Source: Chloroflexota bacterium
Lineage (GTDB): Bacteria > Chloroflexota > Anaerolineae > Promineifilales > Promineifilaceae
Reading direction: 5' to 3'
DNA: 64,000 nt
Assembly: GCA_022616275.1 (NCBI GenBank)
Contig: JAKEFB010000083.1
Coordinates: 20,718-84,717, forward strand
In this document: positions 1 through 64,000 of the stretch, in pieces
Position numbering within the stretch: the first letter of the stretch is position 1
Layout: each line of letters begins with the position of its first letter
Notes under the pieces: generated by a model
Seen by the model: the letters and a program-made list of their open reading frames with translations, nothing else
Database searches by the model: none
Told to the model about the DNA's origin: nothing
Translations under genes and position numbers: made by a program

Positions 1-1560
1 ATTCAGGTTCTTGCGCACCCACTTGTTTAGACCAACGGACTCCACGCGCAGGCCGCCCGTTTCGTCGAATTGGGCCAGTTGGTCCTGGCCCATGACAAAA
101 CGGTAAGGGCCAATACGGATGGCGTCCTCTGACTTGAGCCAGACGTCTCCTTCAATGCGCTGGTCGTTGACGAAAGTGCCGTTGGCGCTGCGCAGGTCGC
201 TGATGCGGTAGCGTTGGCCTACCCGCTCGATCTGGGCGTGGAAGCGGGAGACGACGGGGATGTCCAGGACCACGTCGTTGGTTGCGTCCCGGCCGATGGT
301 AATCACCGACTTTTCGCCAAACTTGACCAGGTCGGCCGGCGCGCCGGCTATCGCCTCGCTCGGTGAGAGATAAGTCATAGTGACCAGCAGGCCGGGGTCC
401 GCCCCGCCAATCCGGAACTTATCTTCATGCTGCAGGCGACGGGAGAAGTTCAGCGGCCGGCCTTCGTGGTAAATGGGGTTGCCGGCGTCGGGGAAGGGCA
501 CCAGTTGGTAACCGTCCCCCACCCGCTCCAGCCGGGCGTGGTGGCGGGAAACGATCTTGGAGTTAACGACGATGTCATTGTCCTCGGCCCGGCCGATGGT
601 GACGCGATCCTTGGTCAGGGTGTAGGTGAGTAGCGGATTACCGGCAATAGCTATTTCGAGGTGGGGCGGGGTCGTCATCGCCGGCATGACGAAATCGCGG
701 TCAAGCATCGTCTGGCTGCCGACCGGTGGCGCGGCCATGGCGGGTGCGGCCGGCGCCGCGACGGCTGTCCTGGGCGCGCCAGACGGGGCGGCAATAGCCG
801 TGGCCGACTCATCGGCCGCCGCCGGGAGACGATAAGTGAGAATGACGACGGCGTCGGAATCAAGCTGGCCAATGCGCAGCTCGTCGCCATTTTCCAGGCG
901 GCGCGGGCCGTTGAGGGGCTGGTCGGCAAACAGCACCGGGTTGCCCGCCGTGGGCGAGGGCACAAGTTCGTAGCCGTTACCAACCCGCTCCAGCCGGGCG
1001 TGCTGGCGGGAAACAATTCGGGAGTCCAGGACGATGTCGCTGCTTTCGGCCCGGCCGATTGTCAGGCTGGGGCGTTCCAGGCGAAACGTCTGTGGTGGGC
1101 CGCCGCCTATCCTGACAATGAGTTCCGGGGGCTCGGCCTGAGCCGGGGGGCGGGGCGGGGGCCGGAGAGCCGTTGGGAGCGCCTCCTCAATCATTGTTGG
1201 CGGCACGAACTCCTTATCCATCTCCGGGACGTAGATGGCGGTCGCATCGGACGCCGGCCCTTCAAAGCGCAGCACAATGCCCAATCCGAGCCGGATCAGG
1301 TCGCCGGAGCTAAGCACTTCCCGGGTGGTCAGGCGCTGCTCATTTAGAAAAGTCCCATTACTACTACCCAGGTCTTCCAGGTAATATAACCCATCCTGCC
1401 GGGTGACGCGCGCGTGGCGGCGTGACACGGCCGAGGACGCAATCACCAGGTCTACCTCAGGATCCCGGCCGATGATAACTGTGGTTTCGGCCAGCTCAAA
1501 TTCCTGGCCCGGCGAAGGTCCTTCCTGAATGACCAACTTCGCTTTTACTTCAGATCTCAC
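1..1560 (-). CDS. Multi-FHA-domain protein, N-terminal part (probable FHA-ABC transporter), runs off the window
   Basis: The minus-strand frame is open for 520 codons from a GTG at 1560 to the window edge. An AGGAGG box five bases upstream supports this start. Four forkhead-associated domains can be read at about residues 9-95, 160-230, 300-370 and 395-475, each with a GR-x-(D/E)-x-(N/D)-D/S-(I/V)-V strand and an (S)R-x-HA motif, the phosphothreonine-reading core. Pro/Ala-rich linkers separate domains 1-2 and 2-3. The last visible residues (GLRVESVGLNKWVRKNLN) match the segment that precedes the Walker A region in bacterial FHA-ABC half-transporters of the Rv1747 type. I therefore infer an ABC ATPase and membrane domain beyond the edge, which are not seen. 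With four kinases 13 kb away, a phospho-threonine-controlled exporter is plausible. It is divergent from the NRPS-PKS gene. FHA content is certain; the ABC part is inferred. Confidence 0.85.
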   Translation of the reverse strand, partial: MRSEVKAKLVIQEGPSPGQEFELAETTVIIGRDPEVDLVIASSAVSRRHARVTRQDGLYYLEDLGSSNGTFLNEQRLTTREVLSSGDLIRLGLGIVLRFEGPASDATAIYVPEMDKEFVPPTMIEEALPTALRPPPRPPAQAEPPELIVRIGGGPPQTFRLERPSLTIGRAESSDIVLDSRIVSRQHARLERVGNGYELVPSPTAGNPVLFADQPLNGPRRLENGDELRIGQLDSDAVVILTYRLPAAADESATAIAAPSGAPRTAVAAPAAPAMAAPPVGSQTMLDRDFVMPAMTTPPHLEIAIAGNPLLTYTLTKDRVTIGRAEDNDIVVNSKIVSRHHARLERVGDGYQLVPFPDAGNPIYHEGRPLNFSRRLQHEDKFRIGGADPGLLVTMTYLSPSEAIAGAPADLVKFGEKSVITIGRDATNDVVLDIPVVSRFHAQIERVGQRYRISDLRSANGTFVNDQRIEGDVWLKSEDAIRIGPYRFVMGQDQLAQFDETGGLRVESVGLNKWVRKNLN

Positions 1561-1593
1561 ACAATCCTCCTAACGTGGGCAAACCGGAGCCAG

Positions 1594-1656
1594 CTTTCTG
1601 TCACGAATGGCTCAGGCCGATCTCTGGATCCAGCCTGAGCCATTCGCGACAGAAAG
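1594..1656. repeat. Long inverted repeat, 24-bp arms
   Basis: CTTTCTGTCACGAATGGCTC and onward (1594-1617) is repeated in inverted form at 1633-1656 with one mismatch and a 15-base loop. It lies in the divergent gap just upstream of the FHA gene start. No T-tract follows on either strand, so it is not a standard terminator. It may be an operator-like or RNA-processing element. Function unknown. Confidence 0.75.
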
Positions 1657-1741
1657 TCGCCGGCCGACGCCAAGGGTAACTTGAATCTAGTGGTTGATTA
1701 TAAACGATACACCTGGAAGAGGTGCGTACGCGCAAGAGAGT

Positions 1742-1771
1742 TTATCAAAGTTTACTGTTTTGTGGTATAAG
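1742..1771 (+). promoter_or_regulatory. Weak candidate promoter for the NRPS-PKS gene
   Basis: TTATCA and TATAAG are spaced by 18 bases in the AT-rich part of the 374-base divergent gap (1561-1934). Match to the consensus is moderate only. No better plus-strand candidate was seen in the gap. Confidence 0.25.
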
Positions 1772-1858
1772 TGGTTACGTCAAACACAGGGGGCGTCCGG
1801 CGATAATGACATTGTGGTTAATAGATCTTGGTTATTAGTTATTGGTAATTGAGTAATT

Positions 1859-1913
1859 GTCCATAAATAACTTGCCGTGCTTTCCGTCAAAAGTTAGGAA
1901 GTTATTTCTGGAC
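1859..1913. repeat. Hairpin in the leader of the NRPS-PKS gene
   Basis: GTCCATAAATAACTT (1859-1873) pairs with AAGTTATTTCTGGAC (1899-1913) with one mismatch and a 25-base loop. It ends 21 bases before the ATG of the giant synthase, so it would lie in its mRNA leader. The preceding 1828-1858 stretch is a run of near-repeats of TTATTAGTTATTGGTAATTG. Confidence 0.7.
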
Positions 1914-1934
1914 AGGTCCTAAGGGAAACTAATC

Positions 1935-4900
1935 ATGGCTTTGAACCCACGTGTAGTGGATTCCTTCCAGCCGGAGACGCTTGTTGAACTCCTACGCTGG
2001 CGCGCCCAGCGCCAGCCCGACAATTTAGCTTATACGTTCCTGGTTGATGGTGAAACCGAAGAGATCAGCCTGACTTACGCCGAACTGGACCAGCGGGCCC
2101 GCTCGATTGCTGCCTGGCTGCAGCGCAAGAGTGCGGTCGGGGAACGGGTCTTGTTGCTCTACCCCTCAGGGCTGGATTATATTGCCGCCTTTTTCGGCTG
2201 CCTGTACGCCGGGGTGGTGGCCGTGCCCGCTTACCCGCCCCGGCTCAACCGGCCCTCAGCTCGTATCCAGGGCATTGTCGCCGACGCCGAAGCGACCGTA
2301 GCCCTGACGACGACCCAAATCCTGGACAACCTGGAGCGCCGCTTTGAACACGCCCCGGACTTGGCCGCGCTACGCTGGCTGGATACCGAGGAAATCCCGG
2401 CCGGCCTGGAAGCAGAGTGGCGGGAACCAACTGTAATCCCCGAGACCCTGGCCTTTCTGCAGTATACTTCCGGCTCGACCAGCGCCCCCAAGGGTGTCAT
2501 GCTGAGCCACGGCAACCTGATCCACAACCTGGCCGTGATTCGCCACGGTTTCCAAATAGATACTGCCAGCCAGGGGGTCTTGGGGGTCTTTTGGTTGCCC
2601 AGCTACCACGATATGGGCCTGATCGGCGGCATCCTGGAGCCGATGTACGTCGGCGGGTCGTCTTTACTGATGTCGCCGGCCGCTTTCTTACAGCGCCCAG
2701 CCCGCTGGCTGGAGGCCATCACCCGCTACCAGGGTGCGATCAGCGGCGCGCCCAACTTCGCCTACCAGTTGTGCGTGGAGAAGATCACCCCCGAACAACG
2801 CGCCGGCCTGGATCTGAGTAGCTGGCACACCGCTTTTTGTGGCGCTGAACCGATCCGGCCAAGCACGCTGGTCCAATTTGCCGAGGCCTTTGTCCCTTGT
2901 GGCTTCAACCCCCGCGCGTTTTACCCCTGCTATGGTCTAGCGGAAGGCAGCTTGCTGGTCTCCGGCGGTGATGGCCCGGCCGAGCCAACTATTTACACCA
3001 TCCGGGCCAGCGCCCTGGGCCAGAACCGGGCCACTCCGGCTGGGGAAACGGAGCAAGACGCCCAGAAAATGGTCAGTTGCGGCCATGCCCTCCTGGATCA
3101 GCAAATCGTCATTGCCAATCCGGAAACGATGAGCCGCTGCGCGGCCGGCGAGGTGGGCGAAATCTGGATGGCCGGGCCGAGTGTGGCCCAGGGGTATTGG
3201 GGCCGGCCGGAGCAGACGGCGGCCACCTTCCAGGCTTACCTGGCCGACAGCGGCGAGGGACCGTTTTTGCGTACCGGCGACCTGGGCTTCCTGCACGAGG
3301 GCGAACTGTACGTGACCGGCCGGCTAAAAGACCTGATTATCATTCGCGGCCGCAACCATTACCCCCAGGACCTGGAATTGGCGGCCGAGCAAAGCCACGA
3401 GGCCCTGGAGCCGCATATGGGCGCGGCTTTCTCCGTAGAAGTGAACGGCGAGGAGCGGCTGGTCATCGTTCACGAAGTCACTCGCCGCCATCGCAAGGTG
3501 GACGTCCGGGAAGTGGCAGCGGCCGTGCGCCAGGCCCTGGCCGAACAGCACGAAATACAGCTTTACGCCCTGACGCTGATTAAACCATTGAGCATCCCCA
3601 AGACTTCCAGCGGCAAAATCAAGCGTCACGCTTGCAAGCTCTGCTTCCTTGACGGCACGCTCGAAATCATCGGCCAGTGGCGCCTGGACGAGCCGAAGGA
3701 AGCAGCGCCGCAACCAGCCCAAACCGGCGAGACACTTGAAAAGCTCATAATCGGCGGTCAATCCAAAATCCAAAATCAAAAATCTAAAATCGAATCCTGG
3801 CTAGTCGAACAACTGGCGACGCGAGTGAACCTCTCGCCGGCCGGGATAGACATTCGCCAGCCCTTTGCCGCCTATGGCCTGGACTCGGTCCAGGCCGTCA
3901 GCCTGGCCGGGGAGCTGGAAAGCTGGCTCGGCCGCAGCCTGCCGCCGACGCTGGCCTGGGATTACCCGACTATTGCCGAGCTGGCCGCCCACCTGGCCGG
4001 GGACGAAACGCCCACTGAGACGGACAGCAGACAGCCGGCCGGCCGACATGTCTCCACCCACGAACCCATCGCCGTCATTGGCCTGGGTTGCCGTTTTCCC
4101 GGCGCGCCAGACCCCGACGCCTTCTGGCAACTGCTGCACGACGGCGTAGACGCCATCCGCGAAGTGCCGCCGGACCGTTGGGACGTGGACGCCTTTTACG
4201 CCGCCAAAGATGGTGTCCGGGGCAAAATGAACACCCGTTGGGGTGGTTTCCTGGACCAGATTGACCACTTTGACCCCCGCTTTTTTGGCATTGCCCCCCG
4301 CGAGGCCAGCCGCATGGACCCCCAGCAGCGGCTGTTGCTGGAAGTGGCCTGGGAAGCGCTGGAAAACGCCGGTCTGATCCCTGGCGACCTGGCCGAAAGC
4401 GCCACCGGCGTCTTTGTTGGCATCAGCAGCTACGACTACTCTCGCTTGCAGTTCAGCGACCCCGGCCAGATTGACGCTTACGCCGGCACGGGCAACGCCC
4501 ACAGTATTGCCGCCAACCGCCTCTCTTACCTGCTGGACCTGCGCGGCCCCAGCCTGGCCGTGGACACGGCCTGTTCCTCGTCCCTGGTGGCCATGCACCT
4601 GGCCATACAGAGCCTGCGTAACGGCGAATCGGACCTGGCCCTGGCTGGCGGGGTCAATCTGCTGCTGGCTCCCGAATTGACCATTACCTTTTCCCAGGCG
4701 CGGATGATGGCCGCCGACGGCCGGTGCAAAACCTTTGACGCCCGGGCCGACGGTTACGTGCGCGGCGAAGGCTGCGGCCTGGTGGTTCTCAAGCGGCTGT
4801 CCGACGCGCTGCACGACGGCGACAACGTCCTGGCCGTGCTCCGTGGCTCGGCCGTCAACCAGGACGGCCGCAGCAACGGCCTGACTGCCCCCAACGGGCC

Positions 4901-7900
4901 GGCTCAGCAGGCCGTCATTCGCCAGGCCCTGGCCGACGCCGAGGCTGACCCAGCGGCCATCAGTTATATAGAGGCCCACGGCACGGGAACGCCCCTCGGC
5001 GACCCCATCGAGATCCAGTCATTGCGCGCCGTTCTGGAGGATGGCCGGCCGGATGGCCAGAGCTGCCTCGTCGGTTCAGTCAAGACCAACGTCGGACACC
5101 TGGAGGCCGCGGCCGGTGTGGCCGGGCTGATCAAGGTCGTCCTGGCCTTGCAGCACGGCGAGATCCCGCCGCACCTGCACTTCCGGGAATTAAACCCGTA
5201 CATTTCCCTGGATGGGTCGCCGCTGGCTATCGCCACCGGCCGTTGCGCCTGGCCGGCTGGGGCCACGCCGCGCCTGGCCGGGGTCAGCTCCTTTGGCTTT
5301 GGCGGCACCAACGCCCACATCGTCGTCTCTGATTTCCAGCCCCAGGCGGGTGGCGGCCGGCCGGCGCCTGGCCTGGAACGCCCTTTACATCTGCTGGCCC
5401 TCTCGGCCCGGAGCGACCAGGCGCTGCAGGCGCTGGCCCGGCGTTATGAACGCTATCTGGCCGAAGCCAACCGGCCGGAACTCGCCCTGGCCGATGTGTG
5501 TTTCACGGCCAATACCGGCCGGACCTACTTTGACCACCGCCTGGCGCTGGCGGCCGGTTCGGCCGAGGCGCTGCAAGAGCGACTGGCTGCTTTCCTGGCT
5601 GCGCCTCGGCCAGGAGTTACTCCTAAAGATCGGCGGGTAGCCTTTTTATTCACCGGCCAGGGGTCGCAATACACGGGCATGAGCCGCCGGCTGTATGAAA
5701 CCCAGCCCACTTTCCGCGCCGCCCTGGACCGCTGCGCCGAGATTTTACAGCCTTATCTGGAACGGCCGCTTTTGTCAGCTCTTTTTGAGGCAGGCACGAC
5801 AAGCCTGGACCAGACAATCTACACCCAACCGGCCCTCTTTGCCCTGGAGTACGCCCTGGCCGAGCTATGGCGTTCCTGGGGCGTTGAGCCGGCTGTGCTT
5901 ATGGGTCACAGCGTCGGCGAGTACGTCGCCGCTTGCCAGGCCGGCGTGTTTAGCCTGGAAGACGGCCTGAAGCTGATTGCCGCCCGCGGCCGGCTAATGC
6001 AGACCCTGCCGCCGGGTGGAGAGATGGCGGCCGTTTTTGCCGGGCAGGATCAGGTGGCCGCGGCCATAGTCTCCTACGCCGGCCAACTCTCCATTGCCGC
6101 CGTGAATGGGCCGGAGAACGTCGTTGTGGCCGGCGAGGCCGCCGCCGTACGGGCTGTGCTGGCCGGGCTGGCGGCCGATGGTGTTGAGGCCCGGCCGCTA
6201 ACCGTCTCTCACGCCTTCCACTCGCCGCTGATGGAGCCAATGCTGGATGAATTTGAAGCGGTGGCGCGCGAAATCGCTTTCCGGCCGCCGCAGCGGCCGC
6301 TCATCTCCAACCTCACCGGCCGGCTATGGGCGGCCGGTGAAACGCCTGACGCCGCTTACTGGCGGGCCCACGTTCGCCAGCCGGTCCACTTTGCCGCCGG
6401 CATGGAAGCGCTGTTTGCCGAAGGGCTGGCCATTTTCCTGGAGATTGGCCCCCAACCCCACCTGCTGGGCCTGGGCCGCCGCTGCCTGCCCGCTGGCCAG
6501 GCGGCCGGGACGATGTTGTGGCTGCCCTCGCTGCGAGAGAAGCAGGACGACTGGGCGGTGCTGTTGGAGAGCCTGGCGGCGCTCTACACTGCCGGCGTGG
6601 CCGTAGACTGGACTGGCTTTGACCGGGATTATATCCGCCGGAAAGTAACTCTGCCGACGTACCCCTTTGAACGGGAACGTTATTGGTTGGAGGTTGCGCC
6701 CGGCCACCACGCCGGCCCAGGACGGGCCGGCCTGAGCGCCAGACAACCAGAAGCGCCGGCCGATTTGCATCCGTTGCTGGGCCAGCGCTTACGGGCGGCT
6801 GTGCCCATCTTTGAGGCCCGTTTTGACCCGGCCGGGCTGGTAGACCTGCCAACGACTTTTGGCGAGATGGCCCTGGCTGCGGCATTTGAGCTTTTTGGAC
6901 CAGGCCCGCACCGGTTGGAAGGGGTGACAGTGGCCGAAATGCGACTGGAAAGCGGCCCGGTGACCTGGCAGACGCTCCTGGCCCTTGACGGCGACCAGGC
7001 CATGACCTTCCAGATTTTTGCCTGGAAGGCCGGGGCGGAAGCCTGGCAGTTGCAAGCCAGCGGTCGTGTGTGGCGCGGCGCGGTGGCTGGCACGATGATT
7101 GAGCGGCAGCCAGAGGTAGAGCCGGCCGGCACAACCGGGCTAACCGGCCGGCCGGAAATTGAAGCGTTTCTTCGCCAGCGCGCGGCGCAGGTCCTGGGGC
7201 TACCGCCGGCTCAAGTTGGCCTGGACCAGCCGTTAGATGCGCTGGGGCTGGATTCATTGATGGCCATCGAGCTACGCAACGCGCTGGAAAATAGCCTGGG
7301 CGTTACCTTGCCGGTCGTCAATTTCTTGCAAGGCCCGACGATTACCGCCCTGGTCGGGCAGTTGTTGGAACTCCTGGCTGCGCCGCAAACGGCCGGGCCG
7401 GCCATCCGGCCGGTGGCGGCCGGGGGTCTGGCGCCGCTCTCTTACGGCCAGCAGGCGATGTGGTTCCTGCACCAGTTGCTGCCCGAAGACGTCTCCTTTA
7501 ACGTGGCTGGAGCGGTGCGCCTGCACGGGCGGCTGGATGTGGCTGCTCTCCGCCGGGCCTGGCAGCGGTTGGTAGAGCGCCACGCAGCGCTACGGACCAC
7601 TTTCCACGTAGTGGCTGGGCAGCCGGTGCAGCAGGTCCGGCCGGACCTGGCCGCGCCGCTGGACGAGGTGGACGCCACGACCTGGGACGAAACAGCCCTG
7701 CGCCACTTTCTGGAAGGGGAGGCCTACCGGTCGTTTGACCTAGAGCAGGGGCCGCTACTACGGTTGGTGCTGTTAGCCCGGTTGGCCGAAGAACACGTTT
7801 TACTGCTGTCGCTCCATCACATTGTGACCGATTTCTGGTCTATGTCGCTCCTCGTTCAAGAACTGCATTTACTGTATGCTGCCGAAACAGGAATGGAGGA

Positions 7901-10900
7901 AGCGACCCTGCCTCCATTAGAGTTGCAGTACGGCGACTACGTTTACTGGCAAAAAGAGCTGCTGGATGGGCCTGAGGGGGAGCGGGTACGGTCCTATTGG
8001 CTGAAGAAGTTATCTGGCGAGCTGCCTGCGTTAAATCTGCCTACCGACCGGCCGCGGCCAGCCGGCCAGACCTTTAAGGGCGCGCTCGCCAGCCGTCGCC
8101 TGAACCCGGCGCTGGCCCACCAGTTGAAAGCGGTCGGCCAGGCGCACGGAGCCACGCTGTACGTGACCTTGTTGGCTGCCTTCCAGGCGCTGTTGCACCG
8201 CTACACCGGCCAGGAGGAGTTGCTGGTCGGCTCGGTGGTCGCCGGCCGGGAGCGGCCGGAGCTGGCCGGGTTGATGGGCTACTTTATTAACCCGGTGGCT
8301 ATCCGGGCTGATTTTTCTGGCAACCCGACCTTCGGCGATTTCCTTAAGCAAGCTCGCCAGACCGTCCTGGAGGCGTTTGCCCACCAGGAATATCCGCTGC
8401 CGCTGCTGGCCGAGCGGCTGGCCTTTGAACGTGACCCCAGCCGGCCGCCGCTGTTTGAGACGATGTTCATCATGCAGAAAGCCCAGGTGTTGGAGGAGCA
8501 GGGGTTGAGCGCCTTTGCCCTGGGGCTGCCCGGAGCGCGGCTAACCCTGGGCGAACTGAGCGTCGAGTCTCTGGCCCTCGACGGGTTGCCGGCCCAGTTT
8601 GACCTGACGCTGATGATGGCCGAGCTGGACGGTGGCCTGGCCGCTACGCTGCACTATAACGCCGATCTCTTTGACCCGGCCACGATGGAACGAATGCTGG
8701 CCCATCTGGAGAGCCTGTTAGCTGGCATTGCTGTTATGCCGGACACGCCGGTGGCGGCCTTACCGTTGCTGGCCCCAACCGAGCGCCAGCAATTATTGGA
8801 GACGTGGAACCAGACGGCGGCCGACTACCCCCGCCACCTCTGCCTCCACCAACTGGTGGAAGCCCAGGCCGAACGGACGCCGGACGCGGTGGCCGTCTCT
8901 TATGATGATACTCACCTGACTTATGACGTGCTTAACCGGCGGGCCAACCAACTGGCCCGGGTTTTGCAGCAGGCGGGCGTCGGGCCAGAGTCGCTGGTAG
9001 CCATTGCCCTGGAGCGCTCGGCCGGCATCCTGGTTGGCCTGTTAGGGATTCTAAAGGCCGGTGGGGCTTACGTGCCCCTCGATCCCGCTTTCCCGCCGGC
9101 CCGGCTGGCTATGATGCTGGCCGACGCCCGGCCGGTAGTTCTCCTCACCAGCCGTGGCCTGGCTGAGACGGCCGTGGAAGGGTGGTTGGCTGAGGGTGAG
9201 CATCGGCCGGAGATCATTTACCTGGACGAACTCTATAGGGCGCATTTGAATGTGCCACCCGTTGGAGCGGGCGCTACAAACTTGAAGAGCGGCGTCCAGC
9301 CAGAGAACCTGGCTTACGTCATCTATACTTCCGGCTCGACCGGCCGGCCGAAGGGAGTGCAAATTCCCCACCGGGCTGTCGTTAACTTTCTGGCCAGCAT
9401 GGCCCGGCAGCCCGGACTATCCAGTGCAGACGTGCTGTTGGCGGTGACGACCCTATCCTTTGACATCGCCGGGCTGGAGCTGTTCTTGCCGCTGACGGTG
9501 GGGGCGCGGGTGGTCATTGCCAGCCGGGAGATGGCCGTCGATGGGACGCAGTTACAGGCGCTCATCAGGGCCTCGGGGGCAACGGTGATGCAGGCCACGC
9601 CGGCCACCTGGCGGATGTTGCTGGAGGCGGGCTGGGACGGCCAGCCGGGGCTCAAAATTCTCTGCGGCGGCGAGGCGCTGCCCCGCGACCTGGCCGACCG
9701 GCTCCTGGCCGGGGGCGCCGCCGTCTGGAATATGTATGGCCCAACGGAGACGACCATCTGGTCTACACTCTACCAGGTCCAGCCCGGCTGTGGGCTGGTC
9801 TCCATCGGCCGGCCGGTTGCCAACACCCAGGTCTACGTCCTGGACCAGGCCCTACAGCCGGTCCCGATCGGCGTGCCAGGCGACCTGTACATTGGCGGCG
9901 ACGGGGTGGCGCGGGGCTACCTCAACCGGCCGGGACTGACGGCCGAGCGCTTCGTCCCCAATCCCTTTCTGGCCGGCGCGCCGGGCCAGCCCACGCCGAT
10001 GCTCTACAAAACGGGCGACCTGGCCCGCTACCTGCCGGACGGCAACATTCTCTTCCTCGGCCGGGGCGACCACCAGGTGAAGGTCCGGGGCTATCGCATT
10101 GAGTTGGGCGAGGTTGAAGCGGCCCTGGCCCGGCACCCGGCCGTGCAGCAGAACGTGGTCGTGGCCCGGGAAGATCGGCCAGGAGAGCGGCGGCTGGTGG
10201 CTTACCTGGTGTTGAAGCCAGAGCCGGAAACGCCGCAAGCCGGCGAGTGGCGCGCTTTCTTGCGGGAGCGGCTGCCGGATTATATGGTCCCGGCTGCCTT
10301 TGTTATCCTGGAGGCGCTGCCCCTGACGCCCAACGGCAAGGTCAACCGGCGCGCCCTGCCGGCCCCGGCCGGCGTCCAGGCCCGGGGCACGGATTACGTC
10401 GCGCCGCGCACGCCCCTGGAAGAGCAACTGGTAACCCTCTGCGCCAGCGTCCTGGGCCAGGCCCAGGACGGCGACCGGCCGCCGTTGGGTGTCAACGACA
10501 ATTTCTTTGACCTGGGCGGGAACTCTCTGCTGGCTACCCGCCTGATCTTCCAGGTGCGGGAAACGTTCCAGGCCCAGGTGCCGCTGCGCTACCTCTTTGC
10601 CGAACCGACGGTAGCCGGCCTGGCCAAAGCCGTGGAAGTGGGGCGGGAGATAGGCCAACGGCCGGTCAGCGGCTCCCCAACCAGCAATGGCTCGTCGGCC
10701 AATGGTCATTCTCGGCTGTCTTTGTTTGAGACTGTAACGGTGGCCGAGTTAAACGCCGAAGCAAAGCTGGACCCGGCTATTACCGCGAGCGAATTGCCTG
10801 GCAATCCGCCTTTTATCTTCCCGGCCCGGCCGGCGCACATCTTCCTGACCGGGGCTACCGGCTTCGTGGGCGCTTTCTTGCTGCACGATCTGCTACAACA

Positions 10901-11918
10901 GACCCGGGCCACCCTCCATTGCCTGGTGCGGGCCGATGACCCCTCCGCCGGCCGGCGCCGGCTGCAGCAGAACCTGGAAGTCTATGGCTTATGGGATGAG
11001 CGTTTTGCGGAACGGATTGAGCCGGTGACTGGCGACCTGGGCCGGCCGCGTTTTGGCCTGTCTGAAGCGGTGTTCCGGCGACTGGCCGATACCGTTGAGG
11101 TAATCTACCACAACGGGGCGCTGGTCAACTTCATCTACCCCTATACCGCCCATAAGGCAGCCAACGTCCTCGGCACCCAGGAAGCGCTGCGACTGGCCGT
11201 CCAGGGGCGGTTGAAGCCGCTCCACTTTGTCTCGACCCTGTCTGTCTTTCACACCGGCGGCCATGACGACGGCGTCGTCTATTCCGAAGCGGAAGACCTG
11301 GACAGGGTAGGCGCGCCGTTTGGCGGCTACGCCCAGAGCAAGTGGGTGGCCGAAAAGCTGGTCATGGCGGCTCGTGAGCGGGGCATTCCGGTAGCCATAT
11401 ACCGGCCGGGGCTGGTCTCCGGCCATAGCCAGACCGGCGCCTGGAACACCGACGACATGATGTCTACCCTGGCCCGGGCCAGCTTCCTGGCCGGCGTGCT
11501 GCCCGACCTGGACGTGATGGTGGACGTGGTCCCGGTGGATTACGTCAGCGGGGCCATTGTTCGCCTGTCACAACAGCCGGGCTCGCTGGGCCGAGTTTTC
11601 CACCTGACCAACCCCCGGCCGATGGCCTACCGGGAGTTGGTCGGGTGGGTGCGCTCGCTGGGGCTGGACGTGCAGCCGTTGCCCTTCGTCGAGTGGCGGC
11701 AGCGCCTGGCCGACCTGGCCCGCCAATTTGGCGGCAACGCCTTTCTGCCGCTCCTGGAAGAGGTCACGGCCGACCAGGTGTTTATGCCGGCTTTTGACTG
11801 CAGCAACACCCTGGCCGGGCTGGCCGGCAGCGATCTGCATTGCTCGCCGGTTGGCCCGGAATTACTGGCTACCTACCTGGCTTACTTTACTGAAAAGGGG
11901 CTGATTGTAGGAGATTAG
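1935..11918 (+). CDS. Hybrid NRPS-PKS: FAAL-ACP-KS-AT-(degenerate DH)-ACP-C-A(Gly)-PCP-reductase, 3327 aa
   Basis: This is a complete single-protein assembly line. Order seen: fatty acyl-AMP ligase (about 1-600, [11 protein letters not shown]); ACP (Ser651 in GLDSVQ); ketosynthase (about 710-1135, Cys880 in DTACSSS, then EAHGTGT and KTNVGH histidines); acyltransferase (about 1230-1555, Ser1326 in GHSVGE, and HAFHS, the malonyl-CoA type motif); a short dehydratase-like piece (about 1610-1725) without a catalytic His motif; ACP (Ser1774); condensation domain (HHIVTD, His1962); adenylation domain (about 2310-2800) whose ten specificity positions read DILQLGMIWK, one change from a classic glycine code; PCP (Ser2864); and a reductase domain (about 2970-3327, GATGFVG, Tyr3132/Lys3136). 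No ketoreductase or thioesterase is seen. Expected chain: fatty acid, one malonate unit left as 3-oxo, then glycine, released by NAD(P)H reduction as an aldehyde or alcohol. The PPTase at 14277 is the likely activator. The ATG follows a weak AAGGGA box. The FAAL-ACP linker holds an AT-rich word repeat. Confidence 0.96.
3761..3797 (+). repeat. In-frame microsatellite-like word repeat in the FAAL-ACP linker
   Basis: Near-copies of CCAAAATC / CTAAAATC are strung together in an otherwise GC-rich gene and encode a short Ser/Lys/Ile/Gln-rich linker ([13 protein letters not shown]) between the acyl-AMP ligase and the first carrier domain. The same words build the hairpin at 32186-32230. Confidence 0.8.
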
Positions 11919-11982
11919 AGATCGGGGATTGGAGACTGAGAGCAACCTCTGGTTGCCAATCTCTACTCTCTAATCTCCAATC
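11909..11982. repeat. Hairpin of GGAGATTAGAGA-type words
   Basis: Words of the form GGAGATTAGAGATCGGGG lie at 11910-11940 and their complement (CTCTAATCTCC, 11968-11978) follows. The array starts at the NRPS-PKS stop codon. It can form an imperfect stem and may end or stabilise the transcript. The same words recur at 14186, 19192 and 21182. Confidence 0.7.
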
Positions 11983-12075
11983 TCAAAAGTAAAATGACTG
12001 CACGAAACGATTTCAGCCCGGCTTGACGGCCGGCAATAAAAATAATTAAGGTATTGGGTAATTTAAGGATTGACT

Positions 12076-12756
12076 ATGACTGCAACAAGACCTTTGTCGC
12101 GTACCTGGCACTACGGCCTGCTCTGGCTGCTTGCCCTCCTTTCTCTTTTATTCAACGCTGTTCTGATCATTACTTTGTTGAGCCTGCGGGCCCAGGCTCG
12201 CGAGGAGGTCAACCAGGCCATTGAAATCCTCAACGAAGCTACACTGGAAAATTTCGACTTGCCCGTTCACGTAGACGAGACGCTGGCCATCTCTATGACC
12301 GTTCCCTACAGCGACACCTTTGTCGTGCCAATCAGCGCCACCGTGCCGGTGTCTACCTCGGTCTTGTTTAAGGACAACATTCAGGTACCGATTGATACCA
12401 TTATCCCGGTGAACACGACGGTTCACGTGCCGGTAGACATCCCGGTGGCCGGCCGGGTGACGATACCGATTCCTATTTTCACCAATATCCCTGTGAGCCT
12501 GACGGTAGAAGTACCGATCAGCCGGACCATCCCGGTGCGAACTGACATCCCCGTAGACTTGATGGTGACGATTCCGGTGCAAAGTGAGATACCGATCCAA
12601 ACCGACGTGCCGGTGCTCCTGGACTTTCCGGTGACCATCCCCCTCAGTGAATTGGGCTTTCAGGCTTTAGTAGAGCAGTTGCAGGAGGCACTGGCCGCCA
12701 TGGCCGAAATGTTGGGCGGCCCACCGCCGGCGCCAGCACCGGCGCCAGGCTCGTAG
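12076..12756 (+). CDS. Membrane-anchored protein with about 15 (V/I)P(V/I) repeats
   Basis: The 226-residue protein starts at an ATG preceded by AAGGA seven bases upstream; an in-frame TTG at 12070 is a poorer choice. Residues about 12-40 form a membrane segment (LLWLLALLSLLFNAVLIITL). From about 70 to 195 it is built of short beta-prone units, each with a (V/I)P(V/I) turn every 6-10 residues (VPISATVPVSTSV, IPVNTTVHVPVDIPV, IPVRTDIPVDL and so on). A short helix and a Pro/Ala tail end it. This suggests an extracytoplasmic beta-solenoid or fibre-like rod held in the membrane by its N-terminus. I do not recognise a named family and assign no function. It is the next gene downstream of the NRPS-PKS, separated by a hairpin, and converges with the glycosyltransferase. 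Confidence 0.85.
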   Translation: MTATRPLSRTWHYGLLWLLALLSLLFNAVLIITLLSLRAQAREEVNQAIEILNEATLENFDLPVHVDETLAISMTVPYSDTFVVPISATVPVSTSVLFKDNIQVPIDTIIPVNTTVHVPVDIPVAGRVTIPIPIFTNIPVSLTVEVPISRTIPVRTDIPVDLMVTIPVQSEIPIQTDVPVLLDFPVTIPLSELGFQALVEQLQEALAAMAEMLGGPPPAPAPAPGS

Positions 12757-12861
12757 CGCGCTGGCGTACACGCAACCAATCTCTTGCGCCAGCTTTGGTC
12801 CCGCCAAAGCCTTTGGCCCCGCCGAAGCTCGCGTCTTTGCCTCAGATTTTCATCCGTCGGC

Positions 12862-14142
12862 TTAAACCCCCACGTAGCTGTGGAAAAGCTCGACGGCCAG
12901 GGCGACGCCGTTTTCGGCCGCGACTTGCCGGCCGATGGCGGCGGCGCGCTGGCGCATAGTGAGGTTGTAGACCGCCTCGCGGATGGCCTCGGCCAGCCGG
13001 CCGGCGGTCAATGCCGGGCGGGGGATAGGCGGCGGCCCGGCCCCCAGGGCGGCCACGCGCCGGCCCCAGAAATATTGATCGGCAAAGTGGGGCACGACGA
13101 TATTGGGCACACCGGCCCGCAAGCCGGCCCCGGTGGTGCCTACCCCGCCGTGGTGGACGATGGCCGCCATCCGGGGCAGCAGCCAGCCGTGGGGGGCGCT
13201 TTCCAGGACAAAGACGTTGTCCGGCACGGGTGAATTTGTGCCCAGCCCGCTCCAGCCGGAGGCCAGCAGGCCGCGCTGGCCGGATAAAGCCAGCGCCTCC
13301 AGAATGAGGGCGTCCGTTTCCTGGGCCTTGCGCGGGTTGCCCATACTGCCAAAGCCGACGTAGACCGGCGGCGGGCCAGCCTGGAGAAAAGCGACCAGGG
13401 CCGCATCGGGCTGCCATTCCCCTGGCGGTTCCAGGAACCAGTAGCCGGTGACGTGAACGTGATCCGGCAAATCTGATGGGGTTGGCAGCACGGTCGGGCT
13501 GTAGCAGCAGAGAATCGGCCGGCGCTCCCGGAGCAGTTGCCAGTAAGGGCTGGTGAAGCCTACCCGGCCGGCGCCTTGCCCGGCGACCTGGCCCCGGCCG
13601 TTGACCAGCGCCTGGGCCGACGGCCGGTATAGTTGCCAGCTAAACTGTTCCAGGACCAGGTGAGAGAGCAGGTTGAAGGCCCGGCCGGGGCTGCGCTCTA
13701 TGTTGAGCGGTAGGCAGGGGTGGGCTCTTGTTGGCAACGGATACATGCTGGCCGGCAGGCAGGGAAGGCCCAGTTGCTGGCCGATAGTGTAAGCCGCCGG
13801 CAGGGTAAAGGTGTGGTAGACGATAGCTTCACTCCCCTGGCAGGCGGCCCAGGCGTCCTGCAACAATGGCTTAAGCGTCGGCCGGATGGCCCGGACGGTG
13901 TTAAGGGCCAGCTTGAGCGGATTGTTTGATTCCAGCCAGGCCTGCCCTTGCTGTTGCTGGACGAAGGCCAGCGAATCTACCTGGAGGGGGAAAAACTCCA
14001 GCCCGTAACCGGCTACCAGGGTGCTAAAATTGGCGTTGGCGGCAAAACGAACGGTGTGGCCGGCCTTGTGCAGGGCTACGGCCAGGGCCAGGTACGGTTG
14101 GATGTCGCCGCGTGAGCCGGCCGCCAGGACGGTAATTTTCAT
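12862..14142 (-). CDS. GT1-family glycosyltransferase (sterol/macrolide UGT-like), 426 aa
   Basis: The N-terminus MKITVLAAGSRGDIQPYLAL is the start typical of the sterol-glucosyltransferase/MGT group: a GSRGD(I/V)QP motif, then VALHKAGHTVRFAA. The C-terminal nucleotide-binding half has VYVGFGSM, then PHGWLLPRMAAIVHHGGVGT and PHFADQYFWG, the donor-binding signature with HHGGxGT and a D-Q acceptor/donor pair. Such enzymes move a sugar from a nucleotide sugar to a lipid or secondary metabolite in the cytoplasm. Between the NRPS-PKS and its PPTase, it may glycosylate the product of the locus, but it lies on the opposite strand and a housekeeping glycolipid role is equally open. The start codon has no strong ribosome-binding site; the N-terminal motif fixes it. 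Confidence 0.9.
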   Translation of the reverse strand: MKITVLAAGSRGDIQPYLALAVALHKAGHTVRFAANANFSTLVAGYGLEFFPLQVDSLAFVQQQQGQAWLESNNPLKLALNTVRAIRPTLKPLLQDAWAACQGSEAIVYHTFTLPAAYTIGQQLGLPCLPASMYPLPTRAHPCLPLNIERSPGRAFNLLSHLVLEQFSWQLYRPSAQALVNGRGQVAGQGAGRVGFTSPYWQLLRERRPILCCYSPTVLPTPSDLPDHVHVTGYWFLEPPGEWQPDAALVAFLQAGPPPVYVGFGSMGNPRKAQETDALILEALALSGQRGLLASGWSGLGTNSPVPDNVFVLESAPHGWLLPRMAAIVHHGGVGTTGAGLRAGVPNIVVPHFADQYFWGRRVAALGAGPPPIPRPALTAGRLAEAIREAVYNLTMRQRAAAIGRQVAAENGVALAVELFHSYVGV

Positions 14143-14185
14143 GGGACGATCATAGCCTGCGGGGCGGGAAAGGGCTACTATTGTT

Positions 14186-14276
14186 GGAGATTAGAGATCG
14201 GAGGCTTCGTCCTGAGGCTCAGCCCGAAGGATTAGAGACTTCGTCCTGAGACTCAGTCCGAAGGATTGGAGATTGG
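14186..14276. repeat. Word repeats with a duplicated 29-30 bp unit
   Basis: A GGAGATTAGAGATCGG word at 14186 is followed by two near-identical units starting CTTCGTCCTGAGGCTCAGCC (14204-14233) and CTTCGTCCTGAGACTCAGTC (14239-14267), each of which has self-complementary arms (TTCGTCCTGAG/CTCAGCCCGAA type). The array runs to the PPTase start codon. Confidence 0.75.
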
Positions 14277-15008
14277 TTGGTGGAGTGGCTTGTAGCGCCG
14301 GTTGAGCTGGTCTTGGGGCCGGCCGAGGTTCATGTCTGGCGGGCCTGGCTGGAGCAGCCGGATAACCTCTTTGACCAACTGGCCCGGACGTTGTCCGAGG
14401 ACGAACGGGCCAGGGCAGCGCGCTTTAAGTTTGAGAAAGACCGGCGGGCGTACACCATTGCCCGGGGCGTCCTGCGCGCGCTGCTCGGCCGCTACCTGGG
14501 CCGCCGGCCGGAAGAGGTTGGCTTTATCTACACCCCTCACAACAAGCCGCTCCTGGCCGAGGCGTCACCTCTCTCCTTCAATCTCTCCCACTCCCACCAA
14601 CTGGCCTTGCTGGCCTTTACCCTGGACCGGCTCGTCGGCGTGGACGTGGAATACGTGCGGGCCATGCCGGACGCGGCCGGGCTGGCCGAACGGTTTTTCT
14701 CACCTGCCGAGTACGCCGCCTGGCGGGCCGTCCCGGCCGAACAACAGCCACTGGCCTTCTTTAATTGCTGGACGCGCAAAGAAGCCTTTGTCAAGGCCCT
14801 GGGGGAGGGCCTGACTCACCCGCTGGACCAGTTCGACGTTTCACTGGCCCCGGGAGAAGCAGCTCGCCTGCTGGCCGTTGCCGGTAGCCGGGCCGAAGCC
14901 GCTCGCTGGTCGTTGGCGGCCTTCACGCCCGCCTTCCACTACGCCGCCGCTGTGGCCGTCCAGGAACGCGGGCCATTGCTCATTCGAGGCTTTGAATGGC
15001 CGGGTTAA
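14277..15008 (+). CDS. Sfp-type 4'-phosphopantetheinyl transferase
   Basis: The 243-residue protein has the two signature motifs of the Sfp/AcpT superfamily: VGVDVEYVR (about residues 121-129, metal-binding D and E) and WTRKEAFVKALGEGL (about 163-177, K-E-A-x-x-K). It moves the phosphopantetheine arm of CoA onto the serine of carrier domains, here most likely the three carriers of the NRPS-PKS. Length (about 240) is normal for the Sfp group. The start is uncertain: TTG 14277 or GTG 14280, both abutting the repeat array with no clear ribosome-binding site. The gene converges with the kinase gene on the other strand and their 3' ends overlap by 29 bases (14980-15008). Confidence 0.92.
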   Translation: MVEWLVAPVELVLGPAEVHVWRAWLEQPDNLFDQLARTLSEDERARAARFKFEKDRRAYTIARGVLRALLGRYLGRRPEEVGFIYTPHNKPLLAEASPLSFNLSHSHQLALLAFTLDRLVGVDVEYVRAMPDAAGLAERFFSPAEYAAWRAVPAEQQPLAFFNCWTRKEAFVKALGEGLTHPLDQFDVSLAPGEAARLLAVAGSRAEAARWSLAAFTPAFHYAAAVAVQERGPLLIRGFEWPG

Positions 15009-17133
15009 GAATGTCCAGGGACTCGTTGACGGCCGTTCGCGCCGGTCCCCACTGGCTGAAGGGAATAGTGCCGCTGCCGGTGCCCAAAATCGTGCGGCAA
15101 TTTTCGGCTAGGTCGCGCACTCCGTTAGTGAACCGGGCTACGGACTGGCGGTATTGCTCGTGGGCGGACTGCACGTCAGCCCCACTGCCGGCCACGTTAA
15201 AGCTGGGGGCATTGGCCACCCGGTCGTAAACGGTCACAACGTCCGAACAGTCAATGAAACCGCTGTTGACGGCGCTGTCAATCATGCCGCCCATGTTCTC
15301 CATGTCGCCGCGGGTGCTTCTCATCTGGGTCAGCAGGCTGTTACGAACGTTGGGCGGGATGGGTGTGGGGCTGGCGGCCGGCGGCTGGGTCGGCACGGCC
15401 GTGGGCGGGTTAACCACGACCGGCGCTTCCACGGTAAAGGTGTCCAGGGCGCGGGCCAGGACTTCGCCGTCCTCTTCCGACAGGACGTAAGCTTCCAGCC
15501 AGAGTGCGTAAACCGGGTTTTCGGGGTCGTAAGCCAGGAGGAGGGTGTACTCCCCCTGGTCACAAGGCGCGGCGAGGATAACGCCGACAAAAAGGCCATC
15601 GTCATAATCGTTCTGGTTGTTAATATCTCCCTGGCAGTTGTCCGGCCAGGTGTAACTTTCCAGGAACGTGTCAATAAAGGCTCCATCAACGCTCTGGCCG
15701 TCTTCCAAATCCTCGAAGACGAACAGGAACAGGCCGGGTACAGTCACGCTGCCTTCTCGTTCACCGGCAAAACCTTCCAGCCAGACAGTCACATTTGGTG
15801 AGCCCAGCACGACCAGTTCTTCCGTTTCGTTCTGCCATTGTTCCGGCAGCTCCAGGCCCAGCCGGCCGCTCCGGTCTTCCACCCGGGAAAAATTGAGCAC
15901 GACCCTGGTGGGGACGGGCGTATCCGTGGGCGTGGCGGTGGGCGTGGCGGTCGGCGGTGGCGGGGTATTCGTTGGTGGTTCGGCCGTGTTGGTCGGTGGG
16001 GCCGTGGTGGCCGTCGCCGTAGAAACCTGGGCCAGCGTAGTAGTCGTAGCCTGCGGGGTTTCCCTGTCGTTGCCGGTCAGGAAAACGCCGCCTGCAATCG
16101 CTCCGCTTATCCCCAGGGCCAGGCAGAGCAATAGCAGTAGACCACCGCCAATCCAGGCCCAAATGGGAACCCCGCGCCGCCGGGGCGCGGCGGCCGGCGG
16201 GGCGGCGATTTCGGTGGCGGGCCGGGCCGGGGCCGGGGTGGGGGATTCAATCACCGTGGCTGTGACTGGCCGGTGCTGCTCAATGATCGTGCCTTCCAGC
16301 GCTGCCGGTTTGGCCAGCACGCCGGTGGCGGCCTGAGCCAGCTCTTCAGACAACGACGTGGCCGTGTGGTAACGTTCTTCCCGGTTCTTGGCCAGAGCCT
16401 TAGACACGACCATATCGTAAGCCGGAGGGATGTCTGGCTTCATCTGGCGGAGCTGCGGCACCGGGTTGAGCACGTGGGCCATCATCAACCGGGCCGGGGT
16501 ATCGGCTTTGAAAGGACTTTGCCCGGTCAGCATTTCAAAGAGGATGATACCCAGGGCATAAATGTCGCTCCGGCCGTCCAGGTCCTTTTCACCGTGGATC
16601 TGCTCCGGGCTCATATACGCCGGTGTACCAATGATGGCGCTGCCGGTGAAAGTCGAGCTGGACTCGGCCAGCTTGGCAATGCCGAAGTCGGTCAGAAAAG
16701 CGTTGCCCTGGTTGTCAAAGAGGATATTGCCCGGTTTCAGGTCGCGGTGGATGATGCGCTGGCGGTGGGCGTAATCCAGGGCCGAACTGATGCGACTTAA
16801 AACTTCCAGCACGTCGCTGGTGGGCAGGGGGCCGGCTCGCATCCGGTCTAGCAAGGAGCCGCCAGGCATGTGGCGCATCACCAGGAACGGTTGCTCGCCC
16901 TCATAGCCAAAGTCGTACACCGGTACAATGGCTGCATGCTCCAGTGCGGCAATAGTTTTCGCTTCGCGCTCAAACCGGCCGCGAAACGAGGGATCATGTA
17001 GAAACTGCCGGGACAGGACCTTGAGGGCCACGTTCCGGCCGAAGCTGGGGTCGTGAGCCAGGTAAACGGTAGCCATGCCACCCCGGCCGAGTTCCGATTT
17101 AATCTCATAGCGCCCAATCTTTTGGCCGTTCAT
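14980..17133 (-). CDS. Transmembrane Ser/Thr protein kinase (1 of 4), unknown ectodomain
   Basis: The 717-residue PknB-type kinase has a glycine loop ([13 protein letters not shown]), catalytic Lys38 (VALKVL), HRDLKPGN with Asp131, and DFGIAKL with an activation loop rich in Ser/Thr. A membrane segment sits at about 322-348, followed by a Thr/Pro-rich stalk (about 365-405). The outside part has a first domain (about 405-560, PsbP/DUF-like beta fold by appearance) and a helical C-terminal part (about 590-717) that I do not recognise. It signals by phosphorylating Ser/Thr in the cytoplasm in response to an outside cue. ATG 17133 follows GGAAGGTGG. It is the last gene of the minus-strand kinase run. 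The 3' end overlaps the PPTase. Confidence 0.93.
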   Translation of the reverse strand: MNGQKIGRYEIKSELGRGGMATVYLAHDPSFGRNVALKVLSRQFLHDPSFRGRFEREAKTIAALEHAAIVPVYDFGYEGEQPFLVMRHMPGGSLLDRMRAGPLPTSDVLEVLSRISSALDYAHRQRIIHRDLKPGNILFDNQGNAFLTDFGIAKLAESSSTFTGSAIIGTPAYMSPEQIHGEKDLDGRSDIYALGIILFEMLTGQSPFKADTPARLMMAHVLNPVPQLRQMKPDIPPAYDMVVSKALAKNREERYHTATSLSEELAQAATGVLAKPAALEGTIIEQHRPVTATVIESPTPAPARPATEIAAPPAAAPRRRGVPIWAWIGGGLLLLLCLALGISGAIAGGVFLTGNDRETPQATTTTLAQVSTATATTAPPTNTAEPPTNTPPPPTATPTATPTDTPVPTRVVLNFSRVEDRSGRLGLELPEQWQNETEELVVLGSPNVTVWLEGFAGEREGSVTVPGLFLFVFEDLEDGQSVDGAFIDTFLESYTWPDNCQGDINNQNDYDDGLFVGVILAAPCDQGEYTLLLAYDPENPVYALWLEAYVLSEEDGEVLARALDTFTVEAPVVVNPPTAVPTQPPAASPTPIPPNVRNSLLTQMRSTRGDMENMGGMIDSAVNSGFIDCSDVVTVYDRVANAPSFNVAGSGADVQSAHEQYRQSVARFTNGVRDLAENCRTILGTGSGTIPFSQWGPARTAVNESLDILNPAIQSLE

Positions 17134-17180
17134 CGCTCTTTACCACCTTCCCTATTCATACACTCTAACTCTCACTCTAG

Positions 17181-17206
17181 CCGGGTTTTGGCCTTACCAA
17201 AACCTG
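17181..17206 (-). terminator. Short hairpin between kinase genes
   Basis: CCGGGTTTTGG and CCAAAACCTGG pair (one mismatch) around a 4-base loop. It lies about 11 bases after the stop of kinase 2 and before kinase 1. No T-run follows on the minus strand, so termination would be weak. Confidence 0.5.
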
Positions 17207-17216
17207 GCCCTAGCTC

Positions 17217-19175
17217 CTACGGATAACGTAGCTCCAGGTTATCAAATTCAAATGTGCCCAGGTCGCCCGTCTCGGCCAGGGAGACGGCTACGCCCAACTG
17301 GCCGGCCGCCAATGTATCGTCCGTGTAGTCGCCGACGTACTGGCTGTTGATATAGAAATAATAGCGGGAATTCACGGCGACGACAGTCAACTGGTTAACG
17401 GCGCGAGGCTGAATGGCCGGGCTGGTTGTCCAATCAATCAAGGTTACCCATTCGCCGTCTAATTGCAAGGAAAAGCGGAAACGGCCGCTGTCCTCCACCC
17501 GGAAAATGTAGAAATTATTGACGTCTACGTAGCGGAAAATAAGGCCGTAAGAAGCGTCGGCGGGGCCACTGATCAACTGGGCTTCGGCCGAGAAGTAAAA
17601 GTCGCTGTCGTTCTCAAGCTGTTCGTTGACGCACCACCAGATAAAATCGCCCAGGGCTTCGGCGTCCCAACGGTATTTGCCACCGCTAATATTGTTTTCG
17701 CCCTCAACCCGGCTGTCGTTCTGAACCCCACTGCACCACTCGTTTTGGTTGAGGCTAAAGCTATCCTGTAAAAAGAGGGGCCAACCAGACGCTTCCAGGC
17801 GCACCGATTCGGCTTCGACGACTACGGCCGTGGCCGAGGCGGCCGCCGTAGCTGAGGCGGCGGCGCGGGCGGTGAGCGTCGCCCCGATAATGGCGGTAGC
17901 CGTAGCCTGGCTGGCAGCCGCGGCCGTGGCCCGGGCCTGCGCCGTGGCCGTCACCTGGCTATCGGCCGTGGCCTGGGCGTTGGCTGTGGCGACCGCTATC
18001 TCCTGGGCGACGGCCGTGGCCGTAGCGGCCGCGGCCTGGGTAGCTACCACCTGGGCGGTAGCTGTCTTTTCCTCGGCCACGCGGGTGCCACGGGCCAGGC
18101 TGGCCGCCAGCAGCCCGCCGCCGCCCAGCGCCAGCGCCACCAGGCTGCTGACCACCAGGCAGCCTAGCAGAAAGATCCAGGGCATGCGCCGGGCCGGCGC
18201 CGGGGCCGGCTCAGCAACCGGTGCTGGTGGCTGGGCTATGTCGCGCCGGGGAGGCGCCGGAGGGGCAGCCACCGGCTGCTGGTCCCGAATCGTTGGCCGG
18301 TTGGTGGGTACCGGTTCAATCACCGTGGCCGCGTGGCGGGATGGAGGTGAGGGTCTGGCTGGTTGTTGGGTGGCGACCTTCAAAGCAGCGGCCATGGCCC
18401 CGGCCGTGGTAAAACGTTTACCGCGATCTTTAGCCATCGCCTGTTCAACTACCTGCTGGCAGGCCGGCGGTAAGTCTTGCTTTACCTGGCGCACATCCGG
18501 CACCGGGTTGAGGACGTGGGCCATCATCACCTGGGCCGGCGTATCGGCGTCATAAGGAACCCGGCCGGTGAGCATTTCGAAGACGATAACGCCCAGGGAA
18601 TAGATGTCGCTGCGGCCGTCCAGCTCCTTTTCGCCGTGGATCTGCTCCGGGCTCATGTAGGTGGGCGTACCGATAATGGCGTTGCCGGTGAAGGTGGCCG
18701 TAGACTCGGCCAGCTTGACAATGCCGAAGTCAGAGAGGAAGGCGTTGCCGTGCTGGTCGAAGAGGATATTGCCCGGCTTCAAGTCGCGATGAATGATACC
18801 CTGGCTATGAGCGTAGTCGAGGGCTGAGCCAATGCGGCGAATGATTTCAGCCACTTCTTCGACTGGCACGGGGCCGGCCTGCATCCGTTCCAGCAGCGTG
18901 CCACCCTGCATGTAGCGCATCACCAGGAATGGCTGGCCATTGTCTTCGCCAAAATCATATACCGGGGCAATAGCCGGGTGCTCCAGCCGGGCAATTGTCC
19001 GGGCCTCCCGTTCAAAGCGGCCGCGGAAGGTCGGGTCGTGCAGGAATTGTTCCGGCAGAACTTTCAGGGCTACGCTCCGGCCGAAAACAGGGTCGTGGGC
19101 CAGGTACACCGCAGCCATGCCACCCCGCCCCAACAGCGATTTAATTTCGTAGCGACCAATTTTTTGCGAAACCAT
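17217..19175 (-). CDS. Transmembrane Ser/Thr protein kinase (2 of 4) with Ala/Thr stalk and LamG/DUF1080-like domain
   Basis: The kinase domain (about 1-270) has [27 protein letters not shown] and DFGIVKL, and is close to the other three kinases here. A Pro-rich juxtamembrane stretch leads to a membrane helix at about 331-360. Outside, a low-complexity Ala/Thr/Gln helix-prone stalk (about 365-455, ATAQ-type units) carries a C-terminal domain (about 475-652) with FSLNQNEWCSG and YGLIFRYVDVNNFYIFRV, the look of concanavalin-type 3-keto-disaccharide hydrolase/LamG-like sugar-binding domains. A carbohydrate or cell-wall ligand is therefore likely. ATG 19175 is preferred to the in-frame TTG three bases earlier. 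The preceding intergenic repeat (19192-19258) would form the leader hairpin. Confidence 0.92.
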   Translation of the reverse strand: MVSQKIGRYEIKSLLGRGGMAAVYLAHDPVFGRSVALKVLPEQFLHDPTFRGRFEREARTIARLEHPAIAPVYDFGEDNGQPFLVMRYMQGGTLLERMQAGPVPVEEVAEIIRRIGSALDYAHSQGIIHRDLKPGNILFDQHGNAFLSDFGIVKLAESTATFTGNAIIGTPTYMSPEQIHGEKELDGRSDIYSLGVIVFEMLTGRVPYDADTPAQVMMAHVLNPVPDVRQVKQDLPPACQQVVEQAMAKDRGKRFTTAGAMAAALKVATQQPARPSPPSRHAATVIEPVPTNRPTIRDQQPVAAPPAPPRRDIAQPPAPVAEPAPAPARRMPWIFLLGCLVVSSLVALALGGGGLLAASLARGTRVAEEKTATAQVVATQAAAATATAVAQEIAVATANAQATADSQVTATAQARATAAAASQATATAIIGATLTARAAASATAAASATAVVVEAESVRLEASGWPLFLQDSFSLNQNEWCSGVQNDSRVEGENNISGGKYRWDAEALGDFIWWCVNEQLENDSDFYFSAEAQLISGPADASYGLIFRYVDVNNFYIFRVEDSGRFRFSLQLDGEWVTLIDWTTSPAIQPRAVNQLTVVAVNSRYYFYINSQYVGDYTDDTLAAGQLGVAVSLAETGDLGTFEFDNLELRYP

Positions 19176-19191
19176 CAAACTGACACTGTAA

Positions 19192-19258
19192 GAGATTGGA
19201 GATTGGAGAATAGAGATTAGAGATTGACCTAATCTCCAATCTCTAATCTCTAATCTCC
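19192..19258. repeat. Hairpin of GGAGATTAGAGA words between kinases 3 and 2
   Basis: Direct near-repeats of GATTGGAGA / TAGAGATTAGA (19195-19226) are followed by their inverted copies (AATCTCCAATCTCTAATCTC, 19230 on). The array fills the gap between the two kinase genes and can form a stem of more than 20 pairs. Confidence 0.8.
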
Positions 19259-19261
19259 CAT

Positions 19262-21172
19262 TTAACGCAAGGTAAGAGTACCCCAGGATGCCGGGTTGGT
19301 CAACGTCCGGCCGGCAACGTTCGACATCATCACTTCTTGAACGGCCTCGCCCGGCCGGTCGTTGTCGTTGGCGTTCAGGGCCAGCCCCAGCGCCAGACCG
19401 GGGACCGCCGTAACCCGCAAGTCGGCCCAGGGAATGGCTGCCTCCAGGATGTAACCCTGGCCGGCCGGTTGGGCGGCCAGGACAATGTTGTGGTCGGGTG
19501 CATCCACGATCTGGCCGTCAGCATTGGCGGTAAAACGGAAGACGGAAGGCGGCAAAGCGCCAAAATCGCCTGGCGAGAAGATGATCTGGAAGTCGTCCGG
19601 GCTGAGGCCGGTGCCGTAATCGCCGGTCAGGTCGGTGTCAATTTGCATATCCAGGCTGTCCCCCCGGAAGATCAGATCGCCGCTTTGGGTCTGGACGTGC
19701 CTATCGTCGCCGACTTCCACGGCCACGTAAAGATAATCATTATCCCAACCCAGCCGCCAGACGGCTGTCAAGTCTTCGCTGCCATTCCAATTACTGTCGC
19801 TGTGAACGAAGAAGGAGGACGCGACGGCGGGATAACCATCCCATTCCGCCAGAATGCCGTCTATCACCGGCTGGCTGTCTCGCCGGCGCGCTTCGACAGT
19901 GCCGAGGCCGGCCGGACCGGCGGTCGCGGTTGGCGTCGTTGCCGCAGGCGTGTCTGTGGCCGCTGCCGTTTCTGTTACTGTGACGATATTGCCGGCAACT
20001 ACCGCGGTGGCCGGCGGGCCGGTCGCGGCCGTTGTTGGGATGCCGCTAGGTAGGGCGACGGAGGTGGGTTGATCAGGCCGCCAAAAGAGATACAGGCCAA
20101 ACAGGCCGGCGGCCGCTAAAAAGAGCAGCGCCACAGCGGCGACGCCCCAGACCCACAGCGGCGCTCGCCGGCCGGCCGAGCCCGGACGCTCGGCCAGGGG
20201 TTCGGCCGGCAGCGGCCAGCCAAACTCATCTACCGCATCGTGGCCCGATTTGCCAGAGCGCGATACAGGAAGTTCGGCCGCATCGTGGCCCGAGGCGAAA
20301 CCGGAGTTCGGCCGCCGAACTCTTTTCGCTCTGCCAAATCGCGATACAGGAGGTTCGGCGGCTACAGCGGCCAGGGCGGCGCTCATGGCCCCGGCCGTGG
20401 CATAGCGCTGCTCCCGGTTTTTGGCCATCGCCGTTTGGATCACGCTGTCGCAGCCGGGCGGGAGATCCGGCCTGGTGTCCCACAGGCGGGGCGTCGGCTC
20501 AGTGATCTGTTTGACCACCAGGCCCATTGGTGTATCAGCCTGGTACGGCGGTTCGCCGGTCAGCATCTCAAAGAGAATAGCCCCCAGGGCGTAAACGTCG
20601 CTCCGGCCGTCCAGGCTGGCCTCGCCTTGAGCCTGCTCCGGGCTCATGTAAGCCGGCGTGCCGACGATGTGGCTACCCGTCAGAGCGGTTGGCGCTTCGG
20701 TGACCTTGACAATACCAAAATCGGATAAAAAGGCGTTGCCGTCCTGGTCAAAGAGGATATTGGCCGGCTTTAAGTCACGATGGACGATACCCCTGGCGTG
20801 GGCCTTGTCCAGGGCCGGGCCAATCCGTTCCAGGATGGCCGTGGCCCCCTGGAGCGAAAGCGGCCCGTGGCGCAGGCGGTCGGCCAGGGTACCGCCGGCC
20901 ATCAGGCGCATGACCAGGTAGGGCTGATCCTCGTGCTCGCCAAAGTCGTAAACCGGGACGATGGCGGCGTGTTCCAGGGCGGCGATAGTGCGGGCCTCGC
21001 GCTCGAAACGGGCCCGGAAAGTGGGCCGGTGCAGAAAGGCGGCCGGCAAGAGCTTGACGGCTACGTCCCGGCCGAAGCGAGGATCGTGCGCCCGGTAGAC
21101 GGTAGACATACCACCCTGGCCCAGCTCGGCAATAACCTGGTAGCGGCCGATGGTGCGGGGGAGAACGCTCAT
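19262..21172 (-). CDS. Transmembrane Ser/Thr protein kinase (3 of 4) with CBM9-like ectodomain
   Basis: The kinase domain (about 1-270) has LGQGGMSTVYRAH, VAVKLL, HRDLKPAN and DFGIVKV. Residues about 285-330 hold a short internal repeat (PVSRFGRAKR / PVSRSGKSGH) not found in the sister kinases. The membrane helix is at about 335-360. After a Thr/Pro stalk the outside domain (about 435-635) begins PVIDGILAEWDGYP and continues with WDNDYLYVAVEVGDD, DSLDMQID and EAAIPWADL, the pattern of family 9 carbohydrate-binding/DOMON-like beta-sandwiches. It probably senses a glycan or small ligand outside. ATG 21172 has no strong ribosome-binding site and lies just after a repeat hairpin, as does kinase 2. 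Confidence 0.93.
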   Translation of the reverse strand: MSVLPRTIGRYQVIAELGQGGMSTVYRAHDPRFGRDVAVKLLPAAFLHRPTFRARFEREARTIAALEHAAIVPVYDFGEHEDQPYLVMRLMAGGTLADRLRHGPLSLQGATAILERIGPALDKAHARGIVHRDLKPANILFDQDGNAFLSDFGIVKVTEAPTALTGSHIVGTPAYMSPEQAQGEASLDGRSDVYALGAILFEMLTGEPPYQADTPMGLVVKQITEPTPRLWDTRPDLPPGCDSVIQTAMAKNREQRYATAGAMSAALAAVAAEPPVSRFGRAKRVRRPNSGFASGHDAAELPVSRSGKSGHDAVDEFGWPLPAEPLAERPGSAGRRAPLWVWGVAAVALLFLAAAGLFGLYLFWRPDQPTSVALPSGIPTTAATGPPATAVVAGNIVTVTETAAATDTPAATTPTATAGPAGLGTVEARRRDSQPVIDGILAEWDGYPAVASSFFVHSDSNWNGSEDLTAVWRLGWDNDYLYVAVEVGDDRHVQTQSGDLIFRGDSLDMQIDTDLTGDYGTGLSPDDFQIIFSPGDFGALPPSVFRFTANADGQIVDAPDHNIVLAAQPAGQGYILEAAIPWADLRVTAVPGLALGLALNANDNDRPGEAVQEVMMSNVAGRTLTNPASWGTLTLR

Positions 21173-21181
21173 GAGTTAAGG

Positions 21182-21238
21182 GATTGGAGATTAGAGATTG
21201 GAGATTGGTTAATCTCCAATCTCCAATCTCTAATCTCT
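21182..21238. repeat. Near-perfect hairpin of GGAGATTAGAGA words upstream of kinase 3
   Basis: GATTGGAGATTAGAGATTGG and its continuation (21182-21206) are followed, after a GGTT loop, by the inverted copy AATCTCCAATCTCCAATCTC (21211 on). It lies between the LysM peptidase gene and kinase 3. Confidence 0.85.
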
Positions 21239-21244
21239 ACTAGA

Positions 21245-22726
21245 CTAACAGCCTATGCTACACAACGAATGAAAGAGGGCCAGCTCGCTGCCGGCCTGGT
21301 CTAACTGGCCACGGTTGGCGGCCAGGCGGGCCTGGTTCAAATGCAGGTACGCTTCCCAGTTGGCGTGAACGCCGTTGGCCGAAGCGGCTACGTACCCTTC
21401 GTAGGCCAGGGCAACTTCGTTGACGAGGCTGGCAAAGGCGGCCGGGTCCACGGTGACGTTGATGGTGGCCAGGTGGACCTGCCATTCGGCGTCCAGGTCG
21501 TCCAGGCTGCGGCCGTACACGCCCACGTAATCGCCGCTGGCATAGACCTGGTTCAGACTATCCAGACCGTACATTTCGGCCAGGTAGCCGACGAAACAGC
21601 CACTTAAATTATAGTGGATAAAGGTGCGAATGTGTCCCCCAAAGCCGGTTGGGCTGTAAGTCAATTGGGAAAGCTGGCCGGCCGACTTGAAATCGGGCGT
21701 CGCCAGGGCGGCCGCGCAAATCTCTTCATAAGGCAGGTAACCCGCTTCCTCGATCAGATACTTCTGGGGTAGATAGAGAGCCAGCCCCTCGTGCAGCATG
21801 ACGGAAGCCGGCGGGCCAAAGGCGTAGGTGGCCACGATGTGGGCCAGTTCGTGGGCCAGAATGTACTTGGTCTCCCCGGTATGGAACGCGCCGTTGACCA
21901 GGATGAAGCTCTGGTATTGGCCGGATTGCGTATAGCCCTGCAAAGCCGGGTTGATGGCAAACAGCGTACCGGCCAGGTATACGTGTACCTGCTGGCCAAG
22001 CTGGTAGCCCAGGTCGGCCTGCAGCTCGGCCAGGATGGTGTCTATGGCCGGGGCCAGCCAGGTCATATTGGCGGCCGGGTAGGCGCCGGGCTGGTAATGC
22101 AATTGCAGCGCGCCGGAGGCGGTCACCTGGGTCATAGGGTAATTGCCGGCCAGGTCGCCGGAAATCAGCGAGGGCGGCCAGTTAGCCGGCAACAACTGGT
22201 TGGCGGCCGGCGTGGCCGGACTGTTAGTCGTGGCCGCTGGTGTGGGTGTTACCCCGGCCAGGACCGGCCGGGGGATGACCAGCACCTGGCCGGCGACGAT
22301 CAGGTTTTCGTCGGCAATGTTGTTGGCGGCGGCAATGTCGGCCACGCTGACGCCGTAGAGCAGCGAGATTTGCAGCAGGGTCTCGCCTGTGGCCACGGTG
22401 TGCTGGGCAGCGGCCGGTTCGGCCGGCGCCGCTAGGGTGGGCGTGGGCAAGGGTGTGGGTGTGCGGTTGTCTGGAGGTGTAAGTGTGTAAATATGTGCTT
22501 GTGTGGCTGTGGCCAGAGGGGTGATGGTAACTTCTGGAGAGGCAGTAAGACCGGCGTTGGCCAGGGGAGTGGCTGGCGGGCGGTCCTGGTTCCAGAAAAA
22601 TAGAAAGCCCAGGAGCAGCAGCAGGCCAACGGCGAAGGCGGCCGCTGGACCCAGGATGATGATGCTGCCTGGCAGCGGGGCGCTGGCGGGCAACGGCCGC
22701 CGGCCGTTTTCCTGGTAATTGGGCAT
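21245..22726 (-). CDS. Membrane-anchored LysM protein with gluzincin (peptidase MA-like) domain
   Basis: The 493-residue protein has a membrane helix at about 20-48, then a Thr/Pro linker, a LysM domain (about 108-155, HTVATGETLLQISLLYGVSV through AGQVLVIP) for peptidoglycan or other GlcNAc polymer, and a protease-like domain with HELAHIV (about residues 289-295) and a downstream E in LHEGLALYLPQ, the HExxH plus Glu arrangement of the peptidase MA-like group. The C-terminal helices (about 430-493) look TPR-like. It may cleave an envelope protein. Its ATG overlaps the stop of kinase 4 (TAATG), so the two are translationally coupled and probably act together. The linker is coded by GTGTGGGTGTG-type word repeats also seen elsewhere in the window. 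Confidence 0.9.
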   Translation of the reverse strand: MPNYQENGRRPLPASAPLPGSIIILGPAAAFAVGLLLLLGFLFFWNQDRPPATPLANAGLTASPEVTITPLATATQAHIYTLTPPDNRTPTPLPTPTLAAPAEPAAAQHTVATGETLLQISLLYGVSVADIAAANNIADENLIVAGQVLVIPRPVLAGVTPTPAATTNSPATPAANQLLPANWPPSLISGDLAGNYPMTQVTASGALQLHYQPGAYPAANMTWLAPAIDTILAELQADLGYQLGQQVHVYLAGTLFAINPALQGYTQSGQYQSFILVNGAFHTGETKYILAHELAHIVATYAFGPPASVMLHEGLALYLPQKYLIEEAGYLPYEEICAAALATPDFKSAGQLSQLTYSPTGFGGHIRTFIHYNLSGCFVGYLAEMYGLDSLNQVYASGDYVGVYGRSLDDLDAEWQVHLATINVTVDPAAFASLVNEVALAYEGYVAASANGVHANWEAYLHLNQARLAANRGQLDQAGSELALFHSLCSIGC

Positions 22727-24747
22727 TAAGCTCCCCAGTCCGGCCGCTGGTCGTTCCCAATGGTTGTCAACGGCGCCGGGTCAGAGCCATCCGGGTGAAT
22801 GCGATAGATCAGCCAGGGGCCGTCGCGGTCGCTGTTAAACAGGATAAAACGGCCATCCGGCGCCCAGGCTGGCCGGCCGCTGTGGCCGCTGGTCGTCACC
22901 TGGCGGGGATTTTCGCCGTTCACGCCAATCAGCCACACGTCGCCTGGATTGGCCCCATCCTCATCCAGAGTGTTGTAAGCAATGAGGCTGCCATCTGGCG
23001 ACCAGGCCGGGAAGCGTTTGTCGTCCGGGCCGTTGGTAATCACCTGCTGCTCGCCGGTCGTTGCCTCAATGACGACCAGTTGCCAGACGTCGTCTATCTC
23101 GGCCATGGCCACCAACTGGCGGCCGTCGGGTGACCAGGAAGGCGTACGGTTGGAGTGGGTATCGTCGGTAAGCTGGCGTAGTTCGCCGGTGGCGACTTCG
23201 ACGACGACAATTTGCTGGTTGCTGGTCGTCTCGAAGGCAATGAAGCGGCCGTCGGGTGACCAGGCCGGCTGGCGGCCGGGTGTCAACTCGCGCAGTTCGC
23301 TGCCGTCGCTGCGCATCACCATAATCTTCCAGACACCATCTTCCCCCCGCGTCTCGTAGGCGATCCACTCGCCGTCGGCCGAAAGGTCCGGCTCGTCGTC
23401 CTGGAAGTCGTTGTTGGTCAGGCGCGTCTGGTTAGAACCGTCGGGGTCCATAATATAAATTTCGGCGGCAATGTCGCCGCGCGTGGAGTCAAAGACGATC
23501 CGGCCGTTGGTCGCCCCTGGCACGACGACGCTAATGGTGGGCGTGGCTTCTTCGGCTGTGGGCGAAGCCGTGACTCCTTCTGAGGTAACGTTACCGCCCG
23601 CGTCTGTGATCGTCGCCGTGGCTTGCGCAACGCCTGGTGGCGTGGGCAGCAGCGTCGGCGTGGTTCCGCCCGGTTGGCCGTTCAGGAACAGGAAAACACC
23701 GCCAACCACTACCCCGGCCAGCAGGCCCAGAAGCAGCAGGCCCCCGGCCAGGATAGCCAGGGTCGCCCACGGGGAGCGGCGTTGTTGCGGTTGCCACAAG
23801 GGCTTATTCCAGGCGTCTTCCCAATCACTCTCGGGCGCGCTCTCTCCTTGCCGGGGGGGCAAGGTGGCGGACCAGTCGTCGTAGTGGGCTGTCGGCTCTT
23901 CGCGGCCGGGGCCGCCACGGGCGGTGGGCTGGACGAAATGGCGGCCGGTGGCCGTGGCCATTAGCGCTGAGGCCATGGCCCCGGGTGTGGCAAAGCGCTT
24001 CTCCGGCCGCTTGGCCATCGCCGTGGCAATAATACCTTCCATCTCGAAGGGCAGGTCCGGCCGCACTTCCAGGATGCTGGGCACTGGCTCGGTGATGTGC
24101 TTAACGACAATACCCATCGGAGTGTCAGCCTGATAGGGCAACCGGCCGGTCAACATCTGAAACAGAATGGCCCCCAGGGCGTAAGTGTCGCTCCGGCCGT
24201 CCAGGTGGGTGTCCCCTTGCGCCTGCTCCGGGCTCATGTAAGCCGGCGTGCCGACGATTTTATCCCCGGTCACGGCCGCCGTGGACTGGGTGAGCTTGGC
24301 AATGCCAAAATCAGACAGGTAGGCGTTGCCATCTTGATCGAAGAGGATGTTTCCCGGTTTCAGGTCGCGGTGGATAATCCCCTGGGCGTGGGCTTTATCC
24401 AGGGCTGAAGCAATACGCTGGAGGATAACGGCCGCTTCGTCTACCGGGATGGAGCCGCGCTCCAGGTGGTCGCCCAGGGTGCCGCCGGTCATGAGACGCA
24501 TCACCAGGTAAGGCTGGCCCTCGTGTTCGCCGAAATCATAGACCGGGACGATGGCGGAATGTTCCAGGGCGGCGATAGTGCGGGCTTCGCGTTCGAAACG
24601 GGTGCGGAAGGTGGGATCGTGCATAAAGGCGGCCGGCAACACCTTCAAGGCCACGTCCCGGCCGAAGCGAGGGTCGTGGGCCAGGTAAACGGTCGCCATG
24701 CCGCCCCGCCCAAGCTCAGATTTAATCTGGTAGCGGCCAATCAACAC
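22726..24747 (-). CDS. Transmembrane Ser/Thr protein kinase (4 of 4) with WD40-like (PD40/TolB) propeller
   Basis: The kinase domain (about 1-265) has [27 protein letters not shown] and DFGIAKL. The membrane helix is at about 322-350. Outside, from about 415 to 673, repeated blades carry the PD40 signature ([74 protein letters not shown]), a TolB-type beta-propeller that usually binds protein or peptide partners. The start is GTG 24747, four bases after the PP2C stop codon, and the gene overlaps the next (LysM peptidase) by TAATG. Kinase, phosphatase and peptidase therefore look like one operon. Confidence 0.94.
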
Positions 24748-24750
24748 GGC

Positions 24751-25584
24751 TTAAGTTGCTTCTTGTAATTCGACGACGACGGCGCCGATATTGTCTGCCC
24801 CCCCATAGGCGTTGGCGGCGTCAATTAACTCCTGGATGGCGGTCGGCAAATCGGCCGCGCCCAGCATTTGGGCCAGTTCTTCCTGGCTGCGGATCATTTC
24901 CCAAACGCCGTCACTGCACAGCAACAGGCGGTCTCCGGACCTCAGCGGCCGGGTCCATACGTCCACCTGGACTTCCGGCTTGTTGCCCAGGGCGCGGGTG
25001 ATGACGTGGCGCTGGTCGTGATCATAAACGTCCTCAGGCTGTAAAAACCCTTCACGGACCAACTGGCCCACGTAGGAATGGTCGTCCGTCAGTTGGCTGA
25101 GCCCCTCCTGGCTGAGCAAATAGGTGCGGCTGTCGCCGACGTTGGCAATGGTGGCCTTGTTGCCGTAGACGATAGCGCAGGTCACCGTACAGCCCAGGTT
25201 GCCGGCCTCGACCGGGTTGTCCTTCGCATAATCATGAATGGCTTGATTGGCTTCTCCGATGGCCAGCTCCAGCCGTTTTTCCAGCGGCGAGGCCGTCTCG
25301 TCTTCGCCGGTGGCCGGCCCGTTTGACAGCGGGATCGGCTGGGTAGCATCGTTATCGTCCTGGTCTAACATCCAGGAGAGCGAGTGGCGGATAGTTTCCA
25401 CGGCCATCCGGCTGGCGACCTCGCCGGCCTGGTGGCCGCCCATGCCGTCGGCGACGATGAACAGCCCCAGCGCGTCTCCCATTTCTAGAGGGCGCACATA
25501 GGCCAGAACGCTGTCCTGGTTGACTTCGCGGGAACGGCCGGGATGACTCCCGGCGGCCGCTTTAAGGATGTATCGTGATGCCAT
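24751..25584 (-). CDS. PP2C-family Ser/Thr protein phosphatase (Stp/PrpC-like)
   Basis: The 277-residue protein has all PPM motifs in order: R-x-x-NQDS (about 21-25), VADGMGGHQAGEVAS (metal-binding Asp and DGMGGH), NVGDSRTYLL, LTDDHSYV, GDRLLLCSDGVWEMI and GGADNIGAVVVEL (last metal Asp). It removes phosphate from Ser/Thr of kinases and their targets in the cytoplasm. It sits two bases after the stop of the lipoprotein gene and four bases before kinase 4, so it is co-transcribed with a kinase it most likely opposes. Compared with Stp1-type enzymes (about 240 residues) it has an acidic insert at about 75-105. Confidence 0.95.
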   Translation of the reverse strand: MASRYILKAAAGSHPGRSREVNQDSVLAYVRPLEMGDALGLFIVADGMGGHQAGEVASRMAVETIRHSLSWMLDQDDNDATQPIPLSNGPATGEDETASPLEKRLELAIGEANQAIHDYAKDNPVEAGNLGCTVTCAIVYGNKATIANVGDSRTYLLSQEGLSQLTDDHSYVGQLVREGFLQPEDVYDHDQRHVITRALGNKPEVQVDVWTRPLRSGDRLLLCSDGVWEMIRSQEELAQMLGAADLPTAIQELIDAANAYGGADNIGAVVVELQEAT

Positions 25585-25585
25585 A

Positions 25586-27031
25586 TCAGTCCCCTATGAG
25601 AGAGTGTTGTCGCTTGCTTGAACCCACGCCCATTGTACTATTCAATGAAGGGGTGGACAATAGTTCCCGAAGGGCAGGAATGGCCGTCGGGTCAGCCAGT
25701 AGCCAACGGGCCAGTTCGTCGTGGGGCAACGCGTTCCGCCAATAGCGGTAGGTGGCCAGGGGCAGGTGGCGGTAGAACAGAGCCACCACGACCACGGCCC
25801 CATCTTCAAGGCGCTGGGCGTAATAGACGGTGGTCAGAATGCCCGGCAGAGAGCCATTCTTGTAACCAATGGTCGTAAAGAGCGCCTGGTTATCCGGGAA
25901 GGCCATTGGCCACTCCAGGGCCCGGCGCACCAGGATGTTGACGTACGGGACGCTGAGCTGGTTTTGCACAATGCGGGCCATCAAGTGGGCGTAGTCGAGG
26001 GCGCTGGCCTGGGCATTAAGATTTTCGCTAAAGAGCGCCTGGGTTTCAGGTGGCGGGCCATTCCACCGCCCGGCCACCTCGGCCCGGTGGAATGATTCGT
26101 CGCCGGTGTACAAGGCAGCCAGGTACATCACTTCCCGGCCGTAGGCGGCCGGATCGGTCAGGTAACTCTCCAGGGTAGCTGAATAGTTGCCGGCCAGAGT
26201 GTGGTTGCCCATCGCCAGGAACTGGCCGACAAAGGGGCAGGGAGCGGTGTGGCTGGCCAGCCCCAGGTTCAGGACGGTGGTCTCGATGGTTTCCTGGCCC
26301 AGGGTGAGATGAAGGTAGTCGCTGGCGGCGTTGGAGCTGTGGCGGATCATCATCCAGGGAATTTCTTCCAGCGGCGTGGCCGGCGGATTGAAGGCGACCA
26401 GGTCCCGTTCACGCAATTCCTGGACGGCCCGGTTGTGCGCCCCCAGGTCGGAACCGGGCAGATAGTACTGCTCCAGATCGTCCAGGGGGATCCAGGCCGC
26501 CGGGTCCAACCGGCCGGCGTTGGCCGCCTCGGCGTAGGCCACCAGGGTGATGATCTTGGTCACTGAAGCCAGGGGCATAGGGGTATCGGCGTTGAGGTAG
26601 ACTCCCTCGGCCTCACGACCGACCACGTAGGCGGCCAGTCCAACGGCCTCCGGCGCACTCAAAAGACGCTGCAGCGCCGGCCGGGCGGTGGGCGGGACCA
26701 GGTCGTCGGGAATCTCGGCCTCGAGCCGGGTGACGGCCGGGCCGGCGCTGGCCGGCTGGAGGGGGAGCAGCAGGCCGCAGGGGGTGTCGTTGTGTGGTTG
26801 TGTGGTTGTGTGGTTGTGGAGGGGTGTAGGGGTGGAGGGGTGTGGAGGGGTGAGGGTGTGGAGGGGTAGGGGTATAGGGGTGTGGAAGGGTGCAGAGGTG
26901 GAGGTGACGGGGGCGGCGGGCGCGGGTGCGACTGCGGCCGGGGTTGATCGGCAGTTGGCCAGCAACAGAGATAATGCCAGTAGCGCCAGGCCGGTCACTC
27001 TAACTCTGATTTTATTCGGCAACTTCCTCAT
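25586..27031 (-). CDS. Serine beta-lactamase/penicillin-binding-like lipoprotein
   Basis: A start at ATG 27031 gives MRKLPNKIRVRVTGLALLAL, a signal peptide ending LLLANC that looks like a lipobox (Asn at -1 is unusual). A low-complexity Pro/Thr/His linker (about 30-75) follows. The catalytic part has LASVTKIITL (S-x-x-K), HSSNAASDYL (S-x-N) and YKNGSLPG (K-x-G), the three motifs of class A beta-lactamase/D-Ala-D-Ala peptidase folds. It probably acts on peptidoglycan stem peptides or is a non-antibiotic esterase-like relative; drug resistance should not be assumed. The ATG overlaps the upstream LOG gene by ATGA. Total 481 residues. Confidence 0.85.
   Translation of the reverse strand: MRKLPNKIRVRVTGLALLALSLLLANCRSTPAAVAPAPAAPVTSTSAPFHTPIPLPLHTLTPPHPSTPTPLHNHTTTQPHNDTPCGLLLPLQPASAGPAVTRLEAEIPDDLVPPTARPALQRLLSAPEAVGLAAYVVGREAEGVYLNADTPMPLASVTKIITLVAYAEAANAGRLDPAAWIPLDDLEQYYLPGSDLGAHNRAVQELRERDLVAFNPPATPLEEIPWMMIRHSSNAASDYLHLTLGQETIETTVLNLGLASHTAPCPFVGQFLAMGNHTLAGNYSATLESYLTDPAAYGREVMYLAALYTGDESFHRAEVAGRWNGPPPETQALFSENLNAQASALDYAHLMARIVQNQLSVPYVNILVRRALEWPMAFPDNQALFTTIGYKNGSLPGILTTVYYAQRLEDGAVVVVALFYRHLPLATYRYWRNALPHDELARWLLADPTAIPALRELLSTPSLNSTMGVGSSKRQHSLIGD
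26788..26890 (-). repeat. In-frame GTGTGGTT / GGGGTGTAG word repeats
   Basis: Runs of TGTGGTTGTG followed by GGGGTGTGGAGGGGTGAGGG-type words code for the Pro/Thr/His linker of the lipoprotein. The complement of the same words fills the intergenic stretch 49443-49500, and a related run lies at 22440-22505. Confidence 0.8.
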
Positions 27032-27855
27032 GACCGGCCCAGCACTGCCCGTGTGGTGCTGCGCGCCTCTTCTTCTTGCTCGCGCCGCCACGCTCCTTCC
27101 CGGTAAGCACTAACGATCACGTCCCGGACCTCCTGGGGCGAATCGGTCAACAGGATTAACTCCAGGTCGGCCGGGGCAATCTTGCCTTCGGCCAGCATCG
27201 TGTTTTTCAGCCACTCCAGTAGTCCCTGCCAGTAAGCGGCGCCAAACAGGACCACCGGGAAATTCTTGACTTTCCCGGTTTGAATCAGGACGAGGGACTC
27301 AAACAGCTCGTCCATGGTGCCGAAGCCGCCGGGAAAGATGACAAAAGCCTGGGCATACTTGACAAACATCGTCTTGCGGACGAAGAAGTAGTGGAACTCG
27401 ACAGGCAGGTCCACGTAGTCGTTGATACCCTGTTCGAAGGGCAATTCAATGTTCAGCCCCACCGATTGGGTCCCGGCCTCCTTAGCGCCCCGGTTGCCGG
27501 CTTCCATAGTACCCGGCCCGCCACCGGTAATCACCGTAAAACCGGCTTCACCCAGCAGCCGGCCGACCTCCACCGCCGCCTCGTACTGGGGGTGGCCGGG
27601 CCTCACCCGCGCCGAGCCAAAGATGGTCACGGCCGGTCCCAGGGTGGCCAGGCTTTCAAAACCTTCAATAAATTCCCCCATGATCCGCAGCACCCGCCAG
27701 GGCTCACTTTCAAGGAAGGCGGCCGCCGGCGGCGGCCCTTTTGGAAGAGTGTCTAACAGTTGTTCGTCTTGCGTCCGGGCGTTCAGGCGGGCGGCCAGGT
27801 TCAGTTGGCTTTGGGCCGCCCGCTTTTCTGTATTCCGCGCTTTGCTTTTAGCCAT
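27028..27855 (-). CDS. LOG-family (TIGR00730) Rossmann-fold protein
   Basis: The 275-residue protein has the LOG signature: GGGPGTMEAGNRGAKEAG, and later FPGGFGTMDELFE (PGGxGTxxE). Known members are nucleotide 5'-monophosphate phosphoribohydrolases, including the cytokinin-activating LOG enzymes. The N-terminal 60 residues are basic and poorly conserved. The stop overlaps the start of the lipoprotein gene (ATGA), so the two are coupled. It is the first gene of the run LOG-lipoprotein-PP2C-kinase-peptidase. Confidence 0.92.
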   Translation of the reverse strand: MAKSKARNTEKRAAQSQLNLAARLNARTQDEQLLDTLPKGPPPAAAFLESEPWRVLRIMGEFIEGFESLATLGPAVTIFGSARVRPGHPQYEAAVEVGRLLGEAGFTVITGGGPGTMEAGNRGAKEAGTQSVGLNIELPFEQGINDYVDLPVEFHYFFVRKTMFVKYAQAFVIFPGGFGTMDELFESLVLIQTGKVKNFPVVLFGAAYWQGLLEWLKNTMLAEGKIAPADLELILLTDSPQEVRDVIVSAYREGAWRREQEEEARSTTRAVLGRS

Positions 27856-27869
27856 GCTTTACTCCACGC

Positions 27870-27893
27870 GAGTTAGAGCGTGCGCTCCAACTC
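27870..27893. repeat. Compact hairpin between the SpoIIE-phosphatase and LOG genes
   Basis: GAGTTAGAGCG and CGCTCCAACTC pair with one mismatch around TG. It is followed by AT-richer words (CTCTAAACTCCAAACTC) and lies in the 58-base gap upstream of the LOG start. Confidence 0.55.
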
Positions 27894-27913
27894 TGGCTCT
27901 AAACTCCAAACTC

Positions 27914-30835
27914 TTAAGGAAGCGTTTTTACAACGACCAGGGTAACGTCGTCAAATTGGGAGGCGTCGCCGGCATGGTCCTGGACGGCGTTGGTAATGGC
28001 CGCGACAATACCGGCCGCGTCCTGGTCCCGGGCCTTTTGGGCAATGAGGCACAAGCGGTCCAGGCCAAATTCATCCAGATCTTCGTTGACAGCCTCGGTC
28101 ACGCCGTCGGTGTAGAAAACGACGATGTCCCCCGGCCGGAGGCGAGTTTCTTTTTGCTGGATGCGCACTTCTTCCAGGACACCCAGGGCAATTCCGTCCG
28201 ATTGCAGCAACGAGGTCTGGCCGTTGCTGCGCAACAGCAGGGCCGGGTTGTGACCACCGCTGGCGTAGGTCAGCATTTCTGTTTCCGGGTTCCAGATGGC
28301 ATAGAAGACAGTCACGAACAGGTCGGACTGGCTGTCGTTGAAAATAATCTGGTTGGCCCGCTCCAGGACTTCGGCCGGCCTGTCACGGCTGATAGCCACG
28401 GTCCGCAGGATGGTGCGGCTGAGAGCCATGAACAGGGCCGCCGGCACACCCTTGTCGGCCACGTCGGCCACGGCAATACCCCAGGCGCCGTTGGCCAGAG
28501 GCATAAAGTCGTAAAAGTCGCCGCTTACCATCCGGGCTGCTTCCCAAAAGCCGGCCACGTCGCAGCCGGGAATCTCCGGCCGGCCGGCCGGGATCAGGCT
28601 GGCCTGGATGGAGCGGGCCACGTTCAACTCCTGTTCAATCCGGCTGCGCTCGGCCGACTCCTTGTACAGTTGATCGTTGACCACGGCGATGGCCGCCTGC
28701 TGGGCGATACCGTTGATGATGTTCAACCGCCGGCCGGAAAGGGGCCGGCCGTTGAGGGGCGGGCCAACGATCAGCGCCCCCACCAGGCGGGCCCGGGCGT
28801 GGAGCGGAAAGGTATCGGCTTTAGCTGCGCCAACCATGGCGCGCATCCACTGTGGCAACTGGATCGTGTAGTAGACGGTGTCCGGCCCGGCCTGTTCCAC
28901 GTCCTGTGTTTCCACCAGGGGAAATTCCGAAAGGTCCATTTCAAAACTGCGCAGCAATCCTTCTTCCATTTCGCTGAGGCCAAAACTGGGGCCGGCCCGG
29001 AAGAGTTGTTCCCGTTCATCCCAGAAAAGGATGATGCAGACCCGGACGCCGACCAGCAAGGGGACCATACGCGCAATCGTATCCAGGATTTCGTTTAAAT
29101 TGGTCAGGCGATTGACCGCCTCGGCCACTTGCAGCAGGGCGGTGTTGACCCAGGCCTCTTCCTGTTGGGCTGTTTGTAGTTGCAGGCTCTCAATGGCCTG
29201 GGCTGCCTGGCCGGCGATGCTACGCAGCACCTCTTCCCGGCCGTTGGTCATAGTCTCCGGCCGGTCTCCGGCCGGTTCGCCATGCACAACCAGCACGCCC
29301 AGGTTGCGCCCCTTGGCGACCAGGGGCCAGAGGGTGTAGGCGCCAGCCACATTGGTAGCCGGCCGGCGTGCCTTGGCCCTGGTTCTGGTTAGCCACGGCG
29401 GCCGCTGCTGGGTCGCCAGTTTCTGGTGGCCGACGTGGACGGCGTCCAGCGCCGGCCAGCGGCCGATGGCCAGGCGCGTCTGCTTGAAGCGCGCAACCGC
29501 CGGGCCGGTCAGGCCGAAGATGGCCATACCCTGGTAAACGCCGCTATCTTCATCCCACAAAAGAATGGCGCACTGGTCCACCCCGACCAGCAGCGCAGTG
29601 AGCCGGACCAGGGTTTCCACCAGCTCTTCCAGGCTGGCGCTCTGGCTGGTGGCCTCGGCCACCTGGAGCTGGGCTGTGGTCAGCCAGGCCTGTTCGCGCT
29701 GGAGGGCAAATTGGTGGGCTTTGTGGATGGCAATAGCCACCTGGGCGGCCAGAGCTTCCAGCACCGTTTGCTCGCGGCTGGTAAAGGCCTCCAACTCCTG
29801 GCTTTGCACGTCCAGTACCCCCAGCAACTCTTCGTCCACAATGAGGGGGATGGCAATTTCGGATCGGGTTCCGGCCGAAACGGGGCCAATCAAGAAGCGT
29901 TCGTCGGTCAGCGTGTTGTTAGATAGGGTGGACTGGCCGGTGGCTACGGCCGTGCCGATGAGTCCCTGGCCGGGCGCCAGACGCACACTGCCCGGCCGGA
30001 GTTGGGGAGCACTGCTGGCCCGGGCCACGGCCTCGCCCGTTTGGGAGTCAATGCCGAAGATGTTGACCGAGCTAAAACCAAAAGTTTGCTGGGTGAGCAC
30101 CACCACCTGGCTAAACAGTTCGTCCAGGTCGTTGATGGCATTGACCTGGCGAGCAATCTGGCTGACCAACGCCAGGTGGGCGGCCCGGGTCCGTTCCTGT
30201 TCGTACAGTTGGGCGTTGGCGATGGCTGCTGCCGCCTGGTTGGCCAGGATGGTCAACCGGTCCATGTCTCGCTGGCCGAAGCGGTCCGGCTGGGTGTTTT
30301 GGGCGGCCATGACGCCCAGGACCAGGTCACCGCTAATCAGGGGAATGAAAATAGCCGAGCGGGGCGGGCTACTGCTGATGTAGCGCGGCCGGGCCGGGAG
30401 GCTGTCCATCTCTCGCAAAAAGTCGTGGACCAGCAGGGGGCTTTTGCTTTCCCGGATCCAGCCGACGACGCCGCCGTTTTCGCTCAGATTGAAGGTTTGG
30501 GGGGTTGGCTGCCGGACGTCGCCGATGGTCCAGAAGAGGATGTGATACAGGTTGGCCTCAAATAGCCCAATCTGGAAGGTGCTGTTCTCAATCACCTGGC
30601 CGGCCTGGCCGGCAATCAACTCACACAGGGCGTCCAGGTCCAGTTGGGCGGCGACGATGGCCCGGCCGGCGGCGCTGAGGGCTTCCAGTTCGGCCACCCG
30701 GTGTACCAGCCGCTGCCGCGAGCGGTAACGGCCGTACAGAACAAAGGCGGCCGTCGCCAGCGCCAGGATCAAAATCACAAATAAAACGGACGGCCCCACG
30801 AGACCGTCCGCTTGCAACAGTGAGAGTTGAGCCAT
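27914..30835 (-). CDS. Membrane GAF-domain SpoIIE/RsbU-type protein phosphatase, 973 aa
   Basis: An N-terminal membrane helix (about 14-35) is followed by about four GAF domains (about 60-200, 215-365, 385-540 and 555-700) and a C-terminal PP2C-type SpoIIE domain (about 735-970: MVSGDFYDF, VADVADKGVPAALFMA, SGGHNPALL, FYTDGVTEA, DDVTLVVV). Such proteins dephosphorylate STAS-domain antagonists to switch partner-binding modules. Here the likely substrate is the STAS protein encoded just upstream (30914-31258), with its RsbW-like kinase after it. Ligands of the GAF domains cannot be read. GAF tandems of this size suggest integration of several signals. Confidence 0.93.
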   Translation of the reverse strand: MAQLSLLQADGLVGPSVLFVILILALATAAFVLYGRYRSRQRLVHRVAELEALSAAGRAIVAAQLDLDALCELIAGQAGQVIENSTFQIGLFEANLYHILFWTIGDVRQPTPQTFNLSENGGVVGWIRESKSPLLVHDFLREMDSLPARPRYISSSPPRSAIFIPLISGDLVLGVMAAQNTQPDRFGQRDMDRLTILANQAAAAIANAQLYEQERTRAAHLALVSQIARQVNAINDLDELFSQVVVLTQQTFGFSSVNIFGIDSQTGEAVARASSAPQLRPGSVRLAPGQGLIGTAVATGQSTLSNNTLTDERFLIGPVSAGTRSEIAIPLIVDEELLGVLDVQSQELEAFTSREQTVLEALAAQVAIAIHKAHQFALQREQAWLTTAQLQVAEATSQSASLEELVETLVRLTALLVGVDQCAILLWDEDSGVYQGMAIFGLTGPAVARFKQTRLAIGRWPALDAVHVGHQKLATQQRPPWLTRTRAKARRPATNVAGAYTLWPLVAKGRNLGVLVVHGEPAGDRPETMTNGREEVLRSIAGQAAQAIESLQLQTAQQEEAWVNTALLQVAEAVNRLTNLNEILDTIARMVPLLVGVRVCIILFWDEREQLFRAGPSFGLSEMEEGLLRSFEMDLSEFPLVETQDVEQAGPDTVYYTIQLPQWMRAMVGAAKADTFPLHARARLVGALIVGPPLNGRPLSGRRLNIINGIAQQAAIAVVNDQLYKESAERSRIEQELNVARSIQASLIPAGRPEIPGCDVAGFWEAARMVSGDFYDFMPLANGAWGIAVADVADKGVPAALFMALSRTILRTVAISRDRPAEVLERANQIIFNDSQSDLFVTVFYAIWNPETEMLTYASGGHNPALLLRSNGQTSLLQSDGIALGVLEEVRIQQKETRLRPGDIVVFYTDGVTEAVNEDLDEFGLDRLCLIAQKARDQDAAGIVAAITNAVQDHAGDASQFDDVTLVVVKTLP

Positions 30836-30854
30836 AGAAATACGGCGTGGCCTG

Positions 30855-30895
30855 TAGTAACCGCTTTAGCGGTTTAACAACTAAAGCCGTTACTA
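30855..30895 (-). repeat. Hairpin after the STAS gene
   Basis: TAGTAACCGCTTTA and TAAAGCCGTTACTA pair with one mismatch. The loop holds a second small stem (CCGCTTTAGCGG). It lies in the 78-base gap between the STAS gene and the SpoIIE phosphatase, where it could partly end transcription or mark mRNA processing. Confidence 0.6.
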
Positions 30896-30913
30896 TGAAC
30901 TATCCTCTACGGG

Positions 30914-31258
30914 CTAAGCTGCCTTTAGCGCCTTTTGGGCTGCTTCAGGCGTTGGATAAATTTGGAAGACCTTGTCGAAACCGACCATGGTAAAAATTTC
31001 TTTCAAACGCGAATTCAGGCCGCTCAGGACCAGGTTGCCGCCTTTCTCACGGGCCTGCCGCCAGGCAGTGACCAGGCAGCGCAGGCCACCGCTGTTAATA
31101 TACTCTGCCCCGGCCAGGTCCACGACCAGGTAATAGTGGCCCTCCTCGATCAGGCTGAGCAATTCGGCTTCCAGGGTAGGGGTCAATTCCTGGTCCAGCC
31201 GGCCGCGCACGCCCACCAGGTGAATGTCGTCGGATAGTTGTTTTTGCCAGACATTCAT
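30914..31258 (-). CDS. STAS-domain anti-sigma-factor antagonist (RsbV-like)
   Basis: The 114-residue single STAS domain has GRLDQELTPTLEAELL, then YYLVVDLAGAEYINSGGLRC, where the D-L-x-x-x-x-x-(I/N)S-G-G motif holds the serine that an RsbW-type kinase phosphorylates. Its ATG overlaps the stop of the upstream RsbW-like gene (ATGA), and the SpoIIE phosphatase follows. Kinase, antagonist and phosphatase are thus in one transcript, the normal order of logic for a partner switch. Confidence 0.93.
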   Translation of the reverse strand: MNVWQKQLSDDIHLVGVRGRLDQELTPTLEAELLSLIEEGHYYLVVDLAGAEYINSGGLRCLVTAWRQAREKGGNLVLSGLNSRLKEIFTMVGFDKVFQIYPTPEAAQKALKAA

Positions 31259-31698
31259 GGTTTGTTCCTCCGAGGGAGGCGTTTGATCATAACCAGCGTG
31301 TTGCCCCTGTTGTCGTCAAAAGAGAAGTAAACTTCATCCATCAAGCTGCGCATGAAATGGATACCCAGCCCACCAATCTTGAGGTTGTCCATGTCGTTAG
31401 CGTCGGTCGGCACGATGGGTTGCGGCACCTCGTCGGGGTCGAACGGCTCGCCGTGGTCATGAATGGTAATGGTAAATACGTCTTTACTGTACTGCCAGAT
31501 TACCTCGATCTCTCCTTTGTTCTCAGCCCCATAGGCGTGCTCAATGATATTGGTACAGGCTTCGTCGCAGGCCAGTTGAACCCGGAAAACGTCGTCAGGC
31601 TCCAGCCCGGCCTCTTCGGCGCCGGCGGCAACGAAGTCACAGACTTCGCCAATGCGGTCATAGCGGCCGGGGATGGTGAATTCGTGTTGCTTGCCCAT
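31255..31698 (-). CDS. RsbW-like ATP-binding anti-sigma/serine kinase (HATPase_c_2)
   Basis: The 147-residue GHKL-type domain has the N-box ACDEACTNIIEHAY (about 46-59), a G1-type DHGEPFDP motif and GGLGIHFMRSLMD (G2 box), as in RsbW/SpoIIAB proteins. Such proteins phosphorylate STAS antagonists and hold a partner (often a sigma factor) when the antagonist is phosphorylated. The overlap with the STAS gene shows coupling. No sigma factor lies in the window, so the held partner is unknown; it may be encoded elsewhere. Confidence 0.92.
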   Translation of the reverse strand: MGKQHEFTIPGRYDRIGEVCDFVAAGAEEAGLEPDDVFRVQLACDEACTNIIEHAYGAENKGEIEVIWQYSKDVFTITIHDHGEPFDPDEVPQPIVPTDANDMDNLKIGGLGIHFMRSLMDEVYFSFDDNRGNTLVMIKRLPRRNKP

Positions 31699-31721
31699 GA
31701 GAGGGGGTAATTGGGCAATTG

Positions 31722-31790
31722 GAGTAATTACTTAATTACCAATTACTTAATTACCAATTACCTAATTACCAATTACTATCAACCAACAAC
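31722..31790. repeat. Near-tandem TTAATTACCAATTAC array
   Basis: About four near-copies of a 14-16 base word (TTAATTACCAATTAC, TAATTACTTAATTACC) fill most of the gap between the two STAS-containing units. Unlike most arrays here it is mainly direct. The same words make the palindrome at 39339-39380. Confidence 0.85.
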
Positions 31791-31800
31791 TACCTGCACC

Positions 31801-32133
31801 CTAAAAACTCCCCACGGCCGAAACGGCATCATCATAAATCTCAAAGACGCTGGTCAGGCCGGCCAGCTCCAGAACTTCGGCGACGCGCTGGGAAGGGGCA
31901 GCGATGCGCAGGTCGCCGTTGTGCTTTTTGCATTCGCGCAGGGCGGCCACCATGGCCCGCAGGCCGGCGCTGCTGATATACTCCACCCCCGATAGATCGA
32001 GGACGTATTCGTGACGGCCGTTTTCGGCCAGCTTCTTCAGCCCGGCATCCAGTTCCGGGGCGTTGCTGCTATCCACGCGGCCGGTTACTTTCACCAAGTC
32101 CACTCGTTTCAATGAGTCAACCGTAATGTTCAT
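31801..32133 (-). CDS. Second STAS-domain protein (RsbV-like)
   Basis: The 110-residue protein is a single STAS domain (KVTGRVDSSNAPELDAGL, then YVLDLSGVEYISSAGLRA with the phospho-acceptor serine in SSAG). It is a paralogue of the STAS protein at 30914. ATG 32133 is chosen because AGGAGG lies seven bases upstream; the in-frame TTG at 32139 is too close to it. It has its own extended -10 promoter (32175-32183), so it can be made independently of the RsbW-like gene 100 bases downstream. Confidence 0.93.
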   Translation of the reverse strand: MNITVDSLKRVDLVKVTGRVDSSNAPELDAGLKKLAENGRHEYVLDLSGVEYISSAGLRAMVAALRECKKHNGDLRIAAPSQRVAEVLELAGLTSVFEIYDDAVSAVGSF

Positions 32134-32174
32134 CGTCAAGCCTCCTGGATTCGATAGTCATTGGCAGTGGCGGC

Positions 32175-32183
32175 ATTATATCA
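32175..32183 (-). promoter_or_regulatory. Extended -10 promoter for the second STAS gene
   Basis: On the minus strand the sequence reads TGATATAAT, a perfect TGnTATAAT extended -10, about 42 bases upstream of the ATG. No good -35 box is present, as is common with this promoter type. The repeat hairpin at 32186 lies directly upstream. Confidence 0.55.
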
Positions 32184-32185
32184 CG

Positions 32186-32230
32186 GATTTTAGATTTTGG
32201 ATTCAACACCCTAATCCAAAATCTAAAACC
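32186..32230. repeat. Hairpin of AAAATCTAAAATCC words
   Basis: GATTTTAGATTTTGGATT (32186-32203) and AATCCAAAATCTAAAACC (32213-32230) pair with one G-T/mismatch position around a nine-base loop. It lies between the divergent STAS and queG genes. The same words occur inside the NRPS-PKS gene at 3761-3797. Confidence 0.85.
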
Positions 32231-32278
32231 CCTTCGCGTGATTGGCTTATTCGCGTGATTCGCGATAAAAACTGGGCG

Positions 32279-33337
32279 ATGATTGAGGATCTGACCCGGC
32301 GGTTAAAGGAAGAGGCGTGCCGGCTGGGGTTTAGTATGGTCGGCGTGACGGCGGCCCGGCCGGGGCAGCGGCTGGCGGCTTACCGGCGCTGGCTGGCCAA
32401 CGAGTACCACGGCCAGATGGCCTACCTGGCCCGGCCGGACCGGATCGCCCGGCGAGAGGACTTGAACGTCATTTTGCCCGGCGTGCGCAGCCTGGTTTGC
32501 GTCGGGTTGGACTACCAGGCGCTGCAACTGCCGGCCGGGATTGCTGGAGACCCCAGCCGCGGCCGGATTTCCAACTACGCCTGGGGAGCGGACTACCACG
32601 ACGTCATGACGCCGCGCCTGGAGGAGCTGGCCGCCTGGCTGGGCCGGGCGGCCGGCGAAGCGGCGCGCTGCAAAGTGTACGTGGACACCGGGGCCATCCT
32701 GGAACGGGACCACGCCGAGGCGGCCGGCCTGGGCTTTACCGGCAAGAACACCATGCTCATTGGTCCCCGCCGGGGCTCCTGGTTTTTCCTGGGCGAGCTG
32801 CTGACCACGGCCGCCCTCGTCCCGGACGCGCCCCGGCCGATGCCCGGCTGCGGCTCCTGCCGGCGCTGCCTGGCGGCCTGCCCGACCAACGCCTTCCCCG
32901 AGCCGTACGTCCTGGACGCCCGGCGCTGTATCTCTTACCTGACGATTGAGCTGAAGGGCGCGATTCCGGTCGAGCTGCGGCCGCTGATGGGCAACTGGGT
33001 CTACGGCTGCGACGTCTGCCAGGCGGTCTGCCCCTTTAACCGCTTCGCCCCGGAGAGCGTTGAGCCGGCTTTCCGGCCGGCCAACTGGGACGCGGCCGCC
33101 CCCCCGTTGTTAGAGTTGCTGGCCCTGGACGAAGCGGGCTTTCAGCGCCGCTTTGCCGGCAGCCCCATTTTGCGCATCAAGCGGCGCGGGCTGCTACGCA
33201 ACGCCTGCGTCGCCGCCGGCAACTGGGCCAGCCCGGCCGCCGTCCCCGCCCTCACCAGGCTGCTGGCCGACCCCGAGCCGATAGTTCGGGAACATGCGGC
33301 CTGGGCGTTGGAAAGGGTGATGAGGGCTGAGCAATGA
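32279..33337 (+). CDS. queG: Epoxyqueuosine reductase QueG
   Basis: A start at ATG 32279 gives a 352-residue protein; upstream in-frame codons lie in repeat sequence. It has the QueG core (RPDRIARREDL, ISNYAWGADYHDVM, VDTGAILERDHAEAAGLGFTG with GKNTMLI), two 4Fe-4S clusters (CGSCRRCLAACP, and CDVCQAVCPFN) and a short HEAT-like C-terminus (VPALTRLLADPEPIVREHAA). It reduces epoxyqueuosine to queuosine in the wobble base of Asp, Asn, His and Tyr tRNAs, using a cobalamin cofactor. The rest of the queuosine pathway is not in the window. No strong ribosome-binding site is seen. Confidence 0.95.
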   Translation: MIEDLTRRLKEEACRLGFSMVGVTAARPGQRLAAYRRWLANEYHGQMAYLARPDRIARREDLNVILPGVRSLVCVGLDYQALQLPAGIAGDPSRGRISNYAWGADYHDVMTPRLEELAAWLGRAAGEAARCKVYVDTGAILERDHAEAAGLGFTGKNTMLIGPRRGSWFFLGELLTTAALVPDAPRPMPGCGSCRRCLAACPTNAFPEPYVLDARRCISYLTIELKGAIPVELRPLMGNWVYGCDVCQAVCPFNRFAPESVEPAFRPANWDAAAPPLLELLALDEAGFQRRFAGSPILRIKRRGLLRNACVAAGNWASPAAVPALTRLLADPEPIVREHAAWALERVMRAEQ

Positions 33338-33449
33338 GGCTTTGTGGGACACCGGCAACGGATAGACAACAGATAAGCGGATAGCCTCAGCAACGCATCC
33401 GTTTATCAGCTTTCATCCGCTGCCGGGCACAACTCATAAAATGGGGAAA

Positions 33450-33496
33450 GACGCAAAGACGCAAAGAAAATAATTAATCTTTGCGTCTTTGCGTCT
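33450..33496. terminator. Hairpin of GACGCAAAGACGCAAAG words after the Gly/Asn-rich gene
   Basis: GACGCAAAGACGCAAAGA (33450-33467) and TCTTTGCGTCTTTGCGTC (33479-33496) are a perfect 18-bp inverted pair; a further TTTGCGTC follows. It lies between the convergent queG and exported-protein genes, six bases from the stop of the latter, so it may end transcription from both sides. A second imperfect pair of words (33355-33425, ATAAGCGGAT/ATCCGTTTAT) lies next to it. Confidence 0.75.
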
Positions 33497-33501
33497 TTGC
33501 G

Positions 33502-34071
33502 TCAGTTATTGTTTCCGTTGCCGTTGCCATTGCCCTGGCCGTTGCCGTTGCCGCCGGCCCAGGGAGGTGGGCCGCCCTGGCCGTTACCGTTCCCGGGGCC
33601 ATTGCCCTGGCCATTGCCGCCGCCGGCCCAGGGGGGCGGGCCGGGCGGCAGGCCGAGCTGGTCGCGGATTTCGCCCCAGCCCATGCCCTGCTGCATCATG
33701 GCAATGACCTCGTCAAAGGTCGCGCCCAGGTCGGCCCCGGCGATGAAGGCCGCCTGGCGGATCCGGCCCCAGCCCAGGCCGGAATTCTTCAGGTCCAGGA
33801 ATTCCTGCGGCGTCAGGCCCAGCTCGTCAAACTCCTCGGAGAAGTCAATGGCCTTCTTGATTTCGCCCAGCCCCAGGCCGTTGGCCTGCATGTCCAGGAC
33901 CGCCTGGCAATCCACGCCCAACTGGTCGGCCAGGCTTTGGGCCACCGGGTTGCAGTTGGGGGTCTGGTTGTCGGGGCTGCCCAGGTCTACCGCCTGGGCG
34001 ATGCCGGTTGCCGCCAGCGCCAGGGCGATGACGGGCATGATCAGTTTTAGCAAGATTCTTCCATTACTCAT
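33502..34071 (-). CDS. Exported protein with Gly/Asn/Pro-rich tail, unknown function
   Basis: The 189-residue protein starts MSNGRILLKLIMPVIALALA, a signal peptide or anchor ending near AQA. The middle (about 45-135) has two or three related helical units with patterns LGLGEIKKAID, LGWGRIRQAAF and MGWGEIRDQLG, each an (L/M)G-(L/W)-G-x-I(K/R) motif, so it is a small repeat protein. The C-terminal 50 residues are GNGQGNGPGNGNGQGGPPPW-like, fully disordered. It is the last gene of the minus-strand TadE/TadG region. I do not recognise a family; an adhesive or surface role is only a guess. Confidence 0.8.
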   Translation of the reverse strand: MSNGRILLKLIMPVIALALAATGIAQAVDLGSPDNQTPNCNPVAQSLADQLGVDCQAVLDMQANGLGLGEIKKAIDFSEEFDELGLTPQEFLDLKNSGLGWGRIRQAAFIAGADLGATFDEVIAMMQQGMGWGEIRDQLGLPPGPPPWAGGGNGQGNGPGNGNGQGGPPPWAGGNGNGQGNGNGNGNNN

Positions 34072-34084
34072 GTTGTCCTTCCTT

Positions 34085-34123
34085 GGCTGTTGGCTGTCAG
34101 CTTTTAGCTATCAGCCAACAGCC
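34085..34123. repeat. Hairpin of GGCTGTTGGCTG words
   Basis: GGCTGTTGGCTG (34085-34096) and CAGCCAACAGCC (34112-34123) are perfectly complementary. It lies in the 102-base gap before the Gly/Asn-rich gene. Confidence 0.75.
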
Positions 34124-34173
34124 TACTCACTCCCTGCGGTTGCCCAGGCAACCGGCGTCCTCAGTCCTCATCA

Positions 34174-35904
34174 CTACCTTGTCAGGAACGGCCGGCCGGC
34201 GGTGATGTTGATGAGCCAGGTGTGGGCGTCGCGGTAAGGTGTGTAATTCGCCTCCAGGGTGCCGCCGACGAAGATGCCGGTCGGGATGCCAACTTTATAC
34301 TGGGGGTATAGCCACCAGTTGTCGCAATCTAGGGGATTGTCCAGCGGGTCGGCCGGGTCATCGCAGTTGGCTTCCCAGTCTGGTGGATTGGGGTCTGGGA
34401 CGGTGCTGACGATATTGAACGGCACGCGGAAGTCGCCCCAGCCCAGGGTGTCAATGGTCATGGTGATATTCTCGGAGGGCAAGCCGGTGTCGTAGTCAAA
34501 GAGCGTGGCGTAGATGGTGCCGCCGGCCTGGCGCGAATTGATGTTGGCCAGCGGGAGTTTCACTTCAAGCGTGTTATAGAAATTTTGAACTGATATCCGC
34601 CCCAGGGCATAGACCCGCACGCCGTTGGTGGCGTCGGCCGCGGGCGAGTTGGCCAGGGCCAGGTTGCGCACGTTAATGTCGGACGGCATCGTGAAACTGT
34701 AGTAACCGGAGGGCAGGCCGGCCCAGATGTCCCAGCCGTTCTTGGAGTTGCCGATGGCCGTCACGTCCAGGTGGATGTACCTGGCTCCCAGAGCATCGGC
34801 CGGTAGAGGCGTAATATCTACCTCAAAACTGCCAGAGGCGGTGGGGACGCCGGCAGTTACGCCCGGAGAGACCCATTTCATGTCGGTGCTGTTATAGTAG
34901 GCGTTGTTGTCCACGTACTTGGCCAGCGGGACCTTGTTGCCCGAAGTATTGTAGTAAAACAGGTCGAACGTCGTCACCGTGTTGCCAAAGGGGTCACTCG
35001 TCAGTGGATTGCAACTGCTATCGTAATTTTCGTCTAATCGCCAGAACCAGAAGGGGTTTTGGTTGCCGGTGAAGAAGCTCTCGCCGGTCTCGACAAAGCA
35101 CATCTGGCCGTCGCCGGCGCCGCAGTTGGCTGAACCACCGCCGCCCCCGTAGGCAAGCGTGTGGGTAAAAGCGACAGTGCTACCGGTTACGTTATTGATG
35201 GAATCAGGATCAAGAAGTTCAACGCGAACAATATTGGTCTGGGTATAGGTAGACGGGACACGGATCCGGTAGTGGTAGATACCCCCGGTGATGGGAAACT
35301 CTAAATTGAGGTTGTCCCCGCCGGCCACTGAGTTCCTGGGCGAGACAGGATCGCCGTACTTGGTGCAGGCCCCCTGGCCAAAGATGAACTGCGAGGCCTG
35401 GCTGACGACGCCGCGCCGGTACTGGCTGGCCGTGTAGATTTCAGCCTGGGCGAAGAAAGCGGCCGTGGCCGAGCGGGTAATGGGAATGTCGCTAAAACCG
35501 AGCAGCCGCAGGAAGAAGGTCTCTACCGGCCAGGTAATGGTCAGCGAATACTGGGGGATCCCCTCGCCGGTCAGGGAGCGGCCGCTGGTAAAGACGTCGA
35601 ACGTGTCGGTCGGCCAGCCGTTGGCCGTCAGGAACTGTTCGGCCCGCAAATCGGCCGCCGCCGTACCCTGGGGGTCGGTGATCGGGTTGAAAGACGGGGG
35701 CAGGTCCACGACGCCGGCCAGAGTGGCCGAGTCCACGGCCGCGGCAAATTGCGAGCTGCGGACAAAGACGAAGCCGACATCTACGGCGATGCCGACGAAA
35801 GCCAGCAAGGCCAGAAAGACCAACACGACGAGGACAATACTTTGCCCGGCCTCGCCGGGCGGTAACTGGTCGGTTGCCTGGGTGGGTGGGTGGTGATCGT
35901 TCAT
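34174..35904 (-). CDS. TadG-like protein with large ectodomain
   Basis: The 576-residue protein (ATG 35904; an in-frame TTG six bases earlier is less likely) has an N-terminal Tad/TadG segment: GQSIVLVVLVFLALLAFVGIAVDVGFVFVRSSQ broken as a hydrophobic helix after a GQ-S motif, then the QFAAAVDSATLAGV helix. TadG proteins are pseudopilin-like products of Flp/Tad pilus loci. After about residue 150 the chain is a long beta-rich outside part with Cys residues and Tyr/Asn-rich blocks I cannot place. It forms a set with two TadE-like genes upstream. No TadA ATPase, TadB/C or prepilin peptidase gene is in the window. Confidence 0.85.
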   Translation of the reverse strand: MNDHHPPTQATDQLPPGEAGQSIVLVVLVFLALLAFVGIAVDVGFVFVRSSQFAAAVDSATLAGVVDLPPSFNPITDPQGTAAADLRAEQFLTANGWPTDTFDVFTSGRSLTGEGIPQYSLTITWPVETFFLRLLGFSDIPITRSATAAFFAQAEIYTASQYRRGVVSQASQFIFGQGACTKYGDPVSPRNSVAGGDNLNLEFPITGGIYHYRIRVPSTYTQTNIVRVELLDPDSINNVTGSTVAFTHTLAYGGGGGSANCGAGDGQMCFVETGESFFTGNQNPFWFWRLDENYDSSCNPLTSDPFGNTVTTFDLFYYNTSGNKVPLAKYVDNNAYYNSTDMKWVSPGVTAGVPTASGSFEVDITPLPADALGARYIHLDVTAIGNSKNGWDIWAGLPSGYYSFTMPSDINVRNLALANSPAADATNGVRVYALGRISVQNFYNTLEVKLPLANINSRQAGGTIYATLFDYDTGLPSENITMTIDTLGWGDFRVPFNIVSTVPDPNPPDWEANCDDPADPLDNPLDCDNWWLYPQYKVGIPTGIFVGGTLEANYTPYRDAHTWLINITAGRPFLTR

Positions 35905-35995
35905 AAGCAATCCTTTGGTAGTTTCCCGGCTACACTTTGGTCAAAGGGCAAAGGAGCGCTTGGACTGCGCTCCTTTGCTCGTTAACCTTGATGGG

Positions 35996-37321
35996 TTACT
36001 CCTCAAAAATGCAGGGAGCACCCCAACTGACAAATTCAAAAATGATCCATTTCTCGTTGCCCTGGAAGCTGAAGCCGATCAATTTGACGACGACAAAATC
36101 CCATAGCCGGTAGAGGGCGTTGGCGCCCCCGGAATCTACGGCATCGAATACAACGAGCGTGATTGGCTGTTGTGGGTTAGTAGCGTACTCTTCCATATAG
36201 TTGTCTAGCGAGGCTACGTTACCAGTCATGCTCTCGACCCATTCGCCTCTCTCCAGGGCGCCGTCGCTATTGCCGGAGATATCATTGTAAGGCGGACCAA
36301 TCGTGTAGGCGCCAATGTCGGCCGGGCTACCGGGATACATCTGAAGGAAATCGCCCGGGAAATCCAGGCTGGCGCCTGCGTCATTGGCATCACAGGACGG
36401 CCGCCAGCAAAGCCAGCCAAAGTTGCCGGAGGTCGTGTCTTCACGGGCCCAGAAGATGTAACCAGGCTGGGCGTATCTGAGTTCGATACCAGGGACGTTA
36501 TACTGGAAGCGATTTGTATTCAACTGAGGTGGCGTTGCATTGTTCAAATAACTGACCTGGCTGGCTGGATCCGGGAATTCAAATTCCTGGGGCCCATTGA
36601 CGGCTTCCGGGTAGATGTTGGCGGTCGTGGCCGGCGATCCTGATACATAAGCCATACCCGGTGGCCATAGATATGGATAGACGGAATCCTGGTTCACCCG
36701 GACGCTGATCGGTAGCAGCGAGCAGCCGATAAAGGGCGCCGGGCCGTCCACCCGCATCACCGTCAGGTCGTGCAGCCGGTACAGCCCCGACCACTGCCAG
36801 ACCGGCAGCCCCAGAACGTCGTCTGTGTTGTAGTAGGCCAGCGAAGCGACGACCTCGATGCTCTTGGCGTTGTCCTGCCCGGTGGACAGCAGGTCGGCCA
36901 GCATGTCGGCCTCGGCTTGAGCCAGAATGGCCGGCTCGTCAGCCGTGGCTACCACCGCGCCATCGTTGGTATGGACGTACTGGAACCACTCGAAGCCCGT
37001 ACCGGTCTCGTTGGTCCGGGCGCGGATGGACCAGACGTCCCAGAGCGTGGGGTTCAGGTCCAGCGTTTCGGTCACGGTGTTAAACACCACCTGGCCCATG
37101 CCGTCGGCCGTGCCGGCCCAGTCGTTGGGGTCGTAATTGGCCGCGCCAAAGCCGGCCCCGGTCCGGGCGGCGGTGGTGACCCGGTTCTGGGTGATCAGCA
37201 CGTTGCTGACTTCGACCACGCCAGCCAGGACAAGAATCAAGATGGGCAGGAGAATGGCAACCTCGACCAGGCTTTGCCCTCTCTCTCTGCTTTTGTTGAT
37301 AAATAATTGCCAGCGGTTCAT
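35996..37321 (-). CDS. TadE-like protein with large ectodomain
   Basis: The 441-residue protein has the TadE-type start: basic residues, then GQSLVEVAILLPILILVLAG with the E that in TadE/Flp helices follows the cleavage-like G-Q-S site, then the NVLITQNRVTTAARTGAG helix. The rest (about 60-441) is an outside domain with pairs of Cys (CSLLP, CWRPSC, APC) suggesting disulphides, and no family I recognise. The ATG 37321 is followed by NRWQLFINKSRERGQ. It lies between a small membrane protein and the TadG-like gene, all on the minus strand. Confidence 0.87.
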   Translation of the reverse strand: MNRWQLFINKSRERGQSLVEVAILLPILILVLAGVVEVSNVLITQNRVTTAARTGAGFGAANYDPNDWAGTADGMGQVVFNTVTETLDLNPTLWDVWSIRARTNETGTGFEWFQYVHTNDGAVVATADEPAILAQAEADMLADLLSTGQDNAKSIEVVASLAYYNTDDVLGLPVWQWSGLYRLHDLTVMRVDGPAPFIGCSLLPISVRVNQDSVYPYLWPPGMAYVSGSPATTANIYPEAVNGPQEFEFPDPASQVSYLNNATPPQLNTNRFQYNVPGIELRYAQPGYIFWAREDTTSGNFGWLCWRPSCDANDAGASLDFPGDFLQMYPGSPADIGAYTIGPPYNDISGNSDGALERGEWVESMTGNVASLDNYMEEYATNPQQPITLVVFDAVDSGGANALYRLWDFVVVKLIGFSFQGNEKWIIFEFVSWGAPCIFEE

Positions 37322-37355
37322 AGATGTGAAACCTCCTTTGATATAGCTTGCGAAC

Positions 37356-37952
37356 TTACTCTGATTGAATGACTTCTAATAATTCACCGTTACGGGCGTC
37401 TAGCCGCAACTGCAAGGTGCGGCGTGATTGTTCGTTAATAAAGGTCCCGGTCCAGACCGGTTGGTCGTTAAGATTCAGCGCCAACACCAGCGTGGCGCTG
37501 CCCTGTTCGTCTACAAACGACTGGCCGCCGTTGGCCAGCAGCGTTTCCACGGCCGCCGGGCTGTCTACAACCCACTCTTCCGGTGCGCCGGGCTCCAGGA
37601 CCCGGCTGGCCGGCTGGCTCCTGATAAGCGTCGCCTGGTCGCCGGTGACTGAGATCAGGGCCGTGGCCATGGCCGCCGGCGAATAGAAGGTAAAACTCCA
37701 GCTTGCCACTTCCGGGTCAAAGCCGCTGGCCGACTGCCAGGTGGCCCGGGCACTGACGAATTGAGCGTCGCCCGCCCACTGGCGGGCCAGCGGTTCGGCC
37801 AATTCGTAAGCCCCCATCGCCGTTGGGTTCATTGGGTTGTTAACTGCGTCGGCCGGCTGGTCTCTAAAAAACCAAAAAATTAACACCGCCGCCGCGACGA
37901 CCAGGACCAGGAGGGCCAGAACGCCGCCTAATATCCACTCGGTACGACTCAT
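37356..37952 (-). CDS. Small membrane-anchored protein, unknown
   Basis: A start at ATG 37952, with a GGGGTGAG box six bases upstream, gives 198 residues. An N-terminal membrane helix (MSRTEWILGGVLALLVLVVA) is followed by an extracytoplasmic domain of about 150 residues with the look of a PepSY-like or lipoprotein-type alpha/beta fold: SWSFTFYSPAAMATALISVT, then VLALNLNDQPVWTGTF and LQLRLDARNGELLEV. The ending, in which a strand-rich part reports on DARNGELL, is common in PepSY proteins, but I am not certain. It sits within the TadE/TadG region. Confidence 0.75.
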   Translation of the reverse strand: MSRTEWILGGVLALLVLVVAAAVLIFWFFRDQPADAVNNPMNPTAMGAYELAEPLARQWAGDAQFVSARATWQSASGFDPEVASWSFTFYSPAAMATALISVTGDQATLIRSQPASRVLEPGAPEEWVVDSPAAVETLLANGGQSFVDEQGSATLVLALNLNDQPVWTGTFINEQSRRTLQLRLDARNGELLEVIQSE

Positions 37953-38012
37953 ACTATTCTCACCCCCCGAGGTCAAGCGATGAAATCGCCAACCTCCGGG
38001 AGGGTCTACTCA

Positions 38013-39323
38013 CTACGGTCGCCGGATAACTGGTAAATACGCCGTGTTGGCCTGGCCCTGGACCAGGTAGATCTGGTTGGGTTGGGCGGGCACCAGCCGC
38101 TCAAAGGCCAGGTACAGCTTGCCGCTGGAGCAGGCCATAGACGGATAGTAGTCCCGGTTGACGGCATCGGTGACTTCGTCACGCGGCGTCCAATTATCGG
38201 CGTTGTTTGACCCCACGATCTGTTCTTTGGCGTTGGGGTCGTTGGGCGCCAGCGCTCCGTGGTAGTAAATGTAAAGGGCGTTGTTGCAGTAAGCGCTGGT
38301 AGTAATCAGGAAAAACGGGTCCTGGGTGTTGACATCAACCGGGTTATTTAAGGTCGTATCAAACGGCGTGCTCCAGCCGCTGCCGGGCGTGTACTTGGTG
38401 TAATAGGCGTACTGGTTCACCGTAGTGGGGTCCACCTCTACCTGGCGGGCGAAAGAGACGTGCAAGATGTTGCCCTGAGTGACGATGTTGGGGGCGTGGG
38501 CGTAGCCGGCCGCCGGGCTAAGATTGGAAATAACGGTTGGCGAGCCATCCCAGGTGATAGCGCTGCCGCTGACATCACCCTTCTTGTAATAGATGTGGTA
38601 GCAGAAGTTGCCGCCGCAGCCAAAATCGGCCACCCGCTCTTCCCAGACCACGTGCAGGTCGCCGTTCTGGTCCACGGCAATATCCGGCTCAATCGAGTGC
38701 TGGAACGCGGTGTCCAGGGGTGGCCAAATAGTCCAGTTCGTGCCGTTGTTGGTCGAGCGGGCGTAGTAAATCCGGTGCAGGTTGTCGCTCTGGGCCCAGA
38801 CGACGTGGAGGCTATCGTTGGCGGCGATGGTGATGGCCGGGTCTTCAATGACCTGCGTCGTCACGGTGATGGGGCTGAGGCCACTGGGCCACTGGGTGCG
38901 GCGGGCGTGGTACAGGCTGCTGCCGGCCACCTCCTCTTCGACCCAGACGGCATTGGCGCCGCCGGTGTTATTATAGGTGAAATCATATTCCGGCACGTCC
39001 TCGGCCGTGGTTCGCATCGGGGCGGGCGCGCTCCAGGTCGAGCCGTCATTGGTGGATTCGCGATAGTAGGGGTTGCGGATGGCCCCGATCTTATGGCTGT
39101 AAATAACCATCACGTCGCCGTTGGGCGCCGAGCGGACGAGCGGTAGGGAAGCGCCGCTGGTCGAACTGGTCGAGATAAGTTGCGGCGCGCTCCAGCGCGG
39201 CAACGCCAGCGGCGCCAGGGGAGCGGGATCGGCCGCCACCGGCCGGCGCAACCACAGCGCCAGGCCCAGGAAAAGAGCCAGGAGCAACAGCCACGAAAGT
39301 CTGAAACGGTTGTTTCGTAACAT
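38013..39323 (-). CDS. Secreted BNR/Asp-box (sialidase-like) beta-propeller protein
   Basis: The 436-residue protein starts with a signal or anchor (RLSWLLLLALFLGLALWL) and then forms repeated blades with Asp-box motifs (STNDGSTWSAP, STNNGTNWTIW, NNADNWTPR). The order of motifs fits a six-bladed sialidase-type propeller, but no arginine triad of a real sialidase can be picked out, so it is more likely a binding or non-enzymatic propeller. Several HVVWEE / HVVWAQ strands support the fold. It lies between the DUF11-TadE gene and the small membrane protein. Confidence 0.83.
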   Translation of the reverse strand: MLRNNRFRLSWLLLLALFLGLALWLRRPVAADPAPLAPLALPRWSAPQLISTSSTSGASLPLVRSAPNGDVMVIYSHKIGAIRNPYYRESTNDGSTWSAPAPMRTTAEDVPEYDFTYNNTGGANAVWVEEEVAGSSLYHARRTQWPSGLSPITVTTQVIEDPAITIAANDSLHVVWAQSDNLHRIYYARSTNNGTNWTIWPPLDTAFQHSIEPDIAVDQNGDLHVVWEERVADFGCGGNFCYHIYYKKGDVSGSAITWDGSPTVISNLSPAAGYAHAPNIVTQGNILHVSFARQVEVDPTTVNQYAYYTKYTPGSGWSTPFDTTLNNPVDVNTQDPFFLITTSAYCNNALYIYYHGALAPNDPNAKEQIVGSNNADNWTPRDEVTDAVNRDYYPSMACSSGKLYLAFERLVPAQPNQIYLVQGQANTAYLPVIRRP

Positions 39324-39338
39324 ACTTACCTGTAAGAA

Positions 39339-39380
39339 GGTAATTAAGTCATTGAGTCATGACTCAATGACTTAATTACC
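39339..39380. repeat. Perfect 42-bp palindrome without a loop
   Basis: GGTAATTAAGTCATTGAGTC plus A (39339-39359) is followed directly by its exact reverse complement (39360-39380). It could form a cruciform or a strong RNA hairpin between the DUF11-TadE gene and the propeller gene. Words match the array at 31722-31790. Confidence 0.92.
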
Positions 39381-39391
39381 CAATTACCTCG

Positions 39392-42300
39392 TCAGGAACA
39401 AACGTCCTGGGTCAGGAACAGGTTCAACTGGATTACGGTGCCTGCTGGCAAGACCTGGCCGGAGACCGAGTAGAAGTAATCCTCGTTCTCAATGGTGATG
39501 CAGCCAGTGATGGTGTAGGTGCCAGGCGGTATACCGGCAAAGAAGTACTCGCCGTTGCTGTCGCTGAACGTGAACTGGTCCGGGTAACCTGGATCGGTTT
39601 CGCTGCTCAACGTCACCCATACATTGGCCTGCGGCAGTGAGCCGCCACTGGCCGAGGTGACGAAGGTCTGGCCGACGAAGCCACCCGGCATTGGCGTGGC
39701 CGTGGGGGTGGGCGACGGGCCGCCAGTAGGCGTCAGCGAGGGTGTTGGCGTTAGACCAATCGTCGGCGTAGCCGACGCCGACGGCGTCGGCTGCGGCGTC
39801 AACGGTGGAACGACAGTGACCTGGGTCACGTCTATGTTGTCCGTCTCGTTTAGTTCGCTGACGTTGCCGGGCGCGGTGCCTGGCGGGGTGCCGGTGTCCG
39901 CCCAGGCGTAGACGTCATGTGTTCCGGCCGGGCCGAGGCCACCGGGCAGAGTAAAGAGGACCAGCTTGGTCTGGCCCACCGCCAGGTCGGTGAGGCCCAC
40001 CAGTTTCACCAGGCTGGACGTGTCGGCGATGGTGGTGCTGGTGCCAACCTGTGGCGCCGGGTCAGGATTGACGTAAAGGCCGACGAAGAACTGGCCGGCA
40101 ACGGCGACCTGGCCGTCGTTGGTCACGAAGACCTGGATGGTCGTCGGTAGGCCGGCCTGGGCCGGCGGGTTCAGCACGACCGGCGCGGTGACCCAGATAT
40201 TGGGTGACGGGCAGGGCACCTGGAAGGTAGCCGAGACCGTTGGGCCGGGGTTCTGCCGGACGGCATAAACCGTATATGTCCCATTAGCTACTGGGGAGGG
40301 AATTGTAATCGTTGTAGACCAGGTCGCCGGGTTGTTAGTAATGGTAGCCAAAATGGTCCCTGTGGTGCTGTTCCAACGAATATCAATGTCTTTGTTGCCA
40401 CTCGTCGGCCAGTTGTAACCGTTGACTGTCACCGTATAACCGGCCGGGCCACAAGAAGGCGTCAGAGTGATAAAGGCGTTGGTCGCCGGCGTCACCGTCG
40501 TCGTTTCCGAGTCGGAGTTGTTGGCCGTGTTAGGATCAAAAGTGCTGCTGGTAACGCTGGCCTGGTTGAAAATTGAGCCTTGCGCCGTGGGGATCACGTT
40601 GAGCGTGATCGTCGCCGAAGCGCCGTTGGCCAGGGTGCCCAACTGGCAGGTCACGATGCCGCTGGAGAGCGAGCAGCTACCCTGGGTCGTGCTGTAGCCG
40701 GCGAAATTAACCGTAGGCGGCAGGGTGTCGGTCACTTGAACTGAGTTAGCCTGGGTCGGACCGGCATTATTGACTACCAGGGTGTAGGCCAGCGCGCCGC
40801 CGGCAAAAATTGGGTCGGCCGAGTCGGCCTTGGTTATAGAAAGATTAGCCGTAGTCTGGATAGACGTAGTAGCCACGGCCGTGTTGTTGGCCACTACCGG
40901 GTCAGTCTGCCCGCCGCTGTTGGAGACCACTGCCTGGTTGCTGATGGTTCCTACCTGGTTGGGCGTGACCACGATGGTCACTGTAGCCGGGCTAAGCGGC
41001 GGAACTGTGCCCAGATTGCAGGTGACCACGCCGGCCGCCTGGCTACAACTGCCCTGGGTGGGCGTGGCCGAGACGTAGGTCACGCTGGCCGGCAGCGTAT
41101 CTACCACCGTTACCCCGGTGGCCGCGGCCGGGCCGTTGTTGCCCACCGTCAGCACGTAGTTCAGTTGCTGGCCGACCGGCAGTGGGTCCGGCGAGTCCGA
41201 TTTTTGGACATACAGGTCGGACTCCGGCGGGGCGACGATCGTCGTTTCGGTCTTGCTGTTATTAGTCGGGACTGGGTCGCCTTGCGGGCCACTGTTAGAC
41301 ACAGTGGCCGTGTTACTAATGCTTTGCGGCGCGCCTGGGGCGGTAGCGCTAATCGTCACCGTGGCCGTGTCATTGACGGCCATGTTACCGATGTTGCAGG
41401 TGACGGTCACGCCGCTCACGCTGCAACTCCCCGAGCCAGAGGGCGAGGTCCAGGTACCCGAGACGCCGCTCAGGCCGCCGGGTAAGGTATCCACCACCGT
41501 CGCCCCGGTCGCGGCCACCACCCCATTATTTTTCACCAGGATGGTATAAACCAGCGGATTGCTGATAGTCACCGGGTCCGGCGAGTCTTGCTTTGAAACC
41601 AGTTCCAGGTCGGCCTGGTTAGGGTTGATAATAGTCACCACCACCGAATCAGTGTTGTTGCCCAGGTTAGGATCGGTCGTGCTGCCGCCGGCCCCGACGG
41701 TGGCCGTGTTGGTAATGGGGCCGGTCACCAGAGGGGCGGTGACGTTAATCGTCACCGAGGCTGAGCTGCCGGCGCCGCCGCCGTTCAGGTTGGGCAGTTG
41801 GCAGGTGAGCACGCTGCCGGAGAGAGAGCAACTGCCTAACGGCGAAACAGTCGAGTTGACATAGGTCACGCCGTTCACACCGCTGGGCAAAGTATCGCTC
41901 ACGACGACGAATTCGGCGTCGAAGGGGCCGCTGTTTTGGACGTTGATGGTGTAATTGAAGCTGCCGCCGACGACCACCACCGAGGAGGAGGCCGTCTTGG
42001 TGAGCGACAGGTCGGCGTAGGACGGTCCACCGCCACCGCCACCCCCGCCGCCACCTCCGGTGGCGGGTGGATCATTATCAGTCTGAGTGCTGGTTACCTG
42101 TAAGAAATCCTCATTGTTGAGCAACACGTGCCCGGTCAGCCGCACCGAGTCGGCGATCGGCCGGAGCAGCGGGGTAATAACCGGCATCTCAAACTGCACC
42201 CGGACTTCTACCGCCAGACCTGGGCCACCAGCATAATCGGGCAGCAAGGGGCCATCCTTTTCCGCCTGGCCCTGGACCTGCACCAGGTGGTAGCCAGGCT

Positions 42301-42598
42301 CGCCAAAGGCAGCGTTGGGATCAATGTCCAGGCCGGCCGAGCTTTCTCGAGCGACATCCTTAATGCTTTCCACTCGAGCGTCCAGGCAGGGTGGAAACTG
42401 CGTCAGGCACTCTTCCTCGAAGGCGCCGGTAATGGCGTAACGGCCGCCGGCGCGGGCAGCGTTTTGCACCGTTAACCAGCCCTGGAAGAGCCGGCCGCTC
42501 TCGATGATGATAAAAATGAAGAACAAGAGAACAACCAGGATTAAAGCAAATTCGACCATCGCCTGGCCGTGAGCAAGGATTTTCTTTTTCTGAAACAT
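39392..42598 (-). CDS. TadE-type anchor fused to four DUF11 repeats, CARDB and SdrD/Cna-B-like domains, 1068 aa
   Basis: The start at ATG 42598 places the helix HGQAMVEFALILVVLLFFIF at residue about 10; this is a TadE segment with the E in the helix. A TadE-like domain ends near 165. A poly-Gly run (about 180-188) leads to four DUF11/conserved-repeat domains (about 195-325, 329-455, 461-580, 586-705), each with a (D)SPDP-like start, Y-x-(I/L)-x-V-x-N-(N/S)GP and (D)TLP. Then come an IPT-like domain (about 712-795), a CARDB domain (about 800-930), a Pro/Thr linker and a C-terminal Cna-B/SdrD-like domain with SDSNGEYFFAGIPPGTYT. A giant surface stalk set on a pilin-like anchor is the simplest reading. 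An extended -10 promoter is at 42677-42685. Confidence 0.92.
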   Translation of the reverse strand: MFQKKKILAHGQAMVEFALILVVLLFFIFIIIESGRLFQGWLTVQNAARAGGRYAITGAFEEECLTQFPPCLDARVESIKDVARESSAGLDIDPNAAFGEPGYHLVQVQGQAEKDGPLLPDYAGGPGLAVEVRVQFEMPVITPLLRPIADSVRLTGHVLLNNEDFLQVTSTQTDNDPPATGGGGGGGGGGGPSYADLSLTKTASSSVVVVGGSFNYTINVQNSGPFDAEFVVVSDTLPSGVNGVTYVNSTVSPLGSCSLSGSVLTCQLPNLNGGGAGSSASVTINVTAPLVTGPITNTATVGAGGSTTDPNLGNNTDSVVVTIINPNQADLELVSKQDSPDPVTISNPLVYTILVKNNGVVAATGATVVDTLPGGLSGVSGTWTSPSGSGSCSVSGVTVTCNIGNMAVNDTATVTISATAPGAPQSISNTATVSNSGPQGDPVPTNNSKTETTIVAPPESDLYVQKSDSPDPLPVGQQLNYVLTVGNNGPAAATGVTVVDTLPASVTYVSATPTQGSCSQAAGVVTCNLGTVPPLSPATVTIVVTPNQVGTISNQAVVSNSGGQTDPVVANNTAVATTSIQTTANLSITKADSADPIFAGGALAYTLVVNNAGPTQANSVQVTDTLPPTVNFAGYSTTQGSCSLSSGIVTCQLGTLANGASATITLNVIPTAQGSIFNQASVTSSTFDPNTANNSDSETTTVTPATNAFITLTPSCGPAGYTVTVNGYNWPTSGNKDIDIRWNSTTGTILATITNNPATWSTTITIPSPVANGTYTVYAVRQNPGPTVSATFQVPCPSPNIWVTAPVVLNPPAQAGLPTTIQVFVTNDGQVAVAGQFFVGLYVNPDPAPQVGTSTTIADTSSLVKLVGLTDLAVGQTKLVLFTLPGGLGPAGTHDVYAWADTGTPPGTAPGNVSELNETDNIDVTQVTVVPPLTPQPTPSASATPTIGLTPTPSLTPTGGPSPTPTATPMPGGFVGQTFVTSASGGSLPQANVWVTLSSETDPGYPDQFTFSDSNGEYFFAGIPPGTYTITGCITIENEDYFYSVSGQVLPAGTVIQLNLFLTQDVCS

Positions 42599-42676
42599 CT
42601 TCTTGTGTGCCCCGTTTTTGTTGCGTGCCGTTATAAAATCGCGATAAAACAATAAAATGGAGATTTGCTTCAGAAA

Positions 42677-42685
42677 ATTATAACA
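42677..42685 (-). promoter_or_regulatory. Extended -10 promoter for the DUF11-TadE gene
   Basis: On the minus strand this reads TGTTATAAT (TGnTATAAT), about 79 bases upstream of the ATG at 42598, in an AT-rich stretch. It is the only clear promoter-like site seen for the whole TadE/TadG gene run. Confidence 0.55.
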
Positions 42686-42759
42686 TACATTTTGCCCCGG
42701 ATGGTGTAAGTAGGGCTATTTTCCTAGCCTATCTGTCTATACAGAGCAAAAAGCTATCT

Positions 42760-42788
42760 TTGGTGATACGTGAGTAGTACTCTATACT
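42760..42788 (+). promoter_or_regulatory. Promoter for the 2-oxoacid dehydrogenase E1 gene
   Basis: TTGGTG and TATACT are spaced by 17 bases. Transcription would start near 42795, giving a leader of about 90 bases that contains the hairpin 42810-42857 and the GGAGG box at 42873. Confidence 0.5.
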
Positions 42789-42809
42789 CATATGAAGTGC
42801 TGAGTGATG

Positions 42810-42857
42810 AGGACTGAGGACTGAGTAAAAGGGCTATTACACTCAGTCCTCAGTCCT
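42810..42857. repeat. Leader hairpin of AGGACTGAGG words
   Basis: AGGACTGAGGACTGAGT (42810-42826) and ACTCAGTCCTCAGTCCT (42841-42857) are a perfect 17-bp pair around a 14-base loop, followed by one more word. It lies between promoter and ribosome-binding site of the E1 gene. Confidence 0.85.
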
Positions 42858-42886
42858 CAGTCCTAATTTCTTATGGAGGACCAGAA

Positions 42887-44950
42887 TTGACTGTTTTGCA
42901 CCCTGCTTTCGACTGGCGCGAGGTGGCCCGGCTGGTGTTGGCGTCGCGGGCGGTGGACTTGCTGCAGGAGGAGGAGCTGGCCCCACGCGGGCTGGTCACC
43001 TACCAGTTTTCGGCGCGGGGACACGAGCTGGGCCAGGTATTGCTCAGCCAGTTGTTGGACCGGCCGTTTGACGCCGCCGGCGTCTATTACCGCTCCCGGC
43101 CGTTTCTGCTCGGCGTGGGACTGACGGTGGAGGAAGCGATGGCCTCGGATATGGCCCGGCCGGGTGGGGTAAGCGCCGGCCGGGACGTGGGCGTGGTCTT
43201 CAACCTGCCCCGCCGCCAGCGGGCCACCGTGTTGCCGATGGGCGGCGACGTTGGCTCCCAATTTACGCCGGCCGCCGGCTGGGCCCAGGCCATTCGCTAC
43301 CGCGTGGAGGTGTTGGGCCAGTCGGAGCTGGACGGTAACATGGTCGCCGTCTTTGGCGGCGATGGCTCGGTAGCCACCAACGGCTTCTGGTCGTGCCTGA
43401 CGATGGCCACCACGCTGCGCCTGCCGCTGCTCTTTGTCGTCGAGGACAACGGCTACGCCATTTCCGTCCGGCGCGATTTACAGACGCCCGGCGGCAACAT
43501 TGCCGCCAACCTGGCCTCCTTCGGCAACCTGGCCATCTGGCAGGGCAGCGGGACGCAGCCGGCCGAGACGGCCGATCTGGTGGCCACGGCCGTCGAACAC
43601 GTCCGTAGCGGGCAAGGGCCGGGGTTATTGCGGCTGGTGGTGCCCCGGCTGTCTGGCCACTCCGGTCATGATAACCAGGCCTACAAGCCGGAAGCGCTGC
43701 TGGCCGACGAGCGCAGCCGCGACCCGCTGCCGGCGCTGCGCGATTACCTGGCGCCGGCGCTGCTGAGTCCGGCCGACTGGGAAGCGCTCTGCCAGGAGGT
43801 AGAGACGGCCGTGGCCGCCGCCGCCAAAGCGGCCCAGGCCCAGCCGCCGCCGGACCCGGCCGGGGTCGAACGGTACCTGTTTGCCGTGCCGGGCGAGGGC
43901 CAGCAAGTGGGCGGGCTGGCGGCCGAGGGGATTACCCTGCCGGCCACCGAGCCGGTCAGCCGGCCGGATGAGCCGCGCCGCATCAATATGGTAGACGCCA
44001 TCCGGCAGACGCTGGACGTGGAGCTGGCCACCAACCCGCGCTGCCTGCTCTTTGGCGAGGACGTGGCTGAGAAGGGGGGCGTACACACGGCCACGATGGG
44101 ATTGATGGCTGGCCATGGACCCGGCCGGGTCTTTGATACCAGCCTGTCGGAGGAGGGCATTATCGGCCGGGCGGTGGGTCTGGCCCTGGCCGGCCTGGCC
44201 CCTGTGGCCGAAATTCAATTCCGCAAGTACGCCGACCCGGCCACCGAGCAGTTAAACAACTGTGGCATGCTCCGCTGGCGAACGGCCAACCGTTTTGCCG
44301 CGCCGCTGGTGGTCCGCATCCCGGTTGGTTTCGGCCGGAAAATCGGCGACCCCTGGCACAGCGTGACCAACGAGGCCTTCTTTGCCCACGCCCCCGGCTG
44401 GCTGCTGGCCTTCCCCGCCGACGCCGAAGACGCGGTTGGCCTGCTGCGCACGGCGCTGCGGGGCAACGACCCGGTCATTTTCTTCGAGCACCGGGCCTTG
44501 CTAGACGCCGCCTGGGCCCGCCGGCCGTATCCCGGCGACCACTATGCCATCCCGTTTGGCCAGGCCAGGCTGCTGGCCGAGGGCGATGATCTAACTGTGG
44601 TCACCTGGGGGGCGATGGTCGAGCGGTGCGAGGCGGCCGCCGGGGCGGTGGGCGCGGCCGTTGAGTTGATTGACCTGCGGACGATTGTGCCCTGGGACAG
44701 GGAAACGGTGCTGGCCTCGGTCCGCAAGACATCCAAGTGCCTGATCGTCCACGAAGACATTGGCCCGGCCGGCTTTGGGGCCGAGATTGCCGCCACCATT
44801 GCCCAGGAAGCGTTCCTCGACCTGGATGGCCCCATCGAACGCCTGGCCACCCCGGCCGTGCCCATCCCCTTCAACCCCGCCCTCATGGACGCCGTCGTCC
44901 CCACCGTCGAGCGTATTCGCCAGAAGATGGAGGAGCTACTGGCATTTTGA
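42887..44950 (+). CDS. Fused alpha-beta E1 of a 2-oxoacid dehydrogenase complex
   Basis: The 687-residue protein joins what are usually two subunits. The alpha part (about 1-320) has the thiamine diphosphate motif GDGSVATNG...N (GGDGSVATNGFWSC, later EDNGYAI) and HSGHDNQAY. The beta part (about 365-687) starts RINMVDAIRQTLDVEL and has LFGEDVAEKGG, EIQFRKYADPATEQ and RIPVGFG, as in branched-chain or pyruvate E1 beta. It would decarboxylate a 2-oxo acid and pass the acyl group to a lipoyl E2. No E2 or E3 gene is in the window. The start is TTG 42887, nine bases after GGAGG; no upstream ATG fits. The substrate cannot be told from sequence alone. Confidence 0.92.
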   Translation: MTVLHPAFDWREVARLVLASRAVDLLQEEELAPRGLVTYQFSARGHELGQVLLSQLLDRPFDAAGVYYRSRPFLLGVGLTVEEAMASDMARPGGVSAGRDVGVVFNLPRRQRATVLPMGGDVGSQFTPAAGWAQAIRYRVEVLGQSELDGNMVAVFGGDGSVATNGFWSCLTMATTLRLPLLFVVEDNGYAISVRRDLQTPGGNIAANLASFGNLAIWQGSGTQPAETADLVATAVEHVRSGQGPGLLRLVVPRLSGHSGHDNQAYKPEALLADERSRDPLPALRDYLAPALLSPADWEALCQEVETAVAAAAKAAQAQPPPDPAGVERYLFAVPGEGQQVGGLAAEGITLPATEPVSRPDEPRRINMVDAIRQTLDVELATNPRCLLFGEDVAEKGGVHTATMGLMAGHGPGRVFDTSLSEEGIIGRAVGLALAGLAPVAEIQFRKYADPATEQLNNCGMLRWRTANRFAAPLVVRIPVGFGRKIGDPWHSVTNEAFFAHAPGWLLAFPADAEDAVGLLRTALRGNDPVIFFEHRALLDAAWARRPYPGDHYAIPFGQARLLAEGDDLTVVTWGAMVERCEAAAGAVGAAVELIDLRTIVPWDRETVLASVRKTSKCLIVHEDIGPAGFGAEIAATIAQEAFLDLDGPIERLATPAVPIPFNPALMDAVVPTVERIRQKMEELLAF

Positions 44951-45046
44951 GGGGGAGACAAGGGGACAAGGAGAGGGGGAGACAAGGAGCGTCGGTATCT
45001 TGCTTCTCATCCTTTCACCCTCTCATCCCCGCACTCCCTCACCCTC
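44951..45046. repeat. Purine/pyrimidine-rich word repeats after the E1 gene
   Basis: GGGGGAGACAAGGGGACAAG-type words (44951-44990) are followed by CTCATCC/CTCACCCTCTC words (45006-45051), roughly complementary to them. The stretch separates convergent genes and may serve as a bidirectional end signal. Confidence 0.6.
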
Positions 45047-45430
45047 TCACTTCTTAATGACCCAGTGCTCTGGATGGTTGATTATGTTGACTAGCTTACC
45101 CAGGATGTGGTTGTAGAGGGTGTGGATTTCCTGAGCTGTCGTTTCGTCCAGGTAGTGGCAGCGCACGGCGAAGTTCAGCCAGACCTGGGTTTCGGCCGCC
45201 TCGGCTTCGGCGTCGTTTAGCTTGCTGACGAAAGCGAGTGTATACCGGCGCTTTCGCCAGGCTTCGGCAATATTCGAGCACACAGCTCGGGATGAACGGC
45301 GAATCTGGTCGGTCAGGGAATAGGTCTCCTCTCGCGGAAAAGAGCGGCTCAACTCAAAAATCCGCATCGCCGCATCAAATCCCTGCTGGAAAACCTCTAA
45401 GTCGCTGTGCGTTATAATTCTATCAGACAT
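45047..45430 (-). CDS. Four-helix-bundle protein (23S rRNA IVS-encoded type)
   Basis: The 127-residue, mostly helical protein has the family pattern: D-L-x-V(F)-Q-x-x-x-x-A-x-x-(I/V)-F at the start, then FPREETYSLTDQIRRSSRAV, SNIAEAW and a C-terminal INHPEH. Members of this family (TIGR02436) were first found as reading frames in 23S rRNA intervening sequences, but many are free-standing, as here. Function is not known; they form pentamers in a solved structure. It lies alone between the E1 gene and pyrG. Confidence 0.88.
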   Translation of the reverse strand: MSDRIITHSDLEVFQQGFDAAMRIFELSRSFPREETYSLTDQIRRSSRAVCSNIAEAWRKRRYTLAFVSKLNDAEAEAAETQVWLNFAVRCHYLDETTAQEIHTLYNHILGKLVNIINHPEHWVIKK

Positions 45431-45452
45431 GCTGCAATAGATCCGCTATGTT

Positions 45453-47348
<1,896 letters not shown>

Positions 47349-47386
47349 CTATAGTGGAGAGCGGATTTGCTCGTCGCATTTGTTGC

Positions 47387-47755
47387 CTATAGTAGCCGCG
47401 CCAGATCCTCGGCCGCCCGGCCCATATCCAAAAAGATGAGACCTAACTTGGCCGTACTGCGGGCCAATACTGTCAAGACTGCGTCCTCGCCAACAGCCAT
47501 CAATACAATAATACCATTTCGCCCGCGAATGTAAACCTGGTCCAACTGGCCACGGCTGAGTTCACTGGCAATCCGGTCGCCCAGAGACAACATTGCGGCC
47601 GACATCGCCGAGATTCGGTCTTCATCAACCCCGGCCGGCAAGGACGAGGCCATAATGAGGCCGTCAACGCTGACGACGGCCGAGGCTTCAATGTCTGGGG
47701 TGCCTGCCTGAAGGTCTCGCAAGCGATCCACCATCATCTCAGTACGCGATCTCAT
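47387..47755 (-). CDS. Roadblock/LC7 (MglB-like) protein
   Basis: The 122-residue single-domain protein has the roadblock fold pattern: DIEASAVVSVDGLIMASSLP, then MSAAMLSLGDRIASELSRG, YIRGRNGIIVLMAVGEDAVL and a C-terminal helix. Relatives (MglB and others) regulate small Ras-like GTPases in polarity or motility. No GTPase lies beside it. It is transcribed alone, from a near-consensus promoter (47892-47920) to the terminator at 47289-47333. Confidence 0.92.
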   Translation of the reverse strand: MRSRTEMMVDRLRDLQAGTPDIEASAVVSVDGLIMASSLPAGVDEDRISAMSAAMLSLGDRIASELSRGQLDQVYIRGRNGIIVLMAVGEDAVLTVLARSTAKLGLIFLDMGRAAEDLARLL

Positions 47756-47891
47756 CCGGGATACTCCTTACATTCAGTGCAAGTATGGCAGAGGGTTAAG
47801 GACTCTGGCATTGACCCCACAGTTCACTTTTTGTAAAACACCAGGCCAATGCGGCTGACACGGACTTATTATGTTAGCCTAGAACGGCAGG

Positions 47892-47920
47892 ATAATACCA
47901 TAAGGGGTATGGGCTGTCAA
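47892..47920 (-). promoter_or_regulatory. Near-consensus sigma-70 promoter for the roadblock gene
   Basis: On the minus strand TTGACA, a 17-base spacer and TATTAT are present. The start of transcription would be near 47885, giving a leader of about 130 bases. Confidence 0.75.
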
Positions 47921-47947
47921 ACCAAAGTGGACATAATTCCTAGTAGA

Positions 47948-47975
47948 GTAGGGGCACGAACCATCGTGCCCCTAC
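47948..47975 (-). terminator. Hairpin spanning the stop codon of the DUF4129 gene
   Basis: GTAGGGGCACGA and TCGTGCCCCTAC (12-bp perfect stem, four-base loop). The TAG stop at 47972-47974 lies inside the stem. No T-run follows on the minus strand. Confidence 0.7.
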
Positions 47976-49429
47976 TGCTCTGACGGTCGGATCTGGGAGA
48001 GCTGTTTCCAGGCCGCTGCGATGCCGGCCAGCTCCTCGGCCGTCTCCGGTATCTCGCCGTAGCGGACCCGGTTATAGGCCGCGGTAATCAGCCTGCTTTC
48101 GGCCGTGTGCTCCGGCCAGGCCTGGGCCAGCGCCGCCAGGTACTCGGTCGGCGTCTCCGTCGTGGCTCGGGGGTAGCCTCCGTCCTCGGCCAGGGCACAC
48201 ATAGCCCGGTAAATGCGGCGGATGGAAGCGGCCGCCCGCCAGCGCTGCCAGAGGCCCAGCCGGTTGAGCAGCCGTTGGACCAGACCCTGGGGGCCAAGAC
48301 CGTCGAGGTCTATCTCCGGTTTTACCTGTTCGCTGTCCAGGCCGGCCAGGCGGCGCGCCCGGCGGAACAGCCGGTTGAGGGCCAGCGAGACCAGCAACAC
48401 GATGAACAACATGCCCAGCACGCGAACCGCCTGGGTCGGCGCAGCCAGGGTGGGGCTGATGATTTCCCCTGTTTCTCCTTCAGGTAGAGGGAACGGTTGC
48501 TGGGTGGCTGGAGGCTGCAAATTTTCTAACGCTTCCCGCAGCGGCGGGCCAAGCAGGTTTATCAGGAGTTGCACGAGCCAGCTCAGGACAATGATTAGAG
48601 GCGTGCTCAGGTAGCTAATGACGGCGAAGGCCGAATAGAGCGTAAACCGCATCGCCAGCCATATGGGCGAGATCCAGCCGACGAGGGCCACGATGGACTG
48701 GCCACTGGCCAGGCTGGTGAGAACGCCGCTGGCCAGGATGACGGCCACGGCCGCGCCGACGACGGCCAGCAACCAGGCCGGCCGGAGGGGGAAGGAGAGG
48801 CCGGAGCGCTCTAATTCAAGTTGTTCGACACGGGTCAGGGCAATAGCGACTAAAGAGACCAGGAAGAAAAAGAAAATAAACGGCGTCACTGGCCAGGGCA
48901 ATTGGAGGCCGGCTACGCCGGCGATCAACGGGGCCGACAGCAAGGCCAGAACGCGGAAACGCAGCCCAACGTCGCCCACGTCCACGTGCCGGCCGATCAG
49001 GGACAGGCCGCGCCACCAGGCCAGGCAGACAAAAACGAAGATGGTCACATCCCGAACCCAGAAGGGATCGCCGCGCAGGGCGAGATGGCCGTAAAAGTCA
49101 CCTAACCAACTGAGATCGAAAATAGACGTGGTCTCGTAGAGCAAGCTGCGCAAGGAAATGACCACGGTAAAAAGCAAAGCGCCGACCATGACGATTTGCT
49201 GCCTGTCTACCGGCAGCTTGATCAAGCTCATCAGCCGGCTCAGGTTAAAGGGCAGCAACATCAGCAATAAGAGCCAGGCGGCCACCTGGGCCGGCGACCA
49301 GAGCCGGGCCCAGGGCATGAAGGCCAGGGCTACAGGAGTGAGTAGGGCCACTTCCATCGAGGCCCACGACACATACAACAGCTCGTGCCGCAAAAAATTC
49401 CAGCTTGCGCTCAAATAGGAATGAGTCAT
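47972..49429 (-). CDS. Multi-pass membrane protein with C-terminal DUF4129
   Basis: The 485-residue protein has about eight to nine hydrophobic segments in residues 1-345 and a cytoplasmic C-terminus (about 375-475) with IYRAMCALAEDGGYPRATTE, TPTEYLAAL and ITAAYNRVRYGEIP, the DUF4129 pattern. Such proteins accompany MoxR ATPases and DUF58 proteins, sometimes fused to transglutaminase-like domains, in sets that appear to act in envelope or secretion assembly. Here the order MoxR-DUF58-DUF4129 on the minus strand is the usual one, with repeats between the genes. No transglutaminase core was seen. Confidence 0.88.
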   Translation of the reverse strand: MTHSYLSASWNFLRHELLYVSWASMEVALLTPVALAFMPWARLWSPAQVAAWLLLLMLLPFNLSRLMSLIKLPVDRQQIVMVGALLFTVVISLRSLLYETTSIFDLSWLGDFYGHLALRGDPFWVRDVTIFVFVCLAWWRGLSLIGRHVDVGDVGLRFRVLALLSAPLIAGVAGLQLPWPVTPFIFFFFLVSLVAIALTRVEQLELERSGLSFPLRPAWLLAVVGAAVAVILASGVLTSLASGQSIVALVGWISPIWLAMRFTLYSAFAVISYLSTPLIIVLSWLVQLLINLLGPPLREALENLQPPATQQPFPLPEGETGEIISPTLAAPTQAVRVLGMLFIVLLVSLALNRLFRRARRLAGLDSEQVKPEIDLDGLGPQGLVQRLLNRLGLWQRWRAAASIRRIYRAMCALAEDGGYPRATTETPTEYLAALAQAWPEHTAESRLITAAYNRVRYGEIPETAEELAGIAAAWKQLSQIRPSEQ

Positions 49430-49442
49430 AAGCGATGAGTTC

Positions 49443-49500
49443 TACACAACCACTGAGCAACCGAAGGTTGCCCTACACAACCACACCCCTACACCCCTTC
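49443..49500. repeat. CACAACCAC / CCCCTACACC words
   Basis: CTACACAACCAC words with an internal AGCAACC/GGTTGCC inverted pair and an end CCACACCCCTACACCCC lie between the DUF58 and DUF4129 genes. The complement of these words encodes the linker at 26788-26890. Confidence 0.7.
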
Positions 49501-50922
49501 AGGGACAGGGATGGCCGCCAGGGCGGCTTCCGTGGCGGTGCCGGTCTTGTGGCCCCGCTGGAAGGCCGGCAGCGTGGACGGTGTATGGTAAGCCAGGATG
49601 CCGGGTGGGCAGCGGGGCGGCTCGTCGGCCAGGGAGATCAGGACCACCCGCCGGCCAGCTTCCTTCAGGCGTAGCAGGCTGACCATGATTTCCTCGGTAA
49701 CGACGGCCGTCACCAGAACCAGCGTGGTGGCCAGCGGCAGCCGGCGGCTTTCCCGCTGCATGAGCAAATCCATTGAGCCGGTGGCGAACTCGGTCACAGC
49801 CGCCAGGGCCTCCAGGATGTGGATCAGTTGCTCCGGGGAGCGGCCGGGTGGCACCCGGATGGGCTGGTCCGAGCCGGGCACGGCCCCATTGGCCAAAACA
49901 CCCACCGCCCATTTTTGCTCGGCGGCGTAGCTGGCCATGGAGGCGGCCACGCTGACAGCCCGCTCCAGCAAGACCGGGTCAAAGCCCATCCAATGTTTGG
50001 CGTAGGTAGCGACGTTGAGAAAGACGACGACGCTCATGCCTGACGACGGATCGTAAACCTTGGTTTGCAGGTCGCCGCGACGGGCCGTGGCTTTCCAGTG
50101 GACGTCGCGGAAGCGGTCTTGCGGCTGGTAGTCGCGAATACCCTGGGTCTTAATCGGGTCGGTGAAAAGGCTGCGCCGCACCTGGAACTCGCCGAATAGC
50201 TCCTTGGCCGGCAACTGCAAGGCGTCCAGCGGCCAGACCTGGGGATAGACGACGAGCGTGTCTTCGTATTTGTGCTGCCGTTCAATGGTAAAAAGGGTAA
50301 AGATGTCGCCAGACTGATAACGAACCGGGCCGACCTTATAAAAGCCACGCCGGGCAATGCGAAAAGAGACGGAGCGGTGGGTACGCTCGAAGGCCTGCAT
50401 AGAGAGCGTATTTTGCAGCACGTAGCTGCCCGTCTTCTCGGTGGCCATGGCTGCAATCTGGTCTTCTTCGTCTGGCGCGGCCGGCAGCTCGTCCTTGAAC
50501 TGCAGCCAGGTCAGGGGCAGCGGCTTGCGGTTGGCAATGTCCAGGGTCATGGTGATCGGCTCGTCGGGGAAGACGTGGGTGCGGTCAAAAGAACGTTCGT
50601 AGGTTACACCGGCCAGGGAGACGTTTTTCCACCAGGCGCCGACGCCAACCACGACCAGCAAGACAATGCCCAGGGCCAGCAACTCCGGGTTGCGGCCTGC
50701 GGCCAGGCCAATCAGCACAAAAAAGATGGCCAGGGGCACCCAGGCGTCGCTGAAGATGCTGTTTTCCCGCTCGCGAATGACCAGGCCCCGCGCCTTGACC
50801 GCCTCTTCAAAGCTGAGCGCCTTGCCCTCACGGATACTTTGCCACATGGCGGCCCGCGCCTTGCGCCGCTCGGCCGCCTGGCTCTCCTTGACAAAGATGT
50901 AGATTTCATCCATGCCTTGCAT
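49489..50922 (-). CDS. DUF58-domain protein
   Basis: The 477-residue protein has two close hydrophobic segments (about 60-95), then a beta-rich region with ANRKPLPLTWLQFKDELP and a C-terminal VWA-like DUF58 core containing GIRDYQPQDRFRDVHWKATA, the family signature (I-R-x-Y-x-x-x-D-x-x-R-x-I-x-W-x-x-(T/S)A). It is the regular partner of MoxR ATPases. A proposed role is metal-dependent protein interaction at the membrane. It overlaps no neighbour; 98 bases of repeats separate it from moxR. ATG 50922 is used; an in-frame ATG lies nine bases further in. Confidence 0.92.
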   Translation of the reverse strand: MQGMDEIYIFVKESQAAERRKARAAMWQSIREGKALSFEEAVKARGLVIRERENSIFSDAWVPLAIFFVLIGLAAGRNPELLALGIVLLVVVGVGAWWKNVSLAGVTYERSFDRTHVFPDEPITMTLDIANRKPLPLTWLQFKDELPAAPDEEDQIAAMATEKTGSYVLQNTLSMQAFERTHRSVSFRIARRGFYKVGPVRYQSGDIFTLFTIERQHKYEDTLVVYPQVWPLDALQLPAKELFGEFQVRRSLFTDPIKTQGIRDYQPQDRFRDVHWKATARRGDLQTKVYDPSSGMSVVVFLNVATYAKHWMGFDPVLLERAVSVAASMASYAAEQKWAVGVLANGAVPGSDQPIRVPPGRSPEQLIHILEALAAVTEFATGSMDLLMQRESRRLPLATTLVLVTAVVTEEIMVSLLRLKEAGRRVVLISLADEPPRCPPGILAYHTPSTLPAFQRGHKTGTATEAALAAIPVPEGV

Positions 50923-50934
50923 AAGCTACCGGGT

Positions 50935-51018
50935 CAAGTGTTTCCGTGTCAGGTGCCACGTGTCAGGTGTCAGATGGTTAACCTTACTTGACACTTGACA
51001 CTGGGCACTTGACACTTG
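50935..51018. repeat. CACTTGACACCTGACA words between moxR and DUF58 genes
   Basis: GTGTCAGGTGCCACGTGTCAGG (50947 on; more than 20 bases of it) and the inverted TTGACACTTGACACTGGGCACTTGACACTT type words (50989-51018) face each other. Identical words recur at 60285-60316. Confidence 0.75.
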
Positions 51019-51020
51019 CT

Positions 51021-51956
51021 TTATCCCTCCACCGGCACGGCCACCGTGTTGACCACGTCGCGGATGACGTCTTCCGGTTGCCGGCCGCGCAGGCGGGTCT
51101 GGGGCGAGATGATCAGGCGGTGGGTCAGGGCGTAGGGGGCCATCGTCTTCACGTCGTCGGGCAAAACGTACTCCCGGCCGCGAATGGCAGCCAGCGCCTG
51201 GCAGGTGCGGTAGAGAGCCAGCGTGGCCCGGGGGCTGGCTCCCAGCTCGATGTCCGGGTGCGTGCGGGTGGCCCGGCAGACGTTGACGATGTAGTTGCGT
51301 AGCGAAGCCTCCACCCTGATTTCCCGAACGGCCTGCTGCATAGCTAGAAGCGTCTCCGGCTCGGCCACACTTTCCAGGGAGTCCAGGGGGTCTACCCGCT
51401 CAAAGCGGAGCAGAATGTCATTTTCTTCCCCGGCGCTGGGATAGCCCAGACCGATACGCATGAGAAAGCGGTCCAGTTGCGCTTCCGGCAGGGGGAAAGT
51501 GCCTTCCAGTTCAATTGGGTTCTGGGTGGCCATCACCAGGAACGGCCGGGGCAGCTTGTGGGTGGCAATGTCTACCGTGGCCTGCCGTTCCTGCATCGCT
51601 TCCAGCAAGGCCGATTGGGTGCGAGGTGTGGCCCGGTTGATTTCGTCGGCCAGCAGGATTTGCGAGAAAATGGGGCCCGGCCGGAACTCAAATTCCTGGT
51701 GCTTTTGGTTATAGTAGTAGATGCCGGTGACATCCGAAGGTAACAGGTCCGGCGTGAACTGGATGCGTTGAAAGGTGCAGTGCAGGGAGCGGGCAATCGT
51801 CTTGGCCAGCGTCGTCTTGCCCGTGCCGGGCACGTCCTCCAGCAGCAGGTGGCCCTCACAAAGGATAGCAATAAGGGTCAGCTCGATGATTTCGTCCTTG
51901 CCGACGATAACTTTCTGAATGTTCTCACGTAGCCGGGCGGCCGTTTCGGCAATCAC
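51021..51956 (-). CDS. MoxR-family AAA ATPase
   Basis: The 311-residue protein has Walker A GTGKTTLAK (about 41-49), Walker B ILLADEIN (DEIN is the MoxR form), the sensor-1 ATQNP motif and RFLMRIGLGYP. The C-terminal lid is helical with VNVCRATRTHPDIELGASPR, a MoxR hallmark. MoxR ATPases work as chaperone-like assembly factors. The start is GTG 51956. It heads the moxR-DUF58-DUF4129 run. Confidence 0.95.
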   Translation of the reverse strand: MIAETAARLRENIQKVIVGKDEIIELTLIAILCEGHLLLEDVPGTGKTTLAKTIARSLHCTFQRIQFTPDLLPSDVTGIYYYNQKHQEFEFRPGPIFSQILLADEINRATPRTQSALLEAMQERQATVDIATHKLPRPFLVMATQNPIELEGTFPLPEAQLDRFLMRIGLGYPSAGEENDILLRFERVDPLDSLESVAEPETLLAMQQAVREIRVEASLRNYIVNVCRATRTHPDIELGASPRATLALYRTCQALAAIRGREYVLPDDVKTMAPYALTHRLIISPQTRLRGRQPEDVIRDVVNTVAVPVEG

Positions 51957-52030
51957 GTCACACCATCTCTTTCAGGGAATGGCCGGATTGTAACATAGCG
52001 CCTGAAAGGGTGGCAAATAAGTGACGATTT

Positions 52031-52078
52031 GGGGTTTGTAGTGCCTGCGCATTAACACGCGCAGGCACTACAAACCCC
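52031..52078 (-). terminator. Hairpin spanning the stop codon of the CysQ-like gene
   Basis: GGGGTTTGTAGTGCCTGCGC and GCGCAGGCACTACAAACCCC form an almost perfect 20-bp stem around ATTAACAC. The TAG stop (52068-52070) lies within the stem and the last codons of the gene are part of it. It separates this gene from moxR. Confidence 0.8.
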
Positions 52079-52859
52079 GGGCCGCCCCATGAGGAGCCAG
52101 GGCGGCCCGCACCTGGTCATGCAGCCGGCCGTTGTCGGCGATGATGCCGTTGACCTTGGGGAAGGGTTGGTTGAAGGTGATGGGGTTACCGTCCAGGTCC
52201 ACGCACCGGCCGCCGCCTTCCAGCACCAGCAGCGTCCCGGCGCAGATATCCCACTCGTTCTTCGGCCCCCGGCTCCAGGTAGCGTCGGTCTGCCCGGCCG
52301 CCACCCGGGCCAGCTTGTAGGCGATACTGCCCATCGTGCGAAGCTGGACTATCTCCTCGAATGGAGCGAACTCACCCCGCTTGCGCTCCGAGCGGCTGGC
52401 GTCTACCCTGGCTCCGGTTAGCTCCGCCTGGCCGCTCACCCCCACCGGCCGGCCGTTAAACGACACCCCCTGGCCACGCTGGGCGCAGTACAGCTCGTTG
52501 GCGGCCGGGTTGTAAATCACCGCCAGGAGAGGCTGGCCGTCTTCCACCAGGGCCACGGAAACGGCAAACTCGGGAATGCCCATGACAAATTCCTTCGTGC
52601 CGTCCAGCGGGTCCACCACCCAGGCATATGTTCTGTCCAACCGGTCCGGCCGGTCCACCGTCTCTTCGCTCAACCAGCCGGCCTCCGGCAGCAAAGCGCC
52701 CAAGCGTGCCTTGAGCAGGTTATCGGCGGCCAGGTCGGCGTCAGTCACCGGGTTGTCCGGCGACTTATCCGTCACCGAAAAAGAGTCCCGATAAAAACCC
52801 ATCACCGCCGCCCCGGCCGCCCGCGTAATGTCAATGGTTTCGTTGAGTAGTGGGTCCAT
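52068..52859 (-). CDS. cysQ: 3'(2'),5'-bisphosphate nucleotidase / inositol monophosphatase family (CysQ-like)
   Basis: A start at ATG 52859 gives 263 residues beginning MDPLLNETIDITRAAGAAVM; in-frame codons upstream lie in repeat DNA. Metal-binding motifs of the family are present: SEET (E-E), WVVDPLDGTKEF (DPLDGT) and EWDICAGTLLVLE (W-D-x-x-A). CysQ-type enzymes remove phosphate from PAP or PAPS; inositol phosphatases have the same motifs. DGTKEF rather than DGTxNF favours the CysQ side. It follows the cystathionine beta-synthase gene on the same strand, which fits sulphur metabolism. Confidence 0.87.
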   Translation of the reverse strand: MDPLLNETIDITRAAGAAVMGFYRDSFSVTDKSPDNPVTDADLAADNLLKARLGALLPEAGWLSEETVDRPDRLDRTYAWVVDPLDGTKEFVMGIPEFAVSVALVEDGQPLLAVIYNPAANELYCAQRGQGVSFNGRPVGVSGQAELTGARVDASRSERKRGEFAPFEEIVQLRTMGSIAYKLARVAAGQTDATWSRGPKNEWDICAGTLLVLEGGGRCVDLDGNPITFNQPFPKVNGIIADNGRLHDQVRAALAPHGAARGL

Positions 52860-52861
52860 AG

Positions 52862-52916
52862 GAGTGATGAGTAATGAGTGATGAGTAATGAGTCTCATCA
52901 CTCATTACTCATTACT
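52862..52916. repeat. Hairpin of GAGTAATGAGTGAT words
   Basis: GAGTGATGAGTAATGAGTGA (52862 on) is followed by its inverted copy CTCATCACTCATTACTCATT (52894 on). It fills the gap between cystathionine beta-synthase and the CysQ-like gene and runs up to the CysQ-like start codon. Confidence 0.85.
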
Positions 52917-52917
52917 T

Positions 52918-54303
52918 TTATCTGACCTGCACTGACAGAAAGTCGAGAATATCTATCTTGGTCAGGATGCCCTGGACTTCGTCGCCGGTGGCGATGAGGG
53001 CGACGCTGTTGTTGCTGAAGATACCCATCAGCGCCTCCAGGGGCGTGTTCGGCCGGACCACCGGCACGTTGGGGTCAATCACTGATTCGATGGTCTCATC
53101 GGCGGAGTGCTTGTGGTCCTGGCTAAGCAGGTGGTTGAGCAGGTCAACTTCGGTGACGACGCCGCACAGCCGGCCGTCGTCGTCAATGACCGGCACCTGG
53201 GAAATATTGTGTTCCTTCAGCAAGCGGACCACATCGGCCATCCGGTCGGTAGGTCTGGCTGAGATGAGCGCGCCGTCCGGCTTGGCCGCCTGAATATCTC
53301 CGACCCGCACGTCCAGCCAGGCCCGCTCCAGGAAGCCGTTTTCACGCATCCACTCGTCGTCGAAAATTTTGCTCAGGTAGCGGGCGCCGGTGTCGGGCAA
53401 GAGGACGACTACCAGGTTGTCCGGGCCAAGGTCGCGGTCGCGGGAGTACTTAATAGCTCCCCAGACGGCCGAGCCCGAAGAGCCGCCACAGAAGATCCCC
53501 TCCTCGCGCACCAGCCGCCGGGTCATCAGTAAGCTGTCCCGGTCGTTCACCTGGACGATGGTATCCACCACTTCCAGATCAGTCGTGCCGGGCAGAAAAT
53601 CTTCGCCGATTCCTTCCACCTTATAGGTCTCGGCCGTCGTATACTGGCCGCTGCGGTGTAATTCGTACAGGATAGAGCCAATAGGGTCTACGCCGACGAC
53701 CTGAACCTGGGGGTTTTGCTCCTTCAGGTAACGGCCGGCCCCGGTAATCGTGCCGCCGGTGCCCATGCCGACCACCAGGTGCGTGACCCGGCCGTCCGTC
53801 TGTTCCCAGATTTCCGGGCCGGTGCTTTCATAGTGGCTTTGCGGGTTGATCGGGTTGTAATACTGGTTGGCCAGGACGGCGTTGGGTGTTTCTTCCACCA
53901 GCCGCCGGGCCACAGAATAGTAGCTGCGGGGGTCGTCAGGCTCCACGGCCGTAGGCGTCACCACCACCCGCGCCCCGTAAGCCCGCAACAGCAGGATTTT
54001 CTCCTGGGACATTTTGTCCGGCATGACGAAAATGCAGCGGTAGCCTTTGGTGGCGGCGGCAATGGCCAGGCCCACGCCGGTATTGCCGGAGGTGGCTTCG
54101 ACAATCGTCCCGCCGGGTTTCAGCCGGCCGCCTTTCTCCGCATCTTCAATGATGGTTGGACCAATGCGGTCCTTGACCGAACCGCCGGGGTTAAAAAATT
54201 CGACTTTGGCCGCGACAACACAGGCCAGGTCCCTGGTGACTGAGTTCAACCGCACCAACGGGGTATGGCCAATAGTGTCGAGGATACTGTTTCGTATATC
54301 CAT
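52918..54303 (-). CDS. Cystathionine beta-synthase with CBS pair
   Basis: The 461-residue protein starts at ATG 54303 (MDIRNSILDTIGHTPLVRLN). The fold-type II PLP domain (about 1-320) has Lys44 in NPGGSVKDR (PLP Schiff base), TSGNTG, the glycine loop GTGGT and CGGSSGS. The C-terminal part (about 330-460) holds two CBS motifs (ISQVPVIDDDGRLCGVV, SVALIATGDEVQGIL), an allosteric ligand-binding pair. It condenses serine (or O-acetylserine) with homocysteine or sulphide. No heme-binding N-terminus is present, as usual for bacteria. It is the first gene before the CysQ-like phosphatase. Confidence 0.94.
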   Translation of the reverse strand: MDIRNSILDTIGHTPLVRLNSVTRDLACVVAAKVEFFNPGGSVKDRIGPTIIEDAEKGGRLKPGGTIVEATSGNTGVGLAIAAATKGYRCIFVMPDKMSQEKILLLRAYGARVVVTPTAVEPDDPRSYYSVARRLVEETPNAVLANQYYNPINPQSHYESTGPEIWEQTDGRVTHLVVGMGTGGTITGAGRYLKEQNPQVQVVGVDPIGSILYELHRSGQYTTAETYKVEGIGEDFLPGTTDLEVVDTIVQVNDRDSLLMTRRLVREEGIFCGGSSGSAVWGAIKYSRDRDLGPDNLVVVLLPDTGARYLSKIFDDEWMRENGFLERAWLDVRVGDIQAAKPDGALISARPTDRMADVVRLLKEHNISQVPVIDDDGRLCGVVTEVDLLNHLLSQDHKHSADETIESVIDPNVPVVRPNTPLEALMGIFSNNSVALIATGDEVQGILTKIDILDFLSVQVR

Positions 54304-54397
54304 GTTGCTTCTTTTGTCGGGGCCCGACGGTTCGTACCCCACCAGAAGATTATATGTCCCGCATCCAGGCCCGTCAATCTAAGAGCAAGATACACTC

Positions 54398-54425
54398 TTG
54401 TGTTAAGGTCCAGTTTACATATAAT
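54398..54425 (+). promoter_or_regulatory. Promoter for the LysM-glycosidase-like gene
   Basis: TTGTGT and a perfect TATAAT are spaced by 16 bases. Transcription would start near 54432, inside the hairpin that follows directly. Confidence 0.6.
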
Positions 54426-54467
54426 GTATGGTGGGACACGATAGTTCGTGTCCCACCATACATTTTT
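54425..54467 (+). terminator. Terminator-like hairpin plus T5 in the leader of the LysM gene
   Basis: TGTATGGTGGGACACGA and TCGTGTCCCACCATACA form a perfect 17-bp stem with a TAGT loop, followed by TTTTT (54463-54467), then GGGAGG and the ATG at 54481. It is placed between the promoter and the ribosome-binding site. A partial copy (GGTTCGTACCCCACCA) lies near 54330. Confidence 0.8.
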
Positions 54468-54480
54468 CAGGGAGGCTATC

Positions 54481-55836
54481 ATGAACAAATTGCGTGTAGG
54501 GATGGGGGCGCTGGCGCTCACTCTATTGGTCTTATTATTTGCGCCGGCCGCCTACGCCGCCGATACCTCGTACGTCATTCAGTCGGGGGATACACTGTCC
54601 AGCATTGCCCGGCGCTTTAACACGACCGTGCCGGCCATTGTGGCCGCTAACCCGCAGATCACCAACCCCAACCTGATTTACGCCGGCGAGATTCTAATTA
54701 TCCCGGACGGCGCGCCGCCGCCGCCAACCACGGGCAACTACATCGTCCAGCCCGGCGATACGCTCAACGCCCTGGCCCGGCGCTTTGGCGTGACTGTCCA
54801 GGCCATTCTGGCGGCCAACCCCAGTGTTACCAACCCCAACCTCATTTACGTCGGCCAACAGTTAGTGATCCCTGGTGGCACGGGCGGCGGCACGCCGCCG
54901 GCCGACTTTGGCGTCGGCGGCCAGACGCAAACGCTGGCCAACGGCGGCCGGATGCGGGAGATTGGCATGACCTGGGTCAAGTTCCAGCACAAATGGACCC
55001 CTGGGGCCGACCCGGCCGCAGTTGGCAATCTGGTCCAGCAGGGGCACGCCGGTGGGTTCAAGGTCCTGGTCAGCGTCACCGGCGGGACACCCTATCCCCA
55101 AAGCGCCATTGATTACACCAGCTACGTGGCCTTCTTGCAGGCTCTGGCCGGCCTGGGCGGTAACGCCCCGGACGCCATCGAGGTCTGGAACGAAATGAAC
55201 ATTGACTTTGAGTGGCCGGCCGGGCAAATCAACCCGGCCACCTATGTCAACAGCATGTTGACCCCGGCTTACAACGCCATCAAGGGAGCCAACAGCAACA
55301 TTCTGGTCATCACCGGCGCGCCGGCCCCGACTGGCTTTGACAATGGTTTTAACGCCTGGGCCGACAGCCGTTACATCCAGGGTATGCGCGACGCCGGGGC
55401 AGCCAACTACGCCGATTGCATTGGCGTCCATCACAACGCCGGGGCGACCTCCCCCTCGGCCAGCAGCGGCCACCCGGGCGGTTCCCACTATAGCTGGTAT
55501 TTCCTGCCGACGTTGAACCTCTACAACACCACCTTTGCCGGTCAAAAGCCACTGTGTTTTACCGAGCTGGGCTACCTGTCGGCCGAAGGCTTTTCCGGGC
55601 TGCCTCAGAACTTCGCCTGGGCGGCCGGGACGAGCGTGGCCGAGCAGGCCCAGTGGCAGGCCCAGGCCGTCACCCTGGCCCACCAGGGCGGACGGGTCCG
55701 TTTGTTGATCGTCTACAACGTGGATTTCACCAGCTACGACCCGGCCGGCGATCCCCAGGCCGGCTACGCCATGTTCCGCCCCGGCGGCAGTTGCCCCGCC
55801 TGCGACACGCTTTCGGCCGTCATCCCCAGAGGGTAA
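54481..55836 (+). CDS. Secreted double-LysM protein with glycoside-hydrolase-like domain
   Basis: ATG 54481 with GGGAGG upstream gives a signal peptide (MNKLRVGMGALALTLLVLL ... AYAAD). Two LysM domains follow (about 31-76, YVIQSGDTLSSIARRF; and about 84-130, YIVQPGDTLNALARRF), which bind peptidoglycan or chitin-like sugar chains. The C-terminal domain (about 140-450) has a TIM-barrel look: DAIEVWNEMNIDFEWP (acid-base Glu after N in W-N-E-x-N) and CFTELGYLSAE with a second Glu, the two-glutamate layout of clan A hydrolases such as families 5, 39 and 53. It probably cleaves or binds an envelope polysaccharide. Total 451 residues. Confidence 0.88.
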   Translation: MNKLRVGMGALALTLLVLLFAPAAYAADTSYVIQSGDTLSSIARRFNTTVPAIVAANPQITNPNLIYAGEILIIPDGAPPPPTTGNYIVQPGDTLNALARRFGVTVQAILAANPSVTNPNLIYVGQQLVIPGGTGGGTPPADFGVGGQTQTLANGGRMREIGMTWVKFQHKWTPGADPAAVGNLVQQGHAGGFKVLVSVTGGTPYPQSAIDYTSYVAFLQALAGLGGNAPDAIEVWNEMNIDFEWPAGQINPATYVNSMLTPAYNAIKGANSNILVITGAPAPTGFDNGFNAWADSRYIQGMRDAGAANYADCIGVHHNAGATSPSASSGHPGGSHYSWYFLPTLNLYNTTFAGQKPLCFTELGYLSAEGFSGLPQNFAWAAGTSVAEQAQWQAQAVTLAHQGGRVRLLIVYNVDFTSYDPAGDPQAGYAMFRPGGSCPACDTLSAVIPRG

Positions 55837-55849
55837 GTGCTGAATAAAC

Positions 55850-55950
55850 GCGAATGACGCAAATAGGCGAATGGCGCGAATGATTTTCCTTAAAAAAAAA
55901 TTCGCGCCATTCGTTCATTCGCGCAGCTTTCGCTTCGAAAGCCATTCGCG
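55850..55950. repeat. GCGAATGACGCAAATAGGCG words with inverted pairs
   Basis: Words such as GAATGGCGCGAATG (55871 on) and the complementary ATTCGCGCCATTC (55899 on), with an A9 run between, plus GCTTTCG/CGAAAGC, fill the gap between convergent genes. A hairpin with a nearby A/T run could stop transcription on both strands. Confidence 0.7.
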
Positions 55951-55952
55951 AT

Positions 55953-58553
55953 TTAGAGGGCTAGGCTCTCGGCGCGGAAGCGGGCGGCTTCGGCCGGCTG
56001 GCCCTGGGCTTCGGCGACCTGGCTGAGGAGCTGCAGAGTGGCGGCGATGCGCGGCCGGACGCCGATTTCCTGGTAAATGGCCAGGCTTTCTTCCAGGCGC
56101 GGCCGGGCCTGGCTGTAAGCCTGGCGGGTCAAAGCCACCTGGCCCAGGTCCTGGAGGGCTTTGGCAATCCCCCAGCGGTCGCCAATCTCCCGGCAGATAG
56201 CCAGGCTGGCCTGGTGCAGCTCTTCGGCTTCCCCATAAGCGCCCTGGGCACAGGCCACCAGCCCCAGGTTGTTAAGAGAGACGGCAATACTGAACGGCTC
56301 GCCCAGCTCGCGGGCGATAGCCAGGCTTTCCTCGTGCCACTGGCGGGCCTCCTCGTGGTTCTCCTGGGTATAGGCGACCAATCCCAGGTGATGCAAGACA
56401 ATGGCCAGCCCCAGCCGGTCGTTGATCTGGCGGTAAATGGCCAGGCTTTCCAGCAGGCGTTGCCCGGCTTCAATGTGCTTGCTTTGCAGGTAGGCGGCCG
56501 CGCCCAGGTAGCAGCAGGCGTAGGCGATTTCCTGGAGATGGTCGTGCCGCTGGAAGATGGCCAGGCTCTTTTCCAGCAAATTGTTGGCCATTTCCCTCAG
56601 CCCCAGCCGGTAAGCAAAGCTGCCCTGCCGGGCCAGCGCCTTCCCCAGTAAAATTTCCTGCGTTGCGCCGGCCGGGGCCGGCGGGGCCAGGACGGCCGCA
56701 GCCGCGTTAAATGCTTCCAATCCCTCCTGGAAATAGCCGCGAATCCAGTAGAAACGGTACAGACCTTCCAGGTATTGTTCAATCAGGCCGGCCTGGCCCT
56801 GGCCCAGCGCCCACTGCCAGCCGGTGCGGATGTTTTCGATTTCGGGGCCAACTTCTTCCACGGTTTGCTTTTGCTCCCGGCCGCGCAGCCTGTCCCGCCG
56901 CTGGGCCAGGAAACGGCCGTAGTAAGCGCTGTGGCGCTCCCGGGTCGCCGCCTCTTCCTGGGGCTCCTCGGCCAGCCGGGCGGCGCCAAAGTGGCGGATA
57001 GTCTCGTGCAGTTCGTAGCGGCCGGCCGGACTGCGGCGCAGGAACGATTTGTCAATGAGCGCAGCCAGCAGGGCCAGGTTGGCCCCCGCGACCTCGGCCG
57101 CGGCCTCGCGACGAAAACCCTGGCAAAAGACGGAGGCCTGGCGCATCGCCCGCTGCTCCTCGGCCGCCAGCAATTTCCAGGAAGAGTCGAAGACGGCCTG
57201 CAGGCTCTGGTGCCTTTCCGGGGCGTCGTGGGCAGCGGAGGCCAAAAAGGCCAAATTGTGGGCCAGCTCTTCGGCAATTTCCGGGATGGAGAGCAGCCGC
57301 GTCCAGGCCGAGGCCAGCTCGATGCCCAGGGGCAGGCCCTCCAGCATACGGCAAATATGGACGATGGCCGCCCGGTCCTCATCGGTCAGCCCGTAATGGG
57401 GGTTGGCCTTGCGCAGGCCCTGGAGAAAGAGCTGGACGGCGGCGTAGTTTTCGGCTTCGGCCGGCGAGATCGTCTCCGGCGGGTAGCCTATGCCGGCCAC
57501 CGGCAGCGTCCACTCGGCCTGCAAGTTCAAGCGCACCCGGGAAGTAACCAGCAGCCGCAGCTCCGGAGCGTTGGTCAGGATGCCGGCCAGCAGGTGGCTG
57601 GCCGATGCGCCGTTGCCGGCCAGCAGGTGCTCAAAGTTGTCCAGGACGAGGAGCATCTTTTTAGGGGCCAGGTAGTCCAGCAACTGTTTTTGGCTGTTAC
57701 CGCCCTCGTAAAAGGAGAAATGGAGGGCGTCGGCCACGGCCGGGACAACGTGATCGGGCGTGGTCAGGGCGGCCAGGGGCACGAAGTAGACGCCGTGGGC
57801 AAAGGGGTCACCCTCGCCGGGCGTGGCCGGCAACTGGGCCCCGGCCGCGGCCAGGGCCAGCCGGGTTTTGCCGATGCCGCCGGGACCGACCAGGGTCAGC
57901 AGGCGGCAGCCGGGGGTGGCCAGCAGTTGGCTAATCTGGGCCAACTCCGCTTCCCGGCCGATGAAAGGGGTGGCCGGCGCGGGCAGGTTGTTGGCCCGCG
58001 CCGAGAGGGAGCGCAGCGGCGGAAAGGTTTGCAGGGGCAAATCGGGGTGCAGCAGGCCGTAAATCTGTTGCGGCTGGTCGAGGCCACGGAAGGCGTGAGC
58101 GCCCAGGTTGTGCAGCGTGGCCCCGGCCGGCAGCTCGTCAAGCGTCAGCACCTCCGGGGTCAGCAAAATCTGGCCGCCCCAGGCGGCGCCCATGATGCGG
58201 GCGGTGTGGTTGACGGCCGGGCCAAAGTAATCGTCGCCCTCCCGGAAATAATCGTTCCCCTCCCGGCCGGGCGGCCGGCCGTTGAGGGCCAGCCGCACCC
58301 GCAGCTCGCCAATCCCGGCCCACGGCTCCCGGCCGAGCCGTTTTTGGATTTCGATGACGCATTGCAGTGGCCGGCCGCCGTCAAAAACGGCGTAAATGCC
58401 ATCCCCCATGTGGTCTATCAGCCGGCCGCCGTGCCGTTCCAGCTCCTCCAGCAGAATGGCGTCGTGGCGGCGCAGGACGCCGGGCATGGCCTGGGGGTGC
58501 TTTTCCCACAGCCCGGTAGACCCCTCTATGTCGGTGAAGAGAAAAACCGGCAT
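55953..58553 (-). CDS. Class III cyclase domain-ATPase-TPR regulator
   Basis: ATG 58553 gives an 866-residue protein. An N-terminal nucleotide cyclase domain (about 1-165) has FLFTDIEGSTGLW (first metal Asp), HMGDGIYAVFD (second Asp) and GPAVNHTARI (N-x-x-x-R transition-state pair), so it may be active. A 7-residue tandem duplication (REGNDYFREGDDYFGP) is inserted before that motif. An NB-ARC/AAA-like ATPase follows (about 215-500) with Walker A GPGGIGKT and MLLVLDNFEHLL. The last part (about 600-866) is a run of TPR repeats. This layout is a STAND-type signalling protein. No DNA-binding domain is seen. It lies downstream of the ABC exporter, after a hairpin. Confidence 0.92.
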   Translation of the reverse strand: MPVFLFTDIEGSTGLWEKHPQAMPGVLRRHDAILLEELERHGGRLIDHMGDGIYAVFDGGRPLQCVIEIQKRLGREPWAGIGELRVRLALNGRPPGREGNDYFREGDDYFGPAVNHTARIMGAAWGGQILLTPEVLTLDELPAGATLHNLGAHAFRGLDQPQQIYGLLHPDLPLQTFPPLRSLSARANNLPAPATPFIGREAELAQISQLLATPGCRLLTLVGPGGIGKTRLALAAAGAQLPATPGEGDPFAHGVYFVPLAALTTPDHVVPAVADALHFSFYEGGNSQKQLLDYLAPKKMLLVLDNFEHLLAGNGASASHLLAGILTNAPELRLLVTSRVRLNLQAEWTLPVAGIGYPPETISPAEAENYAAVQLFLQGLRKANPHYGLTDEDRAAIVHICRMLEGLPLGIELASAWTRLLSIPEIAEELAHNLAFLASAAHDAPERHQSLQAVFDSSWKLLAAEEQRAMRQASVFCQGFRREAAAEVAGANLALLAALIDKSFLRRSPAGRYELHETIRHFGAARLAEEPQEEAATRERHSAYYGRFLAQRRDRLRGREQKQTVEEVGPEIENIRTGWQWALGQGQAGLIEQYLEGLYRFYWIRGYFQEGLEAFNAAAAVLAPPAPAGATQEILLGKALARQGSFAYRLGLREMANNLLEKSLAIFQRHDHLQEIAYACCYLGAAAYLQSKHIEAGQRLLESLAIYRQINDRLGLAIVLHHLGLVAYTQENHEEARQWHEESLAIARELGEPFSIAVSLNNLGLVACAQGAYGEAEELHQASLAICREIGDRWGIAKALQDLGQVALTRQAYSQARPRLEESLAIYQEIGVRPRIAATLQLLSQVAEAQGQPAEAARFRAESLAL

Positions 58554-58573
58554 GGAAAAGAGTATAACACAAA

Positions 58574-58604
58574 GACCCCGTAGGTTTTCAAAACCTACGG
58601 GGTC
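58574..58604 (-). terminator. Perfect hairpin after the ABC-2 exporter operon
   Basis: GACCCCGTAGGTTTT and AAAACCTACGGGGTC are exact inverted copies around a single C. On the minus strand it lies 12 bases after the permease stop codon and upstream of the cyclase-regulator start. An A-rich, not T-rich, tract follows on that strand. Confidence 0.75.
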
Positions 58605-58615
58605 TGGGTCACAGT

Positions 58616-59404
58616 TCACGCTGATGCGCCGGAGTAGTGGCGGATGCCGATTTTCCAGAAGAGACGGGAAAGGAGGAGGAGGAAGAGGGCCAGGGCGATG
58701 GCGCCCAGGAGGGTCTGGGTGTTGAGCCGGCCGATGAGGCTCTGGGCCGGGACGGTGACGGCAAAGGCCACCGGCACGACGAAGGTCAGGGTCAGGCGCA
58801 ACCAGCGGGGATAGATGCTGACCGGCCAGCGGCCGGCCTCGTACACACTCTCAAAGATAACCAGGATGTTTTCGACGCGGACGAACCAGAAGGAGAGGGT
58901 GGCCAGGAAGAGCCAGAAGCTGTAGACAATGGCCGCTCCGCACAGCAGCACCAGGCCGAAGGCGGCCGCCTGGCCCAACCCCAGCGAAAGCCGCAGCCGG
59001 GCCAGGGCAATGCCTAAAACCACCAGCCCCAGGATTACGTCGGCGAACTTCCAGACCTCAAACTGCTTGATGCTAACCAGGAGCTGGGCGTCTTCCGGCT
59101 TGGTCAGGGTGAAGTCAAGGGTGCCCATACGCACGTCCTCCATGAAGCGGCTCATGCTGGGCTGGACGACCAGGTGAATAAGGCCGCCGATGAGGAAGAA
59201 AACGCCCAACAGAGCCAGCAATTCGTCCGGCCGCCAGCCGCCCAGCGTGTCGGTATGGCTAAAGACGACCGCCAGCCCGCCCAGCGACATGCCCAGCCCC
59301 AACAACGACTGGAACACCTGGACGTAAAAATTAGCCCGGTATTCCATCTCGCTCAACAGCCCTAGACGGAAGAAAAGTAGTAACAAACGGAAGTAGGTTA
59401 TCAT
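58616..59404 (-). CDS. ABC-2 type permease (second)
   Basis: The 262-residue protein has about six hydrophobic segments and the ABC-2/DUF990-type ending with YPRWLRLTLTFVVPVAFAVT, a motif found in permeases of the daunorubicin-resistance-like exporter group. ATG 59404 is chosen because it lies directly after the TAG of the upstream permease; an in-frame ATG at 59425 would overlap that gene by 20 bases. It forms one half of the membrane channel with the permease at 59406. Confidence 0.88.
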   Translation of the reverse strand: MITYFRLLLLFFRLGLLSEMEYRANFYVQVFQSLLGLGMSLGGLAVVFSHTDTLGGWRPDELLALLGVFFLIGGLIHLVVQPSMSRFMEDVRMGTLDFTLTKPEDAQLLVSIKQFEVWKFADVILGLVVLGIALARLRLSLGLGQAAAFGLVLLCGAAIVYSFWLFLATLSFWFVRVENILVIFESVYEAGRWPVSIYPRWLRLTLTFVVPVAFAVTVPAQSLIGRLNTQTLLGAIALALFLLLLSRLFWKIGIRHYSGASA

Positions 59405-59405
59405 T

Positions 59406-60203
59406 CTACGCCCCAAAAGCCTCATACCGCCTTACCCCGGCCCGCCAGGCGACGCGGACCAGGGCCAGGCTTAGCAGCAGCCAGGCGAGCTGGGCGGCGA
59501 ACCCGGCCGCCGTCTCGGCCGGCGAAAGGCGGCCGAGAAGCAGCTCGACAGGGAAGGACAGGATCCAGCGATAGGGCAGGATGGTAGCGGCGACCTGGGC
59601 CGCCGGGGGCAGCAGCGACAAAGGGGCCAGTTGGCCGGCCAGGAACAGCTTGCCGACGAACCACATCTGGTTGATGGCCGCCACCCGCGAGGTCCAGAAG
59701 GCGGCCATGGCCAGCGCCCAGCCGCAGAAAAACTGGATGGCAAAGGCCAGGAACAGGGCGGGAATAAAGGCCAGGACCGCCCAACCGGCCGGGTCCCAGG
59801 CTGGCCGGAAGAGCAAGACCAGGGCAGCGGTGATGGGCACGACCACGACCACGGTGATGATTTTGTAGGTGACGTTGTCGCTGATGTCTTCGTGGATGGG
59901 GTGGACCGGCCGGAGCAAGAGAATGGACATTTCGCCGTGGCGAATGCGGTAGTCGTATTCCCACATGTGCCAGGTGAAGGTCAGGTGGTTGACGATCATG
60001 GTGGCAATGAAGTAGGCGGCAAAGCCGGCCCGGTCGAAGCCGCCGACCTCCCCCTGGCCGGCCACGGTGGACCAGACGACCAGGTAGAGCACCGGGTCGA
60101 GCACCAGGCCGATGAGCCAGATAAGCAGCGCCGCCCTATACTGCAACTGGACGGCAAACCAGCGCTTCATTTGGGCGCGATAGATATCCAGGAGGGCGTT
60201 CAT
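59406..60203 (-). CDS. ABC-2 type permease (first)
   Basis: The 265-residue protein has six hydrophobic segments, with HMWEYDYRIRHGEMSILLLR between the second and third, a pattern of the ABC-2 permease family (R-x-G-x-(I/L)-x-x-x-L-L-(R/K)P). It pairs with the permease encoded directly downstream and the ATPase upstream (60325). The cargo is unknown; drug or polysaccharide/lipid export are usual for this kind. Confidence 0.9.
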   Translation of the reverse strand: MNALLDIYRAQMKRWFAVQLQYRAALLIWLIGLVLDPVLYLVVWSTVAGQGEVGGFDRAGFAAYFIATMIVNHLTFTWHMWEYDYRIRHGEMSILLLRPVHPIHEDISDNVTYKIITVVVVVPITAALVLLFRPAWDPAGWAVLAFIPALFLAFAIQFFCGWALAMAAFWTSRVAAINQMWFVGKLFLAGQLAPLSLLPPAAQVAATILPYRWILSFPVELLLGRLSPAETAAGFAAQLAWLLLSLALVRVAWRAGVRRYEAFGA

Positions 60204-60214
60204 TCACTTACCGA

Positions 60215-60316
60215 GGAGTCGGCGAGTTTGCGAGTTTGCGAGTGGGCGAGTAACTTGCACACTTACACACTTGCATACTTGCATACTTGACACCTGACAC
60301 CTGGCACCTGACACTT
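60215..60316. repeat. GCGAGTTTGCGAGT, ACTTGCATACTTGC and CACCTGACACC words
   Basis: Three different word runs lie one after another in the gap between ATPase and permease genes: GAGTTTGCGAGTTTGCGAG, then TTGCACACTTACACACTTGC-like words, then TTGACACCTGACACCTGGCA-like words identical to those at 50935-51018. Confidence 0.8.
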
Positions 60317-60324
60317 CATCTTTG

Positions 60325-61305
60325 CTACCCTTGCGAGAATACTTGTTCAATCACGTCGTCAATCGGCGGGTCTTCGACGGTGAGGTCGTGGATGGGCAGG
60401 TCGGCCAGGAGGCGGCCGGTGACGGCGGCGGTCTCTTCTTTGGGGACGCGGAGCGTTACCTGCCCGTCGCCGCGGGCGACGACTTCGCCGTAGGCAGAAA
60501 GGTCGCCGGCCCGCTCTTTCAGCTCCACGACGATGGTCTTGTGGGGCGAAAAGCGCTGGACCAGGCTGGCCAGCTCGCCGTCGAAGAGAATGCGGCCGTG
60601 GTGGATGACGATGACCCGCCGGCAGAGGGCTTCGACGTCGGCCATGTAGTGGCTGGTCAGCAGGACGGTGGCCCCGTGGCGGCGGTTGTATTCGCCGAGG
60701 AAGGCGCGGATGCGGCGCTGCATGGTCACATCCAGGCCAATGGTCGGCTCGTCGAGGAAGAGGACGCCCGGCCGGTGCAGCAAGGCGGCGGCAATTTCGC
60801 ACTTCATCCGCTCGCCCAGGGAGAGGTTGCGGACGGGCTTGCGGAGTAGTTCTTCCAGGTCAAGCAGGGCGACCAGTTCGTCCAGCGTCTGGCGGTATTG
60901 GGCCGGCGGGATGCGGTAAATGGCCCGGTTCAGCTCGAAGGTATCAATGGCCGGGATGTCCCAGACCAACTGGTTGCGCTGGCCCATGACCAGGGTGATT
61001 TGTTTGAGAAACTCCTTCTCCCGCTTCCAGGGGACGTGGCCGAGGACATCTACCCGGCCGGCGCTGGGGTAGAGCAGGCCGGAGAGCATCTTCAGGGTGG
61101 TGGTCTTGCCGGCCCCATTGGGGCCCAGGAAGCCGACGACCTCGCCGGGCATGACCTGGAAGGAGATCTCTGCCACGGCCCGGACCTCCCGGCTCTTGCG
61201 GCGGAAGAGGCTGCGCAGGGCGGCCAGGAAACCGGCCTCCCGCTCGTGGACGCGGTAGGTTTTGGAGAGGTTGTGGGTGGTGATGGTGGGCGGGGGAGCG
61301 TTCAT
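60325..61305 (-). CDS. ABC transporter ATP-binding protein
   Basis: The 326-residue ATPase has Walker A FLGPNGAGKTTTLKM, the Q-loop QRNQLVWD, the C-loop LSLGERMKCEIAAALL and Walker B VLFLDEPTIGLD with H-loop SHYMADV. The C-terminal 90 residues are the small domain common in ABC-2-linked ATPases of the DrrA/NatA kind. It powers the two permeases 3' of it on the same strand. The signature LSLGE rather than LSGGQ is accepted in this subfamily. Confidence 0.95.
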   Translation of the reverse strand: MNAPPPTITTHNLSKTYRVHEREAGFLAALRSLFRRKSREVRAVAEISFQVMPGEVVGFLGPNGAGKTTTLKMLSGLLYPSAGRVDVLGHVPWKREKEFLKQITLVMGQRNQLVWDIPAIDTFELNRAIYRIPPAQYRQTLDELVALLDLEELLRKPVRNLSLGERMKCEIAAALLHRPGVLFLDEPTIGLDVTMQRRIRAFLGEYNRRHGATVLLTSHYMADVEALCRRVIVIHHGRILFDGELASLVQRFSPHKTIVVELKERAGDLSAYGEVVARGDGQVTLRVPKEETAAVTGRLLADLPIHDLTVEDPPIDDVIEQVFSQG

Positions 61306-61651
61306 GGGATTGGAGACGGCGGCCGTGCATAGGTGATGCCGACCGTGAATCCCTATTTTAGTATAAATGTTCTATCGAGCCAAGCCCCGCTAAGCTCTTT
61401 CTAGCGCAATTGCCTGCTTGTAAAAGAGAAACGCGAATCGAGTTGGACAGCAAATGGTTTATAATGCAGGTATCGTCAACAGGCGTAGCACATTGGCGAA
61501 TCTCCAAAAATAGCTGGGCAACAAGCACATGGATGAGAGAGGACTAGAAAGTGCAATGCACATGGGATCGTGTCGGTACTGGCCCGCGTTGCGCTGTTGA
61601 ATCTGGCCGTTGTATGGACAGGGATCCAGGCTCTCCGTTGCGCGAGACGAG
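61306..61651. other. Non-coding stretch before the nucleotidyltransferase
   Basis: 346 bases without a supported gene. GC content drops here. A TATAAT (61460-61465, plus strand) without a good -35 box is the only promoter-like feature. No repeat word arrays of the kind common elsewhere in the window are seen. Confidence 0.6.
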
Positions 61652-62212
61652 ATGGTTACTGCTGAAGACGTAGTCGGCATCTACCAACGTCTTCTGAGCG
61701 CCGAGATCCAGGTTTGGCTCACTGGTGGTTGGGGGATTGATGCCTTGCTTGGAGAGCAGACGCGTCCCCATAAGGATCTCGACTTGATTATGCTCGTTGA
61801 TGACGTCGTCCAGATGCTCGAACTCTTGAGCGACGATAGCTTCTTCTTGAAGGAAGTTTGGTCCGAGAACCGCTGGGTAGTTGACGCCCGTGGGTCCAAG
61901 ACAGCGACGGCCGTCGTACTCAAGGATTCAAAAGGCCGCGAAGTTGATCTGCATGCGATGCGCCTTGATGAACAGGGTCGTGGGTTCCCGGCCTGGGACG
62001 CTGATAGGTTCGTATTCGAGGCGGATGATCTGGCGGGCGAGGGCATGATTGTGGGGTTTCACGTTCAATGTCTTGCTCCGGCCACCCAGATGCTGCTACA
62101 TACCGGCTATGAGCTTCCACGCCATCAGGTGCGTGATTTGGAGTTGCTCCATGAAAGGTTCGGCGTCGAGTACCCCGAGGAACACTCTCACCTTCGACGG
62201 TCACGCGCCTAG
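61652..62212 (+). CDS. Small nucleotidyltransferase of the aminoglycoside/lincosamide type
   Basis: ATG 61652 gives 186 residues. The N-terminus has LTGGWGIDALLGEQTR and HKDLDLIM, the GG-x-G-x-D ... D-x-D metal-binding pattern of polymerase-beta-like transferases near ANT(2'') and LnuA. Later residues VDLHAMRLD and YELPRHQVRDLELLHERFG match the same group. Proven members adenylylate aminoglycosides or lincosamides, but many relatives have other or unknown substrates, so resistance should not be assumed. It lies alone at the edge of a lower-GC region; transfer is possible. Confidence 0.85.
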   Translation: MVTAEDVVGIYQRLLSAEIQVWLTGGWGIDALLGEQTRPHKDLDLIMLVDDVVQMLELLSDDSFFLKEVWSENRWVVDARGSKTATAVVLKDSKGREVDLHAMRLDEQGRGFPAWDADRFVFEADDLAGEGMIVGFHVQCLAPATQMLLHTGYELPRHQVRDLELLHERFGVEYPEEHSHLRRSRA

Positions 62213-62280
62213 CATGCACGGCCCATCGTCGCCGTACAGTTCAGCGCTGCACTCGACTGTTCGCTCGCTGCACGAGATTC

Positions 62281-62420
62281 CTAAAGAAACGGCCTTGAAC
62301 CGCTCATGACGAGTATCCACCCCCGGCCGTTGTAGGTGACGTTGGTCACCAGGCTGTTGGCGCCGGCAGTGAGGGTGTTCTCGCCTTCGTGGTCGTAGGC
62401 CAGGGTGACGATAACGAACA
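62281..62420 (-). pseudogene. Probable Rhs/YD-repeat fragment
   Basis: In one minus-strand frame the stretch reads FVIVTLAYDHEGENTLTA then GANSLVTNVTYNGRG and stops at 62281. Y-D-x-x-G and VTYNGRG are patterns of YD/Rhs repeats. The frame has no proper start and the higher GC of this piece differs from its neighbours. It looks like a leftover of an Rhs gene core. The reading rests on short motifs only. Confidence 0.5.
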
Positions 62421-62476
62421 GCCGAGAGGTTATTGGACGTAAAGATTAGGGTCCGATTTTAGGACTCGACAGGATT

Positions 62477-63175
62477 TTACTTATCTGGAGCACACGGCCA
62501 TTCAAAATGGATATAGCGATTATGTTCAGTATCCTCTTCCAGGCGAAAGGAGGCAAGATGGAAATCGAAATCCTCTAGAGCAACAATTATTGAGACCTCG
62601 AACCTTGTTTGCGGGCTGAACCGGGTAACTTGCCGGAGAGTATAGAAAATGGCCCCTTGCTCCGGGAAGATCAGATAAGTGTAAAGCGATGAGCCATGAT
62701 AGCCTATCTTCGGAATTTGCCAGATAACCTCGGCCGGCGGGCCATAATAGGCAATGATTTCGTTGAGCCTAGTGCGGGCGGCAGCATGCCTTACCAAGAT
62801 GCCATCTTCGAATACAAACTCGAAGGGATAATCTGGATATCGCCAAGTTGTATGGTACGTGCCATGCCCTTCATAAGCCGGGGTGCCGTATAGTTCTGAT
62901 ACCTGGCTCATGGTGCTCTTGCCTATCAGCAGTTGATCGCTCGGATAGGTGTTCGCCTCGTTGGTGAATGTGCCTGCACAAGTTACGTCGCTCAAAGATT
63001 GAATCGGTGGTAACGGCATAGCAGTGGGCCAAGTATCATTTACAGTCCCTTCAGCCGGATGGGAAGTACCTCTATCGGCTTCTTCTCCGATGCCCTGTGT
63101 GCAGTTCGTCAGCCCAAGGGACAAAAAGAATATGAGCATGATTATGAACAAAAGATAATGGATTCTATTGAACAT
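62477..63175 (-). CDS. Lipoprotein next to the Rhs toxin (immunity candidate)
   Basis: The 232-residue protein starts MFNRIHYLLFIIMLIFFLSL and has a possible lipobox GLTNC near residue 26. The middle part has LLIGKSTMSQVSELYGTPAY and WRYPDYPFEFVFEDG, a BamE/SmpA-like pattern of a G-x-(S/T) turn, a helix and a YG-x-P. It lies 30 bases after the stop of the Rhs-type toxin gene on the same strand and has clearly lower GC than the rest of the window. Position just downstream of an Rhs C-terminus is where immunity genes lie; that role is inferred only from place. Otherwise of unknown function. Confidence 0.75.
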   Translation of the reverse strand: MFNRIHYLLFIIMLIFFLSLGLTNCTQGIGEEADRGTSHPAEGTVNDTWPTAMPLPPIQSLSDVTCAGTFTNEANTYPSDQLLIGKSTMSQVSELYGTPAYEGHGTYHTTWRYPDYPFEFVFEDGILVRHAAARTRLNEIIAYYGPPAEVIWQIPKIGYHGSSLYTYLIFPEQGAIFYTLRQVTRFSPQTRFEVSIIVALEDFDFHLASFRLEEDTEHNRYIHFEWPCAPDK

Positions 63176-63205
63176 GAGGAATTTCTACTCCTTGTATAAA
63201 AGGAT

Positions 63206-64000
63206 TTAGAAAGAACCAGCAATCCATCTCGTTGCATTCCAGAGTCTTGCTTGGGAATTGATGACACTCCCTATATTTACGATAACACTCTTGTCAAGAG
63301 GAGAAAGTTGTCCAAATTGGGCGTTTGGCCCTACAAGTCCCCATGAATTACCCCCGGCCACATAGTAACCCATTAGAGCAATCATATGATGGCGAGGGTC
63401 TTCATATTGATACACAGTTCTTACGTCGGATCTCCAATTGTATGCAGAGAGAGAGTCATAGTATGTCCAGTCCCTTTGAGAACTGTAGTACTCCCAAACT
63501 GAAGTGAATTCGAGGCGATCTATGATATGAGCAAACTCGTGAGCCATAATAATGCGTGCTGCATTGAATTCACCGGGTTCATTTAGGGCTCCAACAGCTC
63601 TCGCACTAGCTGAATCTGGATCGTATGCAAATGTTTCAGTTAAATCAAAGGCCACCTGCCCACCTCTTGCACAGCCGGTAGTACAACGATCAGACGAACC
63701 AAGTAAACTACCTCTAACAATGAATTGGTCACGACCTACACTCCTGGCTGACTCTGCCAGTATACTTTTGAATATATCAGCACCGCCCACATAATTGCCA
63801 TACTGCTCAAGAGTGTATTGTAGCGTTTGGAGATACTCTAACAACCATAAAAATTCATCTTGAATATCGATTCCCCAATCCTGTTCCAAACCCCATAACA
63901 ACTTCCAGCAATCGAGGTCGGCGGCAACGTTCTGAGCACAATGTCCTGTTGGATCGACATACTTGAGTGGGTTATTGGCGGAATAGGTATAGCGGTTAAA
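63206..64000 (-). CDS. C-terminus of an Rhs/YD protein with a HEFAH zincin-like toxin domain, partial
   Basis: The frame is open to the window edge. The first residues read NRYTYSANNPLKYVDPTGH, the end of an Rhs-repeat core, after which the variable C-terminal domain begins. This domain (about 240 residues) has ARIIMAHEFAHIIDRLEF, an HExxH zinc-peptidase-like motif, preceded by a helix and followed by WEYYSSQRDWTYYD. Cys in CTTGCARGG may form a pair. No known toxin family was recognised. In Rhs proteins such tips are released toxins or surface effectors. The domain has GC below that of the left part of the window. Start and Rhs core lie outside. Confidence 0.82.
   Translation of the reverse strand, partial: FNRYTYSANNPLKYVDPTGHCAQNVAADLDCWKLLWGLEQDWGIDIQDEFLWLLEYLQTLQYTLEQYGNYVGGADIFKSILAESARSVGRDQFIVRGSLLGSSDRCTTGCARGGQVAFDLTETFAYDPDSASARAVGALNEPGEFNAARIIMAHEFAHIIDRLEFTSVWEYYSSQRDWTYYDSLSAYNWRSDVRTVYQYEDPRHHMIALMGYYVAGGNSWGLVGPNAQFGQLSPLDKSVIVNIGSVINSQARLWNATRWIAGSF

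Follow-up and report, generated by a model that had tools for sequence, protein, structure and literature searches.

A conserved single-polypeptide FAAL-primed PKS-NRPS of Chloroflexota, apparently paired with an FHA-ABC exporter and predicted to form a 3-oxoacyl-glycinal

The stretch of Chloroflexota DNA analysed here (64,000 nucleotides, referred to as the window) encodes an assembly line contained in one protein, which raises the question of what such a line would make, how it would let the product go and whether the adjoining genes belong to it. The best explanation, to which we assign a probability of roughly 0.68, is a single-polypeptide PKS-NRPS primed by a fatty acyl-AMP ligase (FAAL), which would form a 3-oxoacyl-glycinal and whose product would leave through a neighbouring FHA-ABC transporter. 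By its domain content the synthase can be assigned to a known kind, the FAAL-primed, reductively released PKS-NRPSs. No natural product or system of this layout appeared among the papers listed by literature searches, and to our knowledge few natural products have come from Chloroflexota.

The synthase is a single uninterrupted open reading frame (1935–11918, + strand, ATG start, 3327 aa, no internal stops) with the layout FAAL-ACP-KS-AT-ACP-C-A-PCP-R, as assigned from Pfam, NCBIfam and motifs. Pfam scanning (19 families at E ≤ 0.01) returned AMP-binding, PP-binding, ketoacyl-synt N/C, Acyl_transf_1, PP-binding, Condensation, AMP-binding, PP-binding and NAD_binding_4, in that order. NCBIfam fatty-acid-AMP ligase models covered approximately the first 580 aa, in agreement with a FAAL at 1956–3674 (aa 8–580, one of two PF00501 stretches in the protein); it is followed by ACP1 (3792–4010, aa ~620–692, YGLDS with Ser651), which, like the PCP, was placed by alignment among three PF00550 stretches. 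These two N-terminal domains precede a cis-AT PKS module (Pfam, NCBIfam and alignment) made up of a ketosynthase (4062–5183, aa 710–1083, PF00109 and PF02801; Cys880, His1015 and His1055 by motif position), an acyltransferase (5643–6602, aa 1237–1556, PF00698) with GHSVG (Ser1326) and HAFHS, which we take to be malonyl-type motifs, and ACP2 (7167–7358, aa 1745–1808, LGLDS, the best PF00550 stretch). The remaining part consists of a condensation domain (7431–8798, aa 1833–2288, HHIVTDF; PF00668 and family alignment), an adenylation domain (8859–10340, aa 2309–2802; PF00501/PF13193), a PCP (10422–10619, aa ~2830–2895, DLGGNS) and a terminal thioester reductase (10836–11906, aa 2968–3324, TIGR01746 at 357.9 bits) with Tyr3132 and Lys3136, all on the + strand. 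Motif reading located catalytic residues in KS, AT, C (HxxxD), A and R, as well as the carrier serine.

The absence of a ketoreductase, claimed in a preliminary description of this DNA, was confirmed: neither KR (PF08659) nor TE was detected in the synthase with Pfam at E ≤ 0.01, and KR was not found in any of the seven full-length or the two scanned partial relatives. The region separating AT from ACP2 contains a degenerate dehydratase-like remnant (6768–7022, + strand, aa 1612–1696; PF21089, PKS_DH_N, E 0.0012, 19.2 bits where the cut-off is 27), which is probably a linker. A functional dehydratase was rejected on this weak score, on the absence, judged by eye, of the catalytic His motif, and on the alignment, in which four of the seven full-length relatives (L058, L059, L060 and L061) have only a short linker at this position. 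A structure model of the stretch, made from a single sequence, was too poor for use (mean pLDDT 42).

The ten-residue code of the A domain, obtained by motif position without a trained predictor, reads DILQLGMIWK. Previously described as one change away from a glycine code, it is in fact an exact match to the published code common to four glycine-activating A domains, which backs glycine as the predicted substrate (PMC12283262, in the portion of text available). Those four domains carry a monooxygenase; the window synthase has none, and this difference counts against the best explanation (same portion of PMC12283262). The pattern DILQLG[MVL][IV]WK is kept in all nine alignment rows with the full ten positions, and the two halves of a tenth synthase (L056 and L057) agree where they reach. 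At the C-domain motif, the window synthase keeps both histidines, whereas its relatives keep only the second: the first is D, N or S in nine of the ten rows covering the position in the family alignment, which again weighs against the explanation. It is the only C-domain deviation that remains notable, as Phe in place of Gly after the motif Asp was dropped as a family oddity, this position being variable in other C domains too (six Gly and five other residues among 11 HHxxxD motifs).

The synthase represents a conserved family and is no isolated case. Related genomes contain seven full-length and two partial relatives, which share 57–66% identity with it and keep its domain order as far as each reaches; given the shared layout of the full-length relatives and synthase domain E-values down to 1e-163, chance is no explanation for the layout. 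A type II thioesterase gene lies immediately downstream of all nine other synthases (Pfam-confirmed in the three tested). The window synthase is without an adjoining gene of this type, homologues in its own genome being located on other contigs, and we entered this as a further point against the best explanation. The thioesterase of the relatives, the conservation of the family and the transporter treated below had been overlooked previously.

Domain content and motifs support the sequence of FAAL priming, one malonate and reductive release put forward in the preliminary description. The FAAL would adenylate a free fatty acid, of a length that we can only infer, and load it onto ACP1; the AT would place malonate on ACP2 and the KS condense the acyl chain with it once. 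Because no ketoreductase is present, the chain would stay 3-oxoacyl until the C domain couples it to glycine on the PCP, whereupon the R domain, using NAD(P)H, would reduce the thioester off as a 3-oxoacyl-glycinal. The likeliest fate of this first product would be spontaneous closure between the aldehyde and the activated CH2, and a 3-acyl-pyrrolin-2-one, or a reduced form of it, is thus our leading candidate for the end product, with a little less than an even chance. Fungal PKS-NRPSs with reductive release arrive at pyrrolinones by Knoevenagel closure; unlike the window synthase, they have an iterative PKS, use other amino acids and lack a FAAL. By analogy, mutanoclumpin from oral bacteria, not named in the preliminary description, offers a bacterial precedent for reductive release followed by ring closure. 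Its synthase (McgI/A/B/C) resembles that of the window in a predicted FAAL start, there from decanoic acid, and in its closing steps, where the final ketide extension precedes a single amino acid and a terminal R domain, the latter proposed from labelling studies to free an aldehyde that undergoes aldol condensation to a five-membered lactam; it differs in comprising several proteins, in additional Phe and Glu modules and in terminal Ser instead of Gly, and production did not cease when putative biosynthetic genes within or close to the cluster were disrupted (all from the accessible part of PMC12403116).

The strongest rival is a four-electron release, in which R would reduce the aldehyde a second time and yield a ring-free lipid of the N-acylethanolamine type, an N-(3-oxoacyl)ethanolamine; we regard it as a serious second possibility. 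The closest solved R domain is that of myxalamid MxaA of Stigmatella, a terminal NRPS module with R (4u7w, E 2.9e-102; six chains at E ≤ 1e-20). MxaA follows a PKS, as does the NRPS module here; unlike the window synthase, it has a long upstream PKS, an alanine-derived amino alcohol as product and no FAAL on the same protein. It is cited for primary alcohol production (by a title among the references of PMC5826065), which favours the second reduction and was counted against the best explanation, whereas the comparable aldehyde of mutanoclumpin is proposed to cyclise readily (PMC12403116, same part). Among the five chains printed in the alignment, one site separates the CAR chains 5msc and 5mso, together with 8v1x, all of which have Asp, from MxaA and 4dqv, which have Gly like the window R domain. 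This likeness of window and MxaA decides nothing, however, since of 35 R domains taken from the fetched loci, the window R domain among them, 33 had Gly and the other two Ser, and Gly versus Asp was rejected as a means of predicting whether an alcohol or an aldehyde is released. No paper naming the CAR mutant D998G appeared among those listed by a literature search. A product of some other kind than these two is unlikely.

Directly upstream of the synthase, in divergent orientation, lies the 5′ part (1–1560, − strand) of a gene for a 1256-aa membrane transporter of FHA(x4)-ABC-ABC2 type, identified by domain scan and co-occurrence; the gene continues leftwards out of the window (L069:3508-7278). 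Its FHA domains are fused to an ABC NBD and an ABCG-type membrane domain, with an ABCG2 match over 520–1003, and a Ser/Thr kinase gene is located two genes further on the same strand. Most likely, the transporter would export or flip the product and be acted on by Ser/Thr kinases via its FHA domains.

Alternatively, the transporter may stand outside the system, its linkage being shared ancestry of the genomes, which we consider unlikely. Scoring all R candidates and at most 12 FHA-ABC candidates per genome, R at E ≤ 1e-80 was detected in five of 53 family genomes, and these were also the five with FHA-ABC at E ≤ 1e-150, representing four of 23 genera (raw counts, kinship ignored). In a class sample of 397 genomes (at most four candidates per genome in the orthologue search and three for the FHA-ABC membrane part), all seven genomes with a synthase orthologue fell among the nine with a close membrane part, kinship again being ignored. 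Moreover, the transporter gene was within ~10 kb of the synthase in all eight loci with sufficient flanks (L056 and L066 left out), and a second FHA-ABC copy in the window's own genome is ~3.3 kb from another FAAL-PKS. Shared ancestry would fit the confinement of carriers to few genera, as well as the FHA-ABC genes without any synthase part in fetched stretches L100, L102 and L103; a fourth such stretch, L101, comes from a genome (G414) whose synthase sits on another contig. The direct upstream neighbour also differs, being a kinase in L056 and Lon in L059. Collectively, the conserved synthase is apparently paired with an exporter bearing phospho-reading domains. We know of no FHA-ABC transporter in the mutanoclumpin system, and of no link between the mycobacterial transporter Rv1747 and a FAAL-PKS-NRPS. 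In Mycobacterium tuberculosis, Rv1747 shares an operon with the Ser/Thr kinase PknF and is an FHA-ABC fusion exporter whose suspected substrates are glycolipids. It is like the window transporter in its FHA-ABC exporter fusion and nearby kinase, a likeness of architecture and not of alignment, but has two FHA domains against three or four here (PMC3908365 and PMC5549992, as far as their available text extends).

Further downstream, an Sfp/HetI-type phosphopantetheinyl transferase (14277–15008, + strand; PF01648, NF042922 at 231.9 bits, below the cut-off of 370) likely activates the synthase carriers, judging from its sequence, and a similar gene adjoins the synthase in L058, L059, L060 and L061. 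A VPV-repeat protein that begins with a hydrophobic helix is encoded at 12076–12756 (+ strand), and L055 and L057 likewise have a homologue next to the synthase; its part in the system is uncertain. Since 77 of the 397 class genomes have weak relatives of it, it was rejected as a specific partner. Three close relatives were found outside its own genome (60% in G407, 53% in G406 and 49% in G414), the G406 copy being on another contig with one internal stop, and a structure model from three sequences was too poor for use (mean pLDDT 49). A glycosyltransferase (12862–14142), which belonged to no flanking-ORF cluster common to at least three loci, is no more than a candidate tailoring enzyme. A conserved promoter palindrome was discarded, since five of six related intergenic stretches had no inverted repeat and the sixth (L060) had two shorter ones of different sequence.

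Columbamide biosynthesis in cyanobacteria combines a FAAL start with reductive serinol release, as the window synthase combines a FAAL start with reductive release. Within ColF/ColG, ColG joins the polyketide to one amino acid, also as in the window; the differences are a reduced polyketide, tandem methyltransferase domains and several proteins (in part after PMC12184294). By a similar logic, reduction of the chain in trans, or use of another small amino acid by the A domain, would yield a 3-hydroxyacyl amino alcohol or the like, and a free SDR/KR gene does adjoin a different C-A-PCP-R synthase in G406 (L080:8598-9497), but no KR or SDR besides R itself was found in the 27 window ORFs scanned with Pfam, nor a KR among the scanned neighbours of the relatives, and the glycine code is exact (available portion of PMC12283262), making this quite improbable.

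As the synthase usually adjoins a phospho-reading transporter, one enzyme and one transporter probably make and ship an undescribed lipid. A wider proposal, which we hold to be doubtful, is a conserved Chloroflexota lipid system in which one enzyme would make an acyl-pyrrolinone (or acyl-ethanolamide) and a dedicated, kinase-switched FHA-ABC transporter would deliver it to the envelope or the outside, phosphorylation gating export. A single protein converting a free fatty acid into a reactive 3-oxoacyl glycinal would be a compact, testable system, with bearing on the open question of what makes R domains release an aldehyde or an alcohol. Should the link to the transporter be true, a biosynthetic line would be connected with Ser/Thr kinase signalling at the export step.

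The synthase is encoded by one uninterrupted frame of 3327 aa (positions 1935–11918 of the window, forward strand), in which Pfam families were recovered in the order AMP-binding (fatty-acid-AMP ligase, FAAL), PP-binding, ketoacyl synthase, acyltransferase, PP-binding, condensation (C), AMP-binding, PP-binding and NAD_binding_4. NCBIfam models were concordant, with fatty-acid-AMP ligase models at the N-terminus and thioester reductase (R; TIGR01746) at the C-terminus. Because the frame is open, both domain libraries agree and active-site motifs are intact, the one-protein layout proposed in a preliminary description was borne out. Ketoreductase (KR) and thioesterase (TE) domains were absent among 19 Pfam families at E ≤ 0.01. 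A dehydratase-like stretch between the acyltransferase and the second ACP gave a weak match (PKS_DH_N, 19.2 bits versus a cut-off of 27) and a poor structure model. Its catalytic motif appears by eye to be missing, and the same interval is only a short linker in four related loci (L058, L059, L060 and L061), so that the stretch looks vestigial. A short tandem AAAATC-type repeat within the coding frame (3764–3791, aa ~609–620) encodes an 11-residue stretch ahead of the first ACP with no match in relatives.

Relatives were sought with the PCP-R portion as query, the source genome being included in every count. Strong matches (E ≤ 1e-140) were found in 5 of 400 genomes of the phylum (20 at E ≤ 1e-40) and 7 of 397 of the class (14 at E ≤ 1e-80); within the family, 5 of 53 genomes matched at E ≤ 1e-80. 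A scan of genome contigs confirmed two of 71 candidate stretches, both on contigs labelled Chloroflexi. Ten synthases were compared: that of the window, seven full-length relatives (L054, L055, L058, L059, L060, L061 and L065), one divided over two contigs (L056 and L057) and a partial one (L066), which starts at the end of a contig and loses its reading frame before R is complete. The relatives were 57–66% identical to the window synthase, and any pair of rows 51–78%. No KR, TE or DH family was detected at E ≤ 0.001 in the seven full-length relatives, L056 and L066.

The adenylation-domain code, taken by motif position without a trained predictor, was DILQLGMIWK. The preliminary description had placed it one change away from a glycine code; it is instead an exact published one, common, according to PMC12283262, to four glycine-activating domains with MOX characteristics, whose monooxygenase domain the window protein lacks. 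All nine rows covering the ten positions read DILQLG[MVL][IV]WK, and the partial codes of L056 and L057 agree. The C motif (window 7815–7847, aa 1961–1971) was xHxxTDFW in the ten rows covering the site. The window has His at x; of the nine other rows, seven have Asp, one has Asn and one Ser. Phe follows the motif Asp in all ten. A simple pattern scan of 18 other loci returned 12 strings in nine of them; 11 were HHxxxD, followed by Gly in six and by other residues in five, whereas the remaining string probably does not come from a C domain. Since these HHxxxD strings keep the first His and vary after Asp, the unusual trait of the relatives' motif is, at sequence level, the missing first His and not the Phe.

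Judged from its domains, one chain encodes fatty acid activation, loading, one extension, condensation with glycine and reductive release, and does not encode ketoreduction; the CH2 would then stay between two carbonyls, as ring closure needs. The released species, whose identity we infer, would close to a ring with a probability of roughly 45%, by analogy with mutanoclumpin. For that compound PMC12403116 proposes that a FAAL starts the chain, that ketide extension is followed by a terminal amino acid and R, and that two-electron release leads to a facile aldol condensation into a five-membered lactam; mutanoclumpin was still produced after putative biosynthetic genes within the cluster or close to it had been disrupted (PMC12403116). 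Release as an ethanolamide is a somewhat less likely outcome: among solved chains R was closest to MxaA (4u7w, 345.9 bits; then 8v1x, 278.7 bits), cited for primary alcohol production in a reference title in PMC5826065, but the absence of KR in all relatives scanned would keep the CH2 available, and we therefore put the ring first. A comparison of Gly/Asp residues does not decide the release mode.

Divergently upstream of the synthase lies a gene whose 1256-aa product (FHA-ABC) joins four FHA domains to an ABC ATPase and an ABC2 membrane domain; only the first part of this gene falls within the window (1–1560, reverse strand). An FHA-ABC gene, giving three or four FHA hits, was also directly upstream in L054, L055, L058, L060, L061 and L065, the L065 contig carrying the FHA part only. 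In genome G332 (L059) it lies ~8 kb off on the opposite side of the synthase, the direct upstream neighbour being Lon; in G414 (L056) that neighbour is a kinase at the contig end, and FHA-ABC is found on a separate 11-kb contig without synthase parts. FHA-ABC thus lay within ~10 kb of the synthase in 8/8 judgeable loci, a count leaving out L056 (contig ending at the kinase) and L066 (no upstream sequence). Behind FHA-ABC on the same strand, the source genome and L055 carry a small gene, which by eye looks like a lipoprotein gene, and then a Ser/Thr kinase; similar genes adjoin FHA-ABC in G332 and G414. Rv1747-PknF (PMC3908365, PMC5549992) is a precedent for an FHA-ABC exporter linked to a kinase. 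Between the transporter and synthase starts, a 24-bp inverted repeat (1594–1656; 96% complementary, 15-nt loop) folds at −54.5 kcal/mol (z −7.5) and has no further copy within the 64-kb window; a second, of 16 nt, lies at 1858–1914.

Across the family, searches with R (E ≤ 1e-80) and FHA-ABC (E ≤ 1e-150) recovered the same five of 53 genomes (G000, G406, G407, G414 and G750; hypergeometric p = 3.5e-7, or 1.1e-4 by genus (4/23), shared ancestry ignored). In G406 the synthase is a different and smaller one (C-A-PCP-R, 36% identical), with FHA-ABC ~4 kb away on the same contig; it is accompanied by a flavin halogenase-like gene and by a free SDR that resembles ketoreductases (L080). In the class, all seven orthologue carriers were among the nine genomes in which the FHA-ABC membrane part matched at E ≤ 1e-150 (n = 397; p = 1.2e-13, shared ancestry ignored); G406 and G461 make up the nine. 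With looser cut-offs, eight genomes were shared between the 14 with R and the 17 with FHA-ABC, leaving nine FHA-ABC genomes without such R and six R genomes without such FHA-ABC. In the class R search and both FHA-ABC searches, scoring was limited to a few candidates per genome. Against a strict link, FHA-ABC occurred without any synthase part in the 11–19 kb fetched for L100 (G461), L102 (G435) and L103 (G423). Counting for a link, a second FHA-ABC of the source genome lies ~3.3 kb from another FAAL-PKS cluster (L078, L079; contig C200), which holds an HMG-CoA-synthase-like and two enoyl-CoA-hydratase-like genes and is presumably of the beta-branching type.

Clustering of flanking ORFs and alignment placed a type II thioesterase gene directly downstream in 9/9 other synthases (PF00975 in three tested; the L066 copy truncated by the contig end). 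No such gene follows the window synthase; two homologues, with 50% and 47% identity, are encoded on other contigs of the source genome. A PPTase gene was near the synthase in the window and four relatives by similarity, one of the four being tested with Pfam. A VPV/IPV-repeat protein with an N-terminal hydrophobic helix (12076–12756) gave a poor structure model; close homologues occur in G407, G406 and G414, and 77 of 397 class genomes, the source genome included, have weak ones. The adjoining GT1-type, EryCIII-like glycosyltransferase gene (12862–14142, reverse strand) was not part of any flanking-gene cluster shared by at least three loci. Positions 14980–25584 encode four Ser/Thr protein kinases, of which one bears a CBM9 domain and another PD40 propeller repeats; a PP2C phosphatase and a LysM protein are also encoded there.

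No description of this layout from Chloroflexota was found among the open-access papers listed. Auriculamide is reportedly a Chloroflexota product of another build. One Ktedonobacteria cluster with a FAAL domain is mentioned in PMC6497799. Every element of the system has precedent, in mutanoclumpin, MxaA and columbamide for the biosynthetic logic of the synthase and in Rv1747-PknF for the exporter.
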